A DNA stretch of 64,000 nucleotides, taken from contig JAJEKV010000054.1 of assembly GCA_021234155.1 (NCBI GenBank), forward strand, positions 5,007,962 through 5,071,961. The letters are read 5' to 3'. The notes under the pieces were generated by a model. The model ran no database searches, had not been told where the DNA came from, and was given only the letters and a program-made list of their open reading frames with translations. The position numbers were made by a program, and so were the translations under genes. Of the stretch, positions 1-64,000 are shown in pieces (the first letter of the stretch is position 1; each line of letters opens with the position of its first letter). This DNA is from Isoetes taiwanensis (lineage: Eukaryota > Streptophyta > Lycopodiopsida > Isoetales > Isoetaceae).

Positions 1-299
1 ACAGTTTGTGCATTCGTGTATGGCGAGCTAGAAGAAGGAGCATTATTACTATTTTTTTTAGCTCCATGAGTTGTTTGGTAACTTCTAAGAGAGCTTCAGA
101 TACCTTACTTATCTCGATTTCATTTTACTAAAACCTCGGGTCTAGCTCTTCACTTTTTTTGGCTTCTTCTTTTCCTTCGAACTGCATACGAGGGGCAAAG
201 ATTAGCATAGTGTGGCTCATGCTCAAGATCATGATGAGGAGGGTAGAATGGATCTCTGATTTCATCATCGGCGGATAGCTTAGCATTTCTACTAAATCT

Positions 300-957
300 A
301 CACCTTTACAAATGTCTTATGGATTGAATCTAGCTCACCAAACTTTTGAAGTTTTAATAACTTTCTATAAATCTTAGGCCTAGACATCGGACCTCCTCCG
401 ATAAAGGAAGCAACCCGATGCTGGTTGGGTGGGAAACATGGTTCCTATTACACACCAAAGAAATAAGAGTTAAATCTTTCCACATCTTTGTTTCACACTT
501 TCACCGATTTAATAGAAAAGGAATTGAGCTCAAAAACAAGGTCCTGGGGTGAAGTAGTCTTACCAAACCTTGACAGAAACCTTTGTTCCAATTCATCCCA
601 CTTAGTACCTATTGAAAGTTCAAAGTCCAACCAGGATCTGTCCTCATCACCTTTCATGCATTTGATAAACTCAGCAAACCTGGTACCTTTCTTCTTTCCA
701 TGCTCCTCATAATATTTTTCAAAATTCTTCAAGAAATGGTTAGCATTCATGGAAGAATCATAACAAGGGGAAGAAACAGGTATAGTGAGCTCAAATTGGT
801 AAGGAGCTTGTGGAGGAAAAGGCAAAGCAGAAACATTTGTAACATTTGCTGTGGAACTGGTAGCCACTTTCATGCTTACCCCTACTAGATCTGGTTGACC
901 TATTACCTCAGGTTGCTCAGCGGGCTCAGCAGTCTTCCTTGGTGCCATGGAGTTCAA
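300..957 (-). pseudogene. Ty3-type retrotransposon gag fragment
   Basis: The 154-codon reading frame at 957-493 begins MNSMAPRKTAEPAEQ and carries a gag-like core: a region ending in WLDFELSIGTKWDELEQ followed by RFLSRFGK, the W-x-F-x..-RF pattern of plant retrotransposon capsid proteins. After the stop near 493 a second open stretch in another frame (about 440-304) includes FIGGGPMSRPKIYRKLLKLQ, so the original gag was longer and is now frameshifted. No protease or RT follows before the window edge, so this is either the start of an element running off the left end or a solo fragment. The assignment to gag rests on the motif; the clade is not determined. Confidence 0.6.
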
Positions 958-3390
958 CTTCCAGGTGAAAATCTCGGTAGAACCTTCAAAATGTTAGCCT
1001 AAAACCTGGAATTTTAGCCTAACCTCAAAGGAATCTTAAACAGAATGGTTAGAACCTCCAGATCACTTAGGGTGATCAATCTTTGTCATATGAAACCAGA
1101 AAATTCATTTTTGAAGTGCTAGTTTTTCAAAATCACTAGAGTCCCCTAAACCTAAAAAAAAGTGAGCAAAACTGAACTTGCAGACACACCTTGAGAGATT
1201 TTGAAGATCTGATTGGTGTTATAAGTGGTCAACAAGCAGAGGAAAATGGTGGAGAAGATTTGACTTGATTTGAATAAGGGAGGGTCAAGAAAATCGAGGT
1301 CAAAGGCAAAGGCAGGTCAAAAAGTTGGCCGTGCCAAAACAGAGCCAAATTTTGCAGATGGAGTTTGATGGGAAATTTTGGGTTGGGATCTGTCGCGCAT
1401 AACTTCAAAATAGCCTCTAGATCACGTGCAAAAAAGGTTTGAATAGCAAAAGGATGTTTTAGTTTTCACGTAAGTAAACAAAACCTCAAGAAAAGAACAA
1501 ACTCAGAATTGCTTATGAAAAGAAATCTTTTATATGTTTTCTCCTAATGTATAGGTTTCTAGGATTCCTATAAGGATGAAATACAACTATCCTAAGAGGA
1601 TATAATCTCTCGAGTAAGTGTTTTTGGTCTTGTTTTTTGTTTTTGCTTTTTAAAAGAGCAATGCGAGAATTACAAAAATGGATGTACAATGATGAAAACG
1701 ATTTTTCAGGGCAAAGACTATGCATTATAGCAATGTGGTACGTAAAGTTTGATAATGTCAACAGGGTATTACCAAAGTTTCAAAATAATAATGCTTGAGT
1801 AATAATGCTTGAGAGCAATTTCAAGACCGTATGAGTCTTTCGAAAGTGCTTCAAAAAATACCAATGAAGTAATATGGAATGATTATTTAAGTTTGCAATC
1901 GAGGTGCTTCGATCTTTGAACAGTCACAACGAACTGGGACTTCAATCTCGAACGAAATAGAGCTGGAATCGAGCAGAAAGCGAGCAAAATGATATCAAAA
2001 TATTGATCGCGCCAAAATCACGAGGTATATCTCGAGGGGTGTCGATTTGATCTGTAATCTTTGGTTTAAGAACTGTTCCTCTCACAAAACTAGCTCTACG
2101 GAGAGTGATTTTAGGCCTAATTTGAGCAATTTCTCACCGGATCAAATGCCACGAGGGTCCCCAAGGTCTCGAAAAAGGTTCAGGGAGTTGATCTCGGGGA
2201 AAATTGGCGGGATTCAATCAAATTTAGGCACCTAATTGGCGGATTTAGCGAGTTCCCCTATTTCTTAGGGTTCATCAAAAATTCTTAAGGGTGATATATC
2301 CCACGTGCACAAACGAAGTCCGGCAGCTTACGTATATAAGGAATAGTGTTGACCCCACTATTAAGTTTACGTGCCACGCAGAGGGGGACACCCAGCCTGT
2401 CGGCCCCCCCCACTGCTGCCAATGGAAAAATTGGGGGGGTGACACGGAACTATCTTGAGAAATAGATAGGGTAGATAGGCTAGAATAGGTTTTTTATTTT
2501 TTTTGGCACGCATCCCAAGAATCCAATTTTGAAGGCCTTCCCAAGGGTTTTTTTCAAATTTAAAAAGGCCATGTTAGCTCTTTTTTGCCAAGCTTTCCAT
2601 CTAGAAGGTTTTCAGGTCAAACTGAAACATTTAAATTTTTGTCCATTTTGACCCATGGTCAATGAATATTGCAACATAGGGATGGTGAAAAAGTCATGGG
2701 AAAAAGATGGGAAAAGGGTGTAAATAGGCTATACTAGGGTTTAGGAAGATGAAATGAGAAAGAGAAAAGAGTTTTCTTGCCTTTGAAGTTTTTCAAGATC
2801 ATTAGGGGGCAGTTCTCAATTGAAGGTAGGATCAATAAAAAAATGGGTAGTGAAATGATGGGAAAAGGTCTCAAAAGTGAAAAACATGGTGAGAGAAAGG
2901 TTATAAAAGGTTCATAGGACATAAAAAGGTGGATATGGAATGAAGACAAGATGGGTACCTCTGTAGCACTTGATTTCATCTCAGATTGTCTCTAATGCTC
3001 AAATCATACCTCATGGTGAAGATACATTTGCTCAAAGCCTAAGGGTCTTCCAAACTTCTATAAGGGTCTTTCAAACTTCAAGGCTAGAATAAGAGCATGT
3101 TTCACTTCCAAGATGGCATCCTTATATGTGTGACTTCAAACTACTAATGAAACTCAAGCAAGCTTCATAAGGTTGAGCTTTGGTAAAACATCTTGTGCTT
3201 CCTTGATAATCTTGCTATAGCCTTTGCCTGGTCTTCAAATCAAAGGAAAATGTTAAACAAATGGGAATGTGTCTAAAAGGTATTTTACCTCAAGGAAAAG
3301 ATTAGGCTATAAAAGGAGATCCCCAATGCCTTCCAAACTTGGTCAAATGTCTTCCAAACTCTAATGGGATCACAATAGCCTGAAACTTTT
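958..3390. other. Intergenic or leader sequence without a recognisable gene
   Basis: No reading frame here looks like a real protein. On the minus strand this interval lies upstream of the gag fragment and could contain its leader and LTR, but I found no matching LTR pair. A plus-strand TATA-like stretch, TATATAAGG, lies near 2,334, shortly before a C-rich block around 2,400. A short near-duplication (taatgcttgag) occurs at about 1,790-1,812. Confidence 0.4.
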
Positions 3391-3454
3391 CCTTAGAGGA
3401 AATATGGATGAAACAAAAGTTTTTGATAATAGATGCTAGTCCATGTTGCCAGAA

Positions 3455-6400
3455 ATGGGCAACAGTCACGGGCCGTGGGCCGACCCACACGCTGATAGAC
3501 ATCACACGTGCGGGCGTGAGCGTGGGCATCCTTGAAGAGCGTGGGCCAGAAATAGCCTGCGAGAAGTATTTTGCGTGCCGTGGTGTCACCATGAAAATGA
3601 CCACCACCAAGCCCTTCATGGGCTTGTCGAACAATATCGAGCACTTCATGAGGAAGAACACAGCGTCGGAGGACCATATCCTTATCGCGTTTGTACAGAT
3701 GGCCCACAACCATGGTATAGTCACGAACCTCACGGAGAAACTGACGGCGGCGTGATTGAAGCTTTTCTGGAGAGAGCGTGGGATCTTCGGAGGGAAGAGC
3801 ACCAGTGAGAAGATACTGCTGGAAGTTATGAAACCAATGGGGCGTGGCCGTGACCAAAAACAACTGTGCATCAGGAAAGGCATCTGAAACACCCGTGGAG
3901 GAATCATCTGTGTGGATGCGTGAGAGATAATCTGGTACAACATGAGATTTGTCAGCCTTATGAACGATTTCAAAAGGAGCGAATTCTTGCAGCAGAAGGA
4001 CCCATCGAGCAATCCTGCCCGTGGGCGTGGACTTGTTGATCAAATAAAGAAGTGACTGATGATCAACAAAGAATTTGATCTGACTGCCCAACAAATAATG
4101 ACGGAAGCGTTGGACACAAAAAATTAAGCCCAATGCCTCCCTCTCGGTGGCAAAGTAGTTGCGCTCAGCAGGATTGAGTTTTCTGCTGGCATAATGGTTC
4201 GGTTTATCTGTGTGCGCGTCAAATGCTTGTGAGAGAACAGCACCAATAGCAAATGCTGAGACATCGACATGAACATGAAAGGGCTTGTCCCATTGAGGGG
4301 GAACAAGCACTGGGGCCTGAGTAAGCAAGATCTTCAACTGTTGGAAAGCAGCATCCGCCTGGGAATTCCAAGCCCAAGTGGATTCATCACCCGTGAGTTT
4401 ATGAATGGGATCAGCAATGGCTGCAAGTCCAGGAATGAAGGTGGAATAATAATTTACCTTGCCCAGGAAAGAACGTGTCTCCTTGATATTAGATGGTGCT
4501 TGAGCTTTAAGCACGCAACTGATTTTAGCAGGATCCGTGGTGATGCCCTCTTTACTAACCACATGTCCTAATAGAACACCAGAGGTGATGCAGAAGGTGC
4601 ATTTCTCAGGATTTAGACTAATACCAGACTCATCACATTTCTGAAAGACGAGCTCTAACTTGTCCAGGTGATCATCCATGGAACTGTAGGCTGAAAAGTC
4701 ATCTTGAAAGATCTAGAGAAAGGGTTTCTCCTTCATATAATCTTGAAAAACCGAGCATGATGCGTTGAAAAGTGGATGGAGAGTTGGATAAACCAAAAGG
4801 AACCACCTTGTAGGCAAAAGTGCCCCACGGGGTGGTAAAGGTAGTCTTGAGTTGATCTGCCTCTTTGATTGAAATTTGATTGTAGCCTGAAAAGCCATCC
4901 ATGAAGGAGTACATTTCATGACCAGCAACCTCTTCCAGAACCTGGTCTGTGAAGGGAAGCGGAAAGTGATCACGCTCCGTGGCCTGATTGAGTTTGCGAT
5001 AGTCCACGCAGACACGGATCTTACCATTGTGTTTGAGAGCAATGACGATGGGGCTCACCCACTCAGAATATTTGACCTCATAAATCAAGCCAGCAGCCAG
5101 GAGTTTATCAATTTTGGCCTTGACATGGTCACGGTAATTGGGGTTGAGCCGGTACTGTCGTTGCTAGACAGGACGTGCATCTGGTTTCGTAGGAATGGTG
5201 AGTTCCCCCAAGTCTTTGTTGATACCCCGAAGATCTTTATAGCTCCAGACAAAAATGTGTTTGAATTTTTTGAACAGCGTGAAGGCGCGGGCGCGATAGG
5301 TGGTCGGGAGATTTGCTGCAAGGCGGACGGGCTGATTGTTGCCAACGTCCACAATCTCCACCTCCGGAGTCTGAATGTGTGGAACAACTTCCGTGTCTTG
5401 AACAACGTGAGCAGGAGGTTGAAACATGACGGGATGAGTGGCATTTTGTGTGGTGAAGAAAAGTAGTTGCTGAGCATCATCAAGCACTGGTTGCTTCATG
5501 ACGGCATGTACATCCACCATGTCGGGAGGAAGTTTTGTATCTGAAGAATGATCGATGCGTTGGATGCGATTGCAAGGAGCCAGGTAGGGGTCGAGAAAAG
5601 CGGCCACAACCTGGTCTTGGTCGAGAGTCATCTCGCCCCACGGATCAGCATACTTAGGGTAGGATGACAGAGGCAGACTCGTAGGAGGAGCCTGTACATG
5701 ATAGATGTTTTGTGCTTCGTCAGAATCGATGTCTGAGAGAGAGGGTTCAGCATGTTCGACCGAGATGATCTTGCTGGTTTCCAAATCCATGGTGGCATTG
5801 AGATGACCATCCGTAATGACGAGCTGATCCGTGGTCCAGTAATGGATACTTTTGGCCTGACGGAGAAAAGGCCTGCCAACCAACATTTCATAATCACCTG
5901 GATCTTCCCCAGCTTTCCAAACACCAAATTCCAAGGGGAATCTGAGGTCGCCTATATTGATGTGAAGAAGAGGCGTGACGCCTTGAGGGCGCGTGATATG
6001 GCCATTAGCCAATTTGATGTCATATGGGGCACGGTAAAGTTGTTGGATGCCCATTTGCTTGCGGAGCTTATCAGTGATAAGATTGTCAGCACTACCCCCG
6101 TCAATTTGAACATGGTTGACTTGGTGATTGCCCACCGTGGCATGTACCGTGGGTGTGGAGGTAGCGACAGCCCCAACCAGAACCGTGGGAAGGGGCAACA
6201 GGTCCTTGAGAGCAGGACACAGTTTCAAAATGGTTGCTAAACTCAAGGGAATCTTGATTTTTGCAAGTTCTTCCTGGAGTTCCAAGGGAACATGAGAAAA
6301 GGGATATGCGGGATCCAAGGGAGCAGGAGACGGTGGTAATGAAGCAGCAACTTCTTTGAGAAGCTCCACCTCAGCAACAATGTTAGGATATTGCTGAGAG

Positions 6401-6828
6401 CGTGGAGGGTGAGATGACGGAGATGCATCCTGACGCTGCTGAGCTCTGGTGGTGGCGTGTACATTAGCCAGTGTTCGTCCTTCAACAGCCTGCATGAGGT
6501 TGAGGATACTTTGTCGGACTTTTGGCATGACATGAGGCATGAATTTATCCAGATCTGGGGCAAAATGAACATGTTTGGCCTCAGCATGAGGGATCGTGTC
6601 AACTGCAAAAGCAGGTTGCGTATCATGAGGAAGGATGGTCAAGGGGCGTGACGCCCTGGTCTGGCGTGAAACCAAACCAACCCAATTTGACGGTTGAACT
6701 GGAGGATTGAGAGCTTGGTAAATTTCTTCCTGAGCTTGTTGATCCAGAGGAGGAGTTGACGAAGGAGCTGGTTGATACTGTGATTGTTGAGGCACGCGTG
6801 GTGGCTTTCGGAGAACAGGACGAGGGCC
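3455..6828 (-). pseudogene. pol: pol region: protease, RT, RNase H, partial integrase
   Basis: Pol continues in the gag frame. A retropepsin-like segment has QIDGGSADNLITDKL near 6,100, where DGG replaces the usual D-T/S-G, then YEMLVGRPFLRQA. RT follows with WVSPIVIALKHNGKIRVCVD, FSGYNQISI and the catalytic box FQDDFSAYS near 4,700. RNase H contains FFVDHQSLLYLINK at about 4,060. The integrase zinc region (HEGLGGGHFHGD, CDVYQRVG) is the last part left, ending near 3,460. Lesions are a TAG at 5,164-5,166, a one-base frameshift in a T run near 4,745 and a TAG at 4,713-4,715 just before the catalytic box. With no integrase core the copy cannot insert by itself. Confidence 0.85.
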
Positions 6829-8472
6829 TTATTTGCCATTAGCGATCCAAAGTTGATAGGCCGTGAGGCGAACTGACGTGGTTTGATTCGTGCCTGGAAG
6901 TTGGACTTGAACTTGAGGAAGTTGAGGGCACGCCGTGGTGGTATGACCCCATTCCAAACAATGATAGCACTGAGATTTAGCAGGATCAAAAGGAGGACGG
7001 TTGCTTTGTCCCCGTGGCTGCTGAGATTGTTGATACTGTTGAGGAGGTTGTGCTTGAAATTGCTGAGGTTGATATGACGTCTGTTGCTGAGGCGTGGTCT
7101 GGACTTGATAAACCATCTTTTGCTGGAAGGGTGTAGGATGAGTACGAGTGCATTCTTCCGTGGCATGATTGCACATGTTGCAGCGTTTACAATGAGGAGG
7201 GCCATTGGTCTCATTGGCCAAATGGCCTTGATATTTGCAGATGTGGCACCAAATTTGACTGCGTTGAGGATTTGAGTGTTGAGGCTGAACTGCAGTCTGA
7301 GGTACCATGACAGGAGGAATGAAGAGTAGCTCCTGGAGGGCCACGCCGTGGGAGGAAACATTAACTGAATGATTGATAAGTTCGATGGCCTGCTCCAAAG
7401 TCTTGGGGCGCAGGTATTCAGTCACGAGACGAATAGCCGGAGGAAGGCCCTGGAGAAACCAGACGAGAATCTGGCTTTGCGTGGGGTACTCTTGAAATTT
7501 GCTGAGGAGGATGTGAAGACGATCCGCAAAATCCCGGGCTGACTCCGTGGGCTCTTGCTGAAGATCATTGAGTTGCTTGAGAAGAAGTTGATCATCATCT
7601 GTGGTGCCATAATGAGAAAGGAAAGCAGTCTTCATTTCTGTCCAGTTTTGTTTCCAATGGCTTTTGTTTGCCATGAGCCATTGACGAGGGGATCCACGCA
7701 GCGTGGTGGAAAAGATATGGAACTTCAATTGAGGTTGAGCGTGACCATTTAGGACAGCCAGAGCCTCAAATTCTTCCATATGAGCTTGAGCACTTTGGTC
7801 TAATGGTTTGCCTTTAGTGCTGTCAAAGGTTGGATAGGTCAACTTGAGAGTCTAAAAAGCAGATTGGGAATGGCCTTGTGCATAGAGAGGCGGTGTATAA
7901 GGAGGAACATAATGGGGCGGAACTTCCATGGATTCCGTATGGGGTGGCAAAGGAGCAGAAAGACCCTGAAGATATGCAAAAGGAGGTTCCTGTGGTGGAG
8001 GACCTTGGGGTCCGTGGTCATGAGGTTTGAGATCGGTAAGAGTGTAAACTAAAAGTGTTTGTTGAAAAGAAGGGGATTGAGGATAGGTCTGAACCTGGGC
8101 AGGGCTGAAAGAGACATGGGGATAACCCATTCCTCCAGGGGGAGATGATGGTTGTGAAGGTGGAGAAGTATGGCCAGAGGAGATATGAATGTAGGCACTC
8201 TCTGGAGTGTGGAAATAAGCTGGAGGTGGCTGAACAGGTGTATGATGAGGTGACTGAGGTTGGGAACAATGTTTACACGCTGGAGGAGAGCCAGGACGAG
8301 AGTGAACACGAGGAGTAGGTGGCGCCAATTGAACTCGTGAGCGAATATGGCCTCCCTCAATATCATAACCTGTGTCATACATATCTCAAGCAACTTCGCG
8401 AAGTTGATGTCGCTCCAAACGAGATGCCGTCTGGCTAAGAAGCTCCTTTGGAGTGAAAGCTCGGGCAGACAT
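6829..8472 (-). pseudogene. gag: gag region of Ty3 polyprotein
   Basis: The frame opens with MSARAFTPKELLSQTASRLE at 8,472 and runs through a proline-rich N-terminal part, a capsid-like core (PRQWLMANKSHWKQNWTEMK at about 7,690-7,630) and a cysteine-rich C-terminus. The last knuckle, CYHCLEWGHTTTAC at about 6,970, is a textbook C-x2-C-x4-H-x4-C zinc knuckle; a second Cys/His cluster with WCHICKYQGH lies about 250 bp upstream. The product would form the retroelement capsid and bind its RNA. The frame is continuous with pol but interrupted by TGA at 8,386-8,388, TAG at 7,852-7,854 and TAA at 6,829-6,831, each one C-to-T step from a sense codon. The start was chosen because it is the first ATG after the leader and keeps the frame. 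Confidence 0.8.
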
Positions 8473-9110
8473 GGTAAAAGAAGGAAGGAAAAGAAAATCA
8501 GACCCGGCAGCGGCGACAGTGTTTGGGGTCTGGGTTCGAGAACTCCTGCAAGACAGCCCTCTGTGAGGACCCGTAGATCAAACAGGAGAATCTGGTAGGT
8601 GTGTCACGCGGGATTTGCAAAGAAACGAAGAAAAAGGAGAAAAGAGAGAACAAAAGAAAACAATAAGATCAAAATGATGAGAACAAAACTCTTTGATATC
8701 AATGATGGAACATGAGCTCTCTCAATCGAGAGGAAGCAGAAGTGAGATAAGACCAAAAACTCATCTGGCCCGTGAAGGCTAGCTCTACTCATATATATAG
8801 TACAATGGCCTTTGGCCCAATATAGACACTCTGACTGATTTCGGTGCCGACTCCTGGAAGGAGGCCTGATTTGTAGGCATGTTGGCGGTGCCTCTTGAAA
8901 AGCCTGAAATGACGCTGACGGTGACAGCGCGTCATTTGTCTGTGCGTTGCCTCTTCTTTGGCACGGGAGTGGCCTTCTGCGTGGTCTGCGGCTTGGTCTT
9001 CTGCGGGGCCTTTGACGACTGACCTGTGCCTGACTGTGGATCCTTGGCCTTGACCTGGTCCGTCGTGTGCATGAATAGTCCTGTACTAGGACGTACAGGA
9101 CTAACAAGTT
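8473..9110 (-). promoter_or_regulatory. Probable 5' LTR and leader of the Ty3 element
   Basis: This non-coding block precedes the gag start at 8,472 on the minus strand. It holds a TATATATA sequence at about 8,796-8,805 that would serve as the LTR promoter, followed downstream by GC-rich leader. The exact LTR ends cannot be set because the partner LTR is missing. A canonical primer-binding site beginning TGG was not found. The outer edge carries a perfect 10-bp hairpin at 9,077-9,102. Confidence 0.45.
9077..9102. repeat. Perfect 10-bp hairpin at the LTR/LINE junction
   Basis: AGTCCTGTAC (9,077-9,086) and GTACAGGACT (9,093-9,102) are exact reverse complements separated by six bases, TAGGAC. 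The hairpin sits within about 30 bp of the boundary between the Ty3 leader/LTR and the truncated LINE. It may be an LTR-terminal structure or a scar of the junction. Confidence 0.8.
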
Positions 9111-9128
9111 GAAGCATTCTGAGTAGGC

Positions 9129-9362
9129 AAGAAGGAGGATGGTACACGAAATGTGATTGTAAAGCTTGCTAATAGAGAATGCAAAGCCCAGATTATGCAG
9201 AAAAGGCCCATGCTTAAGGGGCAATATGTTTGGATTAACGATGATTTAACCAAAATGCAACTTCTACAGAGGAAAGAGGAAATTCAAAAAATGCGAGAGG
9301 CAAGGGAGGCGGGTAAGCGTGCATATTGGAGAAGCAGGAAGGTGGTGGTGGAAGATGCATAG
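9129..9362 (+). pseudogene. C-terminal part of LINE ORF1-like protein
   Basis: The frame contains IVKLANRECKAQIMQKRP, then LKGQYVWINDDLTK and a basic tail with REAREAGKRAYWRSRK. This pattern (a K/R-rich strand, a short loop, then I-x-I-N-D-D-L-T) resembles the C-terminal domain of L1-type ORF1 RNA-binding proteins. The upstream part is missing at the junction with the Ty3 element. The frame ends with TAG at 9,360-9,362. The endonuclease of ORF2 begins only a few codons later in the same frame without its own nearby ATG, so the stop could be natural (readthrough or reinitiation) or a mutation in a fused ORF. Confidence 0.6.
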
Positions 9363-12300
9363 GGACTGTCCACCGTCAGGTTGGCTTGCTGGAATGTTAA
9401 CACTCTCAACTCTGATAAGGTGTGTACTATGTACGATTTGTTGGAGAGCATAGATGTTGTGTTCTTTTTAGAAACATGCGAGCATGAGGAGAATGGCTTG
9501 CCTGATATTGTTGGTTTTAAGTTATTATCGTCAGTCTGGAATCATAAAGGCTGGGCTCTTAAGGGTTATGGTGGCATTGCCTGTTATGTCACGGAAGAAA
9601 TTGTGCATTTGGTTAATGTGGTTGCTAATAAAGCAAATAAACAATATATAGATTGAATTACCTGGTAAGTTTAGCAAGGTTTATGTTGCTGGGTGTTATT
9701 TCCCACCAAGAGAATCTCCTACATATAAGAAAGGAGACTTGGATAAGGATGATCCTTTTTTCCATCTGGAACAGGATATGTTGGCCTTAAGCCTTTCTGG
9801 GGAAATCTTACTGTTGGGGGATTTCAATGGACGTACAGCAGACAATCAAGCCGCATTAGTAAGCTCAGATGGGGATCCGGAATGGGTTGAGATGTTGGAT
9901 GATGAGAGTGTTTGTGCTCAGGGTTGGAATAGAAACACTGATGATAAAGCAAAATGGATCACTCCACAAGGTAGACATGTTTTACACCTATGCAGTGGTT
10001 TTGATATGGTAATTTATAATGGCACTGCTCACTTTCCTGGGTCTGGCAAACGTACCTGTAAGAATGCTAGTGTTGTGGATTATATTATTGCAAAACCTTC
10101 TTTCAAAGAACAGGTGGTTGGCTTGTCCATTGGGCGTGAAAGAGAGGAGTCCAACCATGCACCTCTTCTCATTGAAGTCTCTGTGATAAGTAAGCACATA
10201 TGTTCTCAATCAGTTAAGCATAATAGACTGCATATGAATTTTGATAAGGCTGATCACTATAGTGCTTTATGTAAAGAAAAGGTAATGTCCACAGATTGGA
10301 CAGGTAATATATGTGATATTAGCAAAAAGCTATTAGAAAATTTACTTTCAGCTTCGTGGGATTGCTTTTTGTCACATAGACAACAGATGGGATTGCCATG
10401 CAATAGGCGGTTTGATTCTGAATGTAAACAGATGAGACGAAAGCTTAGAACATCATATGGATCGGAAAGGGTAGAAATAAGGAAAGTATATACTAAACTG
10501 ATAAGGCGGAATGAAAGAGAATACCTGCACTATAAACATCAAATGATGGTTACAGAACTGCTTGATAATCCTAAAAAGTTCTGGAACAGACTTAAGTCCA
10601 CCCAGCAACATAATCATGCCTTGGATGTGAATGCTCTCATGGCACAAGTGTGCGCGCTATATCATGTACCAGGTATGGATGGGAGGATGACTATTGAACC
10701 TAATGATTGTATGCTTTTTACAATCAATGATGTGAAGAGCGGACTCCGAAAATTATCAAATGGGAAAGCTCCATATGCATATAATATGGTGGCAGAAATG
10801 TTAAAGTGGGCTGGTGATGAGGTTGCTGATAAATTAGTAACACTGTTTAATGCGGTCTTAAGAGATGGTTTTCCCTTGGAATGGCAAATTAACAGGGTTG
10901 TACCTCTTCATAAATCTGGTAATGTCCATGATCCGGGTAATTATCGCATGATTATGATCAGCAGCATATATGCAAAACTGTTTGCTAGCATTTTGGAGTC
11001 TAAAATTAGCACTTGGGCTGAAACTAAAAATGTCAGAGCAGTTGGACAAGCTGGATTTAGACCCAAAAAGTCTACCACCGACCAGCTTGTTACACTCAGG
11101 GCTATGATGGATTCTGTTGTGGGCAAGAGAAAGCCACTATATGCCACTTTTGTAGATTTTGCTAAAGCTTTCGATACGGTAAATAGGAAACGTCTATGGC
11201 AGCATATGGTGGATCTAGATGTGCCCTGTAAATATCGAAATGCTGTGGGTAGACTTTATGAGAAAGTCTTGGTTCAATTATCTTCTCCATTTGTAGAAGT
11301 ATGTGATGAGTGTGTATGCAGTAACATTGGGGTCAAGCAGGGATGTCCCATGTCACCTACTTTGTTTGGGTTATTTATCGATGAACTGGAGAGTTGGATA
11401 CGCTCACAGGGAGGAGATGGTACACGACTTAGTGGATATGTCATCATGTTGCTTCTGTATGCTGATGATGTAGTCCTCCTTGCTAGGAGCATAGGGGGTA
11501 TGCAGGGATACTTAGATACGCTGGCGAAATTTTGTGATGCCAAAGGTATGCATGTTAATTTGAATAAAACTAAGGCTATTGTTTTCGGAGCAAATAAAGT
11601 CGATCATGTACATTTTTATTATAAAGGGGAACCCGTTGAGATTACAGAAGAGTATAAGTATCTGGGCTTGCTTGTTGATAAGAGTTCGACATGGAACCAA
11701 GCAGTGGAACACAGGGTTAATGCCGGTTTGAAGGCTTTATATGCTATGCAAAGGAAGTGTGTGAAGGCTGACATTTGGAATTTTGATATGAAACGCATGC
11801 TATACAAGGTCCTTGTGCAAACAGTTGTGCTATATGGATGTGAGATATGGGGGCCCGGATTGGCTAATGACACATGGAAAAGGGTAGAAAAGATTCAAAA
11901 GAAAAATTTTCATACTAAACTGGGTACTAAGATGCAAACACCATATGACATGATGCTCGCTGAGTGTGGTATGCTCCCATTGGAGATAGAGGCACTATGT
12001 AGACTTCTTAGATATTTGTGTAAAATTTTGTATGATATTTCTGAAAATAGCTTACCCAGGTTAGCATTAGAAGAAACCCGGATGAAGGGGTGGTTTGCAG
12101 ATATTGTTGATTGGCTGAGAAAGTGGGGAATGGATATAAATGAATTGGAAGGCCATAGAGAACACCTCGAAGAGTGGGTGCATGGGCATTACACTAGAAA
12201 AGCATGGCATATTCCGGCAGTTAAGAAGGAATATTATAGAGCAGTTTTCAATCCTGAACTGCGAGAGGCACAATACCTTAGAGAGGCCATATCAGTTAAA

Positions 12301-12684
12301 CATAGACATGCTATATGCAGAATGAGGCTAAGCTCACATCGCCTTGGGGTTGAGATTGGGAGATGGGCAGATATACCCCATGAACTCCGGCATTGTAGAC
12401 TCTGCAATGCGGGGGTGGTGGAGGATGAGGAGCATGTGCTGTTATGTTGTCATGCATACGATGACATTAGGGACAGATATAATATTGTTGATGGATTACT
12501 TGCAGATTTTTTTCTGTACCCAGGGTCTTGCATAAGAGCATACATTGTTGATATGTTGGAGCGTAGGGAGAGTAATTTGAAATCCTTGGATGTTGAAGAT
12601 TTGGAGATAGAGGAGCCTAGTGTTCTCTCATCTGAAGAGGCACTAGATGATATATTCTATAGTCATGAGATTGTAGTTCTTTGA
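9363..12684 (+). pseudogene. LINE ORF2: endonuclease and reverse transcriptase (one frameshift)
   Basis: The endonuclease starts with RLACWNVNTLN and FLETCEHE, where the Glu is the usual metal ligand. A one-base frameshift near 9,650 moves it into the 981-codon frame that starts at 9,739. There the endonuclease continues with LLGDFNGR (Asp 28) and SNHAP (His 140). The RT has VVPLHKSGN, GQAGFRPKKSTTDQL, motif A FVDFAKAFD (residues 471-479), GVKQGCPMSP and the catalytic YADD (574-577), all intact. The C-terminus has CRLCN...VEDEEH...C near residue 886, a conserved Cys/His motif also seen in the other LINEs here. The enzyme would nick target DNA and copy element RNA onto it (target-primed reverse transcription). 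Confidence 0.88.
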
Positions 12685-12732
12685 TCGTCTCATAGACCTG
12701 GCAGTCTCGTAGACGAAAACAATAAAATTTCT

Positions 12733-12792
12733 ATTTCTATTTCTCTCTCCCTCCCTCCCTCCCTCCCTCCCTCCCTCCCTCCCCCTCCCTCA
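12733..12792 (+). repeat. (CCCT)n and related pyrimidine repeats in the LINE tail
   Basis: Directly after the LINE 3' UTR the sequence becomes TTTCTATTTCT, then repeated CCCT units. It forms the first section of a non-poly(A) LINE tail and leads, through a 28-bp spacer, into the long (TC)n tract. Confidence 0.85.
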
Positions 12793-12815
12793 GTGGGCGT
12801 TAAAGTCTCTTCCTT

Positions 12816-14740
<1,925 letters not shown>

Positions 14741-14766
14741 GGTTGGCCACATGATCGAAAAAAAAA

Positions 14767-14804
14767 AAAATTGTCTCTCTCGCTATCTGGTGAGAGACAA
14801 TTTT
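14767..14804. repeat. Perfect 13-bp inverted repeat, 12-nt loop
   Basis: AAAATTGTCTCTC (14,767-14,779) is the exact reverse complement of GAGAGACAATTTT (14,792-14,804). The hairpin lies about 30 bp beyond the (CT)n tail of the second LINE. With T-rich sequence just after it, it resembles a foldback or a small MITE end, but no further structure was found. Confidence 0.85.
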
Positions 14805-15628
14805 ATCCCCGTATCGTAGAGAGATGGGAGATGAGCTTCTCTCGGGCCTTAACAGTGGCAGTTTCGAGCTGTTTCTCCCTCCCCCGCCGGAATTTTTCCC
14901 TCCTATTCATCTCCGGCTGGCCATCCCATATGGGATATTTCTTTCCTCATTCGATCTTCAAAATGAGTGATATGGGATATTTCGAGCTCGTCTTCCCGCA
15001 TCCCTTTTCCATTCGAAAGCTCTGAAAAATCCATCCCTCACACCTTCGAGGCAGGAAATCTTCGCCTATAGCGTCTTTCAAGCATGGATCCGGTAATTTT
15101 AGGTATGATTGCAATGCTTCTTAGGGCTATTTTGCTAGGTTTAGCAATGCAGAAGGAACCAATTTCTTCTAATCATCCGTTTAGTTCTTCTAGGAACCAA
15201 TTTCTCGCTCCTCGGGGGAATGAAAGGCTTCTTAGCAGTCGGCATGGAGGATCTGGTTGCCTTTGTCATGTTCTTGAGACAATTTGTGTCTGATATTTCG
15301 ATCTATTAGATGCTAACAAAATGCCTATCACCAAAGCAATGAACGAATTGAAGTAAAGTAATTCAAGAAATGCTTACCGGATTGAGAATTGGCGCTTAAT
15401 GCTCGGCTAGGAGGGAAGGAATTGGGATCTTTGATTCTTGGAGCCCGCCCACCTAGAACAGAGGCCGGAATTAAGGTCGAAATTTCCGGCCTCCAAAAAC
15501 GATCCCCATAATTTTTTCGGGGCGTTAGGCTTAACGGCCCATTAATTGATGGAAACGCCCCTAACAGCAGTTAGGGGCGAATTTCCTCTAAATGCGAGAG
15601 TCCCATTATCTCTCGCATTATCTCTCAT
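14805..15628. other. Unique sequence, one possible short first exon
   Basis: No recognised gene. A 69-codon frame at 15,084-15,293 starts MDPVILGMIAMLLRAILLGL, hydrophobic enough for a membrane segment, and is preceded by leader-like sequence. It has no homologue I recognise and I would not call it a gene. A short inverted repeat CCCCTAAC/GTTAGGGG surrounds 15,555-15,578. Confidence 0.3.
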
Positions 15629-17735
<2,107 letters not shown>

Positions 17736-17782
17736 ATTGGGCTGCCAATTTTCACTTGTGAGGACGTTAGGTTCCCCTTATT

Positions 17783-18155
17783 GCAAATTGGGCGAGCGCC
17801 CAATTTGCCCACATTAGGGGGCTTGTTTCCACATTAGTATTAATGCATTCAAAGTCAAATTGGGCGCCTGCCCAATTTGACCTTCTGGACATGCCTTGAT
17901 CACGCACATAGTGAACACTGCATGACAAATTGGGCGCCCGCCCAAATTGGCCCTTGGTGTAGAAGAGGATAACTTTTGGGATATTATCAGGGATGCCGGC
18001 CAGGGGAGTCCTACTAGAACATGAACAAGGAGAGACTAGAAGGTCAAGTTGGGCGCCCGCCCAATTTAGGGGGGTCTTGCATATGATCATGGGGAAACTC
18101 GGAGTAGAAATTTAGGTGCCACCCCAAAGACAACTTAGGCGGCCATCCAATTTGG
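17783..18155. repeat. Array of GC-rich palindromes upstream of DUF7869-like copy 1
   Basis: Six related palindromes share AATTGGGCG and its complement CGCCCAATT. Copy 1 (17,783-17,808) has 12-bp perfect arms, copy 2 (17,855-17,880) 11-bp perfect arms, copy 3 (about 17,926-17,950) one bulged base, copy 4 (about 18,043-18,068) a few mismatches; two degenerate copies follow at about 18,108-18,127 and 18,131-18,155. They lie just upstream of the minus-strand gene start, where subterminal binding sites or a promoter would be expected. Confidence 0.9.
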
Positions 18156-18679
18156 GGAGGGGGATTTGCTTGCACATCACAATGGTATTACCATGGATGT
18201 ACTTGGGGAAAAACACACATGCACTAAAAAATAGCGTGCACACATGCTCTGCACACCATCCCCAAGACATGCAAGCACTGCATCAAAAAACAGAGTAGCT
18301 GAAAACCTGAAAAGGCCAATCTCCAGAACTGTGACTAAATTACATTCCACCAAGCCCTGTGACCCTAATCGAGCTCTTCTTGGTTAACACGGCAACTTCT
18401 TTACCAATACATATGAAGAGGCGTGATTGAAGAGTCGTGGATGAACAGGCGTCAACGAAAAGGCATGAATGAAGGGGCGTGAATTTGAATGAGGACAAAC
18501 ATAGCCCTTGAGATTACTTTTATGGCAAATAGACATCGAGCTTTGGCAAATAGAAACTTTTGAACAGCACAAACCTTTGGAGATTTAGTCGCCATGGGAT
18601 TTAAGCGCTGAAGATGGTCGGTGCCTTGAAGATTCTTGACCAGCCAAGAAGAAAGCATCAAGGTAACATCTCAGGCTGT
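18156..18679. other. Unique sequence without a recognisable gene
   Basis: No convincing coding sequence or repeat. A few imperfect repeats of a GGCGTGAATGAA-like sequence occur around 18,420-18,480. Confidence 0.4.
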
Positions 18680-19322
18680 CGCGATCTGCCTATGTTTCTA
18701 CCTGGATGCACATGTGCTCCTGGACATTCCATCTAGTTAGCCACTGCACTCTTTTATCCTTCCAACAATTCTTGAGTCGTTGTGGTCCCATTGCCACTGC
18801 ATAGGCCAAATGCGGTAGACGATCATCATCCATATTTACCACCTTCTGGAAATAGACGATGTGTCTATCAAGGGCCGCTTGCCGAAGTGGCAGGAAACCT
18901 GTCACCTGCAACAAAATTTGATATGGGACCGTGGATTTCACTCTAAGTGCCCGTGCTAAGAAGGCCTTCTGCACCTGTTCTAAGCCGCTCCAAGTAGCAA
19001 GGGACACCACTGGCCCCAAACTTCAACCCCGTACAAAAGAACGGGCTCTACCAATACCCTGAACAGATGTGCTTGATGTCCCCAATCATACAATTCTGCT
19101 CTGTGGTTATTGTTCTGCATTGCATAAAGTGCTTTCCAGCCTGCTGCTACACGCAATCTTATGGAAGTGTCCCAGCATAATGTAGAAGGAAACTCCACTC
19201 CCAGATACTTGTAGGTGGGTGTCACCTCCACTTGTTGCCCTCGGTAAGTGAATGAAGGGGGCCTTGGATGGCCCGAGGATGAGATTAGAACCACCTTAGT
19301 CTTGGCCAAATTGACGTTCATG
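18680..19322 (-). pseudogene. LINE family B fragment (RT thumb and beyond)
   Basis: Starts abruptly at 19,321 with MNVNLAKTKVVLISSSGH, the sequence that normally follows the YADD box, and continues with YKYLGVEF, WKALYAMQ and EPVLLYGVEVWG. A one-base deletion near 19,015 shifts the frame, after which PVVSLATWSGLEQVQKAFLA continues to 18,690. The next-best match in the window is the LINE at 41.7-44.3 kb (VVSLATWSDLEQVQKAFL), so both belong to one family distinct from the 9-14 kb LINEs. It is truncated at both ends and non-functional. Confidence 0.85.
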
Positions 19323-19493
19323 TCTGTAATGCGAGAAAATCGAAAGGTTGGATAAGCATTTACATTTACATTTAAACATAATTTCCCTCCCGAAATTTGA
19401 ATGCAATTTCCCCCCTTATTTTAAAATAAAATCTCTCGCCTAACCTTGTTAAGCGCGCAACACGTGCCGTGGAGTGAATTGCATTAAATGGGA

Positions 19494-21618
19494 CTAGTAA
19501 TGGTGCCCAGCGTTGCTGGGCATAAGTTGAGAACCTGTGTGGACGAAAACCTATTCAGCCCAGACTTCTTTCCATAAATCTAACATAATGGAAATCAAGC
19601 CCAGTGTTGCTGAGCTATAAACGGTTTTTGTGCATTTAATACCCTTCCCCTTCCCTTTGCTTTGTGCTCTCTCCTGTGTTTCCCCTTTTCCTCATTATCC
19701 CACACACTTTCCTTTTTCCTTTTCCCTTTTTTCTTATTTTTCCTACACGTTATCTTTTTCTCTTCTCTCATTTTTCTTTTTTTAGCCCCCTTCCCTTCCC
19801 TTTCCCTTTTCCTTTTTCTATTTCCCTTTCACTTTCCCTTTTTCTAACAGGCTTTTTCTCTTCCCGTTACATCTTTTCCCCACCCTTCCCATTTTTCACT
19901 TTCCTTTTTTCCTTTCTTTCCTTTTGCTTTTCTTTTTCCCTTCCTATTTTCCTCTATTTTCCCCACCTTTTTATGTGGCCCTTTTCTTCTCCCACCCTCT
20001 TCCTCTTTATCATGTGTTCTTTTCCCCTTCTCTTTTCCCATTTCTCTCTCCCCTTTTCCTTGTGCATTTTTTCCTCCCCTCCCCCCTTTCTGCTTCCCTT
20101 TTCTTTTTTCTTTTCCCTTCCCTTTTCTTCCCTTTCCAACCCTTTCGATTTTCGCCATGCCCTTTTTCCCTTTCCTTTCCTCCTTCCTTTTCATTTTCGC
20201 TTTCCCTTTCCCTTCACTTTTCTTATGCCTCTTTCCATTTGCTTTTCTCCACCTTTTTATGTGCCCATTTTCCTCCTTTTCTCACCCTCCTCCGCCTTTC
20301 CCTCTTCCACTTTCCCTTTTCTCTCTCTCTCTCTCTCTCTTTTTTTTCCCTTCCCTTTTCCCCTTTCCTCATCCGTTCCCTCTTCCCCTTTTCCCTGTGC
20401 CCTTTTCCCATTTCTCTCTTCCTCTTTTTCCATTCATTGCTCTCCACCCTTTTCTCCTTTTCCCCTCCCCTTTCCTCCTTTTCCCACCCTTTCCCTCTTT
20501 TCCTTTTCTCGATGCCTTCTTATCTTCCTTTTTTCCCTCTTTGTCTTTTCCCGTTTCCCTGTCCCTTTTTCTATGTCATTTACCCCTTCCTTTCTCCTCA
20601 CCATTTCTCTCTAACCTTTTCCCTTCTTTTTTTCGATACTCTATTTTCGCTTCCCTTTTTTCTCTTTCTTCACCCTTTCCCTCTTCCCTTTTTTCGCATG
20701 CCTTTTTCCCCTTCCCTTTTCCCCTTTTCCTCCTGCCTTTTTTCTAGGTTCCCTTTTCCCCTTTCCATCTCCCTTTTTCTTTTTTCCTTTCCCTTCCCGT
20801 TTTTCCATGCGCTTTGTTCGTCCCCTTCTTTCCACCCTTTTCCTGTTCACCTTTTCCCCCTCCCTTTTCCTCCTTTTCCCACCATTTTCCTCTTTCCCTT
20901 TTCTCGATGCCTTTTTAACTTTCCTTTTTCCCTCTCTTTTTCTTTTTCTTTTTCTTTTTCCCTTTCACTTTCCCTTTCCCTTTTTCCATGCCATTTTCCC
21001 CTTTCCTTCTCCTCGTTTTCTCACCTTTTCTCTCTAACCTTTTCCCTTCCTTTTTTCGATGCTCTCTTTTCGCTTTCCTTTTCCTCTTTCTTTACCCTTT
21101 CCCTCTTCTCCTTTTTCCCATGCCCTTTTTCCTTTCCCCTTTGCCCTTTTCCTCGTGCTCTTTTTCTAGGTTCCCTTTTTCCCTTTTCACCTCCCTTTTT
21201 TTTTCCTTTCCCTTTCCTTTTCCCATGCGCTTTGTTCGTCCCCTTCTTCCCACCCTTTTCTCTTACCCTTTTTCTCCTTTCCCACCCTTTCTTTCTTCTC
21301 CTTTTTTCCGTGTCCTTTTTCCTTTCCCTTTCCCCCTCTCTATTTCTATTGTTTTTTCTGATTTTTCTCATGCCATTTTTCCCTTTCTTTTCCCTTTTCT
21401 TTGCCCTTTTCCTCTTCTCCTTTTTCCCTTTTCTTTTCCCTTTTACCTGCGCCTTTCCTACATTTCCTTTTTCTTTCCCCTTAAAAGACCAAATCATGAC
21501 TAATCATGGTAGTAGAAAGTCATGCAATGAATCTTGGCCTTTAGATTCAATCAGATGATCTCAGCCATTCGAATTAGGGCTTGATCCATTCAATACGGTA
21601 TAACATTATAATATAGGA
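19494..21618 (-). mobile_element. Non-autonomous Helitron 1
   Basis: On the minus strand the 5' end is A|TCCTATATTATAATG at about 21,618 (an alternative start is 5 bp further out) and the 3' end is a CCCAGC-AAC-GCTGGG hairpin followed by CACCATTA and CTAG|T at 19,494-19,497. This is the canonical Helitron layout: 5' TC, 3' hairpin about 10 nt before CTRR, insertion between A and T. About 80 bp at the 5' end and 35 bp at the 3' end match Helitron 2. There is no Rep/helicase gene; the inside is mainly a polypyrimidine tract. Confidence 0.75.
19642..21480. repeat. 1.8-kb polypyrimidine satellite inside Helitron 1
   Basis: Almost pure C/T on the plus strand, made of short CCTTTTCCC-type units. 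A higher-order period of about 420 bp is visible: TCTCTAACCTTTTCCCTT recurs at about 20,603 and 21,028, TTTTTCTAGGTTCCCTTT at about 20,738 and 21,158, and TGCGCTTTGTTCGTCCCC at about 20,809 and 21,230. The 300-500-codon reading frames of Phe/Pro/Leu/Ser, and the Lys/Arg/Glu ones opposite, are artefacts of composition. Confidence 0.92.
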
Positions 21619-21739
21619 TAGGATGTTTGAAATTCAAATTCTATGTGCATTTAATAACGAGGTCCATATTTAATTCCTCATGGTCAATTATGGAAACGGT
21701 CCTTTTTTTTTAAAAGATCCATTTATTTTAGGCACGACG

Positions 21740-22104
21740 CTTGTCATGCATGCATGAAGGATCCATACATGGCCCCTTTAAAAGCCCGTTCTACTCTTTG
21801 ACTGCAGTTTTAGAAATTTCTGCATTCTCCCTGTTGCCTTGGCGCCTTCTGCTGCTCATCACACTGTCGCCTTCGGATTCTCAGTTTGCCAATCATCTTC
21901 TTGTCGCCTTCGTATCGGCGTCCTCTCCTCCTGAACCAGTTGTCGGCTTCGGATCGCCATAACTTGGCGCCTTCTGCTTCTCATCCGCTTGTCACCTTCC
22001 TCTTGGCGCCTTCTTCTCTTGATTGTCCTATCGCCTGCAAGTCCCTGTACACTTGGCGACGCGTACCAGTTGATGGCATCTCACCCCACGACAGGAGGCA
22101 AAGG
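21740..22104 (+). CDS. Candidate host gene: 5' UTR and first exon
   Basis: A TTTAAAAG TATA-like box near 21,777 is followed by a GC-rich leader with imperfect repeats of CTTGGCGCCTTCTNCT (about 21,836, 21,965, 22,002). An ATG at 22,074 opens MASHPTTGGKG and is followed directly by the donor GTAAGC at 22,105. This is how a plant first exon looks, but no function can be given from about ten residues and the next exon is not certain. The frame is phase 1 at the donor. Confidence 0.35.
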
Positions 22105-24927
22105 TAAGCATGACTATTTGTTTAATATTAACTTGGCAGTATCTCTCAGCGCCTGCTTGATTGATACTGCCACATCATAAATATAACCCTTAGTGATCCT
22201 TACTTGCATGGCCCCTGGTGCAAATTGGGCTGGGGCTTTCTTAGTTCCATTTCAAGTATAGCTAGGTATTATAAGTCTACAACTTCGTGGTTGCCTCATA
22301 GAACCGTACTTATGCCCGACAATGCCGGGGACCCATAAATAGTATGTGCTATAGTTATTTCCATTCGATGTGCTACACAAAGTGCTGCAACTACAGGTAA
22401 ACTTCTGCCCTCCTACTTCAATGCTTCGAGGTCTTTTAGGATTTTTTAGGAATCCTGAATTTCAAAGTAAGAAGAATGTAGAAGAGATGTTTTAGTTCTT
22501 GGGTTGAAGGTATGGAAAAGGCACACGGTTGAAGGTATGAAGGTATGGGTTGCTTCACTTCATTTCTGCCTTTGGTTTTGCAGGTCGCAATGTATAATAA
22601 GTAGATATCCTATCCTATTGTTTAAATTTGGTTTTTCCGGGGTTCCGAAAACTTTTTGGATTTTTTTTTTCAGGTTGGTTTTCTAAGGTTTAGAAGCTTT
22701 TAGCTGCTGGAAAACTTTTCAGGCATTCCAAAAATCGGGTTGGGTTTTCGTATGATTTTTTTAATCTAGGTTTTTGTCCCGAATTCTTCTTCTGTCTTTT
22801 GGCTTGGCTCCACCTCATTTGATCGAGGGAGGAGTAGAGCTCGGCATGCAGGTCACGTTTTTGCCTCCAAAACTATTTGCTCTAGACTTACGATCTATAG
22901 CCATGAGTTTGAATACCAGGTATAGGGTTTTGGGTTGCAGCTGGTAATCGAAGCATTTTTCATGTGTTCTAATTTTGCCCTTTCCCTGTGGGTATGCATA
23001 TTCTGCAAAGAAGATCTTAAGCCACAAATCTAGGAGAAATCGGTTGCATATATATTGTTTGCATATCTGTAGAGGTTTAATATTCTCTGTAAGATTTCTC
23101 AATGTTCTCTGTAAGATTTCTCCCCTTTTCGTCTTTGCAAGAATTTAACTTATTTCTTCATTTCGATTTGTGTGATTTCCACTGAGTTATTTGACCTCCA
23201 TATCTTACAGAGAAAGGGCGGCATCATAACTGAAGAATTGTAAAAGGATTATTCCAGCTCTTTTATGAATACAGGATGGCCTTTGGCTATCCCATCTTCA
23301 GCAAGGAGTTTTGTGGGTTTTGCATTCAGTTTTGTAGCAGGTTTTTCTGGAGCCGTTGATGACTTAGACCCAAGCAAGGGATCAAAGCTATTACCCTAAA
23401 CTCTGATCGGGAGCTTACATGTTATCTGGCATGCTGGCAGCAGCAACAGATCGAGGTACATCTGTTTGATTGCTTGAAAACTTCCTAATTTTTCCTTATC
23501 AAATTATGCTCTTTCTGCATGCAACTTAGATATATTCGATTCACCTACTTAGTTATTCTATTGCATGAATCTGTCATTGTTGCTGCAGTGTAGTTGCCAT
23601 GGCCTCCCCTCTTCCTGTTAGTCGTGATTCTTACGGTATGAGTGAAGAATCGGGAGCCTTTCTATTGCTAAACTGTGATTTTGCATGTGTTGCAAAACGA
23701 TCAGGCTAGAACTGTTCTGCTGCAAAACGATGATTTCCTTGCTGTAGGTTGGAGGTGTATAATTTGCTACTAGAGAATACTTGAAATTCCTCACAACTTG
23801 AGGTGTGTTTGCTCCATTTGTTCAAGCATGATTACTTTTGGATTCTCATGATACTTACAGGCGATGATCTAGGCGTGCAGGTGGCTTGGAATGGATTCAG
23901 AGCTTCAAGTTGTGTGTTAGAGTTTGTTCTATCGTGTAGTCTACATAATACTTGATTTCATTATAATTTTCTATTTATTTGTCTCTGTGGAATACTTACT
24001 GCATGCTTACTGGATGCAGGACACTGTTATACTTGTATTATGCAGAATTATGCTATACTGCTATACTGGAGGCGAGAATGTTTGATACTGCCATGGACTA
24101 GATCATATCTTTCTCTGATTTCTTTGCTTTGCTTATTTCTTAGAAAAATGGGTCTCCTCTGATGTTTTTCCTTCATGCTTGAGCTTTGCAAATCTTTTAG
24201 CTTTGAGAAACATCTTTTATGGATAGACTAGGTTCTTCCAAATTATCACGCTTTGAGAGAATATCTGTTATGGGTGAACAATAATACTGTTATTACACTA
24301 CAACCCCAACATTGGGTCCACGGCTGAAAACAACAGTAAAAACAAATACGAGTTGACAACCCAGAAATGTTCAGATGTTTCTGCATAGAGGCTACTCATA
24401 TCAACAAGTAACATGAAGCTCAGATTCAACTAGAACTTATAATTTAAGAAGAATTCCTTACATCGGGCAGGATTCTGAAGTAGTGAAAATCACCGCCTAT
24501 AATTCGAAATGGTTCACCATCTTTCATTGCCTATCTATGATAGAACACATTGATTTGTATGTTTTCAGCTTTGGTTGCTATCATCTAACATTCGTGAAAG
24601 TCGTCAAACTCCATTTGTTAAAAAATGCTGCTTACGGTTTAGGAATTATTTCTCTCTTATTATTACAAGTTTTGGCTTAATTCTTGTGGCCATGAGTTTT
24701 TAACTATATGAAGTACAATGTCATGTTGTTTTGGAGTGTTCATAAGTTATATCGACTTCCAAATTTAATAGAGAATTTTTTATACAGAATTTTGGACAAA
24801 ATTATATGTTAAAATCCTCCAAAATCACCATCTATAAGTATCACGAGGGTAATGAATGATGCATTCTACTTATATCTACATAGAAAATTACTCTATCAAC
24901 TTGTATATAGTGTAATAGGGTTTAACC
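22105..24927. other. Intron-like sequence
   Basis: T-rich, intron-like sequence with scattered consensus splice sites and no long coding frame. Apart from the small exon-like segment at 23,589-23,635 I see no supported gene. Around 23,210-23,450 a block of mixed composition ends in GATCGAG followed by GTACAT and may be a non-coding exon. Confidence 0.35.
23589..23635 (+). CDS. Exon-like segment starting MASPLPVSRDSYG
   Basis: Bounded by TTGCTGCAG on the left and GTATGAG on the right. Inside is an ATG opening MASPLPVSRDSYG, phase 1 at the donor, the same phase as the exon at 22,074. It could be an alternative first coding exon of the same gene. Support is limited to splice sites and the short open frame. 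Confidence 0.3.
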
Positions 24928-25430
24928 ATGCAATTAACTAGAGATGGAACTGGTATGCCAGAGGATGCTATGCTCTGGTTGGGTCGCATGAAAGTGTATT
25001 ATGCGGCTACTAAGAAAGGCGATACAGTAAAGGTGTAGCATGCCTCTCTTAAGCTAAAAGGTACTGCTGCTTCATGGTGGGCTATTCACACTAACAACGG
25101 AAAGACCTTTCGGTCTTGGACCAACTTTTATAAACGATTCAAAAATGAGTATGCGCCTCATTTTGATCGTTGTCATGTGCTAATATCTCTTAGGGAGTCG
25201 GTGCAAATCGGGACTTTACAGGAGTATGTTAGTAAGCTCCGCGGGTTGTTAGTGAGACTTCCCGACCTTACCCCTCATATGAAGGTGGACCACTTTGTGA
25301 ACGGTCTAAAGGAAATCAGTGTTAAGACACAACTTTTGCAAGCGGAACCCAAAGGTTTCGAGGTTACTCCAAAATTTGGTGTTGATTTGTGGAGTTGTTC
25401 CATTCTTGGAGTGTTCTTGACTCTTCTTTG
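24928..25430 (+). pseudogene. Retrotransposon gag core fragment
   Basis: Starts MQLTRDGTGMPEDAMLWLGR and contains LKLKGTAASWWAIHTNNG and TNFYKRFKNEYAPHFDR, a clear plant retrotransposon capsid (Retrotrans_gag type) core, followed by QEYVSKLRGLLVRLP. A TAG at 25,036-25,038 interrupts the frame where a Gln is expected (V-Q-H-A-S-L-K-L), again consistent with CAG to TAG. The frame ends near 25,430 and no zinc knuckle or pol follows. Confidence 0.75.
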
Positions 25431-25606
25431 AGCAATACTGCTACTGCACTATTGAGTTCTTGTGATAGAACTTCTGAAGCTAGGCTTCAGGCTGATCTTG
25501 GGGATCAGCAACGGTTGTGCATAGGGAGTTCTGGGAACTCGCGGTTGAGGGGAACTGTAGGAGTTCTAGGTAGCACAATCTGTCCTACTTTCTGTAGGTT
25601 TGACAA

Positions 25607-26318
25607 TTTAGTATCAGCGCATAGTTTAGAGCCATGGCTGATCCAACGCAGGAAATGGCGCAACCAATTGATGGTCTGCCAGCTATAGCGTTAACCAGTG
25701 GCATAGTACCTGCACTCCGGGACATCCATTTGGAGGACTTGCCTGTGTTCGACTTTGAGACGTTGCTACAGGCACAACCCAGTGTGGGGTTGTCAGTTCC
25801 TTCTATAACTGCTACCATGTGCAGCCTATTACTAGAATCGGACACCCTGGGGGTAATCCAGTTCCACAAACGGGCTTGGCAACTGGTGGGCAAGTGCTGT
25901 TACTAGTGGAGTAGGCTCTGGGAGCAGTACTCCTACAACACCAATGCTGACGACTGCAACAGCAGTTACCGCAACACCAGGGGGTTCCCAAGATGAGCAA
26001 TCTTTGATTGCTAAAACCCTGGACAATATGCAAAGGCAAATGAACCGATGGATTATTGAGAGCATTGCCCGGGAGCAACGCCTTAAAGAATCTCTTGATC
26101 GGCTCATGCAGAACTCTAAGAGTGCTACAAACAACTCTACAACCCAAACGGTACGAGGTACTGCAAGGGGACGGGTGGCTACGAGTGCACCACTTGGGGT
26201 TGGTTGCATTGTGCCAGACACAACAAACTCAGCTGTTGGTGAGTCTTTTGAAGAGACCTTGAATGGACTCTCTAAGGAGGAGATCAAGGCTCTAGAAAAG
26301 ATGAAGATGCCAGAATGA
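25607..26318 (+). pseudogene. Degenerate PBS plus gag N-terminus of a retroelement
   Basis: TTTAGTATCAGCGC at 25,607-25,620 resembles the initiator-Met tRNA primer site (TTGGTATCAGAGC), and an ATG follows at 25,634 giving MADPTQEMAQPIDGLPAIAL. A frameshift near 25,900 leads into a second frame with DEQSLIAKTLDNMQRQMNRW, ending at 26,318. This is the usual order of primer site, then variable gag N-terminus. Curiously it lies downstream of the gag core at 24.9-25.4 kb, which in an intact element would come after it. Confidence 0.5.
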
Positions 26319-26768
26319 GTTCTTTTCAAATTGCCATGAAAATGTTGTAGTTTCCGTCACAAGATTGATCACTCTTTTGCTACTATGTTTCAAGCTGGGA
26401 AGTCATCAATTCATTGCAAATTTGTACTTGCTTTGATTTAAGTTATTTGTTGAGCTCTTAAAGAATGTTCCTTAAAAATGACTGAATTGTGTGTCCGCAT
26501 ATGGCCTCTTTCAGTGTGATTAATACTCTACTTTGGAGTCACTCCATTTGGACAGACATTTTCTTCTCTCTGGTAAGATTCGATCAAGATACTTGGAGTT
26601 GATTTCTATTTGATTTTATACAGATGGCTCCCTTACATGAACAATCAAGTACATGGAAGGAGTGTTTCTTGCAGTTTATGCTATGGCCATATGTACTTTT
26701 AAATGTCATTTATTATTCATAAACAATGGACCATGTGAGGCTTTTTATCCATGTTGTAATAGATGCAG

Positions 26769-26887
26769 GTGGAGGCAGCAGATATTTCGGGTGCTTCATG
26801 TGTATTTTATGGTCAAATGGAGAATAGCCAAATGAAGATATCTGCACCAACAAGTCTCCCATTTCAAAGTTTCTGTGGCATGAACAG
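26769..26887 (+). CDS. Strong orphan internal exon
   Basis: A 119-bp segment bounded by a GATGCAG acceptor and a GTAAGG donor, open in phase 0, encoding VEAADISGASCVFYGQMENS then QMKISAPTSLPFQSFCGMN. The splice sites are close to consensus and the peptide is not repeat-like, with a Ser/Thr-rich C-terminal part such as chloroplast transit regions have. I do not recognise the gene. It does not join in phase with the phase-1 exons at 22,074 or 23,589, so at least one exon is missing or they are separate genes. Confidence 0.4.
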
Positions 26888-27840
26888 GTAAGGGTTTTAG
26901 ACATGTTCACATTCAACAATGAGTTTTGGCATTTTGCTGGATGATTTAAAGCTAACTTAGTTTTAGGTGTTGGATGCATTTCGATGCATTTTAAAGCAGA
27001 GAAGAGACCAGCACGGAATTATTTATTTGCTTCCTTTTGTATCATGGGATTCTATCCTTTTATTTTTGTACAAAAATCAGAGTTGTGCATGGTCATGCTA
27101 TCAGTGCCCAGCTATAAACTATCCTCAGTACTGAGTAGATGTAATGGCAGACCTATTATGATGGCGCATTATTATATCGCATACCCATCTCATCTTAAGT
27201 CCATAATGAAGCAAGCTCCACCTGCAATATGTGAGAACCTTCTTTGATATTGTAGATCAACTTATTTGATAACGACCACCATGAGAACATATGAGAGCCC
27301 TATGGGTACGTATGCATTTGTTACCACCAGGAAGGCAACACTACTATAATTGGGTAACATTATGTATTCAAACTTTGCAGTATAGAATAGATGCTAAAAC
27401 ATCATGTTAAAAATAGATAGGAGCATCTGCAATAGGTCAGGCTGCTAGAGGAAGATTGCCCATTTATCCTGGGCACTAAGGCACATCCTAAGGGCTAGGT
27501 TCCATTGTTTGGCAGGGTATCCAAATGCTAACTTCATGCATTAGCTATAGAAATAAAGGAACGAGCATCGTGAAAAGTTTTGAGGATAAAATACTTCACC
27601 TGCAAAATCTAAAGCCAAGTATGGACATAACAGAGATATGCTGCACATACTCCAGTTGAGGATATCAGCAGGAAAATGGCAACTTATTGCTATTGTTGAA
27701 ATAATTGATGTCTGTTAAGCATGATTTCATTAATTGGATAAAATAACACAATTTTGAGAATTTTGAGCACACCTTATTTGCTCAAGCACGAATACTTTCA
27801 CCTAGTACTCGACCCCAACAAACATGAGGTAATTAACATA
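26888..27840. other. AT-rich sequence without a recognisable gene
   Basis: No supported coding sequence. A short open frame at 26,984-27,247 has no recognisable features. The interval may be intron downstream of the exon at 26,769. Confidence 0.35.
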
Positions 27841-28029
27841 CACATATACATACAAATTTTGTGTTATACTTGTACGTGTACATGACACTCGTATAAGCTC
27901 AATAATGGCCCTACATTGTACGCCAATAATTCACATCAATAATTTTACTTCACTATAAAAACGGCTTCACGAGGGGGTAGAGGCCATTCATCTTCCATGG
28001 CTTCCTCGATGCCTCGTCCAGAGCACATC

Positions 28030-28675
28030 TGATATGGTTTAAGGTTAATAACTAATAATGGTGCTCGGGGGAGTGGCCTTGCATGGAACAATATTTATTG
28101 ATATGATCAAGTAAGAAAGTCATCCAGTATGTCTAAGCCTTGCTATTATCAAAGAGAGTGCTAAAATAAACCTTGACCTTTATTTAGAGGCAAAAAGGCA
28201 AAAAAAGGTATTGTTGCCTATAAATAGAAGGACAACTTTGAGATGTGATATCTCCGCAACCACAACTCAGAAATCGGCGATCCTTACCTTGTTGGAAAGC
28301 TCTTGAAGTCTAGTTTCCAGATTGGGTTTGGTTGTCCATAGATTCCTTACGGTTTGAAAGTTATGCCCAGAAAGGTGCATAGGGGTCTGAGTTGACTGCA
28401 CAGCTAGATCTGCTTCTTCCTATGTTGATGATGAGCCTAGCCTTACCTTCTAGTATCTTCTCTTGTTCCTTGCTTGATCATATCATTAGAAGGAGTTCAT
28501 GTAACACCAGTGGTTGGTGGCTAGAAAGAGTTTGTTCTTATACAGTCTTGCGGAGTAGCTTGACTCGGTGATATCTCTTCTAGTTGGTCCGGTTGGGTGG
28601 TAAAACGAGTACCCTGTGGTATTTTGCTTTCTAATAAGTGGATGAATTTGCTGGAAGAACAGGTCATTCGTAACA
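28030..28675 (+). repeat. 5' LTR (646 bp)
   Basis: Starts TGATATGGTTTAAGG and ends CATTCGTAACA; matches 29,445-30,093 almost base for base. TG...CA ends are canonical. Confidence 0.96.
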
Positions 28676-28677
28676 AT

Positions 28678-28689
28678 TGGTATCAGAGC
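28678..28689 (+). promoter_or_regulatory. Primer-binding site, initiator Met-tRNA type
   Basis: TGGTATCAGAGC, two bases after the 5' LTR end, is the standard complement of the 3' end of plant initiator methionine tRNA. Confidence 0.95.
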
Positions 28690-29430
28690 TCAGTTCCGGT
28701 CTTTACCAGCGGAGCTGTGGGTGATAGAAGAGTTGGAAATTTGAGTGGCTTAGTAACACTCAAGATATCTTAAGGAAATAGGTTACCTCTTGTCTGGTAT
28801 GAAATTGATGTTTAGGGATTGTGATTAGAATTTTTAGATATTTCATATTGCATCCTTATGGCTGAGGTTGGTGCCTCAAGGTTGGAAAGAGTTGGTGCTC
28901 TTGACCAAGTGATTGGAATGAGTTGGTGCTCATGTCCATGTGAATAGAATGTTTGTTATTCCTGATGTTCGCAGTCTTACGGTTGGTACCGAGAGATTGC
29001 AAACCGAATGGAGATTGATCAGAAGTTGGTGCTTCTGGTGGAGGTTAGTAAACATTTTGAGACAAATTAAGTTGATTTTCTTTATTTGGAATAAGGAATA
29101 GATACTTTTATGTGTATACCCATGGTAGATTAGTGACTACGATTGCAACGTAGCCGGCTTGAACATGGTATACTTGATGTGAATGCCTCTTGGTAGATCA
29201 GTAATTGTGTCTGCAGCACAATAGGCTTGAACAAGAGAGCATAAGATGTAAAACTTTGAAGACTAGTAATTGTGGTTGCAACACAATTGGCTTGACAAAG
29301 TTACATCTGTACCTTGGAGGTACGAGGGGTATTCGGTACTTTGGAAGTACAAGAATATCCGTAACTATTTCTGAGTTGTGCAGGAATAAGATATTTCTAG
29401 AATCTTGTTGATCGTGGGCGATCAACCTTG
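28690..29430 (+). other. Non-coding interior of the LTR retrotransposon
   Basis: No gag or pol coding frame. Short repeats of the type GTTGGTGCT and GATTGTNNTTGCAACAC... occur, including several copies of GAGTTGGTGCTC (about 28,885-28,940). Confidence 0.8.
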
Positions 29431-29444
29431 AGAAGGGGAGGAAT
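29431..29444 (+). promoter_or_regulatory. Polypurine tract
   Basis: AGAAGGGGAGGAAT directly precedes the TGATAT start of the 3' LTR and would prime plus-strand DNA synthesis. Confidence 0.9.
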
Positions 29445-30093
29445 TGATATGGTTTAAGGTTAATAACTAATAATGGTGCTCGGGGGAGTGGCCTTGCATG
29501 GAACAATATTTATTGATATGATCAAGTAAGAAAGTCATCCAGTATGTCTAAGCCTTGCTATTATCAAAGAGAGTGCTAAAATAAACCTTGACCTTTATTT
29601 AGAGGCAAAAAGGCAAAAAAAAGTATTGTTGCCTATAAATAGAAGGACAACTTTGAGATGTGATATCTCCGCAACCACAACTCAGAAATCGGCGATCCTT
29701 ACCTTGTTGGAAAGCTCTTGAAGTCTAGTTTCCAGATTGGGTTTGGTTGTCCATAGATTCCTTACGGTTTGAAAGTTATGCCCAGAAAGGTGCATAGGGG
29801 TCTGAGTTGACTGCCACAGCCTAGATCTCGCTTCTTCCTATGTTGATGATGAGCCTAGCCTTACCTTCTAGTATCTTCTCTTGTTCCTTGCTTGATCATA
29901 TCATTAGAAGGAGTTCATGTAACACCAGTGGTTGGTGGCTAGAAAGAGTTTGTTCTTATACGCCTTGCGGGAGTAGCTTGACTCGGTGATATCTCTTCTA
30001 GTTGGTCCGGTTGGGTGGTAAAACGAGTACCCTGTGGTATTTTGCTTTCTAATAAGTGGATGAATTTGCTGGAAGAACAGGTCATTCGTAACA
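29445..30093 (+). repeat. 3' LTR (649 bp)
   Basis: Near-identical partner of 28,030-28,675. Differences include three one-base insertions around 29,816-29,832 and small changes near 29,960. Confidence 0.96.
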
Positions 30094-30651
30094 ACATCCG
30101 CTCTTTCAAGTGTTACTTGAGCTACAACGATCTGGGCGAATGCGCTAGAAATAGCGTTAAGCTTGATCCATGGCTCTTATCTAAAGTCGATGGACCTGCT
30201 AGTGCTTGCAGGGAAGCTCACTTTCAGCGTTAAAGTCCATATTTACCGGCTTCCCCGATCAGAGATCTATGAGCTGAATGGCATCACGAGCTTTGATGTT
30301 GATGACGAGTGAATCTGCACCTGCTAATAATGTAATAATGACATGGGTACCTAATAACTAAGTAAGGATGTAATAGCATTCTGATTAAGGATGTAATATC
30401 ACGTACCTTAACTGAGTATATTGTAACGATGTGCTATCCCACCTCCACTTATTCTCGCGTAAGCTGTCATTGAATTCAATCATAGCTAAATTAGCCAAGC
30501 AAACATGTTTTGAAACATAATGCATATTAGTACGCATACATATATCCATACGAAAGATGTATTATACTTGTATTTATACAACGGTCTTATACACGAGAAA
30601 TAATGACGCCGAAGTCTACCCTAATAATTCACCTTAATAATTCTACCTCAC

Positions 30652-30932
30652 TATAAAAGCTTCTCACTTCGGGGCTAAAGTTCATTCCTCTCCCATGGAT
30701 TATTTGCCTTCATCAATTCACCACATCGAGGCGATCAAGTGCTCAATGAGCCACTCGATCTTGTTGGTTGCCTAGACAGCATCTTCTTCTTGATCCCTAC
30801 CGCCGAAGAAAAGCTTTGGGCCGAGATTCGTTGTTCACAAAACAATTCGTGTAATGATCCATCTGATTTGGCTTCCCCGAAATGAGCTATGAGATATCGT
30901 GGATCACTACTACAGATCCCGAAGATGAATGA
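30652..30932 (+). pseudogene. Small gene, unit 2 (tandem partner of unit 1)
   Basis: A TATAAAA box at 30,652-30,658 precedes an ATG at 30,695 by 43 bp, as in unit 1. The upstream 100-150 bp are also similar (both have TTCACNTNAATAATTNTACNTCACTATAAAA-type sequence). The frame starts MDYLPSSIHHIEAIKCSMSH and is broken by a stop near 30,771; in another frame IHLIWLPRNEL and then EISWITTTDPEDE before TGA at 30,930 match the end of unit 1 (IYRLPRSEIYEL, DVDDE). Both units are therefore diverged copies of one short acidic-tailed protein gene of unknown function. Confidence 0.5.
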
Positions 30933-31022
30933 ATCACCGCTTAGCATTGTATAGTGTAAGAGCTCTTGTGTTGAGATGGAAAACGCAGAGCGTAACAAAT
31001 AATAACTAGTCTATTGTAACTT

Positions 31023-34000
31023 TCATGTTATGAATGATATAGTAATTATGTAAAAGAGCATTGCATACCTCAGGGAGTTCTCATCATCGCCCTTAGCTTC
31101 TTTAGCCACTAATTCTTGCAACCGAGCCCTAACACTCTTGGGGATCACCACTGACAATGGCCTGGTCTCTACGGCCCAACCATAGTCTATTGTTTTCAAA
31201 GGTTGGTAGCGTGGCGGGTCATTAGGATTGGGTCTCCAATTCTTGCTCCAGCAATCCCTATACTGCATTGCATATGAGGTTCCCTTTCTGGCAATAGGTT
31301 CAAACCAAGAGACAAACACCTCTTCGTAATGTGGGAGATTAGGGTCCTCTATTGGGTCCTCTTCGGCAAAACCCATCCATGTCGGGCAGTTATCATGTGG
31401 TCTGATTAGCAAGAGCATTCCCTTCTTGACATCTTGGTAGGGGTCGAATATTTCAACTGGGTTCTTGGGTCTACCCGAGAAAGGCCCAACGTAATGAGAT
31501 GCTTCAATGTGCTCATCCACAAACACTCTTTCGGGTTCTTCCAATGCACTTTGCCTGGTGCTGGGCCAGAAATCCTGAATGAGAGCTCTACCGGGCTGCA
31601 CGTCACCAAGCACTCGCAACAAGGTGGACCAGTAGTCAATAACTTCATTCATATATGTGTTGGACCATGACTTATCGCCAGCTCTAGAAATAGCTGCCCA
31701 AAGGCATCATGTACTTGGCAATAGAAGCTCTTAATGCACCTATATCTTTCAAGCTCCCATATGGCTGCAGGACCTTAGGTGACCCTCTCGGAATCATAGG
31801 TAAACCTTGGGCATCCTCCTTCCACATTCTGATTCCCTTTTCAGGGAGCCACTCCCTATGCCCCGGCCTCATCTTGTAGAACATTAGTGGCCATCCATCC
31901 TTCATGCAAAACTTGAAGAGTAGAGGTTCCAAGTGACCACATAAACGGTCCTTCTTATCGTGGATAAAACCTTTCACGAATTCCTTCCAATCGTGAACCT
32001 CTGTCACAAGGTAAGGCGAAGGAGCCTTTGAACTACACCGCTCAAGAGTTGCATAAGCTCGGAATAGTCAATGCATCTGATCTTCTCATTAGAGTAGAGT
32101 AGTTTCCAAATAGGGCATCTATGTCATCGTGGGTGTGTCCAACCATCATGAATCCCAGCTGCACTTGATCAAATACACCTAACCAAACCAAGTATGACAA
32201 GTAAGAGAAAAGATATCTATTCTTATTCTGAACCTGAGCAATTATCTAGCTGCAAGTAAAGCCTCCTAGGCAACTTGTTTGCTACCATGGGGCCTTTGAT
32301 AGGAGGCATAAAATCATTTCTACTGCCATTCATCATTTTTGTCCTGAGGTTATCTGTGTTTAAAATTGCTGCACCCCACCGCTTCGATCGATCAAGATCT
32401 CTCAAATGGCCCCAATTATCCTCGATTTATTCTCCAGTGTCTTCAAGGTATGATTCAAGGATCCCACATGAAAATTAGAATCATCGGGCCGAGGTCCAAA
32501 GAGAAGTGGCCCAAGGCACCTATACCATGGCCGTGCATGAGAGCACCACAACACCTTGACCTTGATCGTTCACCCCTCCATACGACTTTGCTAGTTTCTC
32601 TAGACGAGGGACCATGGTCTTATTCTGATCCATCTTATCATGTATAATGGTTAAAGCGTGCTCGGAGATCTATCGCGACAAAGCTCTCCAGGACCGATAA
32701 AGGCTCCCCGCAAGAAATCTGGCGCCATATGCGATTTCCTCTCTATTGCAAGTACCCTTCTTTTCGCTTGGATCTCTGGTCTTAGCAAGCTTTTCCTTTA
32801 TGACAATACAGGTGTTACACTTGGAAAATGCTATCCTCTTAGCTATTGATACCTCTGAATGATTCTCTTTCCAAGCGCATTTAAATGACGAAAGGAGAAA
32901 TATGCTTGCTGTCATCTCAGAACGGAAATATCTACTTCTTGGTATATATCCTTCTTAGTCAAGACGTAAGGTAGCCTCTTAACATTTTGTTCACTACCCT
33001 CGCCGTAATTTTCGAAAGTGTGGCATCGTCTCTGCTTTTCATCTATGAACATAGATAGCACAAAGATTGCCCGACCAAAGTATGAGACCTTGGCTTCTTA
33101 GACCCGAGATTTCCGTGCTCGGCAATTACGTGGCCATCATTGAAGAGCTTCTTCCACTTGTAAAAGTGGAAATGGGAATGCCATAGGCTTTATGCCATGC
33201 TTTCACGCACACCGTTTGTTATTCAACATCGGTTTATGGACTACACCATTTTCGAGCAAAGATCTAGCATGTTATATGCAAAAGTTGTGCGCTCAGGGAC
33301 TTCATGTTCCAAAGAAAAGGTTCTCATGCAAGCTATCTCCGGGATGTAAAATTTGCACAAAGATCGTTTCATGCAAAAGACACGGTGATGACCTGAAGTC
33401 TAGAATAGCCTCAAAGACTAGTTTTTCTTTCACATTTACTCTGTGCTGGGCGTGTTCTGGGTCTCCGATTGACCATGCTGTAAGGTCTCTTTTTGGTGAT
33501 GCCAATTTCGGGTCTAATGGAGTAAGGTTCATTCTCCACATCCTTCTCCTTCACCGCAACCACAAGAGTAGAAACTGGAATGTTATCAACGAGCACGAGG
33601 GCTATGGGCCATCTCACAAGGTCATGCAGTTGGGGCATTTACGCACAAACCCGGCAAACGCGATAGAGATCTTTTTTCGTGCATTGGAAAAATGTTCATG
33701 ATAGTAGCAGCTATCGAGCCTTCCCCTAACTTCACGTCAGACACAGCATGGTTTGGATCGGCAAAAACGATAACACCATAGGCATAAGCCATGTAGCAGC
33801 ATTCATGCATGAGTGTGCACGCCTTCTCAACTAACTCATCTCTAGAAAGCCCTTGCACATGATTCGCCTCATTATCGGGCTAACCCCTCATTCCCTCATC
33901 CCCGCCAGGTCTATGCGTTTTATCCGACTCGGTGGGGTGCATGCTTCCTCATCTCTATCAAGTTGAGCAGCAATGTCCTTCTTGTACCACAACACAAAAG

Positions 34001-34255
34001 TCCCCACGGCTTCACCCATTTTTCTATTTCCATTTCGAATTGGTAGCGTAATCGCCCATCCGTAACATTCACAATTGAAACGACAAACCATACCCTCCGG
34101 GACGGTCCGAATTGTGATGGCGCCGAAATTGTGGACTCTTCCTTCGCCACCTTTTTCCCCGCCAGATCTGCCGGAATTACATCAGCCATCCCGCAAACAA
34201 GAGGTCGCGGAATAGCGCCGCCCGATCCTCGTGTAGCGTAAAGCACTGTGATCAC
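31023..34255 (-). pseudogene. DUF8039/DUF7869-like transposon gene, copy 2
   Basis: On the minus strand: KKVAKEESTISAP and GEAVGTFVLW (34,170-34,000, DUF8039-like); GVIVFADPNHAVSDVKLGEG and a C-rich stretch with LVRWPIALVLVD (33,800-33,560); FYKWKKLFNDG with AEHGNLGSKKP (about 33,160-33,090); SIAKRIAFSKCNTC (about 32,830); IIHDKMDQNKTMVPRLEK (about 32,640); RRLYLQLDNCSGSE (32,260); NKNRYLFSYL, then GFMMVGHTHDDIDALFG (about 32,140); and a C-terminal part with TWMGFAEED, VFVSWFEPIARKGTS and CWSKNWRPNPNDPP (31,400-31,220). The G-H-T-H-x-D-I-D motif is typical of what I recall as DUF7869. Multiple frameshifts and stops make it a pseudogene, but all blocks are present, so copy 2 defines the full length of the family. 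Confidence 0.7.
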
Positions 34256-35467
34256 AAACCACTACAAAAAATAGGAACTGAAAAATAAAAAATGCTCGGG
34301 ACTATCGCCACCGCGATCTTATCGAGCATGGGTAAGAACGCGGCCGCGCTTTTTGCAAGCATTCACACTAGCTGTTTCGATAAGAACTCGTGCAAATCAC
34401 ATTTCGAGGCTAGCTAGTGGTTTCAACTCAAAGTTGTCGATAGCTGGGAGTTCATTGGTCAATAGCAAGTGTAGATTTGTTGAAGGTATCGCGACCGCGA
34501 TCTCGTGGAGCACCAAAGTTATACGACTGACTTACAGAATAAAGCATTACTCATACCTCACAGAATACGGTGGCGTCAACGTCAACTTGTAGCCGGTGGC
34601 GTCAACATCAACTTGTAGCCGGTGGCATCAACGTCAACTTGTACCCGTCAGAAGCTGCAGTGTCATAAAAACAGTGTTTAGTTTCATCCACATGGAGAAA
34701 GAAAGCATATACCCGAAACACGTTTACATTGTATAATAAACACACCAGAGTGCACAGTTTTGCTTAGAACATCTATTTTTACATAGTTGCAACAAAGTAT
34801 CAGGAGGTATCTTATCAATCCATGCAATACATAGTGATGTTAGTGCAGAGACTCGGAGGTTGTAGTTATAATTAAAATTCAGTGCAACATAGACGTTGAG
34901 TTCACTTCAGATGAGGGATATGCATCGAAATAGGCCTTTTACCTCGCTAAACCCCGAATTCGATGCGATTGCAGAATTCAATGTGTAGTGGCGGATTGCA
35001 AGCGGATTATCGGCCCCTCGTCAGCGCCTTCAATGGATGCGGAATTCTGCAGCAAATCCTTGCCCGAACTTGGCCCAGCTTAGGCGCAGCTCCAAATACC
35101 TCGAAGATCTTGCAAAACAATGAAATTTGAATTGGCTTTTCCCGCTTTCGAATTGGTTTGTTCTCGATTTCAAATTCTACAAATCGTCGGCCCCAGAACC
35201 GGATTTTTGGGGGCATTTATGGCTGCATAATGTGTCAGTCCGAAATTACGCCCGAATTTGAACGCTGGACGTCCAAGTGGATAAGGACCTTTCCTACGGA
35301 TTACTTGCCTTTTTCGGACGGGTATATTCGCGACGACGCATTTATGTCGGGGAATAAATACGGGCCGTGGGCCGTAATTAATAATCGCCGGCAGACGACG
35401 CCATTATGGTCGCACGCGTTTTTCACGCCGCAATTATGAGGGGCTGCAATTAATTTCGCGCGCCGTT
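34256..35467. other. Divergent intergenic region with palindromes and a short tandem repeat
   Basis: Lies between the divergent starts of the minus-strand DUF7869-like gene and the plus-strand gene at 35,611. It contains three palindrome copies (34,303-34,320; 34,334-34,354; 34,487-34,504) and a 26-bp tandem repeat. An open frame at 35,158-35,439 shows no recognisable domain. Confidence 0.5.
34569..34646. repeat. 26-bp tandem repeat, three units
   Basis: Three consecutive copies of GGTGGCGTCAACGTCAACTT followed by GTAGCC, with one or two substitutions in copies 2 and 3. Confidence 0.95.
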
Positions 35468-35638
35468 CTATAAATTGAAACTTCAAACCTTTAAAAACAA
35501 ATTTCGACTCCGCGATTTCGTTCAGCGCCTAGCGCCTTCGCCCTCCGAGCGCCTTCTCGAGCCACTCCAAAAAGACTCGTATTTCGAACTCAGCCAGCGC
35601 CCGCGATCCCATGGCACCTAAGGACTCCCTCAAAGAAG
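35468..35638 (+). promoter_or_regulatory. Promoter, leader and first exon of the plus-strand gene
   Basis: A TATAAATT box at about 35,469 is followed by a leader with repeated GCGCCTTC and CAGCGCC, then an ATG at 35,611 opening MAPKDSLKE and a possible donor GTATTT at 35,639. The palindrome array sits immediately downstream, inside the presumed first intron; an acceptor ATTATGCAG lies at about 36,109. Confidence 0.45.
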
Positions 35639-35649
35639 GTATTTTCTAA

Positions 35650-35905
35650 CATTTCAGCTCAGCAAGATCGCGGCCGCGATCTTGCCTACTCGAGCTTCTA
35701 TTGTTTTCATAAGTATAGCTGCTCAGCAAGATCGCGGCCGCGGTCTTGCTTGATAGGTTTTGTAATTTCTAGACAGCGTTCTTCATAAGTGTAGCTGCTC
35801 AACAAGATCGCGGCCGCGGTCTTGCTTGATAGGTTTTGTAATTTCTAGACAGCGGTCTTCATAAGTGTAGCTGCTCAACAAGATCGCGGCGGTCCGGCCG
35901 AGTAT
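35650..35905. repeat. 76-bp tandem repeat carrying the palindrome
   Basis: Units starting GTAGCTGCTCA at about 35,716, 35,792 and 35,868 each contain one palindrome followed by TTGCTTGATAGGTTTTGTAA and TTTCTAGACAGCG. The unit was amplified in tandem with the palindrome inside, just downstream of the plus-strand gene's first exon. Confidence 0.9.
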
Positions 35906-36109
35906 AGATTTTCTTTCTTTATATGTTTCATGAGTACTAGTGTAGTATGCGCCATTAGGTTCAGCGACCAGTGATGTTTTCTTGCCGTGCTTAAGTGCTA
36001 CACAACGTCGCGGCCGCGATAGTGTGGAGTTCTATTTTAGCTGCTCGGCAGGATCGCGGTCGCGTTTCTCTACAGTAGTTTCTACCTTTTCCTTGCACCA
36101 CATTATGCA

Positions 36110-39100
36110 GCCTACCAGGCACTCACCACGGGCTTTTGTTTACAAAGACACTTGCTCTCTTCCGGGACCGGATGTCGAGCCAGTCCAGATTATAACCCTT
36201 CCAATGAAAGGAAATGGTGTATTGAGATTGCACAAAGCTATACCGCACATTAAGGGTGACCGCAGAAAAGGACACATTACTTTTCATGGACCGAAAAAAA
36301 GCCGAGGGCGTTGAACAAGTTGGCATAGTGGTGGCAATGTGGGAAGGCACGAAGAACAATGTGCAAGATGCTATCATATGCGCAGCATTGAGGACACACA
36401 AGCATTGCGGTTTAAGAGTACATTTTAAAATGGCGCAATTATGACCCGTCTATGATGACAGCCGGCAAAATGAACAAACCCGACCCACGTGGAAAACGTC
36501 CCCACGTCGGCTAAGGGTTATGGCTGGTTGTTGCCATCCTATGAATCTCTCTTTTATCGGTATAAAGGGAAACAGACATATTGCTTTCGGGTTCTCGGCA
36601 TGCGTAAATGGTTTGTCTACGACAAGAAGCCTCCAGCCGTGCCTTGAAAGCGCCGGGACGAAGATGCCCTCCGTGATGGACACTAATTGGCTAAGAGCCG
36701 TGGCCAAGAAAAAGAGTGTGAAGCCTATTGCTTTGCTTTGGGAGAGACATCGGCACCAAAAAGAAATTGCTCAAGAACCACAATCCACGATAAACCCCCT
36801 CGGTATTGTTAACCCTACTCTTCCTATTGCTATGAAGGCCCCGGATAGCACTACATCCGGTGGATTTATTCCAAAAAGTTCCCTCCTTTCAGAATTAGCC
36901 TCGTAAATCGACACCTCATCAAGATAGCCCGCGTTTCAGCGATTCACAAACCCCCCCGCCATTCTGGATGCTTCCTCTAGACTAGCATTGCCATGGCACC
37001 ACGACCTGCCATTCGGTCGAGTTGAAGTTCAATCCCGAAGAGGAACATAAGATGGCAGAGCAAACCACTTTCGAAGCTTGAACAGTTCAAAAGGTTCTAC
37101 CCCTTAGGGGTTAATTGGTTTACAAAGATTTCTATTTTTGATTGTGAACCTGCACCAAAAACTTGACACCGCAATGCGGTCAAATGACCATGTTCAAACT
37201 CGGTTAAAAGCTTCAAGACATACCCGACAGAGGTCCTCACCCTGGCGGCGTCGTTCCGCTTTGACCCTATTACCGTAACTAATTCTTTTTATCTCTTGGA
37301 CACTTTCGTTATGTAGATTTGACCCGACGGTTGTCTATCTTTCGGGAAGAGGGTGACATGGAGCAATCCGTAAGATTTGAAGGGCAAGAAATTTTATATT
37401 ATTTCGGCAACCCGCGATATTTCTTGCACAACTCCTTTGTTCTATTGCCGGCGAAGTTCGAGCGACAAAGAACGAATTTGCCAAAGTATATGCTAGAAGA
37501 CGATCGAGGGTGCTCAACGGAAATCTTCACGCACAATGAATATATAGAGTTGAGTATTCAATGCAACGGCAATTGCAAACACCGTAATCAGAGCCACCGA
37601 TTGAAAAACCGCAACAACCGTCATCATCGCACAAGGCTTATGGTTGCCCTCCACAAGGACTTATAGGGACAGCTAAAACTTCAGCTTGGAAGGTATTTAT
37701 TTGTTTTCTACTCGCCAAGTTCGCGGCCGCGATCTTGATGACCTTGAAATTGCTTCTGCAGGATTTCCATGAAATTGCAACGACCACCTTGAAAGTGCAG
37801 GAGCTTAAGGATGAAAAACAATTCATTTTATGGATGAAAAGGTTTTCAAAGAAGTTAATGGAAGTTGCGATGGTCTGTGGGTGAGTCGTAACTCTTCGGT
37901 GGCGACCATGGTGAGTTTCGGACAAGCCATCCAAAGACTTCTTTAACAAGACACTCTCCCGGTTGCTCACGAGGTATGTCGAATCTTGAGAGGTGTCACC
38001 GGTACTTTCGATGAGATTATAGAAGGCAAGACGTATTTAAAGGTGCAGTCAGGTTATAGCGGGAGATTTGATTGCAAACAACGGGCAACTGACATCAGAA
38101 CCCTCACTTTTATGAGGCGAGAAATTTTTTCTTATGCCACAAATTTACTGCAAAAGGATTTCGATAGCTGGGAGGAATTGCTTCAGGCTTTTCCTGATTT
38201 GGTGAGCACAGAGAATAATTGGATATATCGACATCTGCGATACGAATGCGTCAAGGCTAATTATAACAAGGATCATACACTAGGTAACCTACCTGTAGCC
38301 TTTCTGGAGCCAATCAGGAATATTCTAAAGCCAAAAGAGGCTAGAAAAAGAAAGGAAAAGAAAAATATTGTCATAGCAGTGACAAAGGATGGCATCCCTA
38401 CTTCCTCCCAAGTGTCGAGAATCGCGACATTGATATTTATTGACATCCGAGGGATGAACAAGGTATGGGATTGCAAGAAATACACAGATCTATTTACAAG
38501 GATAGCTACCATGACGATTGCCAAAGTTTATCACTTGGTTATTATCATGCGCTCAGTGAATTTGCCAAATTGCTTGTACAGTCAGAAGCAAATTCAGGGC
38601 GGTGGCTACCTATCTTTAGGTTCCTATGAAGAAACGGGATGGGAGAGCAAACGAAGGGTGAAAGAACATCAGTACTTTATTAGTCATATGTGCATTAACA
38701 GGAGTGATGTTCGTGTAACACCTGCAACCCGAGTTGGAGCTTCACCTATCTCCACACGGCAAGGCTCCTAAGTCAACACCATTGCCTCCAATGCCGCTAA
38801 CAGGTAATGAGGATGCCGACGAGAAGATAAAAAAGAAATATCAGACTCTTTTACAGGCAAACCAAGATTCAAATGGGCGGCAATGGAAGGAGATCTTGTA
38901 TTGAAATGCCGGTGAAAACCTCCTATGCCTACCATATTGTTGAACAATTTGGTGCCGACCGATGGTTGTGTTACGGATTTCTTTTTTAATTTTGGGGCGG
39001 CTTCGTGTTGCTCTTATGCAAGGCAAAAAGAGCGTGGCTTTCGAAAGTTCGGGTAAAGTGTGCGTTTCACGAGGGCGTTCTTTGAAACGCTTTGATAAAA

Positions 39101-39741
39101 TGGCCAATCCAAGTCTTGATGGGTTTGAGGAAGAGCCGAAGCGAGAGGGTTGAGCCTGATCCAGCTCAACCCGACATCAGTATCACCCAAAACACAGATC
39201 TATCAAAGTTGGATTCCATTTTGGAAAACCTCGATGCTAAGTCCTACTGAAGAGAATGCAAGAAACAAAGCGCTTGCTTGAAGAGACGGAAAAAGGTATA
39301 GAAGCCCTAGAGCCCACTTTTCAAAAATTGAGTGCACTTAATGAGAAGCTTGATGGGTACATGCCTTTCTTGACAGGCGAACATCAGTTTGAATATTGCA
39401 TGAGAACACATGGAAGCGCACCAGCCAAGACATGGAGATTGACCAAGATGAGGTTCTTGGGTCCGCAGGGGAGCATCGTATACACAAAGAAGCGTAAGCT
39501 CTCTCATCCACAGCAGAATGCTACTGCATCGGAGCTACTGCAAAACGAACTTATAGGCGGGAGCAGTGCAATGGACAGTGAAGAATGGGAGCCTGATTCA
39601 CATCTGCAGCGCATCGCAAAGGCCATGGGTGTTGTAGTTCCAGAGATCCGCGTGTTATTCGAGATGGACACAACACAAGCTATGGAATTGGGTAGAGAGC
39701 ATGTCAATCGCATGGCCAATGAAATGGGTGTGATACGATGA
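36110..39741 (+). pseudogene. Unrecognised plus-strand element gene, broken
   Basis: A series of open stretches on the plus strand probably belongs to one gene: YKDTCSLPGPDVEPVQIITL (36,140); GVEQVGIVVAMWEGTKNN (36,310); NWLRAVAKKKSVKPIALLWE (36,680); a broken part 36,910-37,980; MRGVTGTFDEIIEGKTYLKV to 38,771, the longest intact piece at 261 codons, with KQRATDIRTLTFMRREIF and KPKEARKRKEKKN; and a coiled-coil-like end at 39,256-39,741 (QETKRLLEETEKGIEALEPT). Frames change several times. I recognise no family. Its place, divergent from the DUF7869-like gene with the same palindromes around both, suggests a second element protein, perhaps the DNA-binding partner as TNPA is in CACTA elements; that comparison is inference only. 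Confidence 0.45.
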
Positions 39742-40280
39742 AGTATCCAAACACAATCGAGAATAATTATCTCCTTCAATCAAGAATTATGTTGTATATT
39801 ACTTCCTTCAATGGAAATTTTGTTTCGGGAACTTTGGTTTTGTCTTTACCCATATCTTTTTTACCATATGTTTAATGCTAAAAATAATCGCGACCGCGCG
39901 ATCCTCAGAACAATTATATGGCTTTAAATCTTGAATTTTGTGTGATATCCTTGCTCCTCGGTACCTTCTTTTAACACAATGCTCTCATATGGTTTTAATA
40001 AAAGGCACATTATTTTGTCTCCTTTCAGCTGCGAAACATCGCGTTCGCGCTTCTTGCGAGAAGTTTTAACACTCCCTCCTACTACGTTATACTCGCGGTG
40101 AACCTTTGCATTAGCAGTAAAAACTATATTTCCGAATAAGACCGAAGCCTTTGCAGAATTTGTGCAAAAAAACGCCAACTTTTACTCAATTGGTAGTAGT
40201 TTTTGCACTATATGGCTACCCGCTAACCTATTTCATGCTAAACGAGAATTCCAAATTTCTCTAATTAATGAAATCATGCT

Positions 40281-40556
40281 TTGTTGTGTACTTCCAAAAT
40301 ATTGAACCTGTTTTCCAGGCCAAAGTTCAATCCAAGAAGCATGGCAACTTTTAATTTCTTATTTCAGGACCTTATTATATCTACTTTATCTATTTGTTGC
40401 ATTTGCCCTTATGCAGATGATTGCCACTCGCTTGAAGTGTTTTGTGGGTCTCCCTTGCATGTAAGGCAATATAACTTGGTTAATCGGGCATTACAAGTTA
40501 TTGAGCCAAAGATTGAGGACAATACCTACTATTGTCCATTATTATTTGCCAAATGA
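40281..40556 (+). other. Open frame of unknown status
   Basis: A 91-codon frame ends with HSLEVFCGSPLHVRQYNLVN and KIEDNTYYCPLLFAK. The second half looks protein-like, the first half does not. No family is recognised and no splice context is clear. It could be a terminal exon. Confidence 0.2.
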
Positions 40557-40559
40557 TTT

Positions 40560-41689
40560 ATCTGTGTGTGTAATAGAGAATATGAAGATTTCTTGTATGA
40601 ATTAACTAGCAGGTTTTTCCACAAAGCTGATGGGATTTGTGATTTCTCTAAATAATGTTGGAAGGCTGTTTTCTAGCATTTCCATTATTTTACAATGTAA
40701 ATTACCTAAATTTCTTTGTGCATCATAAGTATTCAGTGCTCTGAACTGATTGAAGTTGAAGTCATTAGAAAAACTTGTTATATAAATGCTTGGCCACTTT
40801 ATTTGAATTCCATTTACTTGATCTGAAGCATGTGAATCAAGTTCTCTACAATTTCAGAACCTGAGCAGCATTTACAGAAAAGGCTGTTCAATCTTCTTAG
40901 CTCAACTATGTTGTCTCGGCAATGTTTTATTTGTCTCAAAATGCTGGTGACATTGCACACAAGTTTTTCAAGGATCTACCCTTTTATTAATACCAATCTT
41001 TCATAACATGGAATAATAGAACTATGTGTTACAAGTCAAGCTTTAGATTTTTCATTACATGTCAAGCTTCAAGTCTCTTAATGTATAACTGTTGTTTACT
41101 ATCTACAATGAATTTAATCAATAAGGGGCTCTCTCAATTGTAAACCAATTTGAACTTGGTTGTTAATCCTATACTGTGCCTCTCTTTTGGTCCATCTAAA
41201 AGACATGCAACAATGATGTTGCAAAGTAAGCTAATATGGGATCAAGATAAAAGTTGCTAATAAAACAAGGTTTATACAGCCACTCAACTATTCAAACAAG
41301 ACAATTATTCAGATTGAATACGTCCTCACTTTATGCAACCATTTAGATGGGTTGTTTATCATATTATTTGTTATTAAGTTTGCAAATGCCAACTTATGAA
41401 ATGTTCTTGGCACAAGACTATTTAGGCAACATAGTTTGATAAAATACATGGGTTCTTTAAGACTACTTAATCAACATAGCTTGATGAAATATATAGGTTG
41501 TTTATCATATCACTTTGTTATTAAAGTTTGCCAATGCCAACATGTCCACAGATGTCCATGTTATGATAATTCAAAGGTTTACATAGAAAATACGGGTGCT
41601 ATTTGATCATCAAACAACATAATATAATCAAGTTTAAGTCCAAATACCACATACACAAAATTTATATATTGAATTCTATGTCAATGAAT
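40560..41689. other. AT-rich spacer with a short direct duplication
   Basis: No gene. A diverged direct repeat containing GGTTGTTTATCATAT, then TTTGTTATTAA and GCCAATGCCAAC, occurs at about 41,350-41,397 and 41,495-41,545. Composition changes sharply from AT-rich to GC-rich at about 41,690, the left edge of the LINE. Confidence 0.6.
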
Positions 41690-44217
41690 TACCCTTGCCC
41701 CCTCCCGACAGTTCTGCGGGCCCACACGCTGGAGCAGCAAACCGACCAGCTGGTTGAGCTCCTCGAGCGCGAGCGACAGCAATGCTTTGGGAGACCTCCC
41801 CACGCCCGGTCGAGAGGCGCGAACCTTTCCGTAGCGGATGGTTTGATCTTTGAGTGTAAAGAACGCAAACGCGCCTCCGATCTCATTGTGGATCGGGACC
41901 GCGCGAGCTCGGGCCACCAGCCATTCTGGCGCCTTCCTCAAAGGAAACAAAGGCAAGGTACGGCAAGGCACCAAGGAGAAATGTTACGGCCTACTAGGCG
42001 CCCACCGAGAACTTTACGGCGCGGGGTATTACTGCGGGAGCCAGCCTGACCCTCTGAGGGAACATCCGGCGGTGCAATGGGAGCAGGTACACGCAGCGGC
42101 TTTATGATCCCCGAACACGGATAGATGTGCCCCCAAGAACATGGCCCACCGGTGATCCACGAAAGAAGATGTCGAAGAGGGGCTGCGATTAATACGGCGG
42201 CTAATGAGAAGGCAAACTTAGGCGGCTTTTATGGCGGAGTTGCTCAAGTGGGCGGGGATGCCCCATGGTGCCCGGCCCTTGCTGCCTTGTTCAATAGGGC
42301 CGCAAGAGGGTTTTCCCGGTCGTGGACTACAAAGCGAGGGTTGTTCCGATCTACAAGGCGGGGACCCATGCTTGTCTAGCCAATTCTGAAAACCGTTATG
42401 GTCATTTCGGTGTTTGCCAAGCCGCGGCGCTGCATTCTCGAACATCGAGTAACCCGGATGGGCAGAGGCGCCGAAGTGAGGGCACTTGCCCGTGCAGGCT
42501 TCCGACCTCGACATTCGACCATTGATCACATCTTCACACTCGGGGCCCACGGTCGAGGGACAGCGAGAACCGTCGGGGAGGACTGCTCTTCTGTTTTGTG
42601 GACTTTGCAAAAGCTTTCGACCAAGATTCCCCGAGAAAAGTTGTGGGCGTAGATTGCACCATCTGGGGCTCCCTATGGATCTGCCGAAGCGGTGTCTGGT
42701 ACGACTGCGACGCAGAGTCGCAGGCGCCGCAAGGGAAGGGCGATCATTTGCCGCCACATTGGAGTTAGGCAAGGTTGTCCTCTCTCACCCACACTCTTTG
42801 GACTTTACATTGACCGGTTGGAAGCGGCTTCTGCCAATGGGGGGGACGGTATACTGCTCTTGCACCCGGTCAGCCGGCTGACTCATCTATCGCGGATGAT
42901 GTGGACCTCTTGGCCCATACACCGAGGGGCATGCGGGCATACCTAGATGCCACGGACACGATACGCGGGCGGCGGACATGCGTGTCAACGACTAAGACTA
43001 AGGTGGTCCTCATATCCTCCTCCGTCATCCGGCACCTCCGGCTCACTTATCGAGGCGGATGGTAGAGGTCACACCCGGCTACAAGTACACAGGGGTGGAA
43101 TTTTAAATCCCTCAATGTATTGGGATGCATCCATTAAGCCTTGGGTGACCGCGAGTTGGAAGGCGTTATGCATAATACAAAACAATAGTCACAGGCGTAG
43201 ACAGATGGCCCAGGGCCATCGATCACATTTGTTCCCCAGAACCTTGGTGGAGCTAGTTCTTACAGATGGGGTCAAGGTGTGGGGCCCGGTGGTGTCTTTG
43301 GCGACTTGGAGCGACTTAGAGCAGGTCCAGAAGGCATTTTTGACGTGGGCACTTGGGGTCAAGCCCTCGATTCCATATCGGATCTTGTTGCGGGGACATG
43401 ATTCATGCCCTGCGGCATGCGACCCTCGATAGACACATTGTTTATTTCCGGAAGGTGGCCAACATAGGCGACACGGCTCCGCGACTCTGGCTTTCTACTG
43501 GCGTGAGCCCGCAATGACTTCGGGGCTTGTTGGAAGGACAAGAGAGCCCGATGGGCTGGCGCCTTCGAACGTAAGCGCATATAGGTGCGTCCCGTGTACC
43601 TGACGCCCGGCGGGATAGGTTGAGGGGGTACTTGGACTCTTGTTTCCTGGGGAAGCTCTGGGACCACCATGCTCTGGAACAAGTAAAGATGGCACACTAC
43701 AAACAGCACATAAACCCCACCCTGGTTCGAGGCCCACAGCTCTACCTGCGTTCTCAGTTGCCCATGAAGAAGCGCAGGATCATCGCGTCCATTCGAACAA
43801 GGGCCCACCATCTTCGGCTTGAGGCGGGTTATGGGTTGGAGAGCCGCCGGGGGCGAGCTTTGTCAGTGTTGCCCGTTGGGGATTGTTGAGGATGAAAGCC
43901 ATGCCTTCCAGAGCTGTCCAACCTATAGTCAGATTTGGGCTCGCTACGTTCTCTTGGTGCGACACAGTGCGCCCCTGCCGAGCTACTCGATGCGCCATCG
44001 ATTCGATCCCTTGGCCCCTACCTCCGGGGAGGTTTTGGATCTGCGGACTCACCTCTGCCCCCGCCCTACGAGGTGCGGGGAATTCATGTGTATCTGAGGC
44101 TTGTTGCTCGGCGGTTTTCCCTCATAAGGGGGTTTTAATCCGGTAGTAACGGGCTTCTTTACACCCCGTGTAATTTGGGTCCCATAGGACGATTGGCCTC
44201 CGCGGACGATAAAAAAA
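41690..44217 (+). mobile_element. Decayed LINE, family B, with (TTCC)n tail
   Basis: GC-rich block in AT-rich surroundings. Its RT can be followed across many frameshifts: MAELLKWAG-like sequence and ARVVPIYKAG near 42,230-42,360; AGFRPRHSTIDHIFTLG near 42,500; HIGVRQGCPLSPTLFGLYID near 42,760; WGPVVSLATWSDLEQVQKAF near 43,290; a C-terminal CQCCPLGIVEDESHAFQSC near 43,860. The YADD region is degraded. The 3' UTR contains CCCATAGGACGATTGGCCTC and GCGGACGATAAAAAAA before the tail. The upstream part (41,690-42,200) should include the endonuclease but is too broken to assign motif by motif. Confidence 0.8.
42200..44097 (+). pseudogene. LINE B ORF2 remnant (RT and C-terminus)
   Basis: At least six frame changes separate recognisable RT blocks (listed under the element). 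The closest relative in the window is the minus-strand fragment at 18.7-19.3 kb, with which it shares VVSLATWS-LEQVQKAF and the block HIV/TLFISG-like region after it. The Cys/His end motif C-x2-C-x7-EDE-x-H-x4-C is kept. No part is translatable as an active enzyme. Confidence 0.8.
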
Positions 44218-44255
44218 CTTCCTTCCTTCCTTCCTTCCTTCCTTCCTTCCTTCCT
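44217..44255 (+). repeat. (TTCC)n tail of LINE B
   Basis: Nine or ten CTTC units follow AAAAAAA at the LINE 3' end. Together with (TC)n on the family A copies this shows that the LINEs here end in pyrimidine microsatellites. Confidence 0.93.
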
Positions 44256-44314
44256 CCAAGCGACATTGATTGTTCTAGCCAACCATGAAACAACCACCTC
44301 TTCAACTGTGCAAA

Positions 44315-44343
44315 AGCCCGGCAACGTCGGGCACCATAACTAG
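44315..44343 (+). mobile_element. Orphan Helitron 3' end
   Basis: GCCCGGCAACGTCGGGC hairpin, then ACCATAA and CTAG|T at 44,340-44,343. It matches the 3' ends of Helitrons 1 and 2 in sequence and spacing. No matching 5' end was found upstream, so the body may have been interrupted by, or include, the LINE at 41.7-44.2 kb. Confidence 0.65.
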
Positions 44344-44382
44344 TATACCTAATGTTGGTAAAAACCATGAAGTTTCCTCCAA

Positions 44383-46442
44383 TCCTTATATATTATAATG
44401 TTATAGGGTGTTGTATCCAGCCCTAGATCCAATGGCTGAGATTTTGCCATCCAATTAAAGATCGAAGAAGTTCAGCCCTAAAAACTTTATGCTTAAATCG
44501 CCTCTCTTGATGAGTTGTAGGGTTCCGCCTCAACGTTCTTCTGCAGCAGACACTGCAAATCGACGCCACCAGTAGCAGCAAGATGAGAGTTTATGGCCGA
44601 GCCGAGCAGGTAAAACTTTACTTTTGCACTATATCCAAGCTGAGTTAAGGGACAGGTCTCCCCTTCTGTAGGTGAATATTCATACGTATTGTTGGAGACG
44701 AATTGTTGAAGAATGGCTGCACACATAAGTTATAGGGTTTTCATATTAGGGTTCACTGATTTTGAGCCAATGCACTGATGGAATTATCATTGTGTTTGCT
44801 ACATTTTGCCGGATTTGCTGCCTTTGGCTTTGATCTGTGAGTTCTTCTGCTCTAGCTTTTCTAGCTGCCTTTGAATTTTGCAGGCGACTAAGGAGGTGAC
44901 TAGAGAGTTGCAAACATGTGATAGAAGGGGATAGCAAGAAATTCCATCACATCGTGCTTCTGTATATAGTTTGTCTATCAGAAGGAGATTGAGGGAGGTT
45001 TTTGTTAAACGTATTCTATGGTACAACTTATAAACATTACCTATCCAAGCATTGTACAATGTGTGCAAAAATGACACAGGAAAGCCTGTCTGTCTGTCAA
45101 ATTTGTTCTAACAATCAGCAAATTGTGGTTGTTGCTTGAAAGGGAGGGACTCGCGGCTGAAAAGAACAAACATCATCTGCAAGTGGTAAATCTAATTTGC
45201 ATGTTGTTTCGTGAATATTCATTCCATTTCTTAAGTCTTCAAGTGTGGGCACATCCTTTCTCATGTATAGAATTCTCTTGAAGTTTTAGTCCAGGTGTGC
45301 AGTGGAGGTGCTTCTGCTATTTTTATAAGAGCCCTCTTGATGTCTGTTGTTGGGCTAGCAAGGGCACAAATGTTCCATTTTGATGCTTCATTCTCTCCTT
45401 AATGCTCCAATGCTGGTCGAATTTTAAGCAGGGTAGCAAAGCTGGACCACTGTATATATTTGTGATGCATCAATATATGCTAATTTTTATAGTTGTCCAA
45501 GCAAACACATTCAGATAAGAAGATCTGTATCGTTTTAAAATTGTTAGGAGGAACATATTGGCATGAGAGGGAAGAAAACACATGAACAAGCAAGGAATAT
45601 TATATTGTTCATTGAGATAAACAAGAATAATCACCTTCTCTCAAAGAATGCTTAATTTTTTCATACAATATAAAGGACATTACCTCTTTCTTATCCCAAT
45701 ATTGTTTAAGAAAAGGAGATTCCAAGTCTGTTTCTATCCATTCACTAGGCTACCACAAGTTCTTTAAAACTAATTAGAAATATCCCTGGCTCTGTGATAA
45801 AAAGCAACAGCTCGATATAAAAATGCAGGTTCTGTGATAAAAAAGCAACAGCTCGATACAAAAATGCAGAAGCTCTATTCAGTTCTACAATATAAATGCA
45901 TTGTAGAAGGAAGCGTTGCGAATACATTGCAAAAGGAAGTGTTGTGTTATGATGATATGGTTAATGTAAAAGGAAGTATTGTGTTATAATGAGATGGTAT
46001 GTCACTCAAACCTGAGAACATAATTTGATCTTAAAATTCAACTAACATTCTTCCATGCCATGTATTTTGAGAACATAATTTAATGTGGAAATTCCACTGA
46101 TCTTCTATGCCATGTGTCCAAAGCTTTAAAACAAGATTTCTTTTTTATAAATTTAACATTAAAATACCATATGAACCCATGAAGATATGTGGATTTGAGA
46201 CTTCTTAAAGAAGAATTGATCATATACTTTGCAAGAGAGAGTGACAATATGAAATTCAATACACGACATCAACACCTCATACATATGGTCACTTGCAATC
46301 TACATGTTCTCAAAGTGATCCAATGGCCTAGAAGTTATTCTATGCAAATGCGCAGTTACAATGGTCTAGAAGTTACTGTACGCAGTTTTCCAACACTTAC
46401 AAGTTCAAAATTATACCCAGCAACGCTGCGCACCGTTACTAG
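44383..46442 (+). mobile_element. Non-autonomous Helitron 2 (2,060 bp)
   Basis: Begins A|TCCTTATATATTATAATG at 44,383 and ends ACCCAGCAACGCTGCG, CACCGTTA, CTAG|T at 46,442. Insertion between A (44,382) and T (46,443) and the 3' hairpin fit the Helitron rule. The first about 80 bp match Helitron 1 (TATATTATAATGTTATA, then CCAATGGCTGAGAT-like sequence). There is no Rep/helicase gene, so movement needs enzymes in trans. It carries splice-bounded segments that look like captured exons at 44,583-44,609 and 44,884-44,934. Confidence 0.78.
44583..44934 (+). pseudogene. Possible captured exons inside Helitron 2
   Basis: ATG at 44,583 opens MRVYGRAEQ and is followed directly by the donor GTAAAA at 44,610. 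A T-rich tract and the acceptor TTTTGCAG lead to 44,884, open in the same phase as ATKEVTRELQTCDRRG and a stop. Helitrons commonly capture such gene pieces. The source gene is not recognised, and the peptide is only 25 residues, so this is a lead rather than a call. Confidence 0.3.
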
Positions 46443-46474
46443 TAAACATATAGAGTAGAATCAGCATCGAATTT

Positions 46475-46648
46475 TGTTAGGGGTAATGTTCGGTGGCAGG
46501 GCATTACACGGGGTAAGGCCACCTGGCGAGCCCCAGTGGCCTTACCCCGCGTAATGCCCTGCCACCCAACATTTCCCCTCGAAATGTTAGGGGTAGGCCA
46601 CATTTGACACGTGCGAGGAGGACATTTTAGACATTACCCTTAACAATC
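46475..46648. mobile_element. Foldback/MITE-like element
   Basis: The interval begins GTTAGGGGTAATGTT and ends ACATTACCCTTAAC, 14-bp terminal inverted repeats with one mismatch. Inside, a long hairpin pairs GGTGGCAGGGCATTAC with GTAATGCCCTGCCACC, and GGGGTAAGGCCAC with GTGGCCTTACCCC, around the loop CTGGCGAGCCCCA (46,523-46,535). The right part contains CGAAATGTTAGGGGTAGGCC, whose inverted partner lies 9.5 kb away at 56,054-56,082. Confidence 0.75.
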
Positions 46649-46941
46649 CGGTGAGCTTGGCGAGGTTGGCGATGGCGCTCCATTAGGCGTTTGCCTTCCT
46701 TGCTCACTTTTTGCCTTGCTCCCGTGCTGTTTTCTGAGTTGCTTCCTTTTTGCGGACTTTTGGTGTTGATTTTGACGCTGGCGCTTCAATTTTCTGATTT
46801 TCACTGGCACTTGCATCTTTGGTCTTGACTCAGCAGCATGATTATTTCCTGTAATCTAAATGTTTTCATGATTATCTATCGATTTTCTCATGATTTTCTT
46901 GAAATGCATGCGTCCTAACATGTTTTCATTGCGTGCCTATT

Positions 46942-47033
46942 GAAGATATTCCATTGAAGGAGTTAAATGATATGCTGGTCAGATTCATGCTTCAAGTAAA
47001 AAAGAAGAATGGAGATCTTTATCCCGCAGACAG
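46942..47033 (+). pseudogene. Tyrosine recombinase gene, N-terminal exon
   Basis: Encodes EDIPLKELNDMLVRFMLQVK then KKNGDLYPADR, followed by the donor GTAAAG. The layout (I-P-x-x-E-L-x-x-x-L-x-x-F, V-R/K-K-K-x-G-x-x-Y-x-P) is the one seen at the start of Crypton-derived recombinase domains (DUF3504-type, as in animal KCTD1/ZMYM-like proteins). The 5' boundary is uncertain. The exon ends in phase 2, which does not match the next recognised exon. Confidence 0.6.
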
Positions 47034-47199
47034 GTAAAGTTTTTTGTGCATTTCTTTTAATTTGTTTTAATATATATAGACCAGTGGCTGTTTCTGCGTC
47101 TGCAGCCTTAGCGTTTTATACAGGGCTATTGGAAGAATGGGGAGGAAAAATCAAGAAAAAAAGATTGGAGAGACGGGAAATCAGGAAGTCAGGTTCAAT

Positions 47200-47355
47200 A
47201 TAATGCCACGGTTCTATTGCGATAGCAATAGAACCGACATTCCTTGGATGGGGACGTCCCTTTCTTCTCGTACCTCCTATTTATTCTGCCTCTCTTCGTC
47301 TGCCATCGGCGTTCTCTTGAGCTAGTTTTCTTCTTCTTCTTCTCTATCCTACCAG
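47200..47355 (+). repeat. Direct repeat A, partner at 52,961-53,128
   Basis: About 155 bp beginning ATGCCACGGTTCTATTGC with a perfect 12-bp hairpin (47,209-47,236, loop GATA). The same block, with a few changes and a 3-4-bp insertion, recurs at 52,966. Both lie in introns of the recombinase gene. Confidence 0.93.
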
Positions 47356-49364
47356 TCTTCGGTCTCAGACCGAGTAGGAAGCAGACCGAGTAGGAATCTC
47401 TTCGCCTTTTCATCAACCCGATGGTTTGAGGGTTCAATATGGTCGGTTCTGGTGCTTCTCTACTGCAGTTCATTGCTTGTTCTGTTTTCCTACAGTAGTT
47501 CGTCACTCTTGGTGGTTCGGTTGTATGTAAGTTTAGTCGTGGCCTCTGGATTTTGATAAGGTTTTAGGGTTGCTTTCGCTAGATTAGGGTTTATCTGTTA
47601 TTTTAGAGTTTCTTTTGTTGGATCGCTTTCAGGAATTTGGGTTATCTGCTTCTGTTCATATAGATTCTTAGATGGGTTCGGGTGAGATTGACTTATTTTT
47701 TCCAATGCGTTATGGCGGTTTTATTTTTTATTGTGATGATTTTCTGGGATCCCAGTCTTGCTTATTTTTGGGAAGCCCATTTTTCTGTAATTTGACCGGT
47801 TAAGTTATTGTTCCTCTATTCTTCATGGACGTTACTGTAGAAGGTTGTCCAGGGCTGTAGGTGTTGAGGCCGAATCTCCTTACCACGCACGCCCTTGAAC
47901 ATGTGCAAAGGTGGCTGCAGATCGATCTGGCTTTTGGATGCCAAATTTCTGGCTTCTTAGTATTTTACGGCAGCCTTGGATCTTAGTTACGGAGTGCTTG
48001 TTTTTGGGCATGGAGACCAAGCGATTGCAGATTACTTTGAGCATTCGATCGAGCTGCGTGCCCGTTCCAAAGGCTTGTTCAGGAGGTCATCCGGTTCTCT
48101 CAAATACAGCATCTCCGGTATTTTATATTCTTGCATGCACATGTTTAGCTCTAACATTTTAGACTTGAATTCTCAACTCATCCAAGGATAGATTGTTCGA
48201 ATGCATCCAAGGATGCAACTGTGGAGATTTGATGTATGGCCAGAAAATGGAGCTGTCATTCCCTCAAACACTATGATTCTATTGTTGCGAAGTGCTGGTA
48301 CAACACCTGGATTTTGTTTTTCCTTTTATTTGCCACCCAACAGCAGTCATACCACTGTTGTCCGTGCTATTCTTAAACTCTACTAACTCTTCTTCTTTAA
48401 CTTTAACAACAAAAGTGTTTATTTTCTGAATAAGCCATTCAACGTCTCTTTGCTTAGCCTATAGCAGAATATAGCAGGACTCCTATTAGAAAGCATTGCA
48501 TGTATTCTGTTAGAGAGCATTGCATCCATTCCGTCAGTGCCACTGTTTCTAGGCCCTCTACATATGGTCTTAACGACATTCTCTGCGTCAACCATGTTAG
48601 ATGTAGGAAGACCATGGCTCATAGCCAGTTCTGCTTTTATTAGTAATAGATCGATCTGCATGTAGTAACAGATAAATCAGTTCATGCCTGCGAGTGCGTC
48701 TTTGCCTTTATGGATCTGTCTTTTGGTAGCAACATGAAGTAGAATATCTCCTTTTTTCTCTATGTGGCCAAGAGATGCATTGTTAGAAATTGTACATTTT
48801 ACCTCTTTGCCCATGTGCAGCAGCACAGTACATAGCAGCCCATCCTTTTGCATCACATCTATCTTTATCAGTTTCCAATACTCTCTTCTTGGAGTTCCAT
48901 TGTGCCCTGTGTGATTTCTCTGATCTGATTCTAAATACTAACACTCATATTGCTTTCGTCCAGAAGAGCCGATAAATTAGTTTGTTCTTTCCATGAGATT
49001 CTCATGAGAGTGTGCAAATTTTTGTGAACTAATTCGCACGTTCCTGTTTCATTCATACTCATTTATACTGATGTTGTATATGTTATACAGGGTTCCATGG
49101 CAATCTCTCCCATATACATTATTCTTACTTGCGCTAATATTGGTCTTATGTTTCGAAGCGTTTCTTGGGCAATACCATACGATCTTCAATTGTAGCTTCA
49201 ACCTTGTGGATCTAACATTGTCCGCAGCCATTTTGATCTGGCCAAGATCTTCGATCTGGAAAGGGCCTGGTTTTTCCTATTATTCTTTCTCTATTTTGCA
49301 ACTATCAAGTCTCTCCGACTGTAAAGTTCCCTCTTTCTTTTTCACTCCATCTAATTTTTATCAG
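47356..49364. other. Intron or unassigned sequence
   Basis: Between the first and second recombinase exons. A stretch at 47,976-48,110 has the frame MDLSYGVLVFGHGDQAIADY and 48,201-48,326 reads MHPRMQLWRFDVWPENGAVI; both look protein-like but have no recognised family or supporting splice pairs. Confidence 0.3.
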
Positions 49365-49457
49365 GTTTGCAAGGGCTTAAATGAGTACTTATGGCGAGGT
49401 GGTTTTATGAACTCGGGGGCTAGGATATATCGATTCCTAAGTGAAGTTGTCTTCTGA
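49365..49457 (+). pseudogene. Tyrosine recombinase gene, second exon
   Basis: After a T-rich tract and TTTTTATCAG, the frame reads VCKGLNEYLWRGGFMNSGAR and IYRFLSEVVF before a stop. It resembles the I-x-x-x-L-Q-R-Y-L-R-x-x-G block that follows the N-terminal block in Crypton-type recombinases. The phase mismatch with the first exon implies a small missing exon or an indel. Confidence 0.5.
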
Positions 49458-49469
49458 GCACAGGTTTCA

Positions 49470-52400
49470 TTCATTATAGAATATTGACGTATTTGTTAGT
49501 TGCATGTTGTTGGTTGATTGACATTACTTTTTATTGCTGGGCAAACTTGAATTTCTATTCCCATTAGGGCAACGTGCATGTGTTTCCAACATTACTTATG
49601 AAGTGCATATTTTTCTAACATTATTTGCGTTCTTTGTTCCTTTTACATCTTTTTTCTTTCTTTGGCTTCATTGCTCCTTCTAATACCCGTGCTTTCATTA
49701 AGCCGTCATTTTTGAATTTCATAAGTGATTTGCTTTGATGTTTTACTTTTATAAGTTCAGATGAACCCATTGCTCATATTTGTTATATCTATTCGTTAGA
49801 TTAGTTTTGTTTCACGGTATTTTGTCGTCATAGTAGTCAATGAGTTTGTCAGCTACATTGGTTCTCTTGTTTAATCTCAAGTGCACTTTGATTGTTGTCA
49901 ATTTTCGTTGTGCCATTTTTCATGTCTCCCATTCTTTGGTTCTCTTGTTTAATCTCAAGTGCACTTTGATGTTGTCAATTTTCGTTGTGCCATTTTTCAT
50001 GTCTCCCATTCTTTTCTGTGTTCTATTTGTCCATAGACTTGGGTGTCCTTATTCGCCCATTCTTTTCGATCCATTTTATCTTTTGTTCTCAGCCATCTCA
50101 TTAGTCCCTTGTGCTCCATGCTTCTACGATTCTTTCACTTTGTTGTCCACAATTGCTTCCCTCCCCTCTTGTCTTGTTTAGCCTTCCACTCTTTCCATAT
50201 TGGTTCTTATGTGATCGTTGTTATGGTTTCATATGATGACTAATTTTCTTGTCTCCCTCTTTTTTTGCATTCCATTTTGCCCATATTTTTGGGTGTCCTT
50301 ATCTATCCATTCTATTTTATGGCTCATTTTTATCTTGACCACCACATTAGCCCTTTGTACCCCTTTGGCTTCTAATGTTTATTGGCTTTGATTTCTACCA
50401 TTTTGTCCCCCCTCTCCAGTCTAGATTAACCACCCATTCTTCTTGTGTTGGATTTGTCACACTTACCGATTTGGCCCCATTCCACCTATTGTTAGTTCCC
50501 TTGTGATCTACTTATCCCAATTGCCATTAATCCTCTTTTCGGCTGCCTTATTGTTTCTATTTTTCATTGAAACATAGGTGTTCCAGAGGATTTTTTTGAG
50601 GTGCATTTGTTGTTGATGTGCATAGATGATTTCATGTACCTCATTACCAAGTTCTGTCAGGATTGACATATAATTGGATGCACTAGACGAGGACGATGTG
50701 TTTGCTATTTATGGCCTTCTTGTTTATGGCTTTTCACATTTTTTGGTCTTTACATCCTTTCTCTTTGCATAGGCACCATAATTCTCAAGTTTTTTGGATA
50801 TCAACTTTCAACATTTTACACATTGCATTCTTCGCACTTTAGTTTGTAACGTTTTGAGACAATGCTTTATTGGTTGGATTCATCTACTTGAGGTCCTTTC
50901 TAGACTATTTGCGTCTGGAATAGGCATAGTTGGATACATTGTTTACAGCTCTGGTCATGTTTATTTATGTTGTTTCTTTGTTCGTTGTTCCGTTTCTGTT
51001 CTATCCGTTCTATTTGTCTTGCACTTGTTACTTTTCCCTTCTATCCTACGGTTCCATTTACTTATTCTGCATTGCTTTGCATTTTAGTTCGATGTGCTCC
51101 AGTGTTCAGGCTCACTTTGGCGCCGTTGCCGCTAATATGTTAGTCTTTATTCTATTGTTCTGTTTACTGCACTGACCTCATCTTCTATTTGACATCCTTT
51201 TGTCCTTTATATCCCATCATGTGCTTTAATCACATTTGTCCACACTTGTTCTATTTGGTCATTAGTCTCCTTAGCCTCCATGGTCTGATTATTCCATTCA
51301 CACTTTTTCAGTTGTTCTAGTTTGGTCATTTGCTCGCCTTTTCGGTCATTTTCTTAGTTCCATGCGCGTATTGTTCGATTCATTGTGCGTCCCTTCCAAC
51401 TTTTATTTACTTTTAGCACTGCATGTTTTGCTTTTAGATAATTATTCCATTATCTCTATACCTTGTCGCTTTAATCTCTATACCTTGTCCCTTTATATCT
51501 CTGTACGTTATATTTTCTTTGTGTTTGATTCTTCAAGGTTCTTTAGTTATGTTTTGCTCTTAAAAGTGTTTCTTTTATTTCCTTCTTCTGCCTCCCATTT
51601 CTATCGATAAATATTATAATTCTGACTCCTTTCTGACTTCTGTTCATATTATCACGCCATTCGTTACTTCATTTTCTCCTATAGCTCCTTTGGATTTGTT
51701 GCCTTTTTCTTTTTGATATCTATGTTAGTTTGGGCTTATCGTATGTTTTGCTGGCATAATGTTCGTTCGTGCATTAATTCAGTTGGATCTGCGTTTGGTG
51801 GTGGTGGTTATTTTTGGTTATTGTCATATTCGCAGATTTTGTTTGTTTTCATCCCAACAGTTCCTTTTTCCATCTTCCACTGCATTGTTCCATTGTTTCC
51901 TTTTAGGTTTTCCATTGCGACAATATTTCGGTACAGTTCCTTTCGCATCTTTCATCGCATTATTTCATTTTGTTCACTTTAAACATTTTGTTATTTCGTA
52001 TTGTCGATCCCTTACTTACCATTTTTGCCTCGCTTATTTGTCCCATTATTCTATTCCTTTTGTTGTCTCATTACTCCATTATCCCTTATGCATTTTGATA
52101 TTCTGGCACTTCTCACTTGCTCCACTTACCTCGTTCTTCCACTTGCTTCATGTTTCCCATCAGCTCCTTACCTATGCATTTTGTTCATTTTGCATTGTTC
52201 ATTTCATATGCATGTCTTCGTCTTACCTATACATTTGTTTCATTTGTTGCATTGACCCGTATAGACTTATTTTTTCCTTCGGCTTTTACTTTTCATATCT
52301 GTTTGGTTTCTGGTTTGTTCAAATTTGCCAAGTTGGTCATCTAGCCGCTCTACTGGTATCCTTCGATCATGTTACATGTGCTCTAGCTTTTTTAGAATTG

Positions 52401-52930
52401 GCTCGTCTCCTTTTTTGGTTTTGAACTTCGTGCCTTTTTTCGCATTGGCCTTTTGTCTATTAGCTTGATCTTGGTTGCTTTTGCATCCATTCGAATCTGG
52501 TTTTTCATCCTGTTTTTCATTGCTGCTACCTAGCTTGACTCCTCTTATACTTAGTTCCTTTTTTGCCATGTGTTTTTGCCATGTGTCTCTTTACCCGTCC
52601 TGTTCTCTATGTCACTATCTGCTCTGCATCCCTTTTATTTGATTCTTTTCTACCGCATGCGATGTTCTCTTTCCATCCGACTTTCATTCCATCTGTCCCG
52701 TTGTTATTCTGTCTGTTCTAAAAGTCCCTCTTGCGTCTTTGGTTGTCTCCAGTTTTGATTCTTTCCACTTGCTCCATATGTCTCATCAGCCTTATCTGTG
52801 CATTTTGTTTTTCCTTTATGCCAGCGACCTTTGGAGACTTATTTCTGCCTTTCTTTATACTATATTTCTTTTTAGCTTCTTTCTTTCTCCTTGCTGTATA
52901 GTTTTGAGATTTGTTCCTCTTCTATCGGCT
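49470..52930. other. T-rich intron sequence
   Basis: Strongly T-rich on the plus strand, with many long but low-complexity open frames rich in Phe, Leu, Ser and Cys. A near-exact duplication (TTCTCTTGTTTAATCTCAAG, then TGCACTTTGAT) occurs at about 49,862 and 49,940. No protein family is recognised. It reads as a 4.6-kb intron of the recombinase gene. Confidence 0.5.
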
Positions 52931-54079
52931 GTCATATGTGCTATCATAGGACCCATCCTAGGAATGCCACGGTTCTATTGCGATAGCAATAGAACCGACA
53001 TTCCTTGGATGGGGACGTCCCTTTATTCTCGTACCTCCTATTTATTCTGCCTCTCTTCATTCGTCTGCCATCGGCGTTCTCTTGAGCTAGTTTTCTTCTT
53101 CTTCTTCTCTATCCTACCAGTCTCCCTCACCCTCCCTCCCTTGATGGATTGTCTGCACTTGATGGTGGCAATCGTTCCGTTTGTTTCTATATTCTTTAAG
53201 TGCATTATTCATTTTTTCTCAGCGTGGCATAGTAGCCTCTGAGGCATACTTATCATTCTTTCTCAGTGTGGCGATGTAGCCTCCGAGGCAGCACTAGTCG
53301 ATGTTCCCGCGATGGTCATTGTTGCAGGGTTTTGGTTCATTCTATGATGGGGGCTAGTGGCTTTCTATTTCATGTATAGTCTCATTTCTTCTCGGCGTGG
53401 CACTGTAGCCTCCGAGGTATACTTATTACTTCTTTCTTTCTCGGCATGGCACTGTAGCCTCCGAGGCATTCTTCTTTTTCATTCTCTCTCGGCGTGGCGC
53501 TGTAGCCTCCGAGGCAGCACCAATCAGATGATTTTTCCTGCGATGGTCATTCCGCAGATGGTTCTCGATTGGTCGGCTGTTGTCACTTCCTCGGCGTGGC
53601 CCTGGAGCCTCCGAGTGCTATTATATTCTTTCTATATGATTACAGTTTGGCACTTGTCCAGGCTTAAAGTTCCTAACTTTCTAACGGGTCGTTCTCATTT
53701 TCAGACTTTCCATTGCAGGTCTTGTTTTTTGCAGTTTTGTCAGTTGGCAGCGCCATCATGTGTGCATCAACTCACTTTTGGCGAATCTTGCTCATTAGAG
53801 CGGGATTTTTCATCCCGATGAGGAGCGGTCGCCAGTTTTTTCACGTTTGCATATACCAAGTAGTGGAACAATCATCTTTGATCTGGCACTCTTCAATTTT
53901 TATCATGCTCTCGATAAATTGTCTAGTTTCAGAGCATGTTCAATTTTCAAGCTTTTCATATTTTCTACCCCCTAGTAGGGGAACAATATGTACTCAAAAG
54001 ATTTTACAAAAGCTCAATGAGAACACCACTTCACTTACCCGGCCGTCATATGTGCTATCATAGGACCCATCCTAGGAAT
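52931..54079. repeat. 1.1-kb segment between 35-bp direct repeats
   Basis: GTCATATGTGCTATCATAGG plus ACCCATCCTAGGAAT occurs at 52,931-52,965 and 54,045-54,079. The second copy ends in the splice acceptor of the recombinase core exon. Between them lie direct repeat B (52,966-53,128, partner of repeat A) and six small hairpins. A 35-bp duplication is too long for a usual target-site duplication and suggests a tandem duplication or recombination event. Confidence 0.85.
53217..53615. repeat. Six copies of a 26-bp hairpin
   Basis: Copies at 53,217-53,242, 53,261-53,286, 53,391-53,416, 53,440-53,465, 53,488-53,513 and 53,590-53,615. Each is a variant of CTCGGCGTGGCACTGTAGCC followed by TCCGAG, exactly 26 bp, with outer arms CTCGG/CCGAG. 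Spacing is irregular, so they are dispersed motifs rather than a simple tandem repeat. Confidence 0.93.
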
Positions 54080-54533
54080 TACTAATGACACTAGAGCTAC
54101 CTATGCTTTTGTATTAGCTGCTAGGATCCAAGGTGTTGGCACTAAGAGTGTTAGGGCACCTTCTATCAGTTTCAATTTAGAAAGGGACCTGTTAGCATAT
54201 GTGGATCATCAAATGACGTTTAATCAGGGCTGTCAGAAGCGTCTGTTTTTTTTTACCTTCGTTTAAGGTTTGAGATAAGGGCAGCGACAGAACTTTATAA
54301 TTTGCTGGATAGTGATCTTTCTATTGGCAGTGATGACTGTGGTGAGTTTATAGAATACAGTAGAAGGGAGAGTAAGAATTATCAGGTAACTGCAATAAGA
54401 TATGATAGCAGTCATTTTAAGGAGCCTGTTCGCACGCATGAGGCAGATTTCGTCATGTCTTTTAAGCAATATCTTAGGCATATGTCTGCCAAAGATTTCT
54501 ATTAACATGCCTGCTGGAAATGTAAGTAGTTTG
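54076..54533 (+). pseudogene. Tyrosine recombinase gene, core exon
   Basis: The exon follows a CATCCTAG acceptor. It contains DTRATYAFVLAARIQGVGTK, SISFNLERDLLAYVDHQMTF, then, after a frame disturbance near 54,240-54,280, GLR and a stretch with YNLLDSDLSIGSDDCGEFIE and YSRRESKNYQ, and finally MSFKQYLRHMSAKDFY. The GLR motif is where the first catalytic Arg of Crypton-like recombinases sits. A second frame change near 54,503 leads to INMPAGN and the donor GTAAGTAG at 54,534. A stop just before GLR shows the copy is not translatable as it stands. Confidence 0.6.
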
Positions 54534-54592
54534 AGATTTTTTATTTTATTGCTTAGCTTGAGATTCAAAGATTATTACTGATTGTTCCTTTT

Positions 54593-54791
54593 CAGGTTTG
54601 GTATTCCCACAATAATGTTGGACTGAAGATGATAAAATTTTGGTTTAAGACAATGGGTTCTTTAATTGATCATGGGGAGATCTCAAATAAATGTGGACGC
54701 GTTGCAACAGTTACACGATTGGCGATGGCAGGTGCTCCTGCTGAGGTTGGTATGAGATCATAGGGCATCGATCACTTGAAGCATATGTAAA
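54593..54791 (+). pseudogene. Tyrosine recombinase gene, catalytic C-terminal exon
   Basis: After the acceptor CTTTTCAG the frame joins the previous exon in phase: VWYSHNNVGLKMIKFWFKTM, then ISNKCGRVATVTRLAMAGAP. This matches the box-II region of Crypton recombinases, T-N-H-S-G-R-K-T..T-R-L. The His of H-x-x-R is Lys here, so this copy lacks one catalytic residue. After a one-base deletion near 54,763 the sequence GHRSLEAYVK restores the T-G-H-R-S..Y pattern that holds the third catalytic position and is followed by the donor GTAAGTG. Confidence 0.7.
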
Positions 54792-54858
54792 GTAAGTGCT
54801 TGTAATTTCTGCTTGTAAAATCTTGTTATAATTTGTGCTGATAAGTTCTCTTTCTTAG

Positions 54859-55221
54859 GTATGACAGGGCGAAGGATATTCAGATGCATGCCGCTATGTC
54901 TATTATCTCTAATCCAGTTATTGAAACTGGTGCTCCCAGGACTTATGAATCAATGTTAACTGCTAAGATTGAAAAGAAACAAATGAATGACATCTCGTGT
55001 TTTAGTTGCAGTTGATCCAAATGAGAGTGTTGGCCAGCAAGTATCTGTGGAGGCAGGTTCAGTTAAGGGGAAGGAAATTGCTATCCCGATTTGTGTTTCT
55101 AAGGCTCCAGGTTTTGGAAATGACAAGGAAAATGCTAGTACTCAGTTTAGTCTCTATGCGGATATTTCTGATGAAGCTTTATTGGATTTAAAAATTCCAT
55201 CGTCAAAAACTCTAGTCAGTG
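54859..55221 (+). pseudogene. Tyrosine recombinase gene, tail exon
   Basis: The 67-bp intron 54,792-54,858 (GTAAGTG...TTCTTAG) is consensus and keeps the frame: ...YVK joins YDRAKDIQMHAAMSIIS. A frame change near 54,993 leads to TSRVLVAVDPNESVGQQVSV and DISDEALLDLKIPSSKTLVS, up to the donor GTAAGTC at 55,222. The tail has no recognised domain. The clean, short intron shows that the gene was adapted to plant splicing before it decayed. Confidence 0.6.
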
Positions 55222-55603
55222 GTAAGTCTCTGCGGCATGTTTTTGGTTTCTCCTTTTTAGGAAGTGTGAGCAATTGTTTCTTCATTCAGTGCACTGATCC
55301 AAGTTAGATCAAAGATGCATTGTAGAAATATCATGGGGAATCTTCTAATTCTGATAAATCTGGTAGTCTATCATCTGATAAAACCTGTTGAATGCCTGCA
55401 ATGGCAAATGAAACTGTTTTTGAATGAAACTTTTGTAATGAATTGTAGATTGCTTGAAGCACTACAACTTTTGAATGGAAACTGCTTTATGATATGAAAT
55501 TTTGGTGTAAGTGACTAGAAATAATGTGAATTTGAATTCAATTGTTGAATTGTATTGTAAATTTGAATGTATTGTGAATTATAATGTATAGCTGGCACCA
55601 CTG

Positions 55604-55945
55604 TTGTTTCCGTACGGGTACGGTACCTTTCAAGTACTTAGCATACCGTACCAGAGGTACGGTACGTACGAAATGAAAAATGAAATGTTTTTGCTTCAAA
55701 TTTTTGGAGTTTTCAACACAAGTACGGTAAGTATTTTAAAGGTACTGTACGTATTTTATAGGTATTTTATAGGTACTGTAAGTATTTTACAAGTATTTTA
55801 TAGGTACGGTACGTATTTTATAGGTATGGTAACAACACGTTTTAACGTACTGGTTTTTTTTTTTGGTACGTTAAAAACTCAGAGGTACGTTACGAGGTAT
55901 GATACGTAAAATACTTACAGTACCGTACAGGTATGGTAAGTACGT
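55604..55945. repeat. GTAC/TACGTA-rich tract
   Basis: Dozens of overlapping GTAC, GGTACGG and TACGTA motifs separated by TATTTTATAGG. Units such as GTACGGTACGTATTTTATAG recur without a fixed period. The tract lies between the recombinase gene and the right inverted repeat. Confidence 0.85.
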
Positions 55946-56082
55946 AACAACACTGGCTGGCACAAGCATTGTAAGATGGCACTAGCTAGGACAGGTGGCA
56001 CTAGCACCTTGCCAGGTGGGACAGGAAAGTTATAGGATGTAAGAATCGTCAGAGAAATGTGGCCTACCCTAACATTTCGTGC

Positions 56083-57072
56083 TATGGAAGTTTAGAAATG
56101 ACATCTTTGTTTTGCCTTTGTTTGCCACTCAAGAACTGCAGACTTGTTCTAAAATTGATATTCTGAAGCTGATTGATCAGTTCCAGTGATTCCTTCTGTG
56201 CTGGAACTTTTCCCAAAATCTGAACGTTCAAAAGATTTTATACAACACCAGTTTGCTTGCAGGCTTATACCCTGCCGGGAAAAAGAATATATTGTTTCAA
56301 GTTGGATTATTAAGTTGGCTTCCTTTTGTTTATTCTTATGTGGCAGATGGTAGTAGCATGAATCAAGACAAAATAGGGCTATTCGTATGGCCAGATATCA
56401 ATGCAACACCCGTGTGGACAGAAAATGACCGCGTGGATGGGAAAAATGCTGGAATTCAGACTTCAGCTTGGCGGTGCCGACCAGTGATTAACTTATAAGG
56501 GTAGAGTCTATATTTTTTTTAAGGGCAAATTTTGATGTGCCCTTATTCGTGCATGGCAAACTTTAGTATACCCTTAAGTGCACAATTCGAATTGCCCTTT
56601 TTCTTTTAACTAGGATCACAAAAAGAGCAACTTATTTTAAGCAAATAGCTTACTAGTTTTAGAAAGAGGACATACATTACTAGTACTTAGTATCATATTT
56701 ACAATATACTTAACTGAAATATGAAGGCCCGAAAGTATCAAGCAAGCTACCAAATTTCTATGATCTGCCTATCTGTGTCATTTTTTTAATTCTTTGTATA
56801 AATGTATATCTAATCTACATCTTCCATCTCTTTTAGACTATTCAGTGACACAAATATCAGCATGTTCCATCTCTTGAAATTTAATCTCAGCTTCTATCCT
56901 CATCTTTGATGCTATTCAACTCAATCTTAGGAATATATTCTACTGTAGCACACACCATAACAAAAATAATATTCTATAAAAAGTAGTAGAATAATTGATT
57001 AGCCAGCTCAGTGGATTTTGCTGGAACTCGAATGGAAACTTGACAAACAAGAGCTTGCTCTCATGTACGTGA
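56083..57072. other. AT-rich sequence, one possible terminal exon
   Basis: After the acceptor TTGCTTGCAG at 56,262 an open frame reads LYPAGKKNILFQVGLLSWLP and later DKIGLFVWPDINATPVWTEN, ending at 56,498. It is protein-like but unrecognised. The rest has no gene. Confidence 0.25.
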
Positions 57073-57449
57073 TTGTTAGATTTTCGTTACTCATTTTTCC
57101 TTCTTCGTCAAACAAATGACAACCACATTCATTAATTTTAATCAATCATTGAGTTGAGGGATATTGATTAAATTTACTAACCTTCTTCAACATATATCTT
57201 GTTAGATTTTTGCTACTCGTCTTTTCTTCTTCGCCAAACAAATGACAACTACATTCGTTAATTTTAATTAATCATTGAGTTGAGGGATATTGGTTAAACT
57301 TATTAACCTTCTTCAACACATATCTTATTAGATTTTTGCTACTCGTTTTTCCTTCTTCGCGAAACAAATGACAACCACATTCATTAATTTTAATTAATCA
57401 TTGAGTTGAGGATATTGATTAAATTTACTAACCTTCTTCAACACATATC
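57073..57449. repeat. 126-bp tandem repeat, three units
   Basis: Units start at about 57,073, 57,199 and 57,325 with TTNTTAGATTTTTGCTACTC and contain AACAAATGACAACCACATTC and AATCATTGAGTTGAGGG. Unit identity is high (only a few differences each). Confidence 0.95.
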
Positions 57450-58123
57450 CAAGTATTTTTTGATAAAACCCAATAGTAGATAAGATAGTAAATATAACAA
57501 ACACAAATAAATAAGTATAAAACTATATTCAGAGAAGGTCCTTATCAAGAGGACTCGTTAACAAAATATTAATGACATATTCAACAAAATTTGGACTTAT
57601 TCAGATTTAATAGATAACACTTCAAGAACGCCATTATAAAAATATATGTATTGTGTGATTCTTCTTGATTGTTATAATTTTTATAAGTTTATCTTTAAAT
57701 TAAAACTATAATGGTTATCAAAGAATAAACTTGATTTTCAAACTAATTTTTATTTAAATCTATTTAGAATTAGACATTTCAAGAATATAAAAATTTCAAT
57801 TTTTATTGATTTAACAGATTCACGATTTAGCAATCATGATAATTAAATGAAATCTGATGGTTTGATAAGCGATTGACTTAAAACTATTATTAGAATTTCA
57901 CAATTTACAAACTTTTACACTTTTAAAAATACTTTAAGGAAGGTTTTAGGTTGAAATTAATTAAATGATATAAAGTTATTGGTTTAATAATAACTATTAA
58001 ATAATTTATTATTGATGAAATAAAAATATTTTAATCAAACATAAACGTAATCATTTAATTAATTTCAATGTAAAACTTTCTTTAAATATTTTAAAAAATA
58101 TTTTACTTTAGTAAGTATCATAT
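57450..58123. other. Very AT-rich sequence without a gene
   Basis: Over 75 percent A+T by eye, with short palindromic AATTAATT and AAATATTTTAAAAAATATTT stretches around 58,050-58,110. No coding signal. Confidence 0.6.
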
Positions 58124-58207
58124 TTGTTATCCAAAGATAAACAGAACAAATTGTTAAAATCAATAAAAGCTAAAGATATGATGCCGACGGTGGCTTATTC
58201 TCCTTAC

Positions 58208-58490
58208 CGCAGCCTGTTCGTGGAAGAGGAGGGAGGGTTGGGACAATATCTGCAAGAATCGCCGAACGCTGCTGGACCAGAGGATTGTTCAAACTTAACC
58301 CTCGCCCCAGGAAGGGCTCATTGTAACGTGCAAGCAGCGAATTCATCGTCCTAGCATCAAGATCTTCTTTTCTTTTCCGCTCTTCTTCTTCAGCTGCCGT
58401 AGAAATGCCTTCCACAATTGGCGGAACAACTGTGGGGCCGCCTCCCACAGGTGGGGGATTGTCACCTGCACCCAACATAATACGACGTAC
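58208..58490 (-). CDS. Strong host-like internal exon
   Basis: On the minus strand a TTTCGCAG acceptor precedes 58,490 and a GTAAGG donor follows 58,208. The 283-bp exon is open in phase 0 and encodes VRRIMLGAGDNPPPVGGGPT, then an acidic/basic helix EEEERKRKEDLDARTMNSLL, and ARYNEPFLGRGL...ADIVPTLPPLPRTG. The proline-rich and charged segments, complete splice sites and non-repeat composition argue for a real gene. I do not recognise the family; I could not find its neighbouring exons with confidence. Confidence 0.5.
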
Positions 58491-58899
58491 CTGCGAAATA
58501 ATGGAAGATGATTTGATTATTCACAGAATAAATTACCCACGACACATTGCAGTCCAGTCAGTATACACCTGTATAAAGGAAAAACATTAAAAATCTGTAA
58601 TGCATGGTTGGGGGAAATTACTGGATATTTTGATGTGAATTATAGCATGGAATTTTATCTCCACTGGCTTTTAGAGTTGCAGAAAATTTCAATTGATCTC
58701 CACTGAATATTTTAGTATCTGAAAGTTATTAATAACAGAATCCTATCATTGAAGAACAAACCGTATTTATATTGAATTCAAAAATCAGATATATACATCA
58801 AATCTATATCTCGTCACATGCAGCACTCCGTTCTACTTTACAATCCCCTCCTTGAGTAAGAAGATTGAAAGATGGTTGTGATTGCTCTCCTACAATGTT

Positions 58900-59070
58900 G
58901 TTAAGTACGTCAAAATTCGTACGTTTAAACAACGTTTTTTAAGTTTTTTTGAAGATTTTTAAAAATTTTGAAAAAAACTTTAAAAACGTATTTCATATAA
59001 AATACGTTAAAAATCTTTAAAATCCTTAAAAATCTTTAAAAATCCTTAAAAATCCTTACACTGTGATTTT
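58900..59070. repeat. AT-rich short repeats and inverted repeats
   Basis: Repeats of AAAAATCCTTA and AAAATCTTTAA alternate around 59,010-59,060, preceded by sequences that can pair (AAACAACGTTTTTTAAGTTT; AAACTTTAAAAACG). No coding role. Confidence 0.75.
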
Positions 59071-59628
59071 TTTAATCAAAATATATGATATTCTTGAACT
59101 CATTTATCCTTGTATATAAAATTCTTATACTTCTTAAATTCTATAATAATATTTTTTTGAACTTTCTTAAGAGTTGCATGGCAAAACAACTATGATATCT
59201 TCGTACTTGAACTTAATAGTTTGTAATAGCAGTATAAGCTTCTGATTACTTGCTGGCATGCTACGTCTTATAACTTGTAGCAAAAATATGCATTTTAACA
59301 GTAGCAAATATGTCCAATAATGCAGTGCAAAGAATGTGCAATTTTTTTATTTTTTATTTTTGGCCATACGAAATCATAAAAATCCTTTAAAAAACATGAG
59401 GATTTTTATAGAGGTACTTTAAAAATAAAAAAACGGTTTTTTTAACAATATTACTCTCCTATCCCTGTACAGAACTTTATTTAAGTCATTTAAGCCACTA
59501 AAAACCTTGTAAGTAATCATTTTGCTAATGTATCTAATGATTATTATCTAAATTACAGAGATAATAAAGCTACCATATAGATGATATTCCTCATAAACAC
59601 AACATAAACCGAGCAAAAAGAGAAAACA

Positions 59629-59890
59629 GAGCATAAGATAAGGACGAGAATGAGAATAAGATAAGGATTTCTTGAAAAAAGAGCATAAGATAAGGATGAT
59701 GATGAGAATAAGATAACAAAGCATAAGATAAGGATGAGGATGAGAAAACAGAGCATAAGATAAGGATGAGAATGAGAATAAGATAAGGATTTCTTGAAAA
59801 CGGAGCATAAGATATGGATGAGGATGAGAATAAGATAACAGGGCATAAGATAAGGATGAGGATGAGAATAAGATAAGGATTTCTTGAATG
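59629..59890. repeat. Nested minisatellite (GCATAAGATAAGGATGAGGA-type)
   Basis: About six copies of GCATAAGATAAGGATGAGGA plus TGAGAATAAGATAA, some followed by GGATTTCTTGAAAA. A larger unit of about 115-125 bp, ending in that GGATTTCTTGAA sequence, recurs near 59,665, 59,785 and 59,876. The Ser/Tyr/Leu-rich frames on the minus strand come from the repeat. Confidence 0.93.
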
Positions 59891-61420
59891 AAGAATGGAT
59901 GAGAATAAGCTGAATGCAATTATTTCATTTCTACAACAACACCTTGATGTCTGAGTCGCTCCCCTTGAAGCAGATCTACAGTGCGGCACAAAAATCAGTC
60001 CCCTACAAACTCAAATGAACTCCACCTGTCGGCTGTACCTAAATTTTGATATCCGCCTGCACCGACGTAAGCCTTCTCTTGTGAACAAACTGGAATGAAA
60101 AAAGAAAGACAAAATGAACAAAAAAATCAACAATGAGAGAAATAAATTGATGCAAATGTCTCCTTGTCTTGGATGACCTTAGAAATCGATTCTGCAATAC
60201 CAGCAAGCAAGAAATGATTATAAGAAGATGTCTGATACAAAAACATGCCTAAAATCTTGCCAAAACAGGAAAGAACATCATACTTCTAGCGCCATACAGG
60301 CGCCATGTCGCCTCGCCGAAGTAGTGGGATTCTTTGCGGGAGAACTACAGAGGAAAATGCCGCTCTGCTGGACATAATTTCCTCTACCATGCATTACGTC
60401 CGGTAATCTATGGGGTTTTGGTTTTACGCCCGCATAAAACCAACTAGTATATAAGATTATGCAGGGCAGATCTAGGGTTTAAAGAATCTGTTTGTCTGAG
60501 GAGATCGATGGTTCTGACGACCATGCAAATCTTAAAAATTTCTTAACCTGTCAAGGGTTTCAGGAATTCATTTGTTTGTCTCTCCCCCTTCTTCCTCTGA
60601 AGCCGAGGATAGATTAATACATGTATTTGCCCTGATTTGACTCGTCTTTGATACAATAGAGTCGCATGCGATCTCTATACGATCTCATTTTCATTGCCTC
60701 TTCCCAAATATCTCATTTTTGATGACAAAAACAATAAACAAATCCCCTCCTCAAAATGCCGTTTCTGCCTTTTCAACTTATGAGCCTCTTAGTCCGCTTG
60801 GAAGCAGAGCTTCGCAAACGAACTTAAGCACTGCTTACCAAAAATCCTTACAAATTTGGGCCTAAAAGAGAAACTGATTCCCTCCTTTACTCCAATTCTT
60901 GCAAATAGCATTGCAAAGCAAATACGGCGTTTAGATTCGTCTTACTGCAGATTTTATAAGAAAACTAAAGCACTTGCTTGGAATTTTGCAAGCTGAGGTA
61001 CTTATTTGCAAGACCTGCCAAGCGTCATGAATAATCCATCAGAGCTGTATTTTTGTCACAATGCTTGGCCCCAAACCCGCTTCAAGAAGATTTACGCCAA
61101 AGAACGAGCTAAGAATCATCTATGGCGATCTTGACGTCAGATCAAAAGAAAGAAGAAAAAACTTACAGGATCGAAATGTAACGAAATAGAGCAGAAGTAG
61201 ACGATCTGGTCAGTAAAAGGGGATCTGCGGCAGTAGATGCTCTGGTCAGAAAATTAATGCCAAAATACATCAGAGAATATGAAAGAACCAACCTTTAAGC
61301 TCTAAGCCACAGGTGCTGAAGCCAGGTAGCCTGCGTAAAAACAGCTGCAGACGCGACTGGCAGATGCTATGAAAAGGATCAGATCCTTTTTAACCATTAG
61401 ACACTAATGATGTTATCATC
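59891..61420. other. Sequence with weak exon signals only
   Basis: Around 60,300-60,410 both strands have short, protein-like frames: plus MSPRRSSGILCGRTTEENAA followed by a possible donor GTAATC, and minus MHGRGNYVQQSGIFLCSS with a TATATA sequence about 55 bp upstream. I cannot decide between them. No other gene is supported. Confidence 0.3.
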
Positions 61421-62604
61421 ATCTCCACTACGGATTTGATGTGTTTGATTGTTTTGCATTTTGGAGGTAAGATGATAGGTTTGCCACCATGTATGGTGGT
61501 TTAGGGTTCAATTCCCAAACATTCACACATGTAAGGACTGATTTTTGCACCATAATGAGGAATTGGAGCACCATTAAAAGAAGATGGAATGAACCATTGA
61601 AGGTGGAGATGGAATGAACCATTTAAGGTAACAATGTGAAGGTAAGAGTATGAATTATTGTTGGTCTGTTTATGCACCTACAAGAACAAGGCATCTCACA
61701 ATCAGCAGCATAGGATGCACTATTGTCAACGCACCATAAGGGCCTGAAGATCACCATTAGGGTGATTAGACCCGCTCCATTTTTTGCTATTAATTTGTAT
61801 TGAAAAACCACAAGTTTTTGAGATGATGAAGCTCTGTTATAGTCTGCATACCTTAGGGAGGAGAATCAAGTGAGGGAAGGCGCAATGCATGAGGATGCTC
61901 CATAGTAGGCTAGCAATTTTCAAACCCTTCCATATAACTATACTTGCTCTTGATAATCAACACATGCATGCGTTGGATTTCACAATGCAATACATTAGAG
62001 GATATATGGAATTAATTAAGGGCCACAACTCCATACCACGTCGAAAAATGCGTGCCCAATGGGGAGGCGAGCTTGTACAGAATTTTTATACCGAGCCTCC
62101 TAAGTGCCTTCTAGGTGTCACCCACAACTAGGTTCGGCAATGCCCGTGCCTCTTGATGTAGGTGTCAGATAGGATAGAAATAATAATGATGCTCCCGCCC
62201 TCAATTCCCGTCCAAGATTTTTCATTCCAAAATTTAAACCATAAATTCGTGCCAAGAGAGTTCAAATCGATATGCTCAAATCAATCTGCTTGCTCCAATT
62301 CGGTTGAAGTAAATTTGATGAGCTTCTCTTATTAGTACATCTACTGCCACTCCATAATGTTTTATGTATTGTTTTGTTGCTTTATAATGGGTCAAAAAAA
62401 CATACAACAAATAGTGTCAAAGATGTGAAATAAAGTAGTGTTAGTCCATTGTGAAGTGCTTAAAAAAAATAGTAGCCATGGTGCAAATATACGTCTCCTT
62501 TTGGCAAAGGAAACGTGCTTTTTACACCATGACTACTGTCTAGCTTTTTGTTCATTTTTTTCCTTTTCTTTTTCTGGATTAGAAACATCTCTACTCAAAA
62601 TCCG
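61421..62604. other. Intergenic sequence without a recognisable gene
   Basis: A short tandem repeat of GATGGAATGAACCATT lies at 61,583-61,625. An open frame at 61,889-62,131 (starting MRMLHSRLAIFKPFHITILA) has no recognised domain. Confidence 0.35.
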
Positions 62605-62863
62605 TCAAGACAGAGAAAGAATGTTGTCTTTGATCTTCAATCCAAGAGCATAAAAAATGGAGACGAAAATTGCGAACAGAGCAAGAAGCAAAGGGTTTAA
62701 TCCAGGGCTGGAAACAGAGGTAGTATTAGGCAGAGGCAGTATATAGAGCAACATAACATCCGTTTGATTCTTCATCACTGTTGATGCATCACCGAAATCC
62801 TGCTTCATGAGTCTAAAGATGGGGTAGACCATGCAGGCCACTGCTAACCTTATCTCACTAGTC
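62605..62863 (-). CDS. Possible terminal exon of a membrane protein
   Basis: On the minus strand the acceptor GGATTTGCAG precedes 62,863. The frame reads TSEIRLAVACMVYPIFRLMK, then MKNQTDVMLLYILPLP, and a hydrophobic helix LLLALFAIFVSIFYALGL before KIKDNILSLS and the stop at 62,605. The single strong transmembrane segment close to the C-terminus would make it a tail-anchored or multi-pass membrane protein. Family not recognised; no upstream exon identified. Confidence 0.4.
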
Positions 62864-63082
62864 TGCAAATCCCACAAGATAACAAGCTCCAACAAAATTA
62901 TAAACTCTACTATGGTACCCGTGAAAATAAAACATGTCACAGTTCATTGAAGTACTTCTAGATTCCTCTCTGAACTAGTGTAATTTAGTTCAACATTTTT
63001 AACCTGCATGCATGTTATTGCTAAATAACTAGACATCACTAAGCTGGCTGAATGATTTGATTGTCATCATTTTATTGTCCTC

Positions 63083-63475
63083 GTGATCGAAAATCTAAAT
63101 TCAAATATGAAAAACATTAATCCAAATATAAATGGTTGTCTAATAAGGCGAGCAAGAGTTATTACATGGCAATGGCAAGCATATCCAGGTTCAACAGAAG
63201 CATTAAAAGGGAATGGAGCCCCATCATGGGCAGCAAATCTAACAAGAAAGCTTGCTATATATGAAGGATTTATCTTGTAAACATTCTTTCATCCCCTCTA
63301 TTTGGGCGCGGAAGCTATCAACTGCCTTTAGCATAATCCCAAATATTACATTGATCTGAATGCCTACTCTGTAAACAATCCAGTAGATCACTTGTCCTGT
63401 CCAGCTCCTGATTTGCCACTACCTGAAATCCTGCCAAATGCATATGCAATGGATGGTTATCATCCGCCAAGTTAA
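63083..63475 (+). pseudogene. Unspliced C-terminal gene fragment with two stops
   Basis: One frame runs from about 63,083 to TAA at 63,473-63,475 with internal TAA at 63,278 and TAG at 63,329, each one C-to-T change from a Gln codon. Blocks: TWQWQAYPGSTEALKGNGAP, WAANLTRKLAIYEGFIL, HPLYLGAEAINCL, YYIDLNAYSVNNPVDHLSCP and PEILPNAYAMDGYHPPS. The sequence reads as the end of an ordinary protein without introns, so it may be a processed pseudogene or an exon inactivated by mutation. I do not recognise the family. Confidence 0.5.
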
Positions 63476-64000
63476 TTATATGCCATAACTTGGGTAGCTG
63501 GGTTTGGGTTGCGGTGTTATAACAGAAACCAATGCGCCTGGGTTTGAACCAAGTGAAAAAACCAAGACTATGTCTCCTTCACGCTTCTCCCTTCACATCA
63601 AACTCTGGCTACTTGTGCCTCTGCAACACAAAAGCGCTGCAAGGAATTCAAAAAACGAGCATTTTATAAGAGATTGCATGAATTCTAAACATAAAAAGAT
63701 GGACGATTTTGAAGCATCTCTTTCGCCTCCAGTGTCTACAGCATTGGAACCCAAGTTCCACAGTCGCAAGTTCAACGACGACTTCAAGAGCACCGAATTT
63801 AACAGTAGCGACTTTTGCCAATCTAGTAGCGCTTTGCCACTCAAACAAGGGAAATGTGACCTCCCAATTTCCCCCCAATTTTCCCACCACACGCATATAT
63901 TATTATTGTCTTGTTTGTTATTAATAAATTTAAAAGCAGTTACGAATAAGACAAAAGATTATTATAGGTTTGAGACGGCTTTTTGCGCGAGGCTATAGGT
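63476..64000. other. Window end, no supported gene
   Basis: Open frames exist on both strands between 63,504 and 63,998, overlapping each other. None shows a family motif or convincing exon structure. Confidence 0.3.

Follow-up and report, generated by a model that had tools for sequence, protein, structure and literature searches.

A probable Crypton-like tyrosine recombinase transposon in the lycophyte Isoetes taiwanensis, present as a dead and interrupted copy

We analysed a 64-kb stretch of Isoetes taiwanensis DNA (the window), which very probably contains a dead, interrupted copy of an approximately 3.2-kb Crypton-like tyrosine recombinase (YR) DNA transposon of a lycophyte, integrated by YR action through a circle that we infer. 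Crypton-type elements have been described mainly from fungi, oomycetes and animals. A preliminary description of the window had proposed an intron-containing Crypton-like, DUF3504-type tyrosine recombinase gene in a plant, and this was supported by the DUF3504 and integrase profile matches of a copy elsewhere in the same genome (L021). The features of the window copy are listed in Table 1; no second copy of the element was found within the 64 kb.

Table 1. Features of the Crypton-like element copy, in window positions
Feature	Positions	Strand	Remarks
Crypton-like element copy, whole, interrupted	46476-56079	+	left end GTTAGGGG, right end CCTAACATTTCG; terminal motifs common to other copies
Left end	46476-46605	+	long near-perfect hairpin, then inverted copy of right-end sequence
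Exon 1, surviving 3' part	46933-47033	+	core-binding region IPLKELNDMLVRFMLQVKKKNGDLYPAD
Intron 1, 72 bp	47034-47105	+	GT-AG
Exon 2, first part	47106-47204	+	begins SLSVLYRAIGRMGRKNQ...
Later insertion, another repeat	47205-54079	+	two units, termini in common, AAT at each end
Exon 2, second part	54080-54521	+	box I Arg 54266-54268, beta-hairpin Lys 54374-54376; broken frame
Intron 2, 74 bp	54522-54595	+	GT-AG
Exon 3	54596-54791	+	box II Lys 54689-54691, Arg 54698-54700; His 54766-54768; frame breaks before GHRSL
Intron 3, 67 bp	54792-54858	+	GT-AG
Exon 4	54859-55307	+	nucleophile Tyr first (codon 54860-54862), then C-terminal extension; broken frame
Right end	55956-56079	+	last bases CCTAACATTTCG

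The left-end hairpin is formed by an inverted repeat (46479-46522/46536-46579, 93%), and 46580-46605 is the inverse of 56055-56079 at the right end. In another copy, L022, the hairpin gave -114 kcal/mol when folded as RNA. Of the features named in the preliminary description, we recovered the N-terminal block at 46942-47031, box II (NKCGR) at 54686-54700, GHRSLEAYVK at 54763-54792 and both GT-AG introns near the catalytic end (introns 2 and 3). The order of these blocks fits a YR, and the same exons were found in other genomic copies; however, the N-E-Y-L block (discussed below) and the GLR motif as quoted did not stand. The GLR frame is closed by stops (TAA GGT TTG AGA TAA), and the in-frame box I is YLRLRFEIRAATEL, with the Arg codon given in Table 1. 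Exon 2 of the family begins at 47106, SLSVLYRAIGRM... Three kinds of damage make the window copy a dead one: the first part of exon 1 is gone (approximately 800 bp upstream are absent in comparison with copy L010), an insertion splits exon 2, and the frame is broken at several places.

The large intron of the gene model first proposed proved to be that insertion. In 18/20 fetched copies, position 47204 joins 54077-54094 within 23 bp and the 6.9-kb insert is absent; the two exceptions are truncated (L009) or have a deletion at that place (L018). L010 presents the uninterrupted site with AAT once, and the window has AAT at both insert ends. Because of these copies without the insert and the single AAT of L010, 47205-54079 is a later insertion and not an intron, and the large-intron model was rejected; the introns of the window copy are all short. 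The insert is itself repetitive: its segment 49300-49470 has 18 matches in the genome. The N-E-Y-L block (49365-49457) falls inside it, and its frame was not kept in the two diverged insert relatives whose ORF lists were read by eye (71 and 73% identity; other copies are closer, at 86-100%); it was therefore rejected as an exon. Joined to exon 1, this block had matched QRICH1 with an E value of 3.6e-4 (21 bits), as against 17 bits for exon 1 alone and 14.8 bits for the true exon pair of L021, and we take the better score as chance.

A search of the genome (1,658,258,908 bp in 1110 contigs) gave 35 DNA matches to exon 3, the window copy counted, and relatives at 45-70% protein identity. The earlier suggestion of a family worth tracing was supported. 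Copies are spread over many contigs, several of them tens of Mb long, and the contig that carries the window copy measures 9.8 Mb, which argues against contamination from a fungus or oomycete and makes such an origin scarcely credible. Under one fixed splice model, stops or frame changes were present in 17/18 aligned copies. At least one copy elsewhere in the genome, L021, has what its sequence predicts to be an uninterrupted gene, with GT-AG introns and a stop-free spliced ORF of 590 aa. All three introns were kept in 17/18 aligned copies, at lengths of 57-91 bp; intron 1 measured 57-85 bp in 17/18 and was lost in L018 within a larger deletion.

These introns bear on whether the copy could derive from a YR retrotransposon of the DIRS, Ngaro or Viper kind whose reverse transcriptase (RT) part had been lost. 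Such elements likewise employ a YR-type enzyme, and according to PMC3537659 the plant ALOG domain is held to stem from DIRS-type elements, which counts for such an origin. However, kept introns count against it, since they are unexpected after repeated RNA copying, as does profile similarity to DUF3504. ORF lists of four copies, read by eye, had the YR as the only gene, with no RT-like or RNase H ORF beside the recombinase exons. We consider a retrotransposon origin highly improbable.

Elements without coding exons also occur, of 255 bp (L020), 1078 bp (L033) and 1146 bp (L038), and these gene-less derivatives keep the ends of the family. L041 has a layout like that of L033 and L038; its right-end motif was not found on extending the locus. 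Loci L033-L044 had been taken for short MITEs, which was wrong, as 12/12 had no right end within 780 bp; three of the 12 (L033, L038 and L041) were extended.

Sequence comparison of the junctions shows a target preference. Left ends were scored at 40 of 299 first-look candidates, and at 25/32 left junctions at least three of the last four bases were T (expected rate 0.087, binomial tail 5e-21); this count leaves out L012, L016 and L032, which duplicate other insertions, and L009, L019 and L023, in which no left end was found. The right end of the element, ATTTC, resembles the T-rich bases that precede the left end. The coupling pentamer matched it at a mean of 3.1 of 5 positions and was identical to it in 1/32. 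For one insertion, L031, the empty site was read: 9/9 fetched loci read through TAT-GT (11 listed loci span the junction). At this one locus, compared with nine empty sites, there was no target-site duplication beyond G/GT, and no duplication of constant length was found there or in the flank listing. A C follows the right-end G in L031; the empty loci have T there. L032 duplicates the L031 insertion, and its right junction reads differently.

A DDE-type or Helitron-type element that had captured a recombinase gene and was moved by another enzyme could likewise have the left-end hairpin and the inverted right-end copy that lies subterminally. Three observations speak against this and leave it with very little probability: the lack of a duplication longer than G/GT at the single locus read, insertion after T-rich bases, and the ORF lists of four copies, in which no second transposase-like ORF was seen by eye.

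The element is predicted to encode one protein of approximately 590 aa from four exons (start codon and splicing predicted from the DNA). Its N-terminal region is acidic and is followed by a core-binding domain, a catalytic domain of the DUF3504/phage-integrase type and a C-terminal extension. We propose that the element would leave its site as a circle through excision by this recombinase, with CCCTAAC-ATTTC-GTTAGGG expected at the circle junction; this sequence holds two inverted half-sites and, between them, a 5-bp spacer. Integration of the circle would take place where a short T-rich run precedes G or GT and would cause no staggered target duplication; the target pentamer would stay at the left flank and ATTTC at the right end. 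The coupling sequences of Tn916 have a similar outcome, with one spacer from the target left at one end and one from the element at the other. Like the circle, the order in which strands are exchanged and any activity at present are inferred.

Profile searches, which the preliminary description had proposed, gave tyrosine recombinase matches. L021 matched QRICH1 (E 0.031), then DUF3504 (0.0023; 6.3e-4 with the core), then phage integrase, in that order along the protein; Phage_integrase (E 0.12) was matched by the L021 core only. All L021 Pfam scores were under the curated cut-offs, the best being 20.3 bits (DUF3504) against 29.7. PHROG integrases were matched at 7.3e-5, 0.0052 and 0.015. Among eight subfamily members, DUF3504 was matched by 6/8 (best 1.1e-5), the PHROG_1 integrase by 5/8, QRICH1 by 3/8 and Phage_integrase by 2/8. 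Exon 1 alone had QRICH1 as its sole Pfam match (E 0.014 and 0.0064). As controls, seven shuffled or reversed cores matched no recombinase family in Pfam (best E 0.024), and one roughly reversed core matched a glycosyltransferase in the PHROGs (0.022). Searches of solved structures returned no recombinase and at most weak matches (a Tudor-domain chain, E 0.81; a designed binder in a profile search, E 0.28). NCBIfam gave nothing useful with window pieces and one weak histone match with L021; searches of IMG/VR and prokaryote genomes gave no useful match.

The catalytic residues of L021 are R255, K291, K381-xx-R384, H407 and Y416. Counted over the copies covering each codon (window included, duplicates not dropped), the nucleophile Tyr, box-II Lys and hairpin Lys were present in 21/21, the box-I Arg in 18/20, the His in 20/21 and the box-II Arg in 15/21. 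Of the R-H-R-Y tetrad, R, R and Y are present and Lys takes the His position, as it also does in 8/8 aligned subfamilies. The preliminary description was right that the copy is dead, but it had read this Lys as a sign of death; because Lys is found in every copy counted and every aligned subfamily, it is no lesion. Box II in YRs is H/K-xx-R. The spacings, 23 residues from R to H and 9 from H to Y, are those of XerD, and this likeness to bacterial and phage tyrosine recombinases joins the PHROG integrase matches; unlike them, the quillwort gene is eukaryotic and spliced, and sequence similarity is weak. L021 and L010 diverge by 4.9/3.4/12.8% at the three codon positions and dN/dS was 0.13-0.51 (12 chosen pairs); this codon bias and these ratios show, at the level of sequence, past selection on the protein.

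The introns, C-terminal extension and weak QRICH1 and DUF3504 similarity would also suit a pseudogene whose parent was a domesticated plant DUF3504 gene in single copy, comparable to the animal host genes (ZMYM2/3/4, QRICH1, KCTD1, KIAA1958, WOC), in which most catalytic residues are lost according to PMC3212892. In contrast, the quillwort family is multicopy, with dozens of dispersed matches, and has sharp common ends, a target preference, gene-less derivatives and conserved catalytic residues. We therefore regard domestication as very unlikely, and for the window copy it is refuted by the termini in common with other copies; a domesticated relative may exist among loci of 45-55% identity.

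The family resembles the described Cryptons (CryptonF, S, A and I; PMC3212892) in that a DUF3504/Crypton-type YR is the only gene seen, with no RT seen, in having gene-less derivatives and a short similarity of target and element end, and, at the single locus read, in having no real duplication of the target site. It differs from them in its land-plant (lycophyte) host, in box-II Lys where they are described with His, in its long left-end hairpin with inverted copy of the right end, in an imperfect T-rich pentamer where CryptonF and CryptonS (fungi and oomycetes) have exact 4-6-bp direct repeats, and in its own N- and C-terminal extensions, with no GCR1_C or C48 match in L021. The 94 Cryptons listed by Kojima and Jurka (2011) come from animals, fungi and stramenopiles; in the pertinent portions of that paper Chlamydomonas, in a tree legend, is the only plant named. 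An Arabidopsis review (PMC7385966) states that Cryptons have so far not been described there, and 'Crypton' occurs 0 times in the main text of two Isoetes genome papers, one of them PMC8566536. A table in PMC4438587 lists Crypton among superfamilies present in all groups studied, so there is some precedent for them in plants.

Little is known of YR DNA transposons in land plants. We see about an even chance that true Crypton-type YR transposons have undergone a large and diverse radiation in lycophytes, active until recently, and form a plant group of their own with K-xx-R for H-xx-R and a long end hairpin with an inverted half-site copy. This group would have driven gene-less derivatives through the genome, and some of its 45-55% identical, stop-free relatives are perhaps domesticated. 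With its uninterrupted gene copy, its defined ends, a target rule that can be read and an empty site, the plant family described here would make Crypton-type integration directly testable, and its naturally Lys-containing box II would provide a comparison case for the His enzymes.

We examined the Crypton-like tyrosine recombinase (YR) gene in the window by using exon 3 (54600-54800) as a query against the window's own genome, which returned 34 candidates holding 35 matches, the window's own among them; 20 of these copies (L009-L028) were fetched with their flanks. In 18 of the 20, window position 47204 was joined to 54077-54094 within 23 bp, the others being a truncated copy (L009) and one with a deletion (L018). 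This indicates that 47205-54079, previously read as a large intron, is a later insertion; AAT is present at both of its ends and once only at the uninterrupted site of copy L010. The N-E-Y-L block, proposed as a recombinase exon, lies inside this insert and was ruled out as such: the insert is itself repeated (18 matches in the genome), and inspection by eye indicates that L048 and L049, both diverged relatives, do not keep the block's frame. Stops flank the quoted GLR motif on either side in its reading frame. All of the blocks named in the preliminary description are present in the window sequence, but not all as parts of one gene.

Two tandem units make up the insert, with shared starts (47202-47358 and 52963-53123, 97%) and shared ends (52926-52965 and 54040-54079). 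At the insert's left end, CGGTTCTATTGC-GATA-GCAATAGAACCG forms a perfect palindrome, and the sequence after it repeats the right end in inverted orientation. This layout resembles the Crypton-like family's own ends, and the insert may be a non-autonomous YR-type element.

The Crypton-like unit is approximately 3.2 kb. Of 20 copies, 17 carry the left end, GTTAGGGGTAATGTTCGG, with at most three changes, and 18 carry the right end, CCTAACATTTCG, which lies farther out in L012 and L017. The left end forms a long hairpin (-114 kcal/mol when folded as RNA in copy L022), after which the right end recurs in inverted form. A query with the left end matched 80 times in the 40 candidates that were scored, out of 299, because the hairpin is hit on both strands. 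Compared with L010, the window copy lacks approximately 800 bp around 46932/46933 and contains extra sequence ending near 55955. Gene-less elements were also present, of 255 bp (in L020), 1078 bp (L033) and 1146 bp (L038). Elsewhere in the window, 20001-22000 is a nearly pure pyrimidine strand with extreme strand bias (GC skew -0.64, AT skew -0.66), and a 227-aa open frame (31023-31706, minus strand) had no Pfam match at E 0.01.

Positions of the Crypton-like copy and other repeats in the window
Feature	Position	Strand	Remarks
Ty3/gypsy-type retrotransposon	3393-7851	-	gag, RNase H, integrase zinc-finger; weak protease and RT profiles
LINE-like 1010-aa open frame	9652-12681	+	reverse transcriptase domain
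Crypton-like copy, ends	46476 and 56079		
126-bp unit, three tandem copies	57073-57450		

A four-exon model was built on copy L011 and projected onto 18 aligned copies. Intron 1 was 57 bp in 15 of these, 59 bp in L010 and 85 bp in L023, and fell within the deletion in L018; introns 2 and 3 were 63-74 and 57-91 bp, and splice-site bases were altered in some broken copies. Introns also feature in the original descriptions of fungal Cryptons, and their presence may not in itself be a novelty. Copy L021 contains an uninterrupted 590-aa ORF with GT-AG introns, its start codon and splicing being predicted. L014 and L020 are each interrupted by a single stop, and the remaining 15 have at least 12 apiece after naive splicing, many of these caused by frame changes.

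The proposed tyrosine recombinase identity was supported by profile searches. From N to C terminus, L021 matched QRICH1 (E 0.031) and DUF3504 (E 0.0023; 6.3e-4 with the core), and its core alone matched Phage_integrase (E 0.12), all below Pfam curated cut-offs. L021 also matched PHROG integrases (best E 7.3e-5, others weaker). Of eight subfamily members, six matched DUF3504 (best E 1.1e-5) and five PHROG_1 integrase. Recombinase families were absent from the Pfam results of seven shuffled or reversed controls (best control E 0.024), and a single PHROG control sequence matched glycosyltransferase (E 0.022).

The active-site residues of L021 are R255, K291, K381, R384, H407 and Y416. Among copies covering each codon, the window and the duplicated insertions L012/L017 and L015/L016 counted, these were present in 18/20, 21/21, 21/21, 15/21, 20/21 and 21/21, respectively. 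The box-II Lys, earlier taken as a lesion, is therefore the family's own residue, and K-x-x-R was found in all eight aligned subfamilies (L021 and seven relatives 46-54% identical to it). These were drawn from 11 proteins, L021 and ten fetched relatives (L059-L068); L063, L067 and L068 were left out of the alignment, and their box II reads NKSGR in the first two and NKYGR in L068. Of the expected R-H-x-x-R-Y signature, both Arg and the Tyr were seen in related copies, with Lys in place of the box-II His. XerD has 23 residues from R to H and 9 from H to Y, the same spacing as R384-H407 and H407-Y416. One subfamily, L059, a spliced relative 46% identical to L021, has no intron 2 and carries Gln for the later active-site His; its matched catalytic stretch is free of stops. 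L059 is a candidate altered or domesticated enzyme.

Divergence between L021 and L010 by codon position was 4.9, 3.4 and 12.8%, dN/dS was 0.13-0.51 in 12 chosen pairs, and copies differed from their nearest neighbours by 2.7-9.0%. The family has a history of evolution as a mobile element that codes for a protein, followed by decay. With the L021 protein as query, scoring 74 of the 2903 first-look candidates yielded at least 162 matches, counted exon by exon and therefore not copy numbers; those listed reach down to approximately 45% identity, several being stop-free in the matched exon.

At 25 of 32 left junctions, with L012, L016 and L032 removed as duplicate insertions, at least three of the four bases preceding GTTAGGGG were T (expected rate 0.087, binomial tail 5e-21). 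The right end is ATTTC-G, followed by T in 15 of 23; in L031 the next base is C, and the right junction of L032 differs, though it duplicates the L031 insertion. A query made of the joined L031 flanks turned up related loci that lack the element, and among the places listed 11 span the junction. All nine fetched empty loci (L050-L058) read through it as TAT-GT, then ATCCC or GTC, less exactly in L056, L057 and L058, which have gaps close by. The L031 locus therefore shows no duplication beyond G/GT and no deletion, which does not fit integration by a DDE transposase with its constant duplication. The junction pattern fits YR strand exchange at a poorly matched spacer, by which the element would integrate, although the C after the right-end G in L031 and the differing right junction of L032 complicate this reading.

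In the available text of Kojima and Jurka (2011, PMC3212892), Cryptons come from animals, fungi, oomycetes and one diatom, 4-6-bp direct repeats accompany fungal and stramenopile groups and no animal groups, and gene-less derivatives are known for some. We found no lycophyte Crypton described in search listings of the open-licence literature, which included PMC6294377, or in passages of PMC11630846; Repbase and subscription papers lay outside this search. The suggestion of a Crypton-like YR family in a plant was upheld by its multiple copies, common ends and DUF3504 and integrase matches. Formal Crypton membership would turn on the box-II residue, direct repeats and tree placement; for this Crypton-like transposon family in a lycophyte, its standing as a YR mobile element is well supported.
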